From Akkermansiaceae bacterium (GTDB lineage: Bacteria; Verrucomicrobiota; Verrucomicrobiia; Verrucomicrobiales; Akkermansiaceae), in contig CAIRGO010000052.1 of the NCBI GenBank assembly GCA_903878115.1, positions 1-46,303 on the forward strand: 46,303 bases of DNA. The letters run 5' to 3'. This document shows positions 1-46,303 of the stretch, in pieces. Each line of letters opens with the position of its first letter. Positions within the stretch are counted from its first letter, which is position 1. A program made the translations under genes and the position numbers. The notes under the pieces were generated by a model. That model made no database searches. It was not told where the DNA came from and saw only the letters and a program-made list of their open reading frames with translations.

Positions 1-699
1 CAATGTCTCGACGGTCATCGCGGCGGAGAGAAGGAAATATCACGTTTGATTCTCACCGCATCTGGTGGGCCTTTTCGTAATACACCTGCTGAAGATCTAC
101 CCCACGTGACATTAGCTCAGGCATTGAAGCACCCGACATGGGAGATGGGGCGTAAGATCACCATAGATTCCGCATCACTTTTCAACAAAGGCTTGGAAAT
201 GATCGAAGCTCGTTGGCTTTTCGGTATAGGAATGGAGCGCATTGATGTCATAGTACATCCGCAAAGCATCATTCATTCGATGGTAGAATTCACCGATGGC
301 TCCGTGTTAGCGCAACTTAGCAATACTGACATGTGTTTCCCGATTCAATATGCCCTTACTTGGCCATCACGAAAAAAGGGCGGACTGAAGGCATTGGACT
401 TTGCTTCTTTGGCAACATTAGAATTCATCGCACCGCGAGAAAATGATTTTCCAGCACTGCGTTTGGCGCGAGAAGCAGGTCTAGCAGGAGGCACATTGCC
501 AGCCGTTTTCAATGCCGCCAATGAAATCGCGGTCGATGCCTTTATCGCGGGAAAAATCACCTTCCCAGGCATCTGGCATTGCGTAGAATCGACCATGCAA
601 GCACACCAAACAATGTCTGCAAGCGAACTAGAGCCTCTGCTAGAAGCAGATCGCTGGGCACGTTCTTTTGCAAATCAGCAGTGCAAATCGCATTTATAA
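1..699 (+). CDS. dxr: 1-deoxy-D-xylulose 5-phosphate reductoisomerase, C-terminal part (5' end outside window)
   Basis: The frame is open from base 1 and ends at TAA 697-699, so only about the last 232 residues are seen. DXR (IspC) is the cytosolic NADPH-dependent enzyme that makes 2-C-methyl-D-erythritol 4-phosphate in the non-mevalonate isoprenoid pathway. Family motifs are visible: TASGGPF near the left edge, then HPTWEMGRKITIDSASLFNKG, then EARWLF and the VHPQSIIHSMVEF stretch of the catalytic and metal-binding region. The C-terminal helical domain contains PAVFNAANEIAVDAF. The fragment shows no frameshift. In many bacteria the next gene is rseP or a cytidylyltransferase; here a DUF1501 gene follows 75 bases later, so no pathway cluster is visible. 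The identification is firm; the start cannot be judged. Confidence 0.96.
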   Translation, partial: QCLDGHRGGEKEISRLILTASGGPFRNTPAEDLPHVTLAQALKHPTWEMGRKITIDSASLFNKGLEMIEARWLFGIGMERIDVIVHPQSIIHSMVEFTDGSVLAQLSNTDMCFPIQYALTWPSRKKGGLKALDFASLATLEFIAPRENDFPALRLAREAGLAGGTLPAVFNAANEIAVDAFIAGKITFPGIWHCVESTMQAHQTMSASELEPLLEADRWARSFANQQCKSHL

Positions 700-774
700 C
701 TTTACGTCTTGCCGTATCGGGTGTATGTGTCACCTAACATAATAATTTTGTGTAATTAACCTTACAAAAAAACC

Positions 775-2292
775 ATGAACGACTCATTTCCACATTTTAC
801 CACACGGCGTAGAGACTTCCTTCGCCAGGCAGCGTGTGCCGCGGTGGGAGCATTATCAGCACGTGCTACGATTCGCGATCTTTCGTTGATTAACACGGGC
901 GCAGGACAAGAGACATTTACCGACTACAAAGCGCTGGTTTGCATTTTCCTCGCAGGAGGAAATGATTCGAATAATTTGATCATTCCCATCGGTAGTGATT
1001 ACGCAAATTATGCCGCAATCCGTCAAAATCTTGCGCTCCAATTGAATAGTGTTTTGCCGATAACATCTCTCAACCCAGACGGTCGTCAATACGCATTGCA
1101 CCCCACGTGTCCCGAACTAACCACTCTGTTCGCTGAGCAAAAACTGGCATTTCTTTTCAACACTGGTCCTTTGGTTCAGCCGATCAATCGCTCACAATAT
1201 CAAAAAGGTTCAGTAGCAAAGCCGCCACAACTCTTCTCACATTCAGATCAAGTGACTCACTGGCAAACTGCGATACCTGATCAAGCTCCGCTAACCGGTT
1301 GGGGCGGTCGTGTAGCTGATCTACTGCACCCTTGTCAGTATACATTAAATCAGGATGGCGTACCCACCGCGAATGCATCGAAAGTGGCCCTATGCACATC
1401 GCTTGCTGGTGCCAATACATTCGAGGTAGGAAATAGCTTCGCACAGTTCCATGTGAGCACAAGTGGTGCCGTCACACTTGGCGGAGTTACAGGAAATCGT
1501 CTACAAGCAGTGAAAGACATTTTATCACTGCAAAGTACCAATTTGCAAAGAAATGCCTACGCTGATGTAACAAGACGCGCCATCGATATCGGTGATACAT
1601 TGAACCTTGCCATTGCACCCACCCTTGATCGAACGGATTCCTCCTACACAACTCAAAATAACAACGCAACTTGGTATTGGCGAACTGGTTTCACAGGAAT
1701 TTACAACAACGGAGAACTAGGAGGATTTCCTAACACTTCCTTGGGCAGGCAGCTGAAAATGATTGCGCGTCTCATCGCTGGTCGCTCGCCACTCTCCATG
1801 AAACGGCAAATTTTCTATGCGCAAGTCGGCGGCTATGACACCCATACCGCCCAAGTAGGAACAGGCGCAGCTCCCACCGATACTTCACTGGGGTCACACG
1901 CCAATTTGCTCAATGAACTTTCGGAAGCCGTCTACGCATTCCAACGGGCCATGGAGCAACTACAGTTATCCGATAAAGTAACCTCTTTCACCGCATCGGA
2001 CTTTGGTCGAACCTTTCCCACCAACGGTCAAGGCTCTGATCACGGCTGGGGCGGGCATCACATGATCGTCGGTGGCGCCGTACGCGGTGGTAGAACTTTT
2101 GGCACTTTCCCCACACTGGCAGTCAATGGACCCGATGACACTTCCACAGGTCGTTGGATTCCTACTGTTAGCGTTGATGAGTACTCTGCCACGCTCGCCC
2201 GCTGGTTCGGAGTCAGTCAGAGCAACATGTCTTCCATTTTCCCTAACTTGAACCGTTTCGCAAATCCTGATCTAGGATTTATGATGCCCTGA
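775..2292 (+). CDS. DUF1501 family protein with Tat signal
   Basis: The 505-residue product starts with a twin-arginine signal (TRRRDFLRQ near residues 10-18, then a short hydrophobic Ala-rich run), so export by the Tat system is expected. The body matches the DUF1501 family, sulfatase-like proteins of unknown function abundant in Verrucomicrobiota and Planctomycetota. Visible landmarks are FLAGGNDSNN near residue 58, YALHPTCPEL near 105, QVGGYDTHT near 350 and SDFGRTFPTNGQGSDHGWGGHH near 408. DUF1501 genes often pair with a DUF1800 gene, but none is present here. The 3' end runs into a 22-bp tandem repeat that changes the last codons. The start is ATG with an A-rich leader and no Shine-Dalgarno sequence. 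The biochemical role is unknown. Confidence 0.93.
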   Translation: MNDSFPHFTTRRRDFLRQAACAAVGALSARATIRDLSLINTGAGQETFTDYKALVCIFLAGGNDSNNLIIPIGSDYANYAAIRQNLALQLNSVLPITSLNPDGRQYALHPTCPELTTLFAEQKLAFLFNTGPLVQPINRSQYQKGSVAKPPQLFSHSDQVTHWQTAIPDQAPLTGWGGRVADLLHPCQYTLNQDGVPTANASKVALCTSLAGANTFEVGNSFAQFHVSTSGAVTLGGVTGNRLQAVKDILSLQSTNLQRNAYADVTRRAIDIGDTLNLAIAPTLDRTDSSYTTQNNNATWYWRTGFTGIYNNGELGGFPNTSLGRQLKMIARLIAGRSPLSMKRQIFYAQVGGYDTHTAQVGTGAAPTDTSLGSHANLLNELSEAVYAFQRAMEQLQLSDKVTSFTASDFGRTFPTNGQGSDHGWGGHHMIVGGAVRGGRTFGTFPTLAVNGPDDTSTGRWIPTVSVDEYSATLARWFGVSQSNMSSIFPNLNRFANPDLGFMMP

Positions 2293-2353
2293 TCTAGGAT
2301 TTATGATGCCCTGATCTAGGATTTATGATGCCCTGATCTCGGTTTCATGATGC
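2266..2353 (+). repeat. 22-bp tandem repeat, four copies, at the 3' end of the DUF1501 gene
   Basis: Units lie at 2266-2287, 2288-2309, 2310-2331 and 2332-2353. The first three are identical; the fourth differs at three positions. The unit begins CCTGATCTAGG and ends TTTATGATGC. The first copy encodes the last codons (PDLGFMM) and the stop TGA at 2290-2292 falls in the second copy, because 22 is not a multiple of three. The fourth copy, read directly after NP, would give PDLGFMMPSVS followed by TAA, which looks like the ancestral end. Confidence 0.95.
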
Positions 2354-2373
2354 CATCTGTTAGCTAATCATTC

Positions 2374-2907
2374 ATGAATAAAAAAATCGCATTGTCCTTA
2401 ACTGCCCTGCTACTGCTTGCCATTTATTATTTCGCTACTAGCAAAAAGCCCAGTACCGTCATCGCAGGCACAAGTGTGCAACCTTCGAAATCTACCCCGT
2501 CTGCGGCGTCTGCCCGACCACAAAAAATATTTCCTAGCGATTCAAATACCGCACTCCCTTCAGAGGAAACTCGTTCCGCGTTTCTAGAAACTACGCAACG
2601 CCCCGCAACTCTGGAAGCGCGCAACCAAGTAGAGCAAGTGGCTTTACTCATTCGCGATTTCCGCAATGCCTTGCACCAAAATCCCATCGGCGACAACCAA
2701 GAAATCACCGCCTCGTTATTAGGAAAAAATCAAAAACAAATCTCATTTGTCATACCTGTAGGTTCAATTGTGAATGAAAAAAAGGAACTCTGTGACAACT
2801 GGGGAGCGCCCTATTTTTTCCACCAACTATCCGCCAGTGTAATGGAAATCCGTTCAGCAGGTGAAGACAAAACCTTATGGACCGCTGACGACATCGTGGA
2901 GCGCTAA
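2374..2907 (+). CDS. Membrane-anchored protein with GspG-like C-terminal segment
   Basis: The 177-residue product has an N-terminal hydrophobic segment (about residues 5-22) after Lys-Lys, so it is probably an inner-membrane anchor or uncleaved signal facing the periplasm. A Ser/Pro-rich linker follows (about 25-65), then a folded part. The C-terminal stretch CDNWGAPYFFH ... IRSAGEDKTLWTADDI resembles the end of major pseudopilins, where an aromatic DPWG/DNWG motif and a GTDDD calcium loop occur; compare KDGQLGTDDD in the gspG product of this window. The prepilin cleavage motif GFTLxE is absent, so it is not a standard pseudopilin. It lies 81 bases after the DUF1501 gene on the same strand and ends 3 bases before a convergent gene. 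Function is unknown. Confidence 0.8.
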   Translation: MNKKIALSLTALLLLAIYYFATSKKPSTVIAGTSVQPSKSTPSAASARPQKIFPSDSNTALPSEETRSAFLETTQRPATLEARNQVEQVALLIRDFRNALHQNPIGDNQEITASLLGKNQKQISFVIPVGSIVNEKKELCDNWGAPYFFHQLSASVMEIRSAGEDKTLWTADDIVER

Positions 2908-2910
2908 GCC

Positions 2911-3465
2911 TTATACTACTTCCAGCGCATCCAAGAGAAACCAAGCCACCATGATCAAGCCAATGACGAACTTGATCATTATTCCTGCGAGGGTGCCCAC
3001 CACGCTGCCCACACCAGACACGACCGCTGGTTTCACTTCCTTTTTAGCCAATAATTTTTCGAATGCCAAAGCGCCAATCAACGGCCCTAGGAGCAAGCCA
3101 AAGGGAAAGAAAAACATCCCCACAATTCCACCAATGAAAGCACCCCACGCTCCCCACTTGCTACCACCGAACCATTTTGTGCCAGCCGAGCCACTGAGAA
3201 ATTCAAAAATCTGCGACGCCACGAGTAACACGAACAAAATCAGAAAACACCACCAATGAATGCCTGATGATTCGCCTAGCATGAGTCTATGAGCGATGGC
3301 CGCAACGAATAAGATCAGATGCCCTGGCAAGATCGGAATCAGACAGCCAATCAAGCCAGCAATCAATAACCCACCTGTGACAACCCACGCCAGAGCATGC
3401 CCCACACCGCCCCAACCAGCCCACTGTTGTATATTAAACAAGCTATCTGATAAAAATTCTCCCAC
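2911..3465 (-). CDS. DUF456 family integral membrane protein
   Basis: The 184-residue product is strongly hydrophobic, with about five membrane segments separated by Gly-rich turns. The pattern GLIGCLIPILPGHLILF near residues 38-55 and the repeated Gly-rich helices (GAWGAFIGGIVGMFFFPFG and GSVVGTLAGIMIKFVIGL) are typical of the DUF456 family, whose function is not known. The start used is GTG at 3463-3465, since the frame offers no ATG before residue 81; a TTG a few codons inside is possible. The gene ends 3 bases from the end of the gene on the opposite strand, so the two are convergent with no room for a separate terminator. It is transcribed divergently from the Cys-repeat gene. Confidence 0.85.
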   Translation of the reverse strand: MGEFLSDSLFNIQQWAGWGGVGHALAWVVTGGLLIAGLIGCLIPILPGHLILFVAAIAHRLMLGESSGIHWWCFLILFVLLVASQIFEFLSGSAGTKWFGGSKWGAWGAFIGGIVGMFFFPFGLLLGPLIGALAFEKLLAKKEVKPAVVSGVGSVVGTLAGIMIKFVIGLIMVAWFLLDALEVV

Positions 3466-3577
3466 AAATGATGGCTCACCATAATGAATTGATCAAAACC
3501 GTCAAGCCAGTGCGAAAAATAAATATATTTCTCCAAACAAATATTTTCAGTTGCGGCGTTTCAATTATGGAGTATGA

Positions 3578-3605
3578 TTGAAAACTCTCTTGAGTAACTT
3601 AAATA
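3578..3605 (+). promoter_or_regulatory. Possible sigma-70 promoter of the Cys-repeat gene
   Basis: TTGAAA at 3578-3583 is followed after about 16 bases by TAAATA at 3600-3605, about 20 bases before the ATG at 3625. The match to the consensus is partial, and this is offered only as the best candidate in the 159-base divergent gap 3466-3624. Confidence 0.3.
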
Positions 3606-3624
3606 ACAACAACACAACACAATA

Positions 3625-4155
3625 ATGAAAAAACTAGTATTGACCATGTTTAGCGTATTTGCACTAGCAGGATTCTCTTACGGAGAAGATTGCAAGAAAT
3701 GCAAAAAAGACGGCGAAGCTAAAAAAGAAGAAGGAACTGTAGCACATTGCGGCAAATGCGGCAAAGAAGGCGAACACAAAAAAGACGGCGAAGCTGACAA
3801 AGAAGCCAAAAAAGAAGGCACTGTAGCTCATTGCGGCAAATGCGGCAAAGAAGGCGAACACAAAAAAGACGGCGAAGCTGACAAAGAAGCCAAAAAAGAA
3901 GGCACTGTAGCTGGTGATTGCAAAAAATGCAAAAAAGAAGGCGAAGCTGACAAAGAAGAAGGAACCATCGCTGGTGATTGCAAAAAGTGCAAAAAAGAAG
4001 GCGAAGCTGAAAAAGAAGAAGGAACCATCGCTGGTGATTGCAAAAAATGCAAAAAAGAAGGCGAAGCTGAAAAAGAAGAAGGAACCATCGCTGGTGATTG
4101 CAAAAAATGCAAAAAAGAAGGCGAAGCTGAAAAAGAAGAAGGCACTCTTGCTTAA
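3625..4155 (+). CDS. Exported CxxC/Lys/Glu tandem-repeat protein
   Basis: The 176-residue product has a signal peptide (residues 1-20, ending FSYG) and then consists entirely of seven repeats. Residues 21-40 form a 20-residue unit, 41-68 and 69-96 are two 28-residue units with HCGKCGKEGEHKK, and 97-116, 117-136, 137-156 and 157-176 are four 20-residue units beginning GDCKKCKK. Every unit ends GT(V/I/L)A and carries one CxxC pair, giving 14 cysteines. No CxxCH heme motif occurs. I do not recognise a named family. The repeated KCG and charged residues resemble small Cys-rich metal-binding precursors (bufferin-like, modified by DUF692/MNIO enzymes), but no DUF692 gene is in this window, so that is speculative. 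The gene stands alone with its own terminator. There is no Shine-Dalgarno sequence; the leader is CA-rich. Confidence 0.85.
   Translation: MKKLVLTMFSVFALAGFSYGEDCKKCKKDGEAKKEEGTVAHCGKCGKEGEHKKDGEADKEAKKEGTVAHCGKCGKEGEHKKDGEADKEAKKEGTVAGDCKKCKKEGEADKEEGTIAGDCKKCKKEGEAEKEEGTIAGDCKKCKKEGEAEKEEGTIAGDCKKCKKEGEAEKEEGTLA
3745..3912 (+). repeat. Two 84-bp in-frame tandem repeats
   Basis: Copies at 3745-3828 and 3829-3912 are nearly identical and encode the two HCGKC-containing 28-residue units. They are coding repeats, not a CRISPR array, since no spacers lie between them. Confidence 0.9.
3913..4152 (+). repeat. Four 60-bp in-frame tandem repeats
   Basis: Copies start at 3913, 3973, 4033 and 4093 and differ by only a few bases. 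Each encodes a 20-residue unit beginning GDCKKC. Near identity at synonymous positions points to recent expansion by slippage or recombination. Confidence 0.93.
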
Positions 4156-4178
4156 TTCGATTTAGTATTTTTTCATCC

Positions 4179-4209
4179 AAAACCGCCGAAGCAATTCGGC
4201 GGTTTTTTT
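4179..4209 (+). terminator. Rho-independent terminator after the Cys-repeat gene
   Basis: The stem AAAACCGCCGAA (4179-4190) pairs with TTCGGCGG plus following Ts (4195-4206) around a GCAA loop, and a run of seven Ts begins at 4203. It sits 24 bases after the stop codon. The convergent heme A synthase gene stops at its edge (4208), so the hairpin may also act, more weakly, in the other direction. Confidence 0.92.
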
Positions 4210-5212
4210 ATGCTCGCGATTTAGCGCGATACAATCCCAATAACCAGAGCAGAATCAATACATAGAGTATCGCGGCCAATCCCACATGCAATACCTGCAC
4301 TGCACCAAACACGTGAATCTGCGACATCACAACTCCTAACAACATTTGCGCAAGCACGATGCCCACCACTCCAAGCGCTGGCTTATGCAACCCTCCTACT
4401 TGAAATTTCTTAGCCTTCATCGCTGCCATGATCGTGAGAATCAGAATGACCCACGAGAAACTCCGATGCAACAGGTACATCCAAGAAGCCTCTAACTGAG
4501 GCCCCCATTCACCGCGAGGAATGATTTGATGCTTCGACATTGCATCAGTTAGTTCCCGCACCTGAGAACCCATCACACCTTCTGCCAAAACGCAAAACAC
4601 CAGCAACCAAAGCATGATCTTAACGCCCCTGCCCTGATCGGCTTGCAATAATTCAATCGTCCACTGCTGACGACCACTGCCCCAAACGATAAAAGTTTGA
4701 ATACCAATCAACAAAAACGCCAATGCCATGTGCAAAGTCAGCACCCCTGGGGCTAATCCGCTATAGACCACACGTGCACCCATCCAACCGTTGATAAGAA
4801 CTAAAATCAATGCCGTAAATGAAGCCCAGAAAACTGCAGGTTTTTTTGACTGATGCCAGAAGGATAGGATAAAAGTGATCAATGTAAAAAATCCCACTGG
4901 CAAGCTGCACAATCGGTTGATGTATTCAGTCCACACATGACGAGGGTTAAATTCCTTCTTCAAAGTTTCTGCTGTAATCGTTGCCGGATCACGGCCCATT
5001 CGCTCCGCCTTGCGCTGATATTTCGCGATGTCTAGCTTTGAAAAATCAACCTGTTCCGCTGCCGTAGGCGGCACCCAACAACCCCAGCACGTAGGCCAAT
5101 CGGGGCAACCCATTCCAGAACCAGTCACCCTAACAATGGCACCTACAAAAATTAAAAAAATCACTGATACCAGTGCCGCTACCGCACTTCGCTGAAACCA
5201 TTTTTCGCTCAT
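4208..5212 (-). CDS. ctaA: Heme A synthase (COX15/CtaA family)
   Basis: This membrane enzyme oxidises the C8 methyl of heme O to a formyl group, giving heme A for cytochrome c oxidase. The 334-residue product has about eight membrane helices. Seen directly: GAIVRVTGSGMGCPDWPTCWGC near residues 24-45 (cysteines 36, 42 and 45 in the first external loop), EYINRLCSL at 96-104, LTLHMALAF with His161, LLHRSFSW with His249 and LHVGLAA with His309. The histidines are the expected heme ligands. The EYINR segment has Asn where the EWxHR form has His; such variants occur in the family. No oxidase subunit, ctaB or sco gene is adjacent, so it is an isolated copy. It is divergent from the OmpA-like gene, with 104 bases between. 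Confidence 0.93.
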   Translation of the reverse strand: MSEKWFQRSAVAALVSVIFLIFVGAIVRVTGSGMGCPDWPTCWGCWVPPTAAEQVDFSKLDIAKYQRKAERMGRDPATITAETLKKEFNPRHVWTEYINRLCSLPVGFFTLITFILSFWHQSKKPAVFWASFTALILVLINGWMGARVVYSGLAPGVLTLHMALAFLLIGIQTFIVWGSGRQQWTIELLQADQGRGVKIMLWLLVFCVLAEGVMGSQVRELTDAMSKHQIIPRGEWGPQLEASWMYLLHRSFSWVILILTIMAAMKAKKFQVGGLHKPALGVVGIVLAQMLLGVVMSQIHVFGAVQVLHVGLAAILYVLILLWLLGLYRAKSRA

Positions 5213-5316
5213 CTCACAAGCACCATGTACCGAAAACGCAGCAATTTCATCTTATTTTTTTGAAAATTCATTTTCTGCCGTGGACGAGAGCGTGAAAATC
5301 ATTTACACCTACGCGC

Positions 5317-6462
5317 GTGAGCGAAAATCAAACGACCCATCCAGAAGAAAATTCTCCTTCTCAAACCAATAACGTCACCGTGCAAACTCCCACGGGTGAT
5401 CGCCTGAGCGTATCCACCACCATGATCCTCTCGATCGTTGTTGCACTACTAGTCGGTTTCCTAGTGGCGATCAGTCTCAACAAAAACAAGCAAACGAAGC
5501 AGACTGATCTGTATGCAGCCCAGGCAGAACTTGCCACGCGTACAGCCACGGTTAATGCAGAACGGGCACGCCAAGGCTTGCCTCCCATTGAAGGGGTCGG
5601 CTCAGACAGCCCTGAGCAAATCGCCTCCCGCCTCACCAAGGATGCCGCCACTCTAGCCAATTTCTCGGATCGTTTCCGCACATTACTCTCAGAGAAGGAT
5701 ACCATTATCGCCGACAAAAACACCTCCCTGCTGAATTCGGAGCAAGCGCGACAAGCTCTCTCTTCGCAGCTGGGAAAAATTCAAACACAACTGGAAAAAG
5801 CCCTAGCAGATTCGGGAAGCTCCGATTTACTTCGCCAGCAGCTCAATGAAGCACGCAATGGACTTGCGCCGCTACAAGAAAAACTGGCGATCTACTCTGC
5901 ACGTCCCACGCAAGAAGAACTAAACGCGGCAAAAGCACGCATCGCCGAGTTACAAGCAGAAATTGAAGCACTCAAAGCACAGCCAGAACCCGCCGCACCA
6001 GTCAAATTATTCGCTGAAAGCGAAGCGGATCTCTCCCCCGCCGCGCAAGCATTATTTCGTGGTTTAGCTAGCCTAGACGATAAATCAGACATGGAAATTT
6101 CCTCCGCCTACAACCGCTTTGCCTCGCAGTTTAATGCGACTTTTCTCAAGGATATTCGCTTTCCTACTAGTTCATCACAGCTGAATCCAGCAGATAAATT
6201 CGCGCTTGGTGATAGTGTTGCCAATCTGCCTGATGGCGCACTGCTTCTTGTAGTAGGTTATGCCTCCACCACGGGCAATGCTGATGCCAACCGTCTTCTT
6301 TCTTCCGACCGCGCCACGCAAGTAGCCAGCAATCTGGATATCGCAAAGCCCGGCAATCAAGTCGTACAAGCGGTATTCCTCGGTCAGACAGCGCGTTTTT
6401 CTTCACGCATTCCTGAACGCAATCAGGTATGCGAAATTTGGCAAATCAATCCCAAAAAATAA
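5317..6462 (+). CDS. Inner-membrane-anchored coiled-coil protein with OmpA-like C-terminus
   Basis: The 381-residue product has a short polar N-terminus, one membrane helix (about residues 36-55, TMILSIVVALLVGFLVAISL) and a long Ala/Gln/Glu-rich coiled coil (about 65-225, with EKALADSG and ARIAELQAEIEALKAQ). The C-terminal domain (about 270-381) has an OmpA/MotB-like pattern: a beta strand IRFPTSSSQLNP, a central LLLVVGYASTTGNADANRLLSSDRA and a final strand ending NQVCEIWQI. This suggests a peptidoglycan-facing protein fixed in the inner membrane. The start is GTG at 5317. The next gene begins 60 bases later on the same strand and has a similar anchor plus coiled-coil plan, so the two probably act together. 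The OmpA assignment is moderate. Confidence 0.8.
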   Translation: MSENQTTHPEENSPSQTNNVTVQTPTGDRLSVSTTMILSIVVALLVGFLVAISLNKNKQTKQTDLYAAQAELATRTATVNAERARQGLPPIEGVGSDSPEQIASRLTKDAATLANFSDRFRTLLSEKDTIIADKNTSLLNSEQARQALSSQLGKIQTQLEKALADSGSSDLLRQQLNEARNGLAPLQEKLAIYSARPTQEELNAAKARIAELQAEIEALKAQPEPAAPVKLFAESEADLSPAAQALFRGLASLDDKSDMEISSAYNRFASQFNATFLKDIRFPTSSSQLNPADKFALGDSVANLPDGALLLVVGYASTTGNADANRLLSSDRATQVASNLDIAKPGNQVVQAVFLGQTARFSSRIPERNQVCEIWQINPKK

Positions 6463-6522
6463 TTTTTCCGTTTGAGTTGCTAAGCTAACTCGCATTTCAT
6501 TTTTAACACAGATACCACTACC

Positions 6523-7194
6523 ATGGACACCATAAAAATTCTTCTTGCTGCTACCATCGCTCTGCTCATCGGAGCTTTCGGTTGGAATTGGCTAGAACAG
6601 CGCGAACAGGTAAAAAACTCGCCTGCTTCAGAACTCGCACGCATTCAAAAACAACTCGCTGAAATCAAACGCGAAGAACAAAACCTCATCGCAGAAAAGC
6701 AACTGCGCGATATGGGCGTGCTCAATAACACACCCGCTAAACCTATCACCACTCTCAATGAAGAGGACATGGCAGAAAAAGCCGCGCAAATGGCCGCCAT
6801 CGAAGCAAAGAACAAAGCACTCGAAGAAGAGCTACTCAAAAAACAAGAAGCTGACGTGAAACGTGATGAAGACGGTTTGATCGGAGCCCGCAATCTTGAA
6901 AAAACCGACAAGGAATTGCGCCGCGGACGGCAAATTTCCGAAGCTTTGTTGATGGCACGCGTCACAGAAGTTGTTAACGACCCTGCCACTGGATCATTTA
7001 TTACGATCGAATTGCTGATGCCGCAAAACGTGCAAGTCGATTCCATTTTGTCAATCCGCCGCAAAGACGGCATCGTCGGCAATGTCAAAGTAAGAGAAAT
7101 CATCGGTAATGAAGCCATTGCCGACGTGCTTCCTGGTGTCGGTCCCTTTGAAACACTCAGCGGTGATGAACTCATCATCGCACCCGCATTCTAA
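6523..7194 (+). CDS. Membrane-anchored coiled-coil protein of unknown function
   Basis: The 223-residue product begins with one membrane helix (about residues 4-22), followed by a charged coiled coil (about 28-135, rich in Lys, Glu, Gln and Ala) and a small beta-rich C-terminal domain (about 140-223). That domain contains DSILSIRRKDGIVGNVKV, IADVLPG and a final GDELIIAPAF, a pattern of short barrel-like domains in envelope proteins; I cannot assign a named family with certainty. It follows the OmpA-like gene by 60 bases, probably in one operon. The ATG at 6523 has no Shine-Dalgarno sequence. A periplasmic structural or scaffolding role is inferred from shape only. Confidence 0.75.
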   Translation: MDTIKILLAATIALLIGAFGWNWLEQREQVKNSPASELARIQKQLAEIKREEQNLIAEKQLRDMGVLNNTPAKPITTLNEEDMAEKAAQMAAIEAKNKALEEELLKKQEADVKRDEDGLIGARNLEKTDKELRRGRQISEALLMARVTEVVNDPATGSFITIELLMPQNVQVDSILSIRRKDGIVGNVKVREIIGNEAIADVLPGVGPFETLSGDELIIAPAF

Positions 7195-7382
7195 CTGTAG
7201 CGGACGACTTCGCTGTCTTGAGGTAAACATTTCAGATAGCCGCGCCCCCTCCAATCAATGATTCCATGGTTTCCTGATTGAAATCATCAATGTTCTGCTT
7301 CTATAAATTCCACGGCGATCAAGCTAGGGAAATGAAAAACCTTGGGAGTGATTCATGGTTCACGTTTCACGAGTGATAAAGT
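7195..7382. other. Intergenic stretch without a recognisable feature
   Basis: Nothing convincing is seen here: no credible reading frame, tRNA or strong terminator. A weak hairpin around TGATTGAAATCA (near 7276-7288) is too small to call. The stretch leads into the palindromic element. Confidence 0.5.
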
Positions 7383-7596
7383 GTCCCCGAGGGACGGTTC
7401 CTATTGGTGGCTCAACCCCATGACTGCGCTGACGCTTGTCATGGGCTTTTATGAGTTGTCCACAAGGGACAAAAGAACGATTGAAAATCCGATACCATCA
7501 CGTCCTAGGGGACGATTGATAAAAGCCCACGACAAGCACGCCCCGTGCGCCGCCGTGGGGTTACGTCCCCTAGCCTCTTCTTCGTCCCTCGGGGAC
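7383..7596. repeat. Nested palindromic element with GTCC...GGAC boxes (REP/MITE-like)
   Basis: About 214 bases form one large imperfect inverted repeat. The outermost boxes, GTCCCCGAGGGACG at 7383-7396 and its exact reverse complement at 7583-7596, are perfect partners. Inside, the arm at 7414-7452 (AACCCCATGACTGCGC ... GGGCTTTTAT) pairs imperfectly with 7519-7562 (ATAAAAGCCCACGACAAGC ... GTGGGGTT). Two more boxes of the same kind, GTCCACAAGGGAC (7458-7470) and GTCCTAGGGGAC (7502-7513), flank the apex, and half a box lies at 7565-7570. Most boxes are themselves near-palindromes. This architecture recalls REP/BIME sequences mobilised by Y1 (RAYT) transposases, or a structured RNA. Reading frames across it have no recognisable protein character. 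Confidence 0.75.
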
Positions 7597-7671
7597 GATT
7601 CATTCGAAAAAAGACCATTGCTTGTCATGTATAATCTTTCAGCGACAAAGAGAAACGAATACGTCCACCCC

Positions 7672-7712
7672 CAAAAAAAGAAACCCGAAGCAACAAGGTG
7701 CTTCGGGTTTTC
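7672..7712 (-). terminator. Rho-independent terminator of the type II secretion operon
   Basis: AAACCCGAAGCA (7681-7692) and TGCTTCGGGTTT (7699-7710) form a perfect 12-bp stem with a 6-base loop. On the minus strand the stem is followed by a C and a seven-T run (complement of 7673-7679), placing it about 20 bases after the gspD stop at 7733. On the plus strand only a short T run follows the stem. Confidence 0.9.
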
Positions 7713-7732
7713 GCGTTTGTAGGATCAGAGAT

Positions 7733-10288
7733 CTACTTGGGCTTGTTCGTGATGATTTTTTGATACCACTTTACCGGTGTTGCTTTTGGTGCTGTGGTAT
7801 CGACCTTTGCAGGTGTGGTAACAGAAACAGACTTCTTCACTGGTTGATCAATCTCTGGCTCAGGAAGATTTACAGGATCTTGAGGATCGGCCATGTCTCC
7901 TTTATAGGGTAATACGCCAGGACCGTCGGCGGAGCGACGTAGGTCATCGGAAATTTTGTAACGTGTATCCATGTCTCGGTTTGCGGCGTCCATGGAACGT
8001 GGGTCGCGAATGATTTGCGGTGTGATGAAAACCATCAATTCATTGCGACTTGTTTCCTTAGAAGTTGTCGAAAATAGCTTACCGAGGCCGGGAATACCGC
8101 TGAGAATAGGTATTCCTGAGACTGAATCCTTTGTATCTTCAGTAATTAAGCCACCAAGAACTACCGTTTGATTATTGGGAACTGTAACAGTGGTAAGTAA
8201 TTCACGACTGACAATGTCGGGAACATCGAAAGCATTCACGCCATTTCCAATTTTTCGATTATCGCCCAGACCTTGACTAATCAAAGAAATTTGTAAGGTA
8301 ACTTCGTTCTCCGAATTAACCAGAGGAATCACCTCTAAAGACAGCATCACGTCACGATACTCGATGTTAGTACTTTGACCGCCGCCGTTGCCGTTATTGA
8401 AGCTATTGGCAGGAACAGCAATTTGTTGGCCACTCGATATCATACCTTTTTGGTTATTGGCGGTGAAAATCGAAGGACGTGAAATCACCTTGAAATCACT
8501 CGTAGATTGGAGAGCCTTTAGATAACCTTGGACATGCTCGCCGATCGTCCCGTAAACACCGAGACCTCCATTGGCAATATTTGAAATGCTTCCATTCGTT
8601 CCCGAAATATTAGGCAATACATCACCACTCGACGCAGCAATGGAACCTGAGCCCGTGGTGTCTAATGTCCGCAGCCAATCGATACCGTAGTTCAGTTTAT
8701 CGCCCAGAGTCAACTGACCAAAAACCGACGAGATCATGACTTGGTCAGCTTTGACATCGATTTCATCCAACAAGCTGTTAATGATTTCTACTCCTGCCGG
8801 TGGTCCTTGAACGACAATCGAGTTAGTGATATTATCAGCCACTAGCAGAGTGCGTCCCACAAGAACTGACTGAGGTGCAGTGCTCACATTCGGATCACCG
8901 AGACCGCCGCCGCCTCCAGAGAGACCGCCAGCGCTGGTAGAGCCGCCCCCACCGCCAAACTGACTCGAGTTATTGCCTGATGTGCTGTTGCGTGAGGATG
9001 AGCCACCCATGCTAGATGATCCGCCTAAGGTGGAAGATCCGCCACGACCAGCAGTAGTGCTTGTTTGTGCACGTCCACCTGCCGCACCGCCTGCCGAGGC
9101 GCCATCTGCGGAGCCACCGAAAGCTCTGGTGAGCGCATTTTGAGCAACTTCGAGGAAGTCACCCACAGCGAGGAATTTTAATTTTCTGCGTAAGAAATTG
9201 CGTTGATCAGATGGACTATCGAACTCTTTGATGAGACTTTCGATAAACACCAGATCGATCGGGCGGGCCATCACGAATAGACGATTGGTTCGAGCATCAG
9301 GAACGATTTGCACCGGAGGAGCCTCGCCAGCACCAGCAGAGGCACCACCTTGGGAAGCACCTGGGACTTGTGGAGCGCCAGGCTGCGCATTACCAACACG
9401 TTGCACGCCAGCAGTGGATTGAGCGGACGCTTGTTGGGTGAAAATTTCTGTTAAAGTGGCGGCTAATTCTTCGACATCGCCATATTGCACTTTGATGAAT
9501 TTCGTTTGAATATCAGAACTCGGCACGTCAATTTTCGCTTGAAGTTCAATGAGCGAACGGATCAACGACGCGTTTTCGGTGATGACCAATGCCGAGGCAT
9601 TAGGAACGGCGACAATCGAGCCAAAGGCATTCAATTGCACGACCACACTTTGGAACACACGAGCCACTTCATCGGGCTTCATGTATTTTAATGTCATCAC
9701 GTAGGAAACCACTTCGTCGCCTTCTGGCAAAGCGATCGCGTTGGTAATGAGAGGCATACCACCTTGCGTAAAGGGCTTAGGACCTTGAGCTGCAGAGACT
9801 AATTTATCCCAGCCGTCGCCACCATTAACGAACACAAAACCTTGCATCAAGCAAGCAGCTTTCAATAAATCCATTGCTTCACCATAAGTAATCGGTGGTG
9901 GTTGCACGAAGTACAATTCCAATTTGGTGGCCTCGGCAGCGATCACCACGCGGCGGCCAGTGAGTTGGCGATAGAGAAAACTCAAATCTTCGCCACTGAG
10001 CTTTGGAAACGATAATGCTACTTCGCAAATCGCTGCAGAACTCGGAGCAGTAATAGATTTACTCTCTTGACCTGCAGGAATATTTGGCAATTTTCCATCG
10101 GCTGTTTTAGGGATCGACGGTGGTCCCGTTTTCGGTCCACCAGGTGTCGGAACAGCTGGAGCACCAGGAACAGGAGGAACGAGAACCCTTGGTTGACCTG
10201 TTGCAGGATCTACGGGAGGAGTTTGAGCAACAACCCAGAAGAGAAACAGTGAAGTGAGACCAGTGTAATAGAGAAGACGTTTAGACAT
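7733..10288 (-). CDS. gspD: Type II secretion system secretin (GspD-like)
   Basis: This outer-membrane secretin should form the exit channel of the type II system. The 851-residue product has a signal peptide (about 1-21) and a Pro-rich linker (about 22-75), then an N0-like domain (about 80-165) and N1/N2-type repeats (VSYVMTLKYMKPDEVARVFQ near 193, and the TKFIKVQYGDVEELAATL region near 262-285). A Gly/Ser-rich stretch (about 390-465) is followed by the N3-like VLVADNITNSIVVQG region and the secretin core (about 560-760, with ISRPSIFTANNQKG, VVLGGLITEDTKDSVSGIPILSGIPGLGKLF and LMVFITPQIIRD). A 90-residue tail follows. The length is ordinary to long, and the Gly/Ser insertion inside the N-domain region is the odd part. 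It is the last gene of the operon, 20 bases after the GspC-like gene, and is followed by a strong terminator. Confidence 0.95.
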   Translation of the reverse strand: MSKRLLYYTGLTSLFLFWVVAQTPPVDPATGQPRVLVPPVPGAPAVPTPGGPKTGPPSIPKTADGKLPNIPAGQESKSITAPSSAAICEVALSFPKLSGEDLSFLYRQLTGRRVVIAAEATKLELYFVQPPPITYGEAMDLLKAACLMQGFVFVNGGDGWDKLVSAAQGPKPFTQGGMPLITNAIALPEGDEVVSYVMTLKYMKPDEVARVFQSVVVQLNAFGSIVAVPNASALVITENASLIRSLIELQAKIDVPSSDIQTKFIKVQYGDVEELAATLTEIFTQQASAQSTAGVQRVGNAQPGAPQVPGASQGGASAGAGEAPPVQIVPDARTNRLFVMARPIDLVFIESLIKEFDSPSDQRNFLRRKLKFLAVGDFLEVAQNALTRAFGGSADGASAGGAAGGRAQTSTTAGRGGSSTLGGSSSMGGSSSRNSTSGNNSSQFGGGGGSTSAGGLSGGGGGLGDPNVSTAPQSVLVGRTLLVADNITNSIVVQGPPAGVEIINSLLDEIDVKADQVMISSVFGQLTLGDKLNYGIDWLRTLDTTGSGSIAASSGDVLPNISGTNGSISNIANGGLGVYGTIGEHVQGYLKALQSTSDFKVISRPSIFTANNQKGMISSGQQIAVPANSFNNGNGGGQSTNIEYRDVMLSLEVIPLVNSENEVTLQISLISQGLGDNRKIGNGVNAFDVPDIVSRELLTTVTVPNNQTVVLGGLITEDTKDSVSGIPILSGIPGLGKLFSTTSKETSRNELMVFITPQIIRDPRSMDAANRDMDTRYKISDDLRRSADGPGVLPYKGDMADPQDPVNLPEPEIDQPVKKSVSVTTPAKVDTTAPKATPVKWYQKIITNKPK

Positions 10289-10308
10289 AACAGATTAGGA
10301 AAATAGAA

Positions 10309-10854
10309 TTATTGCTGAGGGACGGCGGGTTGAGCAGGAGCAGGAGGCACAATCGCGCGCAAGCGAGGTTGGCGATCACCACCGCCGTGCGCAGCAGCGG
10401 GATTCATGCCAGGAGGCATTCCGGGAATGTTGGGATTTGGCTGAGCTGCCGCGGCAGGTGGGGCTTTCAATGTGAGCATTTTTTCCTCATAACCAACGAT
10501 CCCTTGCATAGAACCTTTCATGATTTTCACAGTCGTGGAGCGATAGTCCATGCCGCCATCAATCACTTCTAGCACTTTGTATTCCGAAAATTGTCCCGGT
10601 TGAATCACCAGACGTTCGTCGGGCTTTTTCTTATTTAAAAGGATCACAAAATAGCCGTCAGGAAATTTTGTAACGCCGCCGAGAGCCCAGTCCTTAAAAG
10701 GATCCTCGGGAGGGGCTGTGTTATTGACGATCACCGGCTTAGTGGTAAAAGGAGAATTCAGCCACAGCCCTGCATATTTCCCAGGCAATGGTTTTTTAGG
10801 TGCTGCCGCCATGACTGGCAGCGCGAATAGAGCAAGAAGAACGATTGATTTCAT
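10309..10854 (-). CDS. Small periplasmic secretion protein, GspC/PilP-like by position
   Basis: The 181-residue product has a signal peptide (MKSIVLLALFALPVMAAA), a central beta-rich part (about 50-125) and a Pro/Ala/Gly-rich tail from about 130. The central segment DWALGGVTKFPDGYFVILLN ... LVIQPGQFSEYKVLEVIDGG ... KIMKGSMQG resembles the strand order of the GspC homology region and PilP domains, which bind the N0 domain of the secretin. It lies immediately before gspD and after the GspM-like gene, where a secretin-linking protein would be expected. A true GspC has an N-terminal membrane anchor rather than a cleavable signal, so this is more PilP-like. The assignment comes from position and weak pattern, not a firm family match. 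Confidence 0.7.
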   Translation of the reverse strand: MKSIVLLALFALPVMAAAPKKPLPGKYAGLWLNSPFTTKPVIVNNTAPPEDPFKDWALGGVTKFPDGYFVILLNKKKPDERLVIQPGQFSEYKVLEVIDGGMDYRSTTVKIMKGSMQGIVGYEEKMLTLKAPPAAAAQPNPNIPGMPPGMNPAAAHGGGDRQPRLRAIVPPAPAQPAVPQQ

Positions 10855-10872
10855 AGTAATATAATTGTTCAG

Positions 10873-11424
10873 TTATTGAAGTTCATTCGATAGTGGCAGA
10901 TACCATTGCTCGACGGTGACCACGCAATCAATTTGCGTGTCGTCGTCACGGTTTGGAGTGAGTCGGAGAGTAGAAATGACACGAAAGTCGTTAGGTGAAT
11001 GCATGCGATCAAACCACGCATACATTTGTTGTTCTTTGCCAGTGACATTGAACTCTACTTTTGCACTCATGTAGCGGCGCGGCACATTGTCATCACCACT
11101 GATCTTATCTGGCAAAATTTTCTGCTGCTTGACCGTCATCCCCGCACGTGTTGCTTCGGCAGCGCATAATTGTTGAAGCTTGCCGGGGACTTGCTCACCA
11201 GCTTCTGGCGCAGGTTCATGTTCCGCAAGCCAATCAATTTCATCTGCGAGTGCTTCTTGTGATTTCTCAAATAATTCTGCCTCCTTGAGGGTAGTTTCTG
11301 CTGTAGCACGTTCAGCTCTGACGGAATTTCGCTTATTGATGAAAGTAGTATAACCCCATAAACACAGCAAAATCACCCCAGCAGTGCCGAAGAACATCAA
11401 TAATTTTCTTTCTCTTTCCGACAT
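10873..11424 (-). CDS. gspM: GspM/PilO-like inner-membrane assembly protein
   Basis: The 183-residue product begins with a charged cytoplasmic tip (MSERERK), one membrane helix (about residues 8-27), a coiled coil rich in Ala/Glu (about 30-70), and a compact alpha/beta domain (about 85-183) of the ferredoxin-like kind found in GspM and PilO. Its strands include MSAKVEFNVTGKEQQMYAWFDRM and IDCVVTVEQWYLPL. GspM proteins dimerise with GspL and link the platform to the pseudopilus. The gene follows the GspL-like gene after 93 bases and is 18 bases from the next gene. Sequence conservation in this family is low, so the call rests on topology, size and operon position. Confidence 0.78.
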   Translation of the reverse strand: MSERERKLLMFFGTAGVILLCLWGYTTFINKRNSVRAERATAETTLKEAELFEKSQEALADEIDWLAEHEPAPEAGEQVPGKLQQLCAAEATRAGMTVKQQKILPDKISGDDNVPRRYMSAKVEFNVTGKEQQMYAWFDRMHSPNDFRVISTLRLTPNRDDDTQIDCVVTVEQWYLPLSNELQ

Positions 11425-11517
11425 GTTACAATTTTCTATGCTCGAATCCTTGACCCAATAAAACCACTGCTAGACGTTTTTGTTGATAAAAGTTTATGAA
11501 TATTCCCATTTTTCCGA

Positions 11518-12759
11518 TTATTCATTTGCTTGGGGAACGGCTCCGGTGATGGTGAATTCCCAGCCTTTCGGGGTGTTAGCGGGCGGTGATGCAGCAAACT
11601 TGAAACGAGTTAGCTCACTACTTTTATTGATTGCTAGGCTCAATTGACCTATAGGTGGAGAGCTCTGCGCCTCGCCTGTAAGTCTTATTTCATCATTAGA
11701 GATTTCTGCCAAACGCAGGCGAATCCCACCACCAGCTGGCATGCACTTCGTGATTCTGAAAAGAGTTTCCACGGGCCACTGTTCATCATCGACAAGTGGA
11801 CCAATCTCGGCCCAGCGGGCTTTGTGTTCGGCAAATGCCAAGGCACTCGGCTTTTTCGCATCGGCTTGCGCCGTGAGTTTTTTGGTAGCATCGATGTCTT
11901 GCCAAAGCGTCCAACATGCCCAGCCTACCGCGCCGATCAGCAATGCAGCCGCGACACTAATGCCTCCAATAATTTGACGACGCTTCGCTAAGGCACGGCG
12001 CTCTGCATGAACATCAGCGGGGAGCAATCGACTCGCAATCTCCGACATCACTGGATCAGGGCGACGACCGACTGAGGCAACGATGCCAAACATTTCGCTC
12101 AAAGAACCAGCCTCGCCGAGTTCTCCGTCAGGATGCCATACGCGAATGTCCTGTGGTTGAAACGATAAACCTTGCAGAGAAAGCTGCGCCATCGCGAGTT
12201 TCATATCGCGGAGTAGGCTCTCATCGGGATGCTCGCTATCGCCAGAAGTCGCCTGTGCGTAGAGCATTTTCCCATGTTGGTAGAAGGCAAAAACCCAATG
12301 GCCAAGCTCTTTCCATGCCGCAATGCCATCGCCAGAAAAAGGATATACGCGCGGTGTGTAATCAAACTCCTTAGGACTACGCGGTGGCAAATCCCCTTCC
12401 ACGGGAGAACGCAGAACTACTGTCGTCAAGACGGCACTTTCTTCTTCTTTCGATATGACAAAATAATCTTGCAAGCGACCTGCTCCAGGATCGCAGCGCA
12501 CACCCATTCTTTCGCTGTGCATCTGCGCCAATTCCTCAAACAATGAATCATCAGCAGAGCTTGATTTGAACGGCATCACCGTGGCTGATTTTACGGGAAA
12601 ACACATCACCACTGGCAGCGGCGATAGCCCTAAAATCTGTCCCGGACGACTAACGTCAAGGATCTCCTTGCGAATGAATCCTTGCGGCGGTGGACCTTCC
12701 CACACTTCCCAGCCTGATGCTCCAGGCACCAATACGATAATATCTCCTTTGTTACTCAC
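11518..12759 (-). CDS. gspL: GspL-like inner-membrane assembly platform protein
   Basis: The 413-residue product has a cytoplasmic N-terminal region of about 260 residues with an actin-like GspL/PilM flavour (MSNKGDIIVLVPGASGWEVW at the start), one membrane helix (about 266-288, IIGGISVAAALLIGAVGWACW) and a periplasmic domain of about 120 residues ending in short beta strands. This matches GspL, which recruits the ATPase GspE and pairs with GspM. The GTG start at 12757-12759 overlaps the gspK stop in a GTGA, so translation is probably coupled. A 93-base gap separates it from gspM, the largest gap in the operon. No GspE gene is present in the window to act as its partner. Confidence 0.8.
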   Translation of the reverse strand: MSNKGDIIVLVPGASGWEVWEGPPPQGFIRKEILDVSRPGQILGLSPLPVVMCFPVKSATVMPFKSSSADDSLFEELAQMHSERMGVRCDPGAGRLQDYFVISKEEESAVLTTVVLRSPVEGDLPPRSPKEFDYTPRVYPFSGDGIAAWKELGHWVFAFYQHGKMLYAQATSGDSEHPDESLLRDMKLAMAQLSLQGLSFQPQDIRVWHPDGELGEAGSLSEMFGIVASVGRRPDPVMSEIASRLLPADVHAERRALAKRRQIIGGISVAAALLIGAVGWACWTLWQDIDATKKLTAQADAKKPSALAFAEHKARWAEIGPLVDDEQWPVETLFRITKCMPAGGGIRLRLAEISNDEIRLTGEAQSSPPIGQLSLAINKSSELTRFKFAASPPANTPKGWEFTITGAVPQANE

Positions 12760-13718
12760 GGTATGACTTCTTCAGTTTTTTCTAAAATGGCTGGCTTGCC
12801 CGTGCGATTGCGCACGACCAATACAATTTTACGTTTTGTCGATCCTGCGGTTCCAGTGCTTTCGATTCGAGTCGTCGAATCATTCACGGCTAGACGCGGG
12901 GTAACAACGGGAGCATAAAACTCTGGAACGCGGAGCAGATCAAACACACTTTGGCCGTCTTGTCCACTGCCAAGATTCTGAAATGGCGCATCGTCCTCCG
13001 TGCCGCGCACACCGTCAGGACCGCGGACGATCTCCACCAAACCATCGGCATCCTCAAGGTTGCATTCCGCCGCGATGGAAATCTTTTCCGCATCTGCTTC
13101 ATTGATGTCAAGCCCACCTGAGCTCCAGACAGTAAACCAATCTTGCCAATCTGGTTTAACTTGCTCCACCAATTCCATGCCTTTGACAAGCCGCATTTCA
13201 TCAAGTGAATAAAATGGACGATTGAATGGCTGATTGATCCTGCCGAGATCCTCGTAGTAGGCTTTTTCGGCACCATTGAGTTCTGTATCATCGTTTGAAT
13301 CGATCCAATCTTTTAAGGCATCGGCAATTTCTTGGGAAACGTCTTCATCAATTCCCCAATGGATGAAAATTTCTTTGAGCAAATTTTTATCATTGCTGAC
13401 CTGAAGCAGGTGATTGATGTTAAAACGTTCGCCTTCCGAGCGGATTAGCACTTGGAAACTAGCACCGTCATCACCACCGAGTTGTAGAATAGGATCATCG
13501 CGCTTCACGACAGGATTGCAGCCAACGGCGATGCCCATTTCAGCCGCTTGGCGAGCGCGAAAGCCATTTACTTGAGAATCGGCGACATCGAGATCAAAAG
13601 ACAACAATTTCACCGCAGTCACCACCGCAAAGGCCAACACTGCGATCAACCAAAGCACCGCTAACAGAGCAGAACCGCGCCGATAAGATTTCGTAGATTG
13701 TAGAGAAATCATATTCAT
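12756..13718 (-). CDS. gspK: Type II secretion minor pseudopilin GspK
   Basis: The 320-residue product begins with a short basic leader and a pseudopilin helix (YRRGSALLAVLWLIAVLAF, residues 12-30) with no Glu at position 5 of the mature part, as is usual for GspK, the tip pseudopilin. A large alpha domain follows, with RFNINHLL (near 98), DALKDWIDSNDD and FYSLDEMRLVKGM, typical of GspK helix-hairpin segments. A GTEDDAPFQ loop near 240 resembles the acidic calcium loops of pseudopilins. GspK joins GspI and GspJ at the pilus tip. The gene overlaps gspJ upstream (ATGA) and gspL downstream (GTGA), a strong sign of coupled translation. Confidence 0.92.
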   Translation of the reverse strand: MNMISLQSTKSYRRGSALLAVLWLIAVLAFAVVTAVKLLSFDLDVADSQVNGFRARQAAEMGIAVGCNPVVKRDDPILQLGGDDGASFQVLIRSEGERFNINHLLQVSNDKNLLKEIFIHWGIDEDVSQEIADALKDWIDSNDDTELNGAEKAYYEDLGRINQPFNRPFYSLDEMRLVKGMELVEQVKPDWQDWFTVWSSGGLDINEADAEKISIAAECNLEDADGLVEIVRGPDGVRGTEDDAPFQNLGSGQDGQSVFDLLRVPEFYAPVVTPRLAVNDSTTRIESTGTAGSTKRKIVLVVRNRTGKPAILEKTEEVIP

Positions 13719-14521
13719 TTTTTAACTCCTGGTCCACCACCGCCTCCTTTAGGGCCACCAGGGCCGCCTCCACCGCCTCCGGGGATTTCTCCACCAGGGA
13801 TCACTGTACCACCGCCGGGATTGCCCCCTGGTGTGCCACCTTGTGGTTGTCCCTGCCCCATACCACGGATCACTGTGAGCGGACTGACTTTTGGGACGAT
13901 CCAGAAAATTTGTTTCATTTCATCACCGTAGGCACCATGCGCCGTGACCAATTCCAGTTGAAGCGGCAAACGCCCTTGTAAGTCCCAATCAAGTTGCCAT
14001 TCCATGGTTCTCCCATCGAGAGCACGCCATTCAAAAAACCGCACTTCTTCCATCAAAATCACCTCGGCAAAAGGTTCCTCGCCTTGTGCACTAACAAGAT
14101 TCTCTTGGTCGTTGAGTATCTCGTTTTCGTAGTAACGCATGACCACATTGATAAATCCATCACGACGTTTCACGCCGACGATCTGCACAGCTTTTGCGAC
14201 TTTTTCCACTCCGCCCCAGGTGAACGCCAATGGCACATTTTGCAAGGTTAACTCATAAAGGTATGGCTGTCCGCCGGCACTCGTTTTCAATTCCATGCGG
14301 GTATTACCAGGAAGCGAACCGAGTTGAAATTTCATCATCTCCAAAAAACTTTCGCGCAGGGTATTGTCAGCTTGCTTTTTGCTAATCCCATTTGCCAATT
14401 GAATATCGGCCGTCGCCAAACGAGCGCACAAAATAATCAACGCCAGCATCAAGCCCAGTGCGATGACGACTTCGATCAACGTGAAGCCACGCGACTTACG
14501 AGTAAGAGCATTGATGATCAT
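13715..14521 (-). CDS. gspJ: Type II secretion minor pseudopilin GspJ with Gly/Pro-rich tail
   Basis: The 268-residue product has a canonical prepilin signal, RKSRGFTLIEVVIALGLML (residues 8-26), cut after Gly12 and with Glu at mature position 5. The C-terminal globular part (about 50-215) is beta-rich as in GspJ, including VRFFEWRALDGRTMEWQLDW. The last 50 residues or so are almost only Gly and Pro with a few charged residues. This is unusual for a pseudopilin, which normally ends near its globular domain. It overlaps gspI and gspK by four bases on each side. GspJ versus GspH or GspI is decided by size, order and the WR/W-rich region. Confidence 0.87.
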   Translation of the reverse strand: MIINALTRKSRGFTLIEVVIALGLMLALIILCARLATADIQLANGISKKQADNTLRESFLEMMKFQLGSLPGNTRMELKTSAGGQPYLYELTLQNVPLAFTWGGVEKVAKAVQIVGVKRRDGFINVVMRYYENEILNDQENLVSAQGEEPFAEVILMEEVRFFEWRALDGRTMEWQLDWDLQGRLPLQLELVTAHGAYGDEMKQIFWIVPKVSPLTVIRGMGQGQPQGGTPGGNPGGGTVIPGGEIPGGGGGGPGGPKGGGGGPGVKK

Positions 14522-14937
14522 GGTTGATACAACCTCCCGTATCTCCAGGTGATGGCTTGGCGGGCCATTTCGTTATTATCTTGGAAATAATGGCAAATCA
14601 CCGTCACACGCCACATATCTTGTAGCAACTGCCCATCTTGATTCTCCATCTCCTCCATTTTTTCATAAATGGTCTCGATTTCCATATTTCTCTCATCGAG
14701 AGTGACAGTCATTGATTTTTCTTCCAACACCGGTACCGAGATAGCTTCGTCGAGCGAGCTTTGTAAAATTCTCGTGATCTGCATTTCTCGAGACATAAGA
14801 TCTGAAGCATCAGCCGCCTTGTGCAGGGCAATGGTAAAGCCCGTGGCGGCCATGGCGAATATCCCCATCGCTAGAACGACTTCTAACAACAGATAGCCGC
14901 GTGACTGACGTCGTTTTGCATTTTTGGGATGCTTCAT
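14518..14937 (-). CDS. gspI: Type II secretion minor pseudopilin GspI
   Basis: The 139-residue product carries a prepilin signal (RRQSRGYLLLEVVLAMGIFAMAATG, with cleavage after Gly14 and Glu at mature position 5) and a short alpha/beta domain. The small size, the position between gspH and gspJ, and the four-base overlaps on both sides fit GspI, the minor pseudopilin that starts tip assembly with GspJ and GspK. A Met/Glu-rich run (IYEKMEEMENQDG, near residues 89-101) is peculiar to this copy. Sequence alone would allow any minor pseudopilin; order decides. Confidence 0.82.
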   Translation of the reverse strand: MKHPKNAKRRQSRGYLLLEVVLAMGIFAMAATGFTIALHKAADASDLMSREMQITRILQSSLDEAISVPVLEEKSMTVTLDERNMEIETIYEKMEEMENQDGQLLQDMWRVTVICHYFQDNNEMARQAITWRYGRLYQP

Positions 14938-15521
14938 TTTCTCGCCTCCATGCTAAATTCTCTAATGCTAGCTGAGAGCGGGTGAAATTCCATTTCCACC
15001 CATCCACTTTTGTATTCGTAACGAACTCCTACTGGTTCACAAATTCCATTCGGATCAAAACGCCACACTTGTGTATCGCTTGATTCCATCACTCCCCAAT
15101 TCACAGCCCCCCAACGACGCACAGAAACCACAAAATCTTCGAGCGACTGCGTTTCCCTGACTGGCGAAAATTTCGCATGATTAGTGCCTTCAATCTGTGC
15201 GCGTTCTTCGAGGTCTAGGCGAGCATTCATATCATTCTCGTTATAACCAGCCTCGACCAAAGGGCCTAAGTGAGCGGCGTGCTCAGAAAACGTAATCGAA
15301 TAAGGAATTTGCTGAACGATTGCTAGCATACGAGCTTTTTTCGCAAGAACTTCTAGATCGCCCGATGCCTCCTTCAGCTTGCGTTCCGATGCCGTAGAGA
15401 TGAACAAGGTCACGGCACCGCCCATAGCGAGCCCGATCAGCGCCAACACGATAACCATTTCCAACAAGGTGAAACCACGCCTTGAGGGCAGTGTTTTCAC
15501 GGATTGTGGGGAAATTGTCAT
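14934..15521 (-). CDS. gspH: Type II secretion minor pseudopilin GspH
   Basis: The 195-residue product has the prepilin signal RRGFTLLEMVIVLALIGLA (residues 13-31) with Gly15 before the cleavage site and Glu at mature position 5. An Ala/Lys-rich helix (ASGDLEVLAKKARMLAI) follows, then a beta-rich domain with VWRFDPNGICEPVGVRYEY near residues 152-170. That segment matches the GspH fold, which caps the top of the pseudopilus shaft. It lies 19 bases after gspG and overlaps gspI by four bases. The start is ATG at 15519-15521 with no Shine-Dalgarno sequence. Confidence 0.87.
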   Translation of the reverse strand: MTISPQSVKTLPSRRGFTLLEMVIVLALIGLAMGGAVTLFISTASERKLKEASGDLEVLAKKARMLAIVQQIPYSITFSEHAAHLGPLVEAGYNENDMNARLDLEERAQIEGTNHAKFSPVRETQSLEDFVVSVRRWGAVNWGVMESSDTQVWRFDPNGICEPVGVRYEYKSGWVEMEFHPLSASIREFSMEARK

Positions 15522-15540
15522 GTGATGCTATGAGTAGAAA

Positions 15541-15984
15541 TTATTGATTCTGGCTGGACATATCGTCATCCGTGCCGAGCTGTCCGTCTTTGCCTTTGGT
15601 GATGAGTTCATACTCAGTCGCCACTTTTGATCCAGGAAACTTGTAGGTATATTCCTGATTCCATGGATCCATCGGCACGCGGTCGGCAAGAGCCGTCCAT
15701 GATTTTGGAGCAGGAGCGCCACCGGGACGATCAACAAGAGCTTTCAAACCTTGCGAGCTAGAAGGATAAAATCCGTTGTTGATTTTATACATTTTCAACA
15801 CACTTCCGATGGAATTAAAATCGCCCTTCACGCGTTGAATCGCGGCACCTTCGCCTACTTTGCCCATGACGCTAATCGCACCGCCGATGATAAGCCCGAT
15901 GATACCTAGAACGATTACCATTTCCAGTAGGGTGAAACCTGACAATCGATTACCTTTAATTTGCTGTCTCTGATTTATTTTCAT
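15541..15984 (-). CDS. gspG: Type II secretion major pseudopilin GspG
   Basis: The 147-residue product is the shaft subunit of the pseudopilus. It has the signal RLSGFTLLEMVIVLGIIGLI (residues 13-32) with Glu at mature position 5, the family motif NNGFYPSSSQGLKALV near residues 70-85, DPWNQEYTYKFPG near 106, and the C-terminal acidic loop KGKDGQLGTDDD that binds calcium in known GspG proteins. The length is normal. It is the first gene of the secretion operon, 125 bases after the sulfatase stop. That gap must hold the operon promoter unless transcription reads in from the sulfatase. Prepilin peptidase, GspE and GspF must be encoded elsewhere if the machine works. Confidence 0.96.
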   Translation of the reverse strand: MKINQRQQIKGNRLSGFTLLEMVIVLGIIGLIIGGAISVMGKVGEGAAIQRVKGDFNSIGSVLKMYKINNGFYPSSSQGLKALVDRPGGAPAPKSWTALADRVPMDPWNQEYTYKFPGSKVATEYELITKGKDGQLGTDDDMSSQNQ

Positions 15985-16099
15985 ATTGCTGTTGTTTTGA
16001 ATGTTTGAAGCGCAGCGCGCCTACAATGAAAGTAACACCAAAGAACAGAACATTTGTCAGTATTATTTGAAAAAATTTACTATTTTTGTCGTAATTGAC
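15956..16099 (-). CDS. Possible small single-helix membrane protein
   Basis: A frame opening just after the sulfatase stop reads VVNYDKNSKFFQ, then a hydrophobic stretch (IILTNVLFFGVTFIVGAL), then a basic Lys/Gln-rich tail, about 48 residues in all. It lies next to GGAGGTGGT, the only strong Shine-Dalgarno-like sequence noticed in the window, although the spacing to a GTG start is too short. Its end overlaps the gspG start by 29 bases in another frame. It could be a coupling mini-gene or chance. Confidence 0.25.
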   Translation of the reverse strand, partial: VNYDKNSKFFQIILTNVLFFGVTFIVGALRFKHSKQQQYENKSETAN

Positions 16100-16109
16100 C
16101 ACCTCCGTT

Positions 16110-17909
16110 CTACGGCGACGTCTCAAAGGTCCATTTTTTGGCATCTTTTCCTTTGTTCGCCTTAATTTCTAGACTCCGCAAGTCGGTAATGTCGTCAGTG
16201 ACTAATAACCGAATGTGAATGATATTCCCATCGGCCTGAATCGGAATCGCAATGGTTTGGAAATCTTCCGCAGCAGCGAGCGGGAGATGAGTGATTTGCT
16301 CAGGGAGAAAATCTTTCTGCCCATGGCAACGCCATGCGATGCTGATCTTTCCACCTTTTGCTGATCGCAATTGAACGTTTGCCGAGGCTGGGCCGCCGAT
16401 GTGAAGATCAGAAAACGCAATAAAAGGAGTTTGTTTGCCATCGGGAGTAATCTGCAATGAGCCATCTTTGACAAGTGTGCTGGCACCGCGCGCTAGCCAT
16501 GTATTTGTTGATGGAATTTCCTTGCTGACAGTTTTTTTGCGAGGATCGCTTGCAGAGCCGTCGCCAGAGTTGTTCATGTGGTTCTCATAAAAGATCTGGT
16601 CCGCTGCGACCAACGGACGTGGTAGGCCAGGCTCTGGCAATGTCGCATTCCACGCCATCAGTTTTTTGTCCAAATCAGCTGCGATCTCAGGAAACTCGGC
16701 GATCCGGTTTTTGCTCTCACCTTCGGGACTATTTATATCAAAAAGATAGCGCTCCTTCTTTCCGAGTAAAATGAGCTTCCATCGATCAGAACGCACGGCA
16801 GCCTGTGAGCGCCAACGCCAAAACAGCAAATCATGAGGATTACCGGTCTTTTCGCCTGTCATATAGGGCATCAAGTCCACACCATCGAGTGCGTCAGGAT
16901 GCGGTAATCCAGCGAGCTTCACCGCGGTCGCCGCGACGTCCAGATTGATCACTGGGGCTTCAAACACCTGCCCAGCTTTGATTTTTCCGGGCCATGCGGC
17001 AACAAAAGGTGTGCGAATTCCGCCATCGGTCAGCATGCCTTTTTCGCCTACCAATGGCAGGTTCAGAGAGCCGTCCCAGGCCCCTTGTTTCAACGGAGCA
17101 CCATTGTCACCGATGAAAATAATCAGCGTGTTTTTCTCAATTCCTTCCTCTTTAAGTTTGGCACGAATACGCCCCACCCCATCGTCCATCGCGGCAATCA
17201 TCGACAGCGCTTGCCGGCGCTCCTTAGGCGCATCAGTAGGTGTCTGCGAAAACCATGGCTCGGGCGATTCCAAAGGCACATGCGGTGCGAAAAATGCAAG
17301 ATACAGAAAAAAGGGATCACTCTGGTGACGATCGATGAATGAAATCGCAGCATCGGCTTGCCAGACACAGCGGAATCGCTTGTCAGTCAACACTTGCGGG
17401 GCATTCGCTAGCGGCTTGCCCTGCAAATCATGGGATGCCGAGAAGGAGTCCATCTGCCCTGTGTAGTATTCTTCAAAACCTTGCGTCCAAGGCTGGAACG
17501 AACCTGCGATTTTTTTCCCACCTTTCTCCGCTGGGGGCGCATCTAAATGCCACTTGCCGATTTGACAGGAAACATAGCCAGCAGGCTTCAATCGTTCTGC
17601 AATGGTTAACTCTTCATGCACCAGCGGCCCTAACGAGTTGTCTTCGAGCCCAAAACGTTGCTGATAACGACCCGTAAGTACTCCAGCGCGCGAAGGCACA
17701 CACTGCGGAGCGCTGACATAACCGTGCGAAAACCGAATGCCGTCCTTTGCCAACGCATCAAGATTCGGCGTTTTAACATCCATCACCGATCCCTGCACTC
17801 CAAGATCAGCCCAACCATGATCGTCGGAATAAATCAAAATGATGTTAGGTTTTGTCTCTGCAAAAAGCAAAGGGCAGAGAATGGGAAATAGGAGCAAAAA
17901 CTTCATCAT
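16110..17909 (-). CDS. Secreted sulfatase (arylsulfatase family, formylglycine type)
   Basis: The 599-residue product has a signal peptide (about 1-17) and an S1-type sulfatase domain (about 20-440). Seen directly are PNIILIYSDDHGWADLG with the metal-binding Asp pair, the CVPSRAGVLTGRY motif with Cys70 as the formylglycine site in CxPSR form, GKWHLD near 118 and FIGDNGAP near 266. Residues from about 470 form an extra beta-rich C-terminal domain (ISIAWRCHGQKDF, IRLLVTDDITDL) that may bind carbohydrate. The enzyme probably removes sulfate esters from polysaccharides in the periplasm or outside the cell. Activation needs a formylglycine-generating enzyme encoded elsewhere. It lies upstream of gspG on the same strand; whether it is secreted by that system is unknown. 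Confidence 0.93.
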   Translation of the reverse strand: MMKFLLLFPILCPLLFAETKPNIILIYSDDHGWADLGVQGSVMDVKTPNLDALAKDGIRFSHGYVSAPQCVPSRAGVLTGRYQQRFGLEDNSLGPLVHEELTIAERLKPAGYVSCQIGKWHLDAPPAEKGGKKIAGSFQPWTQGFEEYYTGQMDSFSASHDLQGKPLANAPQVLTDKRFRCVWQADAAISFIDRHQSDPFFLYLAFFAPHVPLESPEPWFSQTPTDAPKERRQALSMIAAMDDGVGRIRAKLKEEGIEKNTLIIFIGDNGAPLKQGAWDGSLNLPLVGEKGMLTDGGIRTPFVAAWPGKIKAGQVFEAPVINLDVAATAVKLAGLPHPDALDGVDLMPYMTGEKTGNPHDLLFWRWRSQAAVRSDRWKLILLGKKERYLFDINSPEGESKNRIAEFPEIAADLDKKLMAWNATLPEPGLPRPLVAADQIFYENHMNNSGDGSASDPRKKTVSKEIPSTNTWLARGASTLVKDGSLQITPDGKQTPFIAFSDLHIGGPASANVQLRSAKGGKISIAWRCHGQKDFLPEQITHLPLAAAEDFQTIAIPIQADGNIIHIRLLVTDDITDLRSLEIKANKGKDAKKWTFETSP

Positions 17910-17936
17910 GGCTCGAGTGGCATAAAGATACGAATG

Positions 17937-18089
17937 TCATCGTAAAAATGTATCACCCGAGAGCAAATCTGAGGTTGATTTGGCAGTCCTTGGCCGTGCG
18001 CCCAAGAGGACATCGGCTTTGAGTAGCTCGCCGAGTTCTACCGTTGGAATAGTTGGGGCATTTTCTCCAATTGACAGACCTCTTTCCAC
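17937..18089 (-). other. Short open frame, possible gene remnant
   Basis: A 50-codon frame from GTG 18087-18089 to TGA 17937-17939 reads with protein-like character (IPTVELGELLKADVLLGARP in its middle). It ends 27 bases before the sulfatase start on the same strand. I do not recognise it. It could be the 3' remnant of a lost gene, a leader peptide, or chance. Confidence 0.2.
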
Positions 18090-18149
18090 GTGCTAGAAAT
18101 GGCTCACACGCAGCGAGCAAAGATCAAAATGGAGCTATCTAACAAAAAT

Positions 18150-18674
18150 ATGAACAAGTTGGAAAGTTTGATCAATGCGATGAGCACTTGGAAATGGAAA
18201 CAAGTGCTCCCTCTGATCGGGGGTATTCTTTTCATTTCATTTGGATTGTATGAGGTATGGATTGCTTATAGTAGCAAAAACTGGAAAGAGGTTCCCGGCT
18301 ATATCACGGAATCTAGTTTGATTGAAAAAAAGCGCAGATACAGAAATCGAGTTTACCACGAACCGCATGTTGCATACGTTTATTTCGTAAATGGAGAACA
18401 ATTTTCTTCGGATCGCATCATCATCGGTGAATCGGCCTACGATACACTTGACGAAAGTTCGCATAGTCGTTCTTCCCGATGGCTTGAACAATTTCCCCGC
18501 GGCAAGGAGGTGACTGTATATGCAGACCCTGATGACCCTAGACAAAGCGTATTGGTCAGAGGAATGCAGCAAGTTTCTTTTTTCAAAGTCTACTTGGGAC
18601 TAGCATGTTTCGTTGTGTTTGCCATCTCGATTCATCCGTTTTTTAGAAAAGATGAATCTACTCAATCTTTTTGA
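18150..18674 (+). CDS. DUF3592 family membrane protein
   Basis: The product (about 174 residues from the chosen ATG) has two membrane helices, about residues 18-38 (LPLIGGILFISFGLYEVW) and near the C-terminus (VYLGLACFVVFAISIHPFF). Between them is a beta-rich loop beginning SKNWKEVPGYITESSL and containing YVYFVNGEQFSSDRI and VTVYADPDDPRQSVLVRG. That loop is the hallmark of DUF3592 proteins, whose function is unknown. Starts at 18090 and 18129 are also in frame; 18150 is preferred because it precedes the first conserved region and has an A-rich leader like other genes here. The gene is transcribed toward a decayed patch and its end overlaps a small opposite-strand frame. Confidence 0.87.
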   Translation: MNKLESLINAMSTWKWKQVLPLIGGILFISFGLYEVWIAYSSKNWKEVPGYITESSLIEKKRRYRNRVYHEPHVAYVYFVNGEQFSSDRIIIGESAYDTLDESSHSRSSRWLEQFPRGKEVTVYADPDDPRQSVLVRGMQQVSFFKVYLGLACFVVFAISIHPFFRKDESTQSF

Positions 18675-18790
18675 ACACGCTCAATTTGGTAATGTGAAGT
18701 TTCTTCTGTAAAAAAGCGAACAGCACCCTTCAAAGTGGTTGCGGTGTCCGTTGTGCTGATGTGCTCGTTTGAGGCAGATGCTTCTGACAT
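18662..18790 (-). other. Small open frame of 42 codons, unrecognised
   Basis: ATG 18788-18790 to TGA 18662-18664 encodes a Ser/Thr/Glu-rich peptide (MSEASASNEHISTTD, then TLKGAVRFFTEETSHYQIER). Its first half shares bases, in another frame of the same strand, with the transposase relic. Its end overlaps the DUF3592 gene by 13 bases. It could be real or chance; there is no Shine-Dalgarno sequence, but that is normal here. Confidence 0.25.
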
Positions 18791-18890
18791 AGTCCATGCG
18801 TTTTAGTTTCATGTGTTCGAAGATGCGCCCTACTCTTACTCTGATGCGGCGGTTTCGAGATTTCCGCGGGTAAGAATTGACATACTTGCT
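18730..18890 (-). pseudogene. C-terminal relic of an IS5-type transposase
   Basis: One minus-strand frame reads KSRNRRIRVRVGRIFEHMK ... MDYVRSICLKRAHQHNGHRN. This follows the spacing of the C-terminus of DDE transposases of the IS5 group, where R(V/C)RVEHxFG, about ten residues, RSIGxxRA and xxxxGLxN occur. The catalytic Glu region and everything upstream are missing, the G of VEHxFG is replaced, and the usual NLVYNxxR ending is lost. It lies 20 bases before the rsmB start on the opposite strand. No terminal inverted repeats were found. The similarity is judged by eye. Confidence 0.45.
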
Positions 18891-18911
18891 TGAATACGTT
18901 GTTCTAGCGCC

Positions 18912-20141
18912 GTGCCAGCAAAACATAACATACGCCGAGCAGCTCATGCGGCGTTGCATTCGTGGGGAAATGGCCACGACTATGCAGAAACTCTAGTCGA
19001 ACGTCATGCTCAGCGCTACCAGCTTTCCTCACCTGATCGCAATCTACTGCATGCCATCATTTTTGGCGTGCTACGCAATCGCCGACTACTTGATCATTTC
19101 ATCAGCAAACTCCGGCAAGGAAAACTCGATCACGATGCACGTGATCTGCTCCGCATTGGACTTTTTCAAATCCTCATCCTCAACATCGCCGATCACGCCG
19201 CTGTGAATGAAACGGTCGAAGCCGGCAAAGCCAATATCCGCGGCTTGATCAATGCTGTCCTGCGTCGCGCCACAGGACAACGCGGTCAATTGTTAGAAAA
19301 AATCGCTGAGCTATCGCCGCAAGAGCAATTGTCTCATCCCGACTGGCTATTCAAACGTTGGCGCAAGCATTACGGTGCTGATAACGCGATTGCATTGATG
19401 CAATGGAATCAAGAACCAGCCGAAAACTACGCGCGTTACAATCCGCTGTGCAATGAACCATGCGAGTTAGAAAACGAACTCGAAGGAGTGCCTGGATTCT
19501 ATCCGATCGAAGGCCCCATTCCGATGCCATTGATTCGCCGTGGAGTGATCTACATACAAGACCCTGCAACGCGCCATTGTGTTGAAATGTTAGCCCCGCA
19601 ACCAGGGGAAACCGTGCTCGATGCCTGCGCCGCGCCCGGAGGAAAAGCCGCGCTGATCGCTGTAGCGATGGAAAACAAAGGATTATTGATCGCAACCGAT
19701 TCGAACGAAAAACGCTTGCCACGTCTCGAAGAAAATCTCACCCGCTTGCACATCACCTGTGCGAAAATTTCCCAACACGATTGGTTGCAACCAGCACCAC
19801 CTGAATGGCATGAATTTTTTGATGCCATTTTACTCGATGTCCCCTGCTCCAATACCGGAGTGCTGCGGCGTCGCATCGACGCGCGTTGGCGTTTACTCCC
19901 TAACGATATCGAAGCACTATTGCCGATTCAGACCAGCATTCTTACCAATGCGCTTGCCTGCCTCAAGCCCGGTGGCCGCATCGTTTATTCCACGTGTTCT
20001 CTCGAACCAGAAGAAAACATCGACCTCGTAAAAGCATTTGTCGCCGCCCATCCAGAAGTGAAACTCATCGCCCACAAACAGATTACGCCGTTCAAAGATC
20101 AAAGTGATGGTGCTTTCTGCGCGCTGATTCGCAAAGATTAA
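18912..20141 (+). CDS. rsmB: 16S rRNA (cytosine-C5) methyltransferase, RsmB/Sun family
   Basis: The 409-residue product has an N-terminal NusB-like RNA-binding domain (about 1-130, with AIIFGVLRNRRLLDHFI and GLINAVLRR) and a C-terminal Rossmann methyltransferase domain. Seen directly are the SAM-binding VLDACAAPGGKAALIA (near 236), the DVPCSNTGVLRRR motif with the releasing Cys (near 309) and YSTCSLEPEENIDLV with the catalytic Cys (near 361). The order and length (409 against about 429 in Escherichia coli) fit RsmB, which methylates C967 of 16S rRNA, rather than RsmF. The start used is GTG at 18912. It is convergent with the propeller gene, with four bases between stops. No def or fmt partner lies beside it. 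Confidence 0.94.
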   Translation: MPAKHNIRRAAHAALHSWGNGHDYAETLVERHAQRYQLSSPDRNLLHAIIFGVLRNRRLLDHFISKLRQGKLDHDARDLLRIGLFQILILNIADHAAVNETVEAGKANIRGLINAVLRRATGQRGQLLEKIAELSPQEQLSHPDWLFKRWRKHYGADNAIALMQWNQEPAENYARYNPLCNEPCELENELEGVPGFYPIEGPIPMPLIRRGVIYIQDPATRHCVEMLAPQPGETVLDACAAPGGKAALIAVAMENKGLLIATDSNEKRLPRLEENLTRLHITCAKISQHDWLQPAPPEWHEFFDAILLDVPCSNTGVLRRRIDARWRLLPNDIEALLPIQTSILTNALACLKPGGRIVYSTCSLEPEENIDLVKAFVAAHPEVKLIAHKQITPFKDQSDGAFCALIRKD

Positions 20142-20145
20142 CAGC

Positions 20146-21060
20146 TTAATCTTTCACCACCGCCACCGCCGTTGAGTTGCCAAGGAAATCAAAGTTTTTG
20201 TAGGACCAAACAACTTTTTTATCTGGTGACACTTCGATCACTTGTGGATTCTGTGGACCTGCATGGCAATTGATAAAACGCGTATTGCCATTCGCTAAAC
20301 GCTTCACTCCACACACCCAAGCTAGGGTGATTCCCTCGAGGTCTTTTTGATGAATTTCCCACACGATTTTTTTCTCAGGAGTGACTTCTAAGACGGAGTG
20401 TCCATTGCCAGCACCGATTAATGTGTTGCCATTTTTCAGGCGTTCCACCCCGAAAACACGATTGCCAAATCCGTCCGGACCATGGCCATTTTTCTGGGCT
20501 TGATCATAAAGTGGAATGGCATATTCCCAAACGACTTTGCCTTCAGCATCGTATTCTCTCACGCAGCCATCATTTTCGTGCGCGACAAGGTAGTGGTCAT
20601 TGGCCAATTTTCGCACCATGCGCGTATCGCTGTGAGCACTAGGAGATTTCACCTGCAGGGCGATTTGTTTTTTGATCACATTATTTGCATCCACTTCGAT
20701 GATTCTCGCGCTGCCAGATTCCGCGATCATCGTGTCGCCATTCGCCAATCTCTGAAAGGCGTGAATCTCGACTCTCCTATTTTTGTTCGATGGTTCAGCG
20801 CGGGCATCGTATTGCCAAACCACAGTCTGCTCTTGATTCGGCGTCATCTCAATGACATTCCACGCGTCCGTTTGCATCAGCACGTTACCGTTTTCCAACA
20901 CCTGCAGATCATGAATATTTTTCACCTTGGTTTTCCAAGTCACCTCGCCTTTGTCATTGAGATGAACGAGATTTCCCTTTTCCATATCAGCGATAAACAT
21001 ATCACGGGCATGGAGAAAATTTGTTAAACCAAAGGCGAATAGCAGCGTAAGTATTTTCAT
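20146..21060 (-). CDS. Secreted beta-propeller protein (PQQ/ASST-like repeats)
   Basis: The 304-residue product has a signal peptide (about 1-18) and then five or six repeats of about 45-50 residues, each with a (R)LxNGNTL or LENGNVL-type strand followed by a V(V)WE or VTWK strand. Examples are VLENGNVLMQTDA, QRLANGDTMIAESG, ERLKNGNTLIGAGNG and KRLANGNTRFINC, with VVWQYD, VVWEY, IVWEIH and VVWSYK between. This is a PQQ-like or arylsulfotransferase-like propeller of the kind common in Verrucomicrobiota and Planctomycetota. No catalytic residue pattern is evident, so a binding or scaffold role is as likely as enzymatic activity. It lies 49 bases after the giant membrane protein gene on the same strand and may be its last co-transcribed partner. 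Confidence 0.85.
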   Translation of the reverse strand: MKILTLLFAFGLTNFLHARDMFIADMEKGNLVHLNDKGEVTWKTKVKNIHDLQVLENGNVLMQTDAWNVIEMTPNQEQTVVWQYDARAEPSNKNRRVEIHAFQRLANGDTMIAESGSARIIEVDANNVIKKQIALQVKSPSAHSDTRMVRKLANDHYLVAHENDGCVREYDAEGKVVWEYAIPLYDQAQKNGHGPDGFGNRVFGVERLKNGNTLIGAGNGHSVLEVTPEKKIVWEIHQKDLEGITLAWVCGVKRLANGNTRFINCHAGPQNPQVIEVSPDKKVVWSYKNFDFLGNSTAVAVVKD

Positions 21061-21109
21061 AGTGTAACACTTACGCTTGCCGTAGCGATAATATTACAGA
21101 TGTTTATTC

Positions 21110-24100
21110 TTATCCATGGCGGACACATTTTTTCCATAGTAATGTGCTAAAGAGCGCCAGCAATCCACAGAGTAAATAAGGAATCCATACAAACCCCATG
21201 TGATTGCGTTGCATGTCCAGATCAATTACCAATGGTTTTGCCCCATCCACTTGCACACTGCGCCCAAACGTCAGCACTGAACCACGTTCTGGCACATTCA
21301 CCTCCAACGACGAAGGCACTGGTTCTGCCGCCAATTGTTGTGTAACGATGCGATTGGCAATGGCTTTTAGCGCCGCATTTTCATCAGCAGAATTGCCTTC
21401 GAGAAATCGATCAAATTGTTTCGGGTCATAATTAGATTGTCCTTTCAGCACTGGATTCACCGTGGCGGCTTGCTCCATTTGTTCGTTATTGGCAATCCCT
21501 TCGGCACGATTATCAAGCATCAGTTTTTGACGTCGCGTATTTAATCCCAAAACCGCTTGCTGGGTTTTCAGTTCTCGTAATTGCACCCGAGCATCTTCAT
21601 TGGATGCTTGGTCGAGCATGTTATTACGAGCTGCATTTCCGAGTGCCATGCTGGCTTTTTCCTGATCACCTTGCACGATCCAATCATTCGCTTGATCCAG
21701 TAACGCAACCGCACTTGCGGATGATGAGGCTCGTTGATTGCTGACAAATGATTGGTAGTCTTCTAACTGAAAACGACCAACAACCGCTTGATTTTTGAGA
21801 TCAAAATCACCGCGATGATCTTTTAACTTCCACCCATCAGGAACCAAGATCCGCCACGTGAGATTTTCCATGGGGATATTTAACGAAGGGCCTTCGACAT
21901 GAAAATTTTTACCCGCAGAACTCGAATACACAAAACGAATGATTGCGGGCTCATCGGCAATCGGTGAAGGAAAAGCATAGAACAACCAATCATCCACTTC
22001 TCGCACCAATGCCGCGCCTTCATCATTTACTAGAACGTTATACAACGAGGAATTAGCTGGCAAACGTAGTCGGATGGTGCCCTTCTCGGCAACTTCTACA
22101 CGCAACACCACAGCGGTCAGTATCGCGCCAGTGGGAGAAATAAGACTTGTCAAAGAACCTTGGGCCACCCGCATTTTTTGGACATCGGCTAAGTCATGAC
22201 GTTGCAAGGTGATCAACAAGGGTGTTTTGCCATCAGTCACTTTAAACGTGAGAGCAGGCGCCGTTTGGCTGCGCAATTTTGGCATGCTGGATTGAATCAC
22301 CGACCAATCACTCATTTGCCAACCTTCGGGCAGTTCTTTTGCCACAGCAAGCTCAAGACGTCCCGCGGAGCGAACAGTGACGTAGTATGCTACTTGTCGA
22401 GTTTTCTCTAACAATATCGGTGTGATTTTCTCGCTAGACTCATCGCTCAATTGTTGTTGAAACTCAATATCCACTTGAGTCGTAGCAGAAATACCTTTTT
22501 GAAAACGAATTTCCCATACATCCTTTTCGCCTGCCACCTTTATAAAATCTGCTAATTCCTTGCCACTAGCTCGAATGGTCGCAGCTGCTTGATCACTGAG
22601 ACCAGGGATGCGCACACGCATCGATTTCAGCGAGGCATTTTCTACCTGATAGATCACGCTTGCTTTGGTGGTCATTTGCCCTTCGCGCATGACAGCATCA
22701 TGCAATACCTGTGCGGTCACCCATGGCTCTAACGGATCAATCAATAAATCGAGCTGCCAATCACGTTGCAACAGGCGAAACACTAAAGCACCAGCTTTAC
22801 CTGCATCATTTTTCTGACGTGCCGAAACATCAAACAACTCGCGATGATCCATCGGTGATACGTGATCTCGCGCCACCACCCCGATGCGCATGCCACGCTC
22901 TGGAACGATTGTCATGATCCCTGATTCACGAGTCGTATCGCGAATCACGATGCGCGGAGCAGGCCATTTCTTTTTCTGACCTGTGCCAGCTCCGGTAAAT
23001 GTTAGATGATACAACTGCGCGCCTATAGTACGTCCGGTGAGATGAAGAGTCATCAGACGTTTCCCTGCAGAATTACTCTCGGTCCAATGGCTCAGCGAAT
23101 CACCGGAAGCGCTCTCCACTTCTAGACCTTCTGGAATCTCCAGTTGCAAACGAAAAATGCCTGCTCGGGTGATTAGCACATTGACATCAGCGGCGAGTAA
23201 AACGCGATCATCTGCGAGAGTCAGTAGTTGCCAGGTATCAGTACGCATTTCTGGCGCAACGGCTGCCACACGAATCTTCGCAGAAGCCAGCGGAGCGCCA
23301 AACCGATAGACTTGTTGCAAATGAGTCAACGCATGACCCGCTTTATCTCGCGACAATAATGTTTGATCAAAATCTTCTGGATTGATCGTCGAAAGACCTT
23401 CGGTCTCTACTTTTTCGAGCTGTGAATCTTCGCCAAAGGCGAGTGCCATCATGCCGACTTCTCCCGCATTTCCCATGACACGCAGTGGTTCCAAGTTCAC
23501 GTCAACTGGCAATACCGCCGATCCGCGCTGGGTATCAACCGTAAAGGAAAACGCCTGATCTTGTGCTGGTTCGATCGCCACGCGAAGTTCTAATTTCTCA
23601 GGATCGAAGCGCCATACTCCCGTGGGACCATCACTCACATCGCTCACCGTGAAACCTTTTGGCACGCGCAATACTAGTTCGCTGATACGACCTTGCGTAG
23701 GCCGAATTTGCATCTTATGGCGACCGTTCACCACGCCGGGAAGTGGCGTCATGAGTTGCGCAGACTCGACGAAAAAGACTGGTTTTTCCGTGGCCACATC
23801 GCGCTGTTTTGCACGGGGCATGATTTGCACTTGAGCCATCGGACGCAACACCATGATCGCCCCACTTTGCTTATCGCTTAAGCCATCTAACAACTGCACA
23901 TGAGCCGCCGCAGGAGAATCAAACTCCCATCCGCCTTGATCCCATCGCAACGTGAGTTGTCGCATCGCCGCCGCAGATCCTGGCAAAATCCATGGTTGTT
24001 GTGGATTTTCCAATGGCATTTCGATCATTGCTTTTGCGGTAAAAAGCCCAGCATTTTTTGCAAGCAACACATAAACATATTGCTCGCCCATTTTTTCACT

Positions 24101-27100
24101 CACTACTTGCAACCCATCACTGGTAAATTCACCTAAGACTGCTGGCGCTTGAAGAAATCGAAAACGATCCCCCGCTTCCGCACGCAGCACAATATCGATC
24201 GAGCCATAGAGGCGATTTTCTTTTATGCTGCAATCATAGGTCATGCTTGAAATCGTTTTCACTCCGAAATCATCTGCCGCATTCGCGCGATGCCAAGCCG
24301 ATGAGCAGAAAAAGAACGCAACAGCGAACAGCGGCGCGACAGCATTCACCACAGGGGGCGATTTTTTTCTGAAAGCAGTGACATATTTCGCCAATAAATG
24401 AATGACTAGCGATGCTGAGACTACTAAGAAAAACAACCCAACATTGCCACGAATCGAAAGCATGCCGATGCTCAAAAGTAATGCACCGCCACCTAACCAC
24501 CAACGATCTTTTTTCATAAAACCGTAGCCAAGTGCGGCAAATCCTGCACACACACCGATCCACACAGCCAGACCTGCTTTGGCGAATTCAGGCGAAACAT
24601 TATCTAACACAATCGACATTTCCGAGCCAATACCGACCACAGGTGCCACGTAATTGATCACCGATGATTGCTGACGATACGAATCAAGACTCATCATAAA
24701 CATCAATAGCGATGCGACTAATACTAACAAAATCGCTAGTGTTTTCAAACGATTTTTGAACAGCATTACAAGCACTACAATCAGCACTGAGACATAAATT
24801 AGCGAAATCATCGGGCGGTGTGAGAGCCATTCAATTCCATTTTCTAACATCACCTCCCGCACCATTTCGACAGTTCCGCCACGAGGGACTAACTGCCTGC
24901 CTTCATCACCGACCACCGTCCACTCGCCCATCACCGCAGGTGCAAATAATATCGGTGCCGCAACCTTTACATGCGCCGCTTGCGATGACTGCACGCCATA
25001 ACGAATGGCAATCTCCACGGCTTGATTGAGATCATGTTTCATGGGCAACGGAACAATCACATCACCCTGATCAGTGCGCGGATTGGCAGTCACTTGATTT
25101 ACTTTTGTTTCTAACAAAATGGCACCCGCCGGCAACTTCATGCGCAAGGAATCACGGTGTTTTGATTTCACGAAAAATCGAGCATCAGTGACAACCTGAC
25201 CATCGCGCGAAACATGGCTATTCAACTTGATAAAATCCACCACCTGCTCAACCGTTTCCCCTGCCTTAAACCATGTCAAATTCATGACTATCGAAAAATC
25301 TCGCGCCGTATATTCCCACGTTGCCAAAGTTGGAGCAGAACTAAGCATGCGATACTCCGTGGGCAATTCGTTCACTTGCAAGGGCAACACAGGGCCTTCC
25401 GTTTTGTTGATATCTACTTTCACTTGCAATGGGCTAACCACTTGGATGAAACCGCGTTCGCTCTGCACGTTGAGCGGGCGAATCTCACCAGGGGCAATCG
25501 CTCCACCTGCGGCTTCCATCGCTTGTTCAAAAGTAACCAGCACGGTTCCCGAACCTAGCAATGGACTGGCGAGCGGCACTACTAACACATCGTCATCCTT
25601 GCGCCAATCGTGACCGATGTTTTGCCCGGTGACATCGATATTGCCAATGCCTTTTGGCACTTGAATACGCCATTCGCTGGCAGGCGCGCCGACCACGAAA
25701 TAATTAATCAGCACACTTCCAAAGACGGCCCCTTCTTTGACCGAATAGAGGTGAAACACATCTGCGACAATGCTTTGCCCCAGTGCTTCGGCCGTGACCT
25801 TAGCACTCCACTCAGAATCACGCAGTCGATACGCTTGTTGCAGGCCAATGATTCGTGGAGTAAAAGAATTCAAAGGGATTTCTGTGAGATTTTTTTTCTC
25901 TCCGCTTACCAAACGATAGCCCGATGCTGCGACCACGCCGATGTTGCCACGTCGAGATTTTGCCATCGGAAAATTCAATGCTGGCAGCACCCATTCACCT
26001 GCTTTTGCTGGTTCATTTTTTTCCAATCGCAAGCTAATCAATTGACGATTCAACACCGCTTTTGCGAAGAGAATTTTTAGACGTTTGTATCCCTTCACCG
26101 CTTCGGTGGCCAAGGTATAATCAGCCACGGCAGCACCAGTCACCGAAACCACCGCATAGTCAGATGGCACTTCCATTTCCCACTCACGCAATGGAGCCTC
26201 ACGAATATCTAACTCGAGATCGGTAGTGATTTTGCGATCCGTTTCGGCAAGCTCATAGATGGTCGTTTCAGTTACTGTTGTCTCAGGCAATACGTGATCG
26301 GCGTTGACTTGATAGGAATAGTCTTCTGCCGGAAAACGAAAAACAAATGCTTGGCGCAATTCGGCATCAGCGATGGGAAATTGCTCGGGAGCCAATTGAA
26401 TCAATGCTTTTGGCTCAGAAACTTCAATTTTTACCGCGCCTTCATTGGCGACGCGCAACCAACCACTGTGACGCAACGATCCTTGAGGTGAGAGACGCAT
26501 CACCGTTGTTTTCACAGGAAAATCACCAAGCGGTGCCTGTGTTTCGACGATGATCCTGCCAGCCCCTTCCCATGGTCGATTCAACTGCAAGGCCAAGGTT
26601 TTTTTGCCATCATTCTCGCTTACATTCCATCCAAGAATGTGTTCGCCCGTTACTGATAAAATTTCTCCTGGACCAGTAATCGTTAGATTGACCGCCGATA
26701 GTTTTCCTTGCAACACCCGAAAATCAATCATCGATGCTTGGCGGACTAGACCACTGCCGATGCGCACATCAGAAACTTCCGAACTGGAAAAAAATAAAGC
26801 ACCGTCTGCAATCTCTCGGCCATCACGCCAGGCGACTGCCGCATGACCATCGGCTGGTAAAAATCCTTTGATTGCAGTGGCATCAATCACTGGCACTACA
26901 GCTTGCGCTTCATCAAACTCCACCGATTTTGTTAGACCTTGCAACCAAAGCGGTACCACAATGCCGGCGGGTAAGTTGAAATCAATGATTTTCCAATCGC
27001 CATTGCGGGATATCGGCACATCAAAGAGAATTTCTAACGGAATATTCCCCACTCGATCGGCGATCAAATCATACACATATCCCTCACCTACAGCACGGAG

Positions 27101-27913
27101 TGAAATATGCCAACCATCGCCGGAACTAGCAGTGGTGAGCGCCGCAGTGCCTCCTAACAATTCCGTAACCGCACCTGCTTCACGGGCCTCAGCCTCTGCT
27201 TTGAGAATGAAACTCACACTTTTGCCATCTTTACTGAGGGTTCCATACAGTTGCGCATTTTTCACACTGAGACCCTGCGCATTTCCTGATACATCAAGAG
27301 ATAATTTTGCGATTGTCGCACCAACAAACTCTTTTCCTTTGCTATTCTCTACGGGAGCAAGACCTTCTGCTTTAATCACGCGAGCCATGGCGTTTCCTTC
27401 TTCGATGATTGTTACTTTTTGCGAAAATCCGACGGCTGCGCCAGCGCTGGGAAGCAATACATCCACGGTCATCGAACCTGCACGGTCGATGCGATGTTTG
27501 GACTTCATGATGACCGTCCACTGATTCGCTGCTGGTGGGGCTAATTTTTCAAGGGGTAATGCGCCTATCGTCCGCAGATCAAGAAAGCGTTGGCCTGTCG
27601 CGTCCACACGGATCGACCAATCTTTCATTTGCTCACCTGTTACCGATGTCACTTCACCTTTTCCTTGCAGCGCAATGCTCATCACATCGGGATTCCCCTG
27701 ATATTGCCGATACACCAAGGTTGTTTCCGTCTCGATCCGATCAGAGAACAGCTGCACTTTGGTGTCTGCCGTCACCGAAAATAAAGCAGGCGTTGTGCGC
27801 AGCGCAAAATCACGGGGAAAGATGAACACACCATCACCGATACTTTTTTCCAAAGTTGTTTCCTGCGCCATCGCCAGATTCAGACTGAGCAATGCAAGTA
27901 AGATTTTTTTCAT
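21110..27913 (-). CDS. Giant membrane protein with repeated beta modules, part of the sigma/VWA locus
   Basis: The 2267-residue product is not a known family to me. It has a signal peptide (1-16); an extracytoplasmic half (about 17-1030); a cluster of five to seven membrane helices (about 1033-1210); a second segment like an internal signal (PLFAVAFFFCSSAWHRANA near 1195-1211); a second extracytoplasmic half (about 1212-2235); and a final membrane helix with a basic tail (VWIPYLLCGLLALFSTLLWKKC). Both halves repeat a module in which a strand ending V(T/S)G is followed 4-6 residues later by Trp: residues 99, 429, 770 and 1610, with weaker copies near 600 and 1434. An Ala/Gln-rich helical region lies near 2050-2140. 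It begins 22 bases after the VWA anti-sigma gene, so one operon with it and the ECF sigma gene is likely. Binding or sensing at the envelope is inferred only. Confidence 0.85.
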   Translation of the reverse strand: MKKILLALLSLNLAMAQETTLEKSIGDGVFIFPRDFALRTTPALFSVTADTKVQLFSDRIETETTLVYRQYQGNPDVMSIALQGKGEVTSVTGEQMKDWSIRVDATGQRFLDLRTIGALPLEKLAPPAANQWTVIMKSKHRIDRAGSMTVDVLLPSAGAAVGFSQKVTIIEEGNAMARVIKAEGLAPVENSKGKEFVGATIAKLSLDVSGNAQGLSVKNAQLYGTLSKDGKSVSFILKAEAEAREAGAVTELLGGTAALTTASSGDGWHISLRAVGEGYVYDLIADRVGNIPLEILFDVPISRNGDWKIIDFNLPAGIVVPLWLQGLTKSVEFDEAQAVVPVIDATAIKGFLPADGHAAVAWRDGREIADGALFFSSSEVSDVRIGSGLVRQASMIDFRVLQGKLSAVNLTITGPGEILSVTGEHILGWNVSENDGKKTLALQLNRPWEGAGRIIVETQAPLGDFPVKTTVMRLSPQGSLRHSGWLRVANEGAVKIEVSEPKALIQLAPEQFPIADAELRQAFVFRFPAEDYSYQVNADHVLPETTVTETTIYELAETDRKITTDLELDIREAPLREWEMEVPSDYAVVSVTGAAVADYTLATEAVKGYKRLKILFAKAVLNRQLISLRLEKNEPAKAGEWVLPALNFPMAKSRRGNIGVVAASGYRLVSGEKKNLTEIPLNSFTPRIIGLQQAYRLRDSEWSAKVTAEALGQSIVADVFHLYSVKEGAVFGSVLINYFVVGAPASEWRIQVPKGIGNIDVTGQNIGHDWRKDDDVLVVPLASPLLGSGTVLVTFEQAMEAAGGAIAPGEIRPLNVQSERGFIQVVSPLQVKVDINKTEGPVLPLQVNELPTEYRMLSSAPTLATWEYTARDFSIVMNLTWFKAGETVEQVVDFIKLNSHVSRDGQVVTDARFFVKSKHRDSLRMKLPAGAILLETKVNQVTANPRTDQGDVIVPLPMKHDLNQAVEIAIRYGVQSSQAAHVKVAAPILFAPAVMGEWTVVGDEGRQLVPRGGTVEMVREVMLENGIEWLSHRPMISLIYVSVLIVVLVMLFKNRLKTLAILLVLVASLLMFMMSLDSYRQQSSVINYVAPVVGIGSEMSIVLDNVSPEFAKAGLAVWIGVCAGFAALGYGFMKKDRWWLGGGALLLSIGMLSIRGNVGLFFLVVSASLVIHLLAKYVTAFRKKSPPVVNAVAPLFAVAFFFCSSAWHRANAADDFGVKTISSMTYDCSIKENRLYGSIDIVLRAEAGDRFRFLQAPAVLGEFTSDGLQVVSEKMGEQYVYVLLAKNAGLFTAKAMIEMPLENPQQPWILPGSAAAMRQLTLRWDQGGWEFDSPAAAHVQLLDGLSDKQSGAIMVLRPMAQVQIMPRAKQRDVATEKPVFFVESAQLMTPLPGVVNGRHKMQIRPTQGRISELVLRVPKGFTVSDVSDGPTGVWRFDPEKLELRVAIEPAQDQAFSFTVDTQRGSAVLPVDVNLEPLRVMGNAGEVGMMALAFGEDSQLEKVETEGLSTINPEDFDQTLLSRDKAGHALTHLQQVYRFGAPLASAKIRVAAVAPEMRTDTWQLLTLADDRVLLAADVNVLITRAGIFRLQLEIPEGLEVESASGDSLSHWTESNSAGKRLMTLHLTGRTIGAQLYHLTFTGAGTGQKKKWPAPRIVIRDTTRESGIMTIVPERGMRIGVVARDHVSPMDHRELFDVSARQKNDAGKAGALVFRLLQRDWQLDLLIDPLEPWVTAQVLHDAVMREGQMTTKASVIYQVENASLKSMRVRIPGLSDQAAATIRASGKELADFIKVAGEKDVWEIRFQKGISATTQVDIEFQQQLSDESSEKITPILLEKTRQVAYYVTVRSAGRLELAVAKELPEGWQMSDWSVIQSSMPKLRSQTAPALTFKVTDGKTPLLITLQRHDLADVQKMRVAQGSLTSLISPTGAILTAVVLRVEVAEKGTIRLRLPANSSLYNVLVNDEGAALVREVDDWLFYAFPSPIADEPAIIRFVYSSSAGKNFHVEGPSLNIPMENLTWRILVPDGWKLKDHRGDFDLKNQAVVGRFQLEDYQSFVSNQRASSSASAVALLDQANDWIVQGDQEKASMALGNAARNNMLDQASNEDARVQLRELKTQQAVLGLNTRRQKLMLDNRAEGIANNEQMEQAATVNPVLKGQSNYDPKQFDRFLEGNSADENAALKAIANRIVTQQLAAEPVPSSLEVNVPERGSVLTFGRSVQVDGAKPLVIDLDMQRNHMGFVWIPYLLCGLLALFSTLLWKKCVRHG

Positions 27914-27935
27914 AAATGTTTGTGTGTTTGGGAGA

Positions 27936-30900
27936 TTAATTCGAGAGCACCCGTGTCATTAAAATCAATTGAGCGACTCGTTCACTTTGCTGGTAATAGT
28001 TTCTAATGGTAGTGATACTTTTCGACAGATCGTCAAAATTCACTGCTTGCCCAGCGACACCACCACGTAATTTCTCCGCTGTGAAAAGCGCCATGCCTGC
28101 GAGTTGCATCGAGGGCTGCGCAAGGTCAAACGGCGGAGTGTTGGCATCATACAAGATCGTCCATTTACGTTCTACCATTTCACCTGTGGCGGTATCGCGA
28201 AAACGCACACTTACCTCACCGATGTCACCCGATCCTTCTGGCAGTAGTGCTAATTGATACATTGCATTGCCTGCCTCTGCGGCGGCTAACTCTGCGGCAT
28301 CGACTTTATCATTGCGAAAATCCTCGGTCTTGAGTCGATCTTTTTCAAAACCTAACAACGAATAGCTCTTCACGCGTTGCGGATTGAGTTGCACTTGCAC
28401 TTTGACATTCTCCGCAGCAGGACGAAATGCTCCGGCAAGCTGACGGGCGAAATTTTCCTTTGCATCAGTGACGTTGTTAACGACGTAATAACGTCCATTG
28501 CCATGTCGTGATAATTCTAACAACATTTCATCATTCAGGCCATCGGTGCCGATACCAGCAATATCGAATGCTAGGCCTTTTTGACGAATGACTTTGATGT
28601 GATTTGCCAATCGCTCTGGGTTGGCATTGCCAAGATTTGCCGCGCCATCAGTCACTAACAGAATGCGGTTTTGCGCGCCATTTGCTTTGTTCCGTGTGGC
28701 GAGAACCTCGCCAAGATTCAATGCTTCTTCCATGTTTGTTCCACCATCGCTAGGTGCCTGCAAGATCAATTTGCGCAGGTTAGCAGCATCGTTACCGGCA
28801 ATATTTTCGCCTAACAAGCGCGGTGTTCGGGAGAATCCGATGATGCTTACTTTATCATTAGCAGTGAGTAAAGTAGTGAGCTCTTTGATCGATGCCTCCA
28901 TCACTTCCGAGCGATCCTCGCGATTCATGGAACCTGATTGATCAATCAACAAAGTAAGATGCAACGGCTGTCCTGCGCTACGACCTGCGGCAGCGGTGCG
29001 CATGCTGATTCTTAGCAAATTCTGCGAAGCCGCAAATGGATGCGCTGATTGATCAATCGCACAGGCAACTGGCTCCTTACCAGACGGTAGCGGATCACCA
29101 TAATCGAAGGCATTGTAAAATTCTTCCCTTCTCACAGACTCCGCCGCAGGACGTTGCCCAGCCGCTAAGGCAGCATTAGCTAACTTAAACGAGGCATCAC
29201 TGACATGGAGAGAAAAGGTAGAATAGGGTTCTACTGCCGCAAGAATTCCCTGTGACGCTTCCAATTCGAAGAACATTTTCGCCTGTTCTTTTTCTTCAAT
29301 TTCTTTTTTCCCTTCTTCAACGATGGCATCTTCACCATCTGACATTTTTAAATAATTATCTGCAATCATGCTAGGAGCTCTGCGCAATAGATTATCGCGT
29401 GTTTTTCGCTTTTCTTCTACGACATCACTCTGCTCCTGAATCGCATTTTCTAGTTCTTTGACCTCCATTTCAGCATTGCTTCTCCCATTTAGATCTTTCG
29501 TTCCTTTAAGCCCCCCACTTGCAAGTTGATCGGCATCGCCAAATGCGTCCTGTGCCCAGGGAGCGATGGCTGCGGGAGCGGGGGCAGCAGCAGGCTTTTC
29601 GTCTTTCGCGGCCATCGCGGCCGACTGTGGTTTCTGAGGTCCATTTGACTCAGAATCGAAATTAGTTGGTGTCGCTGGAGTTACTGGAAAAGCACCGTTA
29701 GCAACAATTCCGCGACTGCGCCCGCCGACAATGCTGTCAGGAAGTTCGGGGGGCTCTTCCGAATCAGATCTGAGACTACCAGCCCTGAGGTTTGCCTTAA
29801 ATTTGGATTCGGCCTCAGGCGAAATTACAGGGTTCTTAGCCAGATTATCGCCTCCGACGTCCTCCCCACGACCTTCACGACCACCCCAGCCACGTGTGTC
29901 CTCTGCGGTTGGAACAACAGGAGTTGGCTTCTTGGTTAGTACCGCCATCTTGCCAGACTGTGGTTCCTGAACTTCATCGGCTTCAGATTTTTGTTTAAAC
30001 AAACTACCCACCACAGGGATGTCTTTGCCATCGACTACTGTAGCATCCGAGTTTGTTATCTGACCTGTTTCTCTTCTTATGGCTCCATCTTGCGCCACAT
30101 CGTCGCTCAATGTATCTAACGCGGCTCCCTCCACGGCAAGCTCTCCCGAACGCTTTCCGCTAGGTTTTGCTTCGCCACGATTTGTATAGTCAAGATCACC
30201 ATCGATGGCTAAAGAACCTGCTACGATCCTAGTAGCTGGACCACCACCACCGCCGCCGCCACGGGTGTCACCAGGACCCCAGCCAACGCCGAAGTCATCG
30301 CCATTACCGAAATCGGTGGAGGGCGATGGCACATCTACTTCTGGAATGGGAATCGTAACATTAGATGAGGGTATAGCGGCGATTACTTTAGCGCTGGATG
30401 ATGAGGGAGCAGAAGGTTTCTGAACGGTATTGGAGCTAAGTTTTTCCGCTTCCATTCTTTCGTACGTATGAACGCCAGCCTCTTTTGAAGCACTTTTGCC
30501 GAAGGAGGCTATTGGCGGTGGAGATTTATCCCCAAACACTTGCAGGGGAGCATTTGACCGATATGATAAAACCACAGTTGCTTCGGATGCTTTTTTATTC
30601 GGGGCTAACGTAAATGTCGCAAGACTGGCGATGGCGTATAATACGATGATCAATGCAGCGATTTTTGCAAACTGCTGCCATCGTAATTTTCTCTTGGGAA
30701 GAGTTACAAGTGGAGCAACCTTCGCCGGTTCGCCGAGTATTACATTCAGTTTCTCCCTGCGTTCAGGCGATAGACGCCATTGGGGAGAGGGAGCGTCTTT
30801 GGCAACATCGATCAAAGACCCATGGATGGCCAGCATGCGCCGATAGAACACTTTCCACTCGGGTGACTCGGCGCACATTTTCTCTAATTCTTCTGCTTCA

Positions 30901-30992
30901 AATGCCGATGCTTGGCCTAAGACCCATGCGATGATGCGCGCTTCGATTTTTTCGTCGCCCACGGGGTTTAACTCTGTTTCTTCGTGATTCAT
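27936..30992 (-). CDS. Anti-sigma-like membrane protein fused to a YfbK-type VWA region
   Basis: The 1018-residue product combines three parts. The cytoplasmic N-terminus (1-95), with IIAWVLGQASAFEAEELEKM, resembles anti-sigma domains of ECF pairs and matches the product at 37478-38764. A membrane helix lies at about 107-128. A long low-complexity Ser/Gly/Pro region (about 150-560) includes a Gly run near 248 and a short coiled coil near 515-545. The C-terminal part is a YfbK-type unit: vWF_N segment (YSTFSLHVSDASF near 588), VWA domain (about 675-850) with the metal-site motif DQSGS at 684-688 and TDGAAN, then a DUF3520-like end (SYSLLGFEKDRLKTEDF). The ECF gene ends 21 bases upstream. The likely role is to hold the sigma factor until the VWA part binds a partner, perhaps the giant protein; this is inference. 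Confidence 0.9.
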   Translation of the reverse strand: MNHEETELNPVGDEKIEARIIAWVLGQASAFEAEELEKMCAESPEWKVFYRRMLAIHGSLIDVAKDAPSPQWRLSPERREKLNVILGEPAKVAPLVTLPKRKLRWQQFAKIAALIIVLYAIASLATFTLAPNKKASEATVVLSYRSNAPLQVFGDKSPPPIASFGKSASKEAGVHTYERMEAEKLSSNTVQKPSAPSSSSAKVIAAIPSSNVTIPIPEVDVPSPSTDFGNGDDFGVGWGPGDTRGGGGGGGPATRIVAGSLAIDGDLDYTNRGEAKPSGKRSGELAVEGAALDTLSDDVAQDGAIRRETGQITNSDATVVDGKDIPVVGSLFKQKSEADEVQEPQSGKMAVLTKKPTPVVPTAEDTRGWGGREGRGEDVGGDNLAKNPVISPEAESKFKANLRAGSLRSDSEEPPELPDSIVGGRSRGIVANGAFPVTPATPTNFDSESNGPQKPQSAAMAAKDEKPAAAPAPAAIAPWAQDAFGDADQLASGGLKGTKDLNGRSNAEMEVKELENAIQEQSDVVEEKRKTRDNLLRRAPSMIADNYLKMSDGEDAIVEEGKKEIEEKEQAKMFFELEASQGILAAVEPYSTFSLHVSDASFKLANAALAAGQRPAAESVRREEFYNAFDYGDPLPSGKEPVACAIDQSAHPFAASQNLLRISMRTAAAGRSAGQPLHLTLLIDQSGSMNREDRSEVMEASIKELTTLLTANDKVSIIGFSRTPRLLGENIAGNDAANLRKLILQAPSDGGTNMEEALNLGEVLATRNKANGAQNRILLVTDGAANLGNANPERLANHIKVIRQKGLAFDIAGIGTDGLNDEMLLELSRHGNGRYYVVNNVTDAKENFARQLAGAFRPAAENVKVQVQLNPQRVKSYSLLGFEKDRLKTEDFRNDKVDAAELAAAEAGNAMYQLALLPEGSGDIGEVSVRFRDTATGEMVERKWTILYDANTPPFDLAQPSMQLAGMALFTAEKLRGGVAGQAVNFDDLSKSITTIRNYYQQSERVAQLILMTRVLSN

Positions 30993-31013
30993 TTTCTAAA
31001 AAAAATTTGTTAT

Positions 31014-31523
31014 TTATCCTTCCACACTATCCACTCCCAGGCGCCGCAGCGAATCGGCCAGTCCTTTTAATAAATGGTGCAATTTATAACCGACATTGCT
31101 CACACTCAGTCCTGTCTGCTTGCTTATGTCTTCATAGGAAAGTTGTCGTTTGTATTTCATTGCGATCAATTGTTGGTCTTGTTCCTGCATTTCAGCCATC
31201 AGCATGCGCAGTGCTCCCACCGCTTCCATTTTCCCTAATTCCTCATCGGCTTGCGGCGTCTCACTTTGCCATTCTGCTTTATCGTCCATCGGAGTTTCGC
31301 GGCGATGGTCGCGCAAATAATTCAGGGCGAGATTTCGAATTGATCGATAAATCCACGCCTTCGGACTCGTCACTTCACTCCAATGTTCGTGCAGCCTGAG
31401 AAAGGCCTCCTGCACCAGATCTTCGGCCGTTTCGCGCTGACCTACGATGCCATAAGCATAGCGCAACAATGCCGATTCCTCAGCATTGAATAGCTCTCTT
31501 AGGCTTATTGATTCCTGCGTCAT
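31014..31523 (-). CDS. ECF-type RNA polymerase sigma factor (first pair)
   Basis: Region 2 is seen in LLRYAYGIVGQRETAEDLVQEAFLRLHEHW and in SPKAWIYRSIRNLALNYLRDHRR. Region 4 is seen in QQLIAMKYKRQLSYEDISKQTGLSVSNVGYKLHHLLKGL, a helix-turn-helix. The size (about 169 residues) is normal for an ECF factor. An in-frame upstream start at 31607 would add 28 residues without domain character, so the ATG at 31521-31523 (MTQESISL) is chosen. The gene precedes the VWA anti-sigma gene by 21 bases and is very probably controlled by it. It lies downstream of the helicase gene on the same strand; the 211-base gap must contain its promoter, but no clear ECF-type promoter was recognised. Confidence 0.92.
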   Translation of the reverse strand: MTQESISLRELFNAEESALLRYAYGIVGQRETAEDLVQEAFLRLHEHWSEVTSPKAWIYRSIRNLALNYLRDHRRETPMDDKAEWQSETPQADEELGKMEAVGALRMLMAEMQEQDQQLIAMKYKRQLSYEDISKQTGLSVSNVGYKLHHLLKGLADSLRRLGVDSVEG

Positions 31524-31734
31524 CGTGCTAGTGAGAAGCACCGAGGTCGCTCCCTTATGGGCACGATGACGGGCAAGTAAAACGTGATTTTCCATGATAT
31601 GAGCCAAGGTAATTTCATTCCCTACACAGGTAAGACCCGCGAACAGTATCTTTCTTAGAAAATTTATGAAAAAAGTGCGAGACGAAAGAAAAGTCTTACA
31701 GGCATCAGACTTTCCTAGGTCTTCTACCCTGAGC

Positions 31735-33726
31735 TTATGAATCGAAATTCATGCTGTTGAAGAAATTGCTAAGTTCGTCATCGGAAGCTTCTCGCCCCAT
31801 GATGTCGTCATAGCTGCATAGTTGCAGAAATTCACCATCGAGCTCATCCAAGAATGAACTCGGCTGGCAGCCTTCTTCTTTGCCAAACTTCGTGCGTGTG
31901 GAGCAATAGGTAAGCGTAAGTCGCTCACGGGCACGAGTGATACCCACATAAAGCAAACGCCGCTCTTCATCACGAGTTCCCTCTGAAATACTGCGTTTGT
32001 GGGGCAATGTCCCCTCCTCCACGCCGACCAGATAGACATAGGGAAACTCCAATCCCTTAGAGGCGTGAAGTGTGATCAACGTCACTCCTTGTTTCGTTTC
32101 TAGATCATCTTCTCGTTCCGAGCTAAGGCTGACGGCATCGAGAAAACTCTGCAATTTTTTGCCTTTCGCCGAATATTCTTCGAGCTGTTTGATGATGCTG
32201 CCAATCCCCTCAGTGCGAACATCGCGTTCTTTCTCGGTTTTGCATCCCCGCATTAGCCACGGGATGTATTCCATTTCATGGATCATCTCCCGCAGGACCT
32301 GACCGGCATTTTGCTTGGCCATGTCAATTTTGGTCTTCGCGCCCGCGATCATTGCGACAAATTCTTCCACCGATCCACGCGTTTTTGTTGATAACTGTGA
32401 GGTAAATGCAGGGTCACAAAGCGCCTCCCACACGCTGCGATGAATCGCGCGACTATGATCAGTGGCCAGCACGGCAGTCGTTTGACCAATGCCACGATTC
32501 GGAGCATTCAGCACACGCAGCAATGCGACATCAGATTCGGGAGCGGCCATCAATTGCGCATAGGCGATGACATCGCGGATTTCGCGTCGATCAAAAAAGC
32601 TCTGCGCGCCAACCATGCGATAAGGGATTTTTCGCTCACGCAATGCTTCTTCGAGCTTACGACATTGACCATTCGTCCGAAACAATACCGCAAAATCTTC
32701 CCATGTTTTTTTTGCTAGATTTTTTTCTTCAATGATTTCCTCCGCGATGAATTCTGCTTCTTCTGCATCGCCAGGCATCGAGACGATGCGCACCGGTACG
32801 CCACCTGCTCGGGTGCTGATGAGAACTTTCGGGCGACGACCGATGTTGTGCTTGATAAGGCTATTCGCGGTATGCAGCACGGCATTCGTGCTCCGATAAT
32901 TTTCCTCTAACAAAATCACTTGCGGATTCGGAAAGAATTTTTCGAACTGCAAAATATTCGCCACTTCGGCACCGCGCCATCCGTAGATCGATTGATCATC
33001 ATCGCCCACTACGCAAACATGATACGGAGGGCCAACCAATTGCTGAAGCAAGCGCATTTGCAAGGAATTGGTGTCTTGAAATTCATCGACGGTGACCCGT
33101 TGGTAATAAGCGCGAAAGGCATCGCGCACATCTTCATGTTCGGTGAGTAGTTTTTCGCCGAGAACTAACAAATCATCGAAATCCACCGCATTCTGAGCAC
33201 GCAATTCGTTCTGATAAGCCGTGGCAAGAATGCTGATGAAATCATCTTCCTGCTCCGATGGATCACGGCCAGCATTTTTCGCCTTCGAAATCGCACCGAG
33301 AATCTGTTCGGGTTTAAGAGTGCAATTGGCACCACCTTTGCGCACGAGCAATTGCTTCATCAAGCCAACTTGATCACTGCCCGTGTAAATGGCGAAATTT
33401 TTCTTGTATCCTAGTCGATCAATGCCGCCACGTAGGATGCGCACACATAAGGAATGGAAGGTGCAGACAGTCATTGCCTCTGCCGTATCCTTCGAAATCA
33501 TATCAGTAATCCGCTCGCGCATTTCAGCGGCGGCTTTATTCGTGAAGGTAACCGCTAAGATGTTTTCAGCCGCGATCCCACGCTCTAACATGTGCGCGAT
33601 CCGGCATGTCACCGTTCGAGTTTTGCCAGTTCCGGCTCCCGCTAAAATCAACACAGGACCATCAATGGCCCCTACGGCTTCACGTTGTGCTTTGTTTAAC
33701 GACTCAAATGAAAATCCTCCCGCCAT
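31735..33726 (-). CDS. UvrD/PcrA/Rep-family DNA helicase
   Basis: This is an SF1A 3'-5' DNA helicase used in repair and in removing proteins from DNA. The 663-residue product shows the full motif series: Q motif LNKAQREAV; Walker A AGAGTGKT (residues 29-36); VTFTNKAAAEM; Walker B VDEFQDTN; GDDDQSIYGWRGA; LEENYRST; VTLITLHASKGLEFPYVYL; and RRLLYVGITRARERLTL. The length is close to Rep (673) and a little short of PcrA and UvrD (about 720), because the C-terminal tail is brief, so a subfamily name is not forced. The ATG at 33724-33726 has no Shine-Dalgarno sequence. It stands upstream of the ECF/VWA genes on the same strand, but a functional link is not suggested. Confidence 0.94.
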   Translation of the reverse strand: MAGGFSFESLNKAQREAVGAIDGPVLILAGAGTGKTRTVTCRIAHMLERGIAAENILAVTFTNKAAAEMRERITDMISKDTAEAMTVCTFHSLCVRILRGGIDRLGYKKNFAIYTGSDQVGLMKQLLVRKGGANCTLKPEQILGAISKAKNAGRDPSEQEDDFISILATAYQNELRAQNAVDFDDLLVLGEKLLTEHEDVRDAFRAYYQRVTVDEFQDTNSLQMRLLQQLVGPPYHVCVVGDDDQSIYGWRGAEVANILQFEKFFPNPQVILLEENYRSTNAVLHTANSLIKHNIGRRPKVLISTRAGGVPVRIVSMPGDAEEAEFIAEEIIEEKNLAKKTWEDFAVLFRTNGQCRKLEEALRERKIPYRMVGAQSFFDRREIRDVIAYAQLMAAPESDVALLRVLNAPNRGIGQTTAVLATDHSRAIHRSVWEALCDPAFTSQLSTKTRGSVEEFVAMIAGAKTKIDMAKQNAGQVLREMIHEMEYIPWLMRGCKTEKERDVRTEGIGSIIKQLEEYSAKGKKLQSFLDAVSLSSEREDDLETKQGVTLITLHASKGLEFPYVYLVGVEEGTLPHKRSISEGTRDEERRLLYVGITRARERLTLTYCSTRTKFGKEEGCQPSSFLDELDGEFLQLCSYDDIMGREASDDELSNFFNSMNFDS

Positions 33727-33813
33727 GTGCGAGAAAGTTCAAAGCGTAGTGTCAGGTAAATTACAATCTCGAATGCACTTCTGCAAAAAATAGTCGTCGA
33801 TACCGGCTAGCTG

Positions 33814-35142
33814 CTAGCGTTTGAGCGAATACAATCGCAGCATCGAAGGCGGCGGAAGTTCACCACTACGAGGTAAATCGCGATTCGCGGGCAACGCTTC
33901 CCAGCGCAACGTATACCGCACATTTTTGCTATTAACGGCGCCATCATCACCTTTTGATTTGACGGTAAGACCTGGAAACGTTCCTTCCGCTTTACCAAAG
34001 CCTGATGGCATAGTGCTGCGGGAAATTTTTCCTTTTGCTTCCAGTGTTTCCGGATCTAACAACCAAGTGCCACCACCAAATTGCTGATGACTAAAATCCT
34101 GCACCAACCGGCCATCAGCATCTTTCATTACTGGACCAACTCTTATCGCAAAACCCAGTGTGCCGCCACCGCAAAAATCCCAATGCCACGGCCAATCGGT
34201 AATTTTATGGAATGTCCACTTTCCTTCCTCAAGTCGTGCCGTCCACGGCTGTGTAAAGCCTTGCTGATCATGTTTGTGATAACTAATCGTGACTCGCCCC
34301 TTGACATCAAATCCTATGGTAGCATTTCCATTAATGATTCCTCCTTTTTGTGGCACGGGATCGACGATGGCGCCATCGTTGAGTTTGATGGGCAGGGTCA
34401 ATGGTTTACCTTGGGCATTTTCCCAATGAATCATGTCTTTACTGCGCGCATAGCTGAGATCGTGATTCGTAGAGGCATCGGGCGACTCACGCCACACCCA
34501 CGCAAGATGAAAATAGTTATCCGAACCAAGAATAGGACCATTAAAATAGGCATTGCGCAGCCCTTCGCCATCGGTTAATGGCTGATCCATCAAACGTGAC
34601 CATGTCTTGGTTTTTTGATTATAGACATTGTACAACTGATTGCCATCGCCGCTGCCGCCATCGCGATAAGTGAAAAGAAACACATTTTTCGCGCCACGAA
34701 GAAAGCGAGGATAAGTCGTGCGCTGCTCGTTTGCGCCGACCATCTGCGGCACTTTCGTCAACGACGAAGCATCAAAAGCTCGCGTGCTGCGATAATAATT
34801 CAACGGCACGCAGTGCATATCGCCACTGAGATGAAGAAATCCATCATCATCGATCGCCATCGTCAGATAGTTGTGACTATCCCAACCCGTGGTATCTGGC
34901 AATCGCGTGAAAACCCATTTTTTTTCAGTCAACAAACGCTGCGCCACGGTGAGTTGACGATGTTGATCATAAAAGGCCACAAATTGATATGGCGCATGAG
35001 TTAGCAAGCAAAAGTCCACTGGATGAGCAGACCAGACAAGAGCAATATCAAGCGGTTCCTCGACATAAGTAGGTGCGTCTTTTGCAGAGGACATAAAAAC
35101 GCTGCATGGCATCAAAGCAAGGAGGAGAATCGACTTTATCAT
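33814..35142 (-). CDS. Secreted BNR_4-family propeller protein, possible polysaccharide-active enzyme
   Basis: The product (442 residues from the chosen start) has a signal peptide (MIKSILLLALMPCSVFMSSA) and a beta-propeller body of the BNR_4 type. The family signature is clear in WDSHNYLTMAIDDDGFLHLSGDMHCVPLNYYRS, followed by blades containing TYPRFLRG, LFTYRDGGSGDGNQLYNVY, YFHLAWVWRESPD and STNHDLSYARSKDMIHWE. Related propellers include ulvan-type polysaccharide lyases and uncharacterised Verrucomicrobiota proteins, so activity on an acidic polysaccharide is possible but unproven. An upstream ATG at 35223 would add 27 residues before the signal peptide and is less likely. It is divergent from ligA, with a short promoter region between. 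Confidence 0.87.
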   Translation of the reverse strand: MIKSILLLALMPCSVFMSSAKDAPTYVEEPLDIALVWSAHPVDFCLLTHAPYQFVAFYDQHRQLTVAQRLLTEKKWVFTRLPDTTGWDSHNYLTMAIDDDGFLHLSGDMHCVPLNYYRSTRAFDASSLTKVPQMVGANEQRTTYPRFLRGAKNVFLFTYRDGGSGDGNQLYNVYNQKTKTWSRLMDQPLTDGEGLRNAYFNGPILGSDNYFHLAWVWRESPDASTNHDLSYARSKDMIHWENAQGKPLTLPIKLNDGAIVDPVPQKGGIINGNATIGFDVKGRVTISYHKHDQQGFTQPWTARLEEGKWTFHKITDWPWHWDFCGGGTLGFAIRVGPVMKDADGRLVQDFSHQQFGGGTWLLDPETLEAKGKISRSTMPSGFGKAEGTFPGLTVKSKGDDGAVNSKNVRYTLRWEALPANRDLPRSGELPPPSMLRLYSLKR

Positions 35143-35250
35143 CAGGAAAAAAGAAAAAATGTTACTAGATACCATACTCTCCCATTGCCCACGATCTTTC
35201 ATTTTCTCGACTGAAAATGCCATCTCCCATGGCAGGATTTACCTCAATAA

Positions 35251-37470
<2,220 letters not shown>

Positions 37471-37477
37471 AATACAT

Positions 37478-38764
37478 TCACTTTTGGTTCGCCAAGCTAA
37501 TGGCTTGCTTGATGACCACGAGCGAGGAAAGACGTTGCGGATCGCTGAGTTGAGACTCTAGGGCATTCACAGCTTGCAGCAATGCGGCGTTGCTAGATTC
37601 TGGTTGGCGCAGCCAATCGGCAAAATCTGCGATCAGCAACAAATGTTTCATTGATACTGAAGATGATGATGAAAGGCTAGCTATCGTATCAACGGATTTG
37701 CCATTTACAACGGCGCTTAGCACACCCACTTGATCCAACGCACGAGGTGCTTGCAACTCTAACATGATTGTGGTCATCGCCCCAGCAGGCAATAATTTGC
37801 TCACCTGTTGCTTGCCCATGTCCACATCAAAACCAACCAAGCGATAGCGATCAACCATGGCGGGCACATACTCCATCGTCACTGCCGTTGCCGAAGCATT
37901 GGTATTGCGTAACGTAATCGCCATGCGGTAGTGGCCCGTTTGATTGGATACTGGAGCGACTTCCGAAGTGAACTCGATGCCTTGTTGTGACGCAGAGGAT
38001 CCAGCATCCAAGGCGAAAGCATTGATTATTTCTTCACGACGAATGAGACGTTCATTTGGCAGTGTTTTTTCTTCTAAAATACAACGTTTGACCCAATTCC
38101 ACGAGGCTGTGCCGGCGATGATGGGCAAACTTGCACGCGGATGAGTGTTCGCATCAATCAATCCACGGCGACCTACTGGCGGCAATTCACTGATTTGTGG
38201 CAATGGCTGATGCGCGATTTGCTTAGCAATCGATACCAGAAATTCGTTTGGCTTTTGCGTCATCAATGCGGTGCGGGTATCCATCGCAGAGGAACCTCCC
38301 ACGGCAACAGCGGAAGAAGAATTCTCACTCGGAAAATCCGGTGCGAGGCTTGGCAACAGGGCAATTTCTCTGGTGATCTGCGAGTCGACCGCCATCTCAC
38401 CATCTTGCTCAGACAATGGATTATGTATGCCAATCCATACGCCGATGATCACAGCCGCTGCAGTAGCAAGCACGATCCAACTGGAGTAAGTTCTGCGTGG
38501 CGACAATGTTACCAAATTGGCTGGCGGGGTAACTTCGTTATTTTTTGCTGAACGCAAAATCAATTCTCGTTGACGCGGCTCAAGCGCCGATTTTTCAGCG
38601 CCCAAAAGCGTCGATAGCCGAGCATGGAACAATTGTTTTTCGCGCACTGCCACTTGCAATGCTGGCTCTGCCGCGACTAAGCGCTCCATCTCCGCAGCCT
38701 CTTGTGCTGGCAGTTCACCCAGCAACCATGCGGTCATTCTTGGGCTATCTAATAATTCATTCAT
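37478..38764 (-). CDS. Anti-sigma-like protein with VWA flanks but no VWA domain
   Basis: Residue numbers here count from a TTG at 38770, two codons before the chosen ATG at 38762-38764. The N-terminus (TAWLLGELPAQEAAEMERL) aligns with the anti-sigma part of the large VWA protein of this window. A membrane helix lies at about 97-116 and a variable Ser-rich stretch at 120-205. Then comes a segment like vWF_N (ASLPIIAGTASWNWVKR ... LIRREEIINAFAL, 213-254), continuing to YRMAITLRNTNAS (281-293). The metal-binding VWA core should follow, but the sequence passes straight to the post-VWA segment (DRYRLVGFDVDMGKQ near 307) and a DUF3520-like end. No DxSxS motif exists. It lies 15 bases after an ECF sigma gene, so it probably still controls that factor. 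The comparison is by eye. Confidence 0.85.
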   Translation of the reverse strand: MNELLDSPRMTAWLLGELPAQEAAEMERLVAAEPALQVAVREKQLFHARLSTLLGAEKSALEPRQRELILRSAKNNEVTPPANLVTLSPRRTYSSWIVLATAAAVIIGVWIGIHNPLSEQDGEMAVDSQITREIALLPSLAPDFPSENSSSAVAVGGSSAMDTRTALMTQKPNEFLVSIAKQIAHQPLPQISELPPVGRRGLIDANTHPRASLPIIAGTASWNWVKRCILEEKTLPNERLIRREEIINAFALDAGSSASQQGIEFTSEVAPVSNQTGHYRMAITLRNTNASATAVTMEYVPAMVDRYRLVGFDVDMGKQQVSKLLPAGAMTTIMLELQAPRALDQVGVLSAVVNGKSVDTIASLSSSSSVSMKHLLLIADFADWLRQPESSNAALLQAVNALESQLSDPQRLSSLVVIKQAISLANQK

Positions 38765-38779
38765 AATCAATTTTCTTCT

Positions 38780-39358
38780 TTATTCCAAATCGCGCGGGAT
38801 CCATTCGCGTAATTTTTTAATGCCGTTATGAATCAGAAATCCAATATTACCTGAAGTGAGCCCCGTCACCCGACTGATCTCTTCATAACTCAATCCCTGT
38901 TCAAATTTTAACAAAATCACCTCGCGCTGATTGGGCGTGAGGCGATTCAGATAGATGTCTAATTTACCGTGCGCTTCTTCCTGATCCATCGCTTGATCTG
39001 GCGATGCCACATCGCTCGCAATCTGGTTCAGCTTGAGCTCGTTCATCTCGACCATGCGTGAATCTTTGCGCAGCACATCGAGCGCCCGATTGCGACACAC
39101 GGTGAACAACCAGGTTTTCACGCCGAGGCGAACTTTCGCAACATCTTGTTGGCAAAGACGAATGAACGTATCCTGCACGACATCGCGCGCGCGCTCCCAA
39201 TCATGAACAAAGCCTTTGGCGTATCCGATCAAAGGTCGCTCATATTCCTTGAGCGCCCATTCGATGAATTGTTCTTGTGTTTGAATCATATCTGGCGGCG
39301 AATCGGATGCTACTTCCGTCATAGGAGTAACGTGTGAGACACCATTTTCTTTGATCAT
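38780..39358 (-). CDS. ECF-type RNA polymerase sigma factor (second pair)
   Basis: The 192-residue product shows region 2 (LIGYAKGFVHDWERARDVVQDTFIRLCQQ, and VKTWLFTVCRNRALDVLRKDSR) and region 4 (LTPNQREVILLKFEQGLSYEEISRVTGLTSGNIGFLIHNGIKKLREW). An N-terminal stretch of about 25 residues precedes region 2. It lies 27 bases after rex and 15 bases before the anti-sigma-like gene that should control it. With the rpoD and rex genes upstream on the same strand at short distances, it may also be read from their promoter. It differs clearly from the first ECF factor, so the two pairs are not a recent duplication. Target genes are unknown. Confidence 0.93.
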   Translation of the reverse strand: MIKENGVSHVTPMTEVASDSPPDMIQTQEQFIEWALKEYERPLIGYAKGFVHDWERARDVVQDTFIRLCQQDVAKVRLGVKTWLFTVCRNRALDVLRKDSRMVEMNELKLNQIASDVASPDQAMDQEEAHGKLDIYLNRLTPNQREVILLKFEQGLSYEEISRVTGLTSGNIGFLIHNGIKKLREWIPRDLE

Positions 39359-39385
39359 TCGGAAAAATTGATGATTTATTTCGAG

Positions 39386-40009
39386 TCAGCGGATAAAATA
39401 ACTCAAATTTTCCAACTCAGATGCCAGATCCACACTATTCACCACGATTTCTTTTGGCACTTCTAATACGGCAGGAGAGAAGTTTAAAATCCCCTGAATG
39501 CCAGAGCGTACCAAACGATTTACCATGCCCTGCGCGAATTCGGCCGGCACGCAAATAATCGCTAGGCGCACTTGATTTTCAGCGAGAAATGTTTCCAATT
39601 CTTCTTCCAAAAAAAGCGGTACGCTAACGCCACGTTTGCGAGCGGCAGCGGGATCCGCATCAAAAGCGGCAACGACTTCAAATCCTTCTTTTTGAAATCC
39701 TTGGTAGCGCAATAACGCAGAACCAAGATTACCCGCGCCGAGGAGGATGACGGGTTGTAATTTTTCACGCCCCAATGCATCGCGCAGTTTCAGCATCAGC
39801 ATCTCCACCGGATAACCAAGGCCACGTGTGCCCCATTGCCCCATGTAGGCGATGTCCTTACGAAGCTGGGAAGAGTTCACACCCGCAGCTTTCGCTAAGT
39901 TACCTGAACTCACCGTCTCGATGCCATTCTCCGAGAGTCGCTGCAGGCAACGATGGTACGTAGAAAGCCGATAAATCACTTTCTTGGGAATCGCTCCTTT
40001 TTCCATCAT
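39386..40009 (-). CDS. rex: Redox-sensing transcriptional repressor Rex
   Basis: Rex is a dimeric repressor that leaves DNA when NADH rises, controlling fermentation and respiration genes. The 207-residue product has a winged-helix N-terminus (PKKVIYRLSTYHRCLQRL, then SSQLRKDIAYMGQWGTRGLGY) and a Rossmann C-terminal domain with ILLGAGNLGSALL (residues 88-100), AAFDADP and the domain-swapped final helix (NSVDLASELENLSYFIR). All match the family at normal length. The first ATG is used; a second directly follows. It lies 26 bases after rpoD and 27 bases before an ECF sigma gene, an arrangement suggesting co-transcription. No Rex operator (TTGTGAA-type inverted repeat) was recognised by eye near these genes. 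Confidence 0.96.
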   Translation of the reverse strand: MMEKGAIPKKVIYRLSTYHRCLQRLSENGIETVSSGNLAKAAGVNSSQLRKDIAYMGQWGTRGLGYPVEMLMLKLRDALGREKLQPVILLGAGNLGSALLRYQGFQKEGFEVVAAFDADPAAARKRGVSVPLFLEEELETFLAENQVRLAIICVPAEFAQGMVNRLVRSGIQGILNFSPAVLEVPKEIVVNSVDLASELENLSYFIR

Positions 40010-40035
40010 CCGGGAGATTGCATAGAGGGAAAAAA

Positions 40036-42153
40036 TTACGCCCCAGGAAGCTCGATAAAGCCTTCCAGTTTGCGAATACGGGTCGGGTGACGCATCTTGC
40101 GCAGTGCCTTGGCTTCGATCTGACGAATCCGTTCACGCGTAACTTGGAACTGACGACCCACCTCTTCAAGAGTGCGAGAGTAGCCATCTTTCAGGCCGAA
40201 GCGTTGCTCCAATACTTCACGTTCACGTTCGGTGAGACTATCAAGAACATCTTTGATCTTGTCCTTGAGCATCGAGAAACCAGCTTCTTCCATCGGATTG
40301 TCAGCCGATTTATCTTCAATGAAATCGCCGAAGGATGTATCATCAGAATCACCAACGGGAGCCTGCAAGGAAATCGGCTGTTGTGCCATTTTCAAGACGG
40401 CGCGCACACGCTCTACCGGCAAGTGAATTTCCTCAGCAATTTCTTCTGGTGACGGTTCACGACCATACTCCTGAACGAGTTGTTTTTGCACGCGCATCAG
40501 CTTATTGATCGTCTCGATCATGTGCACCGGAATACGAATGGTCCGTGCCTGATCGGCAATCGAGCGGGTAATCGCCTGACGGATCCACCACGTGGCGTAA
40601 GTAGAAAATTTATAACCTCGGCGGTATTCGAATTTCTCCACCGCCTTCATCAGTCCCATGTTGCCTTCTTGGATCAGATCTAGGAAGGAAAGTCCACGAT
40701 TGGTGTATTTCTTGGCAATCGAGATCACCAAGCGCAAGTTAGCCTCTACCATTTCGGTCTTAGCCTTCAGTGCCATCTTCATCCAATGACGAAGATTGCG
40801 ATGAGCTTCATCGAAATTTTCCATCGTCAGCCACGAATGTTGCTGCAATTCGCGGATGATGTTTTGCGTCGCTTTGTCATCGGTCGCCTTTTTCTTGCTA
40901 TATTTCCAGAACTTATCTTGGTATTCCTGCACACGCTCGCAGAAATCCTCAACGATTTTTTGTTTGTAATAAAACTTCACATAATGGCGATTCATGTTGG
41001 CGATGTTCTTATGGAACTCCTCCTGAAGTTTTTTCAAGCCGCGCGGGCTCTTGGATGAAATCTGACGGAAAATATCGTCGTTTTCAGCATGCATAGCCTT
41101 GAGTTGCTCGCAGAGGCGCGGTAATCCTTTCATGTAGCGTTCACGGCTCTCGATTTTTTTATCAAGAATAACGCGGTCGAATCGCTCTTTTCCTTTGATC
41201 AATTTATCGGCAAGATCAATGTAGTCTGTGTGCATGAAACCGAAGTGATGAAGGTGGCGCGCCACCTCAATCTCGGCATCTTCAATGCGTTTGCTAATTT
41301 CCACTTCTTGCTCACGTGTCAGCAATGGCACTTGACCCATTTGCTTCAAGTACATCCTTACCGGGTCATCTAGAATATCGAGCTTCTGTTCGCCTTTATT
41401 GTCATCCTCATCGATTTCGTTTTCATCACCCTTACGGTCTTTGTAACGATCAACTTCAGAAGCATCAATGATGTCAAATTCCATCGAGCGCAGTTGCTCC
41501 ATGATCGCCTCAACATCGTTGGGATCGACGATGTTGTTAGGCAAAATTTCGTTGATGTCATCGTAGGTAAGATATTCTTGCTCCTTCGCTAACTTAATCA
41601 GCTCACGAATTTTCTCTTGAATTTCAGGAGTGTGAATGCGTGGACGCTCCTTAGCACCTTTCTTCGTAGATTTTTTTGGCTCTTCTACAATAGGTGTCGC
41701 CACGAGTGGCTTTTTGCTATCTTTTTTCGAGACCAGCACAGGAGCTGGTGCCTCTACTTTCGCTTTTGCCTTGGGAGTGGTTTCAACTTTTACCGTTTTC
41801 TTCTCCGCAGCTGTTACCGCGGCCTTTGTCACTGGTTTTACTGGCGCTTTAGTCGCTGGCTTTTCCACCTTCTTGGCTGGTGTTTTGGCAACTGGTTTTT
41901 TAACAATCGCTTTTTTCGGCAACGGTTTTGAGACTTTTTTCACAGGTGCTTTAAGCGGCTTTTTCGCTACCACTGGCTTGCTTGATTTTTTCGCGACCAC
42001 AATCGGTGCTTTGCTGGGCTTCTTCTCAGGTGCTTTCTTGGCACTTACTTTTTTTGCCGGTTCTTTCTTCGTGCTGGCTTTGACAGAAGCTTTTGCGGAG
42101 CTGGTCTTGGCAACTGGTTTGCTTGATTTCTGCGATGCTTTCTTAATTCCCAT
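40036..42153 (-). CDS. rpoD: Principal sigma factor RpoD with Lys/Ala/Pro-rich N-terminal extension
   Basis: The 705-residue product carries the full sigma-70 plan after an extension. Region 1.1 is near 170-240, region 1.2 is [22 protein letters not shown], a non-conserved region follows, then region 2 ([59 protein letters not shown]), region 3 and region 4 ([15 protein letters not shown] ... [25 protein letters not shown]). The first 170 residues are made almost only of Lys, Ala, Pro, Ser and Val in KKxxAK-like repeats, resembling histone H1-type tails. This part is absent from RpoD of most phyla and may bind nucleic acid or polyphosphate; that is inference. The gene starts a run with rex, an ECF gene and an anti-sigma gene downstream. 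Confidence 0.97.
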
Positions 42154-42319
42154 ATATGTGATAATCCTGTCGTGTTAGAGTAAAAAATCGGAGAATTTTT
42201 GTACAAAATTCATCTATCCTAGGGGCTAGCCAAATGGCAAGCGGGGCGCAACCTACGCATCAATTATCATTTCGTCAAGAAAAGAATCAAGAAAAACACG
42301 ACTCTCTCTGTTTTCTATT

Positions 42320-43093
42320 CTAACGAGTCACGCCGCGCGGTGATGATTCCATGAAGGAAATCAGATGGGCGCAATGTGGATTGCTGGCTGCCGATGTGGC
42401 CTTAAGCGAACTGAGAGCGGTAGCAAGATTGAGGTCTTTTTTGAGAAAGAGTTTTTTGTAGCCGGACTTCAGGGCGCGGATATCGTCCTCGGAAAAACCT
42501 CTGCGTTGCAGACCTACCAAATTGAGCCCACGGGTCTGACCTGGATTGCCATCGATGATCATGAACGGCGCAACGTCTTGAATGATTTTAGAACAGCCGC
42601 CGATGATCGAGTGCTGGCCAATACGACAAAATTGATGAACGGCGGCCAAGCCCGAAACAATGGCGTGGTCGCCTACTTCGACATGTCCCGCGAGCGTACC
42701 GTTATTCGAGAGAATCACATGGTCGCCGATCTGGCAGTCGTGCGCTACGTGAGCATAGCAAAGAAACAAATTGTGAGAACCGATGCGTGTAGGGATTTCG
42801 TCATGGGTACCCCGGTGGATGGTGGTATTTTCTCGAAAAACGTTATGCGACCCAATCAGCAAATGAGTCGGCTCGCCAACGTATTTCAAATCTTGCGTCT
42901 TGCCACCGATGGCGGCGAAAGGAAAAAATTCATTATTTTCGCCGATCCGCGTAGGACCTTCGATCACGACGTGAGAATGCAGCGTGCAATTGTTACCGAT
43001 GACGACATCATCACCGATGACACAAAAAGGCCCCACTTGGACATCTTGACCCAATGTGGCGCGGGGTGAAATAATGGCAGAAGGATGAATCAC
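42320..43093 (-). CDS. lpxA: Acyl-[ACP]-UDP-N-acetylglucosamine O-acyltransferase
   Basis: LpxA performs the first step of lipid A synthesis, adding a 3-hydroxyacyl chain to UDP-GlcNAc in the cytosol. The 257-residue product has hexapeptide repeats that form a left-handed beta helix (IHPSAIISPRATLG, VQVGPFCVIGDDVVIGNNC) and family motifs GGKTQDLKYVGE, FRENTTIHRGT, CYAHVAHDCQIGDHVILSN with the catalytic His, and GLAAVHQFCRIG. It ends in a short helical domain (LVGLQRRGFSEDDIRALK). The length is normal. The start is GTG at 43091-43093. lpxD, fabZ and lpxB, often beside it, are not in the window. It confirms a lipopolysaccharide-type outer membrane. Confidence 0.96.
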   Translation of the reverse strand: MIHPSAIISPRATLGQDVQVGPFCVIGDDVVIGNNCTLHSHVVIEGPTRIGENNEFFPFAAIGGKTQDLKYVGEPTHLLIGSHNVFRENTTIHRGTHDEIPTRIGSHNLFLCYAHVAHDCQIGDHVILSNNGTLAGHVEVGDHAIVSGLAAVHQFCRIGQHSIIGGCSKIIQDVAPFMIIDGNPGQTRGLNLVGLQRRGFSEDDIRALKSGYKKLFLKKDLNLATALSSLKATSAASNPHCAHLISFMESSPRGVTR

Positions 43094-43167
43094 GGAATCA
43101 GCTGGGATGGTTGAAAAATGGCAGCGCTTTCCTGCATCAACAGACCTTGACAGTCAAGCAAAGAAAC

Positions 43168-44412
43168 TTACGCCAGTTGTAATGCGGCAAAAACGGCTCG
43201 TTCTGCGGCGGAGGCATCAGCTTCGTTACGGGCGTGGATGCGGGCGATCACATCACCCGATTTTATTGAAGCATTTGTTTTAATTAGTTGATCGAAACCA
43301 ACCCGAGGATCGACAGGGTCGCTCGCTAAAGAACGACCCGCTCCGAGCTCGAGTGCGGCTTGTCCGATGATGCCGGCGTCCAGCGCGACTACGACTCCCG
43401 AAGCCTGAGATTTCACCTCGCGAATCAGTGGAGCTTGATGAATTTTTGCCAACGAATCTAACTGGCTAGGATCGCCACCCTGAGCCGCAATCAAAGATTC
43501 AAACATTCGTTTAACTTGGCCAGATTGAATTTTCTTAATTTGTTCACTATTAACAACTTTCGTTATTTTTTCCGTTTGTGACATAATGCATGTTACGAGA
43601 TCAATTGGTCCCCTACCTTGGATCGTTTCCCATGACTCGATCACCTCCAAAGCATTGCCCACGGCATGACCGAGCGGTTCGCTCATCGGGTTGATTTCAG
43701 TGGTCACTTCCACTCCCATTTCACGTCCCACGGCCATCATTGCCTCTGCCAAAACAACCGCCTGTTCACGCGTTTTCATGAAAGCACCCGAGCCATATTT
43801 CACATCGAGCACCAAGCGATCGAGGGATTCCGCGAGTTTTTTCGACATGATTGACGCCGTAATCAACGGGATCGAGGGCACGGTTCCTGTGACATCGCGC
43901 AGGGCATAGAGCTTCTTATCTGCGGGGCAAAATTGCTCGGTCTGGCCCATCATCACCACCCCGAGTCGTTGTAATTGTTCTTGCGCTTCAGCTAAGCTGA
44001 GATTGACACGAAAGCCAGGAATGGACTCCAGTTTATCCAAGGTCCCGCCAGTAATGCCCAATCCCCGTCCCGATACCATCGGAATCCAGCAATCGCAGCA
44101 GGCCACAAGTGGCGCAAGAATCAGCGAAACTTTATCGCCAATACCGCCTGTCGAGTGCTTATCCACAATCGACGGATGCCCTGCTGGATGAATCATGCGC
44201 TCGCCACTTTCCAGCATCGCATAGGTCAGTGAGGCGGTTTCTGCGGCGGTCATTCCCGAAAAATATACTGCCATCGCAAATGCCGACATCTGCGCCTCGC
44301 TGACCTCGCCTTTGGTAAATCCTGCGACAAGGAAACGAATTTCCGCATCTGTGAGAACGCCGCCATCGCGCTTATGCACGATCAAAGTCGGCACGTGGTA
44401 TTTTTTCATCAA
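43168..44412 (-). CDS. deoA: Pyrimidine-nucleoside (thymidine) phosphorylase
   Basis: This enzyme splits thymidine, and possibly uridine, with phosphate to the free base and (deoxy)ribose 1-phosphate in nucleoside salvage. The 414-residue product shows the family signature SGRGLGITGGTLDKLESIPG (near 114), the phosphate loop KHSTGGIGDKVSL (85-97), a small alpha domain at the N-terminus and a C-terminal alpha/beta domain (ASGVVVALDAGIIGQAALELGAGR). The length is slightly below DeoA of Escherichia coli (440) and close to Pdp of Bacillus (433), so thymidine-specific and broader activity cannot be separated by eye; the symbol is by family. It lies 15 bases after the SHD1-domain gene on the same strand. 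Confidence 0.94.
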   Translation of the reverse strand: MMKKYHVPTLIVHKRDGGVLTDAEIRFLVAGFTKGEVSEAQMSAFAMAVYFSGMTAAETASLTYAMLESGERMIHPAGHPSIVDKHSTGGIGDKVSLILAPLVACCDCWIPMVSGRGLGITGGTLDKLESIPGFRVNLSLAEAQEQLQRLGVVMMGQTEQFCPADKKLYALRDVTGTVPSIPLITASIMSKKLAESLDRLVLDVKYGSGAFMKTREQAVVLAEAMMAVGREMGVEVTTEINPMSEPLGHAVGNALEVIESWETIQGRGPIDLVTCIMSQTEKITKVVNSEQIKKIQSGQVKRMFESLIAAQGGDPSQLDSLAKIHQAPLIREVKSQASGVVVALDAGIIGQAALELGAGRSLASDPVDPRVGFDQLIKTNASIKSGDVIARIHARNEADASAAERAVFAALQLA

Positions 44413-44427
44413 CTATTTCCGTGAGTG

Positions 44428-45033
44428 TTACTTGTTCTTGCTATGGCTTTTCACGTAATCGCGATCAGCCTGCGAGAGTTTCTCAAGGTCGTAACTAATG
44501 GATTTACCAGCTTCATCGATGAATAATACGTGATCTTTGCCATCGACGATTTCTGTGCCTACCATTTTCGCTGTCAGTTTCTTACCGCTCGAATTAACCC
44601 ACTCGCGCATCACTGGCTCGTTCATGACGCTGGCTTTCGCGTCTTTGCTGGCTTCTTTGATTTTTTTCTCCAAGATATCTTTCTGCAAGAAAACCGTATC
44701 GAGCACCGATTTCGGCGGTGGAGAATAGAGCATCCAGCCGGCAACCAGAGTCAAAATGATGCCCCAGGTCATGGCATTAAAAATCAAAAACTTATGCGGA
44801 GATTCCACAATGGTTTTTTCCTCCGTTTCCACGTCCATGACCTCCTTGACCGCTGTCACACCAATGGTCATCGCAAACAGCAACACAAAAATCGTACCTA
44901 GCATATGGCCGATGGTGACAACCCATTTTTCAGGAACAAAACCCGGAGCAGCACGATCCGCGAAGTAAAAAACCACAAATCCCATGATCCAGCAGATCGG
45001 AATCATCAATCCAGCACGTGTCCAAAGTGTCAT
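44428..45033 (-). CDS. Three-helix membrane protein with SHD1-like C-terminal domain
   Basis: The 201-residue product has three membrane helices (about residues 7-25, 38-60 and 85-103). A charged helix (LEKKIKEASKDAKASV, about 122-137) follows, then a small C-terminal domain of about 55 residues: REWVNSSGKKLTAKMVGTE ... DHVLFIDEAGKSISYDLEKLSQADRDYVKS. This strand pattern, with W.s..G..l.a...g.. and the final LS.aDr.Yv, is the SHD1 (SLA1 homology 1) type that is frequent in Planctomycetota and Verrucomicrobiota, where its role is unclear. The domain would face the periplasm or cytoplasm depending on topology, which I cannot settle. It lies just upstream of the phosphorylase gene and is probably co-transcribed with it. 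Confidence 0.82.
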   Translation of the reverse strand: MTLWTRAGLMIPICWIMGFVVFYFADRAAPGFVPEKWVVTIGHMLGTIFVLLFAMTIGVTAVKEVMDVETEEKTIVESPHKFLIFNAMTWGIILTLVAGWMLYSPPPKSVLDTVFLQKDILEKKIKEASKDAKASVMNEPVMREWVNSSGKKLTAKMVGTEIVDGKDHVLFIDEAGKSISYDLEKLSQADRDYVKSHSKNK

Positions 45034-45094
45034 GCACGAACACTAGCTGATTCCACGGTTTATGTAAAACGAAAACCTGCGATTGCAGGACGTA

Positions 45095-46303
45095 TTATTT
45101 CATCCAATGATCACAAAAATCACAGTAAGCCTGCCAATCTTCGTGTGTGACCGAATGCGGACCAGAGCGAAGAAAATAACCAATCCGACTCTTGATCAAC
45201 GTTGCGGGGTCAGGTTGCTTATCACTTTCCAAGCCTTTCGTTCCTAACAATTGATAGACCGGGCTCGCTGCTTTTCCGGCTAAAAATTCACCCCGCGGAT
45301 CTGACCATCGATCCTCAGTAGCACTGGTGATGAGCAGAGGGCGCGGTGCTATCAATGCTAACAATTCGTGCGAATCAAAGGGCATGGCTTTTTCGTTGAG
45401 AGAATAATCACGGAATTGTTTGCAGAACCAATGAGGAAAAGATGCATTCAATCGCCCGACTGTTTCGCCAAAAATACGTTTATTCAGAGCCGCGCCACCA
45501 GCGCCACTATTTTGTGAAATAACGAGGGCAAATCGTTTATCTGAAGCCCCAGCCCAGAGCGCAGCTTTTCCTAGTCGAGAAAATCCTTGCAGCGCGACGC
45601 GAGTGGAGTCCACTTTTTCCTCTTGCGTAAGGTAATCCATGACATAACTCATGCCCCAAGCCCATGCGGCCAAACTCCCCCACGTGTGAGCATCGCGATT
45701 TTTTTCGATGTCAGGATATAGAGCATGCACACCATTTTTCCATTGGTCGTCGAAGTCAGGATCAATATCACCATAATAAGCCGTGACCACGCCATAACCG
45801 CGGCTGATGGCGTAGTCGATTTGCCATTTATCGGCATCGACACCACGTGATGATTCCTTAGCGTGATGCAATTCAGGATTCGGATCTTTGGTTTTATTGT
45901 CCATCCATGAACGACAAAGTTTGATTGAGGGATCGCTCGCAACAGATTGATTTCCCATGAAATTTAATCCAAAAATTACAGGTGCGGCATGTGTCGTATC
46001 AACCGGCAGATAGAGTAGCACATCGACAAAAGGTCCATTTTTATCATGAGAAAAATACAGTGTTACCTGTTGTCGAATCGCCTTACCGTTCAGCGCGGGA
46101 GTGAATTTTTCCGTAATAGCATAATACAATTTGGGTCTTGCAGGCGCTTTGCCAAACATCTCTTGTTCGATGAGTGAAAGCAATTCAGGGCGTCGAATCT
46201 TGTTCCATTGGTCCGCAGTAGTGACTGGCAATCCAGTGGTGGTTTGCAACGGATTGGGCAATTGATAGGGTGGGACATTCTCTTCTGAGTAATTGAATTC
46301 CTC
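45095..46303 (-). CDS. CE15-family glucuronoyl/methyl esterase, partial (5' end outside window)
   Basis: CE15 enzymes cut ester links between lignin alcohols and 4-O-methyl-glucuronic acid in xylan, or related methyl esters. The frame is open to the right edge (before NPLQTT it reads FNYSEENVPPYQLP, which is family-like), so the signal peptide and first residues are missing. A TTG inside at 46259-46261 is not a likely start. The alpha/beta-hydrolase body shows FGLNFMGN, GYGVVTAYYGDIDPDF, the nucleophile motif GFSRLGKAALWA with Ser, ISQNSGAGGAAL, ITSATEDRWSDPRGE with the acid residue and RSGPHSVTHEDW with the catalytic His. About 403 residues are visible. The next gene downstream is the SHD1 membrane protein, 61 bases on. 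Export is expected but not seen. Confidence 0.93.
   Translation of the reverse strand, partial: EEFNYSEENVPPYQLPNPLQTTTGLPVTTADQWNKIRRPELLSLIEQEMFGKAPARPKLYYAITEKFTPALNGKAIRQQVTLYFSHDKNGPFVDVLLYLPVDTTHAAPVIFGLNFMGNQSVASDPSIKLCRSWMDNKTKDPNPELHHAKESSRGVDADKWQIDYAISRGYGVVTAYYGDIDPDFDDQWKNGVHALYPDIEKNRDAHTWGSLAAWAWGMSYVMDYLTQEEKVDSTRVALQGFSRLGKAALWAGASDKRFALVISQNSGAGGAALNKRIFGETVGRLNASFPHWFCKQFRDYSLNEKAMPFDSHELLALIAPRPLLITSATEDRWSDPRGEFLAGKAASPVYQLLGTKGLESDKQPDPATLIKSRIGYFLRSGPHSVTHEDWQAYCDFCDHWMK

Follow-up and report, generated by a model that had tools for sequence, protein, structure and literature searches.

A conserved gene triad of ECF sigma factor, VWA protein, and giant protein that looks like an undescribed cell-envelope alarm system

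The closest described systems are pairs of a class I anti-sigma factor and an ECF sigma factor, e.g. RsiW/SigW, ChrR/SigE, RslA/SigL, and RskA/SigK; the anti-sigma factor ChrR is itself soluble. YfbK-type VWA proteins occur in other bacteria without sigma factors. Verrucomicrobiota and Planctomycetota possess many ECF sigma factors, the signals of which are mostly unknown. A different arrangement is found in the FoxI/FoxR/FoxA system, where, according to PMC11637429, the contact between FoxA and FoxR shields the anti-sigma factor from proteolysis.

Here we analysed a locus of an Akkermansiaceae bacterium located on a stretch of 46,303 nucleotides (the window), which is a complete contig (C52) of an assembly of 331 contigs. 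Three adjoining genes on the minus strand code for an ECF sigma factor (31014-31607 in the list of open reading frames), a VWA protein of 1018 residues (27936-30992), and a giant membrane-anchored protein of 2267 residues (21110-27913), which matches once in that assembly. The coordinates confirm the gaps of 21 nt (ECF/VWA) and 22 nt (VWA/giant) given in the first-pass annotation. Its author knew of no system of this make-up and, likewise, no ECF-VWA-giant system is described in the open literature that was searched, which includes PMC3174227, PMC8103513, PMC7406223, PMC12826043, PMC2754498, and PMC11637429; a published ECF-group entry noting such a context may exist. The triad looks like an undescribed alarm system of the cell envelope, and with a probability of roughly 0.7 we regard it as an old, autoregulated envelope-signalling operon in which the giant and the VWA protein control the release of the ECF sigma factor, including its proposed targets. 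The computed basis of this reading comprises the co-inheritance of the genes, the anti-sigma homology, the metal site, the architecture of the giant, a promoter-like element, and the occurrence of this element before candidate targets.

Among 142 different giants, identified as homologues by a profile of the C-terminal half, 103 are part of a full triad, ten have the VWA gene, after which the sequence stops, 25 are uninformative (giant cut or less than 1300 nt of upstream sequence), and only four (L182, L194, L200, and L199, the latter with 1.7 kb) lack an adjoining ECF/VWA pair despite upstream sequence. Giant homologues thus usually adjoin the pair, just as the proposal of a single locus had predicted, and with the triad kept at 103 of 142 giants a chance neighbourhood can be dismissed. 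The gene order ECF-VWA-giant is the same in 103/103 full triads. The frames are more than 300 nt apart between ECF and VWA gene in 3/103 cases and between VWA and giant gene in 14/103 cases (up to 4.3 kb), rendering a single transcript uncertain at those loci. Distant giant-like proteins of other lineages all lack the ECF/VWA pair (nine loci examined, L070-L078), which, together with the four exceptions above, implies that the giant fold can work alone. One open reading frame following such a distant giant-like protein shows weak STN/secretin matches.

Within the order Verrucomicrobiales the giant is matched at E≤0.001 in 57 of 141 genomes, 33 of these matches being strong (E≤1e-90) and 24 weak. 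The VWA module (E≤1e-60) is present in 31 of the 141 genomes, all 31 of which have a strong giant, and in the two genomes with a strong giant and without the module the giant is cut by a contig end. Both giant and VWA module are absent from 20/20 listed genomes of genus g2, which are small. In the whole phylum the C-half profile matches 66/387 genomes, and 40 of these 66 regions were examined: 30 hold a full triad, two have the VWA gene with the sequence stopping after it, and eight have neither, five of the latter with little or no upstream sequence. A scan of a genome collection yielded 197 relatives, the best 80 of which all belong to Verrucomicrobiota or Planctomycetota; as the best 80 are the most similar loci, this sample leans toward close relatives. 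Moreover, the genomes are related, i.e. all these counts are not independent and p-values derived from them are optimistic. The gene set is real and widely conserved in two phyla, and very probably it is a signalling operon. The propeller gene (20146-21060), which had been put forward as a possible fourth member, is not matched anywhere else among the triad neighbourhoods retrieved for the order (L039-L069) and was rejected, as were the upstream UvrD-like and BNR genes, also unmatched in these neighbourhoods.

The first gene codes for an ECF sigma factor, as initially annotated: the protein contains Sigma70 regions 2 (Sigma70_r2, E 4.8e-17) and 4 (Sigma70_r4_2, E 2e-8; both Pfam) without region 3 and scores above the cut-off of TIGR02937. 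Possible starts are TTG 31607 (197 aa), ATG 31595, and ATG 31523. The last of these had been chosen originally; ATG 31595 is the more likely one, as the resulting N-terminal extension is common to L039 and, in part, to L040. The gene thus probably spans 31014-31595 on the minus strand; in 103 loci an ECF gene precedes a VWA gene of the same orientation.

The VWA protein starts with a putative anti-sigma domain (residues 14-86, 30735-30953), followed by a single predicted transmembrane helix (residues 111-129, 30606-30662, from hydropathy). On its own, the N-terminus from the window matches the NCBIfam model "anti-sigma factor" weakly (E 0.019, score below the curated cut-off), and the same model matches 13 of 22 relatives, the best with 1.4e-6. 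The zinc motif Hx3Cx2C, which is absent from the window protein, is found at the corresponding place in 25 of the 28 divergent loci that were inspected, and 24 of these 25 orthologues match zf-HC2; it is present in 24/114 VWA open reading frames of at least 700 aa. The motif is dispensable in class I anti-sigma factors, about 56% of the known ones having it according to passages of PMC7406223. Among anti-sigma factors of solved structure, a profile of the zinc group hits RsiW (3.6e-8), ChrR (4.6e-8), RslA (2.5e-5; its entry is labelled as a membrane protein, the name RslA coming from the fold search), and DdvA (3.3e-5), and the zinc-less group is homologous to the zinc group (hhalign probability 96.5%, E 7.2e-10), whereas the zinc-less profile alone matches no anti-sigma chain among PDB sequences. 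AlphaFold2 models the domain from the window with four helices (pLDDT 83). In a Foldseek search with this model the top 16 rows, every one with an E-value above 0.3, all come from sigma/anti-sigma complexes, the chain lengths fit the anti-sigma partner, and the best structural match is RslA with a middling Z of 6.0. By N-terminal homology to RsiW, ChrR, and RslA the family thus very likely belongs to the class I anti-sigma factors, the window member indirectly, via the profile-profile match. Taking NCBIfam match, zinc-group profile, group homology, and fold together, the N-terminus is very likely an anti-sigma domain, in agreement with the earlier reading of the first ~95 residues, and an anti-sigma role is predicted from sequence and model.

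C-terminal to the helix, a low-complexity linker (residues 130-571, 29280-30605), presumably periplasmic, leads to a vWF_A domain (PF12450, residues 572-661, 29010-29279, E 3.1e-14), a VWA domain carrying the metal site DQSGS...T...D (residues 679-845, 28458-28958), and a partial YfbK_C domain (residues 857-915, 28248-28424, E 6.4e-19), the latter covering only profile positions 4-62 of 184. The order of domains and the intact metal site identify the protein as YfbK-type, with YfbK_C being only partial. The metal site had been called intact before, and indeed 114 of 121 aligned sequences retain all five positions, with D, S, S, and the final D in 121/121; this count is based on the alignment, from which one truncated row was dropped, as a pattern with fixed spacing is too strict (17/122). 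In 112 sequences the linker between transmembrane helix and module comprises 207-1236 residues (median 498.5), its fraction of disorder-promoting residues being 0.61 vs 0.52 in the module.

The giant belongs to no Pfam or NCBIfam family, its single listed Pfam row being far under the cut-off, and no enzyme family, peptidases included, was found in it with Pfam. The first-pass annotation described it as a series of repeated beta modules. This holds for the C-terminal half in the AlphaFold2 model, and the overall picture has to be corrected to two homologous halves around a hydrophobic cluster: the profile of each half also matches the other half, in agreement with BLAST cross-hits. Thus, an N-terminal array (residues ~33-1030, 24824-27817) and a C-terminal beta-module array (residues 1240-2240, 21194-24196) flank the cluster (residues 1034-1206, 24296-24814), which consists of five to six hydrophobic segments, the last resembling a signal peptide and ending, by eye, with A-x-A in several giants. 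A C-terminal transmembrane helix is predicted from hydropathy (residues 2241-2259, 21137-21193). The model of the C-terminal half has a pLDDT of 82.6 and a pTM of 0.38, i.e. the arrangement of its modules is uncertain, and by sequence the profiles of both halves match no solved structure. Fold matches cover mostly one module, the last (residues ~1909-2235). Its fold is similar to that of the domain at the N-terminus of M1 aminopeptidases, with a Z of ~13-14 and an rmsd of ~3 over ~155 residues, and to that of ribophorin I/OST1, which reaches a Z of 15 over 314 residues, though at an rmsd of 20. In the model, a conserved helical hairpin with the motifs SNEDAR and NTRRQ is inserted into this module (residues ~2050-2195, 21329-21766). 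The SNEDAR stretch is acidic and highly conserved in giants, and our guess is that it may be the part that meets the VWA domain.

Beyond the first-pass annotation, the analysis added a common promoter element and candidate targets. Upstream of the ECF gene lies an ECF-type promoter-like element, TTCTAAGAAA-N10-GCGGGTCTT (31632-31660, minus strand), which matches the consensus TTCYAAGRAW-N10-SCGKGTCTT with 28.8 bits, the matrix having been trained on 100 ECF upstream regions including that of the window. It is the only match to the consensus without mismatch in its own genome, and each of four g1 genomes contains a single zero-mismatch match to the full consensus, at the operon. The search set consisted of 109 upstream regions, 100 of them non-redundant, in which the dyad CTAA-N17-TGTC occurs in 35/100 regions, the maximum reached by a dyad across five shuffles being 8. 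In a first test, 51/51 training loci scored above 14 bits (shuffled 1/255, opposite strand 0/51), and 11/11 Opitutaceae loci, one of which (L183) was in the training set, were positive too, with groups partly guessed; above 10 bits were 9/27 distant Verrucomicrobiota (shuffled 3/135, opposite strand 0/27) and 9/11 Planctomycetota, vs 5/11 on the opposite strand. For a stricter test, 14 f1 loci served to refine the matrix, and groups were defined by genome family or record title. Here, held-out f2/f6 loci reached 12/12 above 10 bits (opposite strand 2/12) and 10/12 above 14 bits (opposite strand 0/12), held-out Opitutaceae 10/10 above 14 bits (opposite strand 0/10, shuffled 2/50), and Planctomycetota 6/11 above 10 bits, vs 5/11 on the opposite strand. 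As the dyad counts behind the seed cover all 100 regions, neither test is fully blind. Spacing is single and constant throughout. Hence, the promoter-like element is firmly predicted for Verrucomicrobiales and Opitutaceae; in Planctomycetota it is not supported above the opposite-strand background, and more distant lineages appear to have changed or lost it. The common promoter before the ECF gene indicates that the operon is probably autoregulated.

Candidate targets were scored with the matrix from the 100 ECF upstream regions, with no target gene in the training. In genus g1 further matches precede orthologous genes for an alpha-2-macroglobulin (L204, L206, L208), ecotin (L209, L211; Pfam E 7.4e-41 and 8.7e-41), and a protein of ~240 aa (L203, L205). 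The L204 protein is a member of the alpha-2-macroglobulin family (A2M 3.7e-20, MG2 4.5e-16, bMG10 4.2e-28, bait region 1.3e-4) with a CxEQ thioester motif (CAEQ at residue 1475). An element above 10 bits precedes the alpha-2-macroglobulin gene in 10/15 triad genomes of the order and in 0/7 non-triad genomes (one-sided Fisher 0.0046), with 0/420 in shuffled sequences, 1/21 on the opposite strand, and 2/197 before other genes near triads (19 ECF genes set aside); without G065, where the triad is presumed because the giant is cut, the result is 9/14 (Fisher 0.0068). One fixed window was used for all, and of the 25 strongly matching genomes 22 were scored; G138 (triad) and G083 and G044 (non-triad), in which the gene start lies outside the locus examined, were dropped, as were second or weaker copies. 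Two other windows, which miss sites inside over-long open reading frames, gave 6/14 and 8/15 above 10 bits. Five of the 15 triad genomes thus lack the element, and a link in Opitutaceae was rejected, with the element in 0/2 triad genomes; in G512, an Opitutaceae genome outside these two, the alpha-2-macroglobulin has a site of 14.9 bits. The open literature searched contains no description of an alpha-2-macroglobulin under an ECF sigma factor.

Ecotin is preceded by the element in 2/7 triad genomes, which are both g1 genomes having ecotin, vs 0/7 non-triad genomes. Serpin was rejected as regulon member, since the element is present in 1/5 triad vs 1/24 non-triad loci (29 loci scored; in the triad genome G104 the giant is cut); the one good serpin site is that of L273/L312 (13.0 bits). 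Candidate targets in other genera comprise a protein of 142-144 aa (L256, L268), a kinase (L266, L270), and a DUF4139 protein (L274, 27.5 bits), and in L044 a further promoter-like element lies directly before the giant (18.0 bits). Besides alpha-2-macroglobulin and ecotin, no candidate target belongs to a protease-inhibitor family; by eye, most other good sites precede genes with secreted-like product starts. A broad regulon was rejected, as g1 genomes show no enrichment of the core pattern (6 matches in the own genome vs 11 for the reversed pattern), which makes a large regulon improbable; individual matches may be due to chance.

Based on our findings we suggest the following mechanism, in which sigma binding, topology, the contact between VWA protein and giant, the direction of control, and the signal are what we infer. 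The cytoplasmic four-helix anti-sigma domain would hold the ECF sigma factor inactive. The VWA protein would cross the inner membrane once, exposing to the periplasm the long flexible linker and then the metal-dependent VWA/YfbK module, and the giant, anchored in the inner membrane with two large periplasmic beta-module arrays, would be the most likely partner of this module. Damage to the envelope, a broken contact between giant and VWA module, or cleavage of the linker may then free the sigma factor, which would recognise TTCYAAGRAW-N10-SCGKGTCTT and transcribe its own operon. In Verrucomicrobiales it may also transcribe genes for secreted proteins, including the protease trap alpha-2-macroglobulin, and in genus g1 ecotin.

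The co-inheritance fits such a giant-VWA bridge and also a giant that is the output of the operon. In the latter case the sigma/VWA pair would sense something else and the giant would be the main induced product, e.g. a scaffold or shield of the envelope. Probable autoregulation makes the giant a target by its position, the extra element in L044 lies right before it, and the secreted-like products behind most other good sites point in the same direction; yet giant and anti-sigma protein are inherited together almost one to one, and this, like the conserved metal-binding VWA domain on the anti-sigma protein, suits a direct partner better, so that we consider a pure output role possible but rather improbable. 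Sensor and output readings of the giant are compatible and not exclusive. That the three are envelope genes sharing no more than a transcript, with the VWA protein being structural at the surface and having no regulatory role, is very improbable: YfbK-type VWA proteins do exist elsewhere without sigma factors, but here sequence, profile, and fold all indicate an anti-sigma domain, and the ECF gene lies upstream in 103 loci.

A more specific idea is a guard against proteolytic attack, with linker and giant serving as bait and alpha-2-macroglobulin and ecotin as response. The element before alpha-2-macroglobulin in triad but not in non-triad genomes, its presence before ecotin in both g1 genomes having the gene, and the length and composition of the linker argue for it. 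Serpin, however, shows no link, ecotin carries the element in only two of seven ecotin-bearing triad genomes, the two Opitutaceae triad genomes lack it before alpha-2-macroglobulin, and the remaining candidate targets contain no protease-inhibitor family; we thus regard this guard as unlikely. Similarly doubtful is its extension to a so far undescribed class of trans-envelope sigma switch in two phyla, in which giant and metal-dependent VWA bridge sense the attack and protease traps are produced in response.

The preferred reading, an envelope-signalling operon with giant- and VWA-controlled release of the sigma factor, gives a testable role to a giant family without Pfam entry, kept as a unit with its ECF and VWA genes in both Verrucomicrobiota and Planctomycetota, and makes a concrete prediction, namely the induction of alpha-2-macroglobulin and ecotin. 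If it is true, a metal-dependent VWA module joins the known ways of passing the state of the envelope to a sigma factor.

How, then, does the triad relate to described systems? The fold of the giant's last beta module is like that of the M1 aminopeptidase N-terminal domain and ribophorin I/OST1, but the giant differs from these by the inserted long hairpin, several tandem modules, an identity of ~10%, and the lack of a peptidase family. With YfbK proteins (PF12450, PF12034) the VWA protein of the window has in common the domain order and the metal site, with the restricted YfbK_C match mentioned above, and unlike them it has an N-terminal anti-sigma domain, a transmembrane helix, an ECF partner, and, as proposed, a giant partner. 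The resemblance to FecI/FecR/FecA and FoxI/FoxR/FoxA is one of working only, i.e. a sigma factor, a membrane-spanning anti-sigma factor, and a large third envelope protein. In those systems the third protein touches the anti-sigma factor from outside, and such a contact is what we propose for the giant. No FecR or TonB-receptor family is among the Pfam rows (E up to 1) of the three triad proteins, and, in contrast to a TonB-dependent third protein, the giant consists of beta modules with predicted anchor helices resembling those of inner-membrane proteins. Closest are the class I anti-sigma/ECF pairs, which have in common with the triad the anti-sigma homology and fold, the zinc motif (in the divergent orthologues of the triad), the ECF gene directly upstream, and one transmembrane helix. 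Unlike these pairs, however, the triad combines an anti-sigma protein carrying a predicted periplasmic linker of 200-1200 residues and a vWF_A-VWA-YfbK_C module with a nearly constant third gene, that of the giant protein.

The linker of the VWA anti-sigma protein, which extends from residue 130 to residue 571 behind the membrane helix, looks like a mosaic whose pieces, as judged from sequence similarity, may have been borrowed from elsewhere. Three proteins encoded in tandem in the same genome (L080:11194-16029) each contain a segment similar to residues 169-251 (window about 30240-30488, minus strand), with 72% identity in two of them and 53% in the third. The tandem proteins give weak squalene-cyclase matches and, apart from the shared segment, are apparently unrelated to the VWA protein. 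Further downstream, residues 503-591 resemble a Wzz/AAA chain-length protein (L081:8603-10759), with 49% identity that rises to 82% over a short stretch.

A second ECF gene (38780-39358), followed by the gene for a 430-residue protein (37478-38770), is found on the minus strand of the window. The N-terminus of this protein is anti-sigma-like. A vWF_A match falls slightly short of the cut-off and YfbK_C is present as a trace, but no VWA match lies between these two, which gives the impression that the protein once had a VWA domain and lost it. A third ECF gene and an adjoining gene for a 676-residue protein with a YfbK-type VWA module are located at a contig end (contig C72 of genome G000, L079:1-2549).

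The layout of the triad varies among the loci compared. In L173 two consecutive VWA-module ORFs (6794-10534, minus strand) separate the ECF gene from the giant gene, and in L142, L150, L169 and L099 the distance between the VWA and giant frames amounts to 2.3-4.3 kb. In L044 a strong promoter-like element (18.0 bits) is situated immediately upstream of the giant gene, too (upstream of 7755). Distant relatives of the giant, about 1100-2400 residues long and in some cases cut by the end of the stretch, occur two or three in a row in some genomes of families f2-f4 (L070-L078), and no ECF or VWA match was found within these stretches.

In the VWA proteins of L165-L202, the membrane helix and the residues that follow it (e.g. 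LLPALxxAREKAR) are similar to the pilin-like N-terminus of DUF1559 proteins. Here, PF07596 matched 2 of 25 proteins, and their profile weakly matched pilins.
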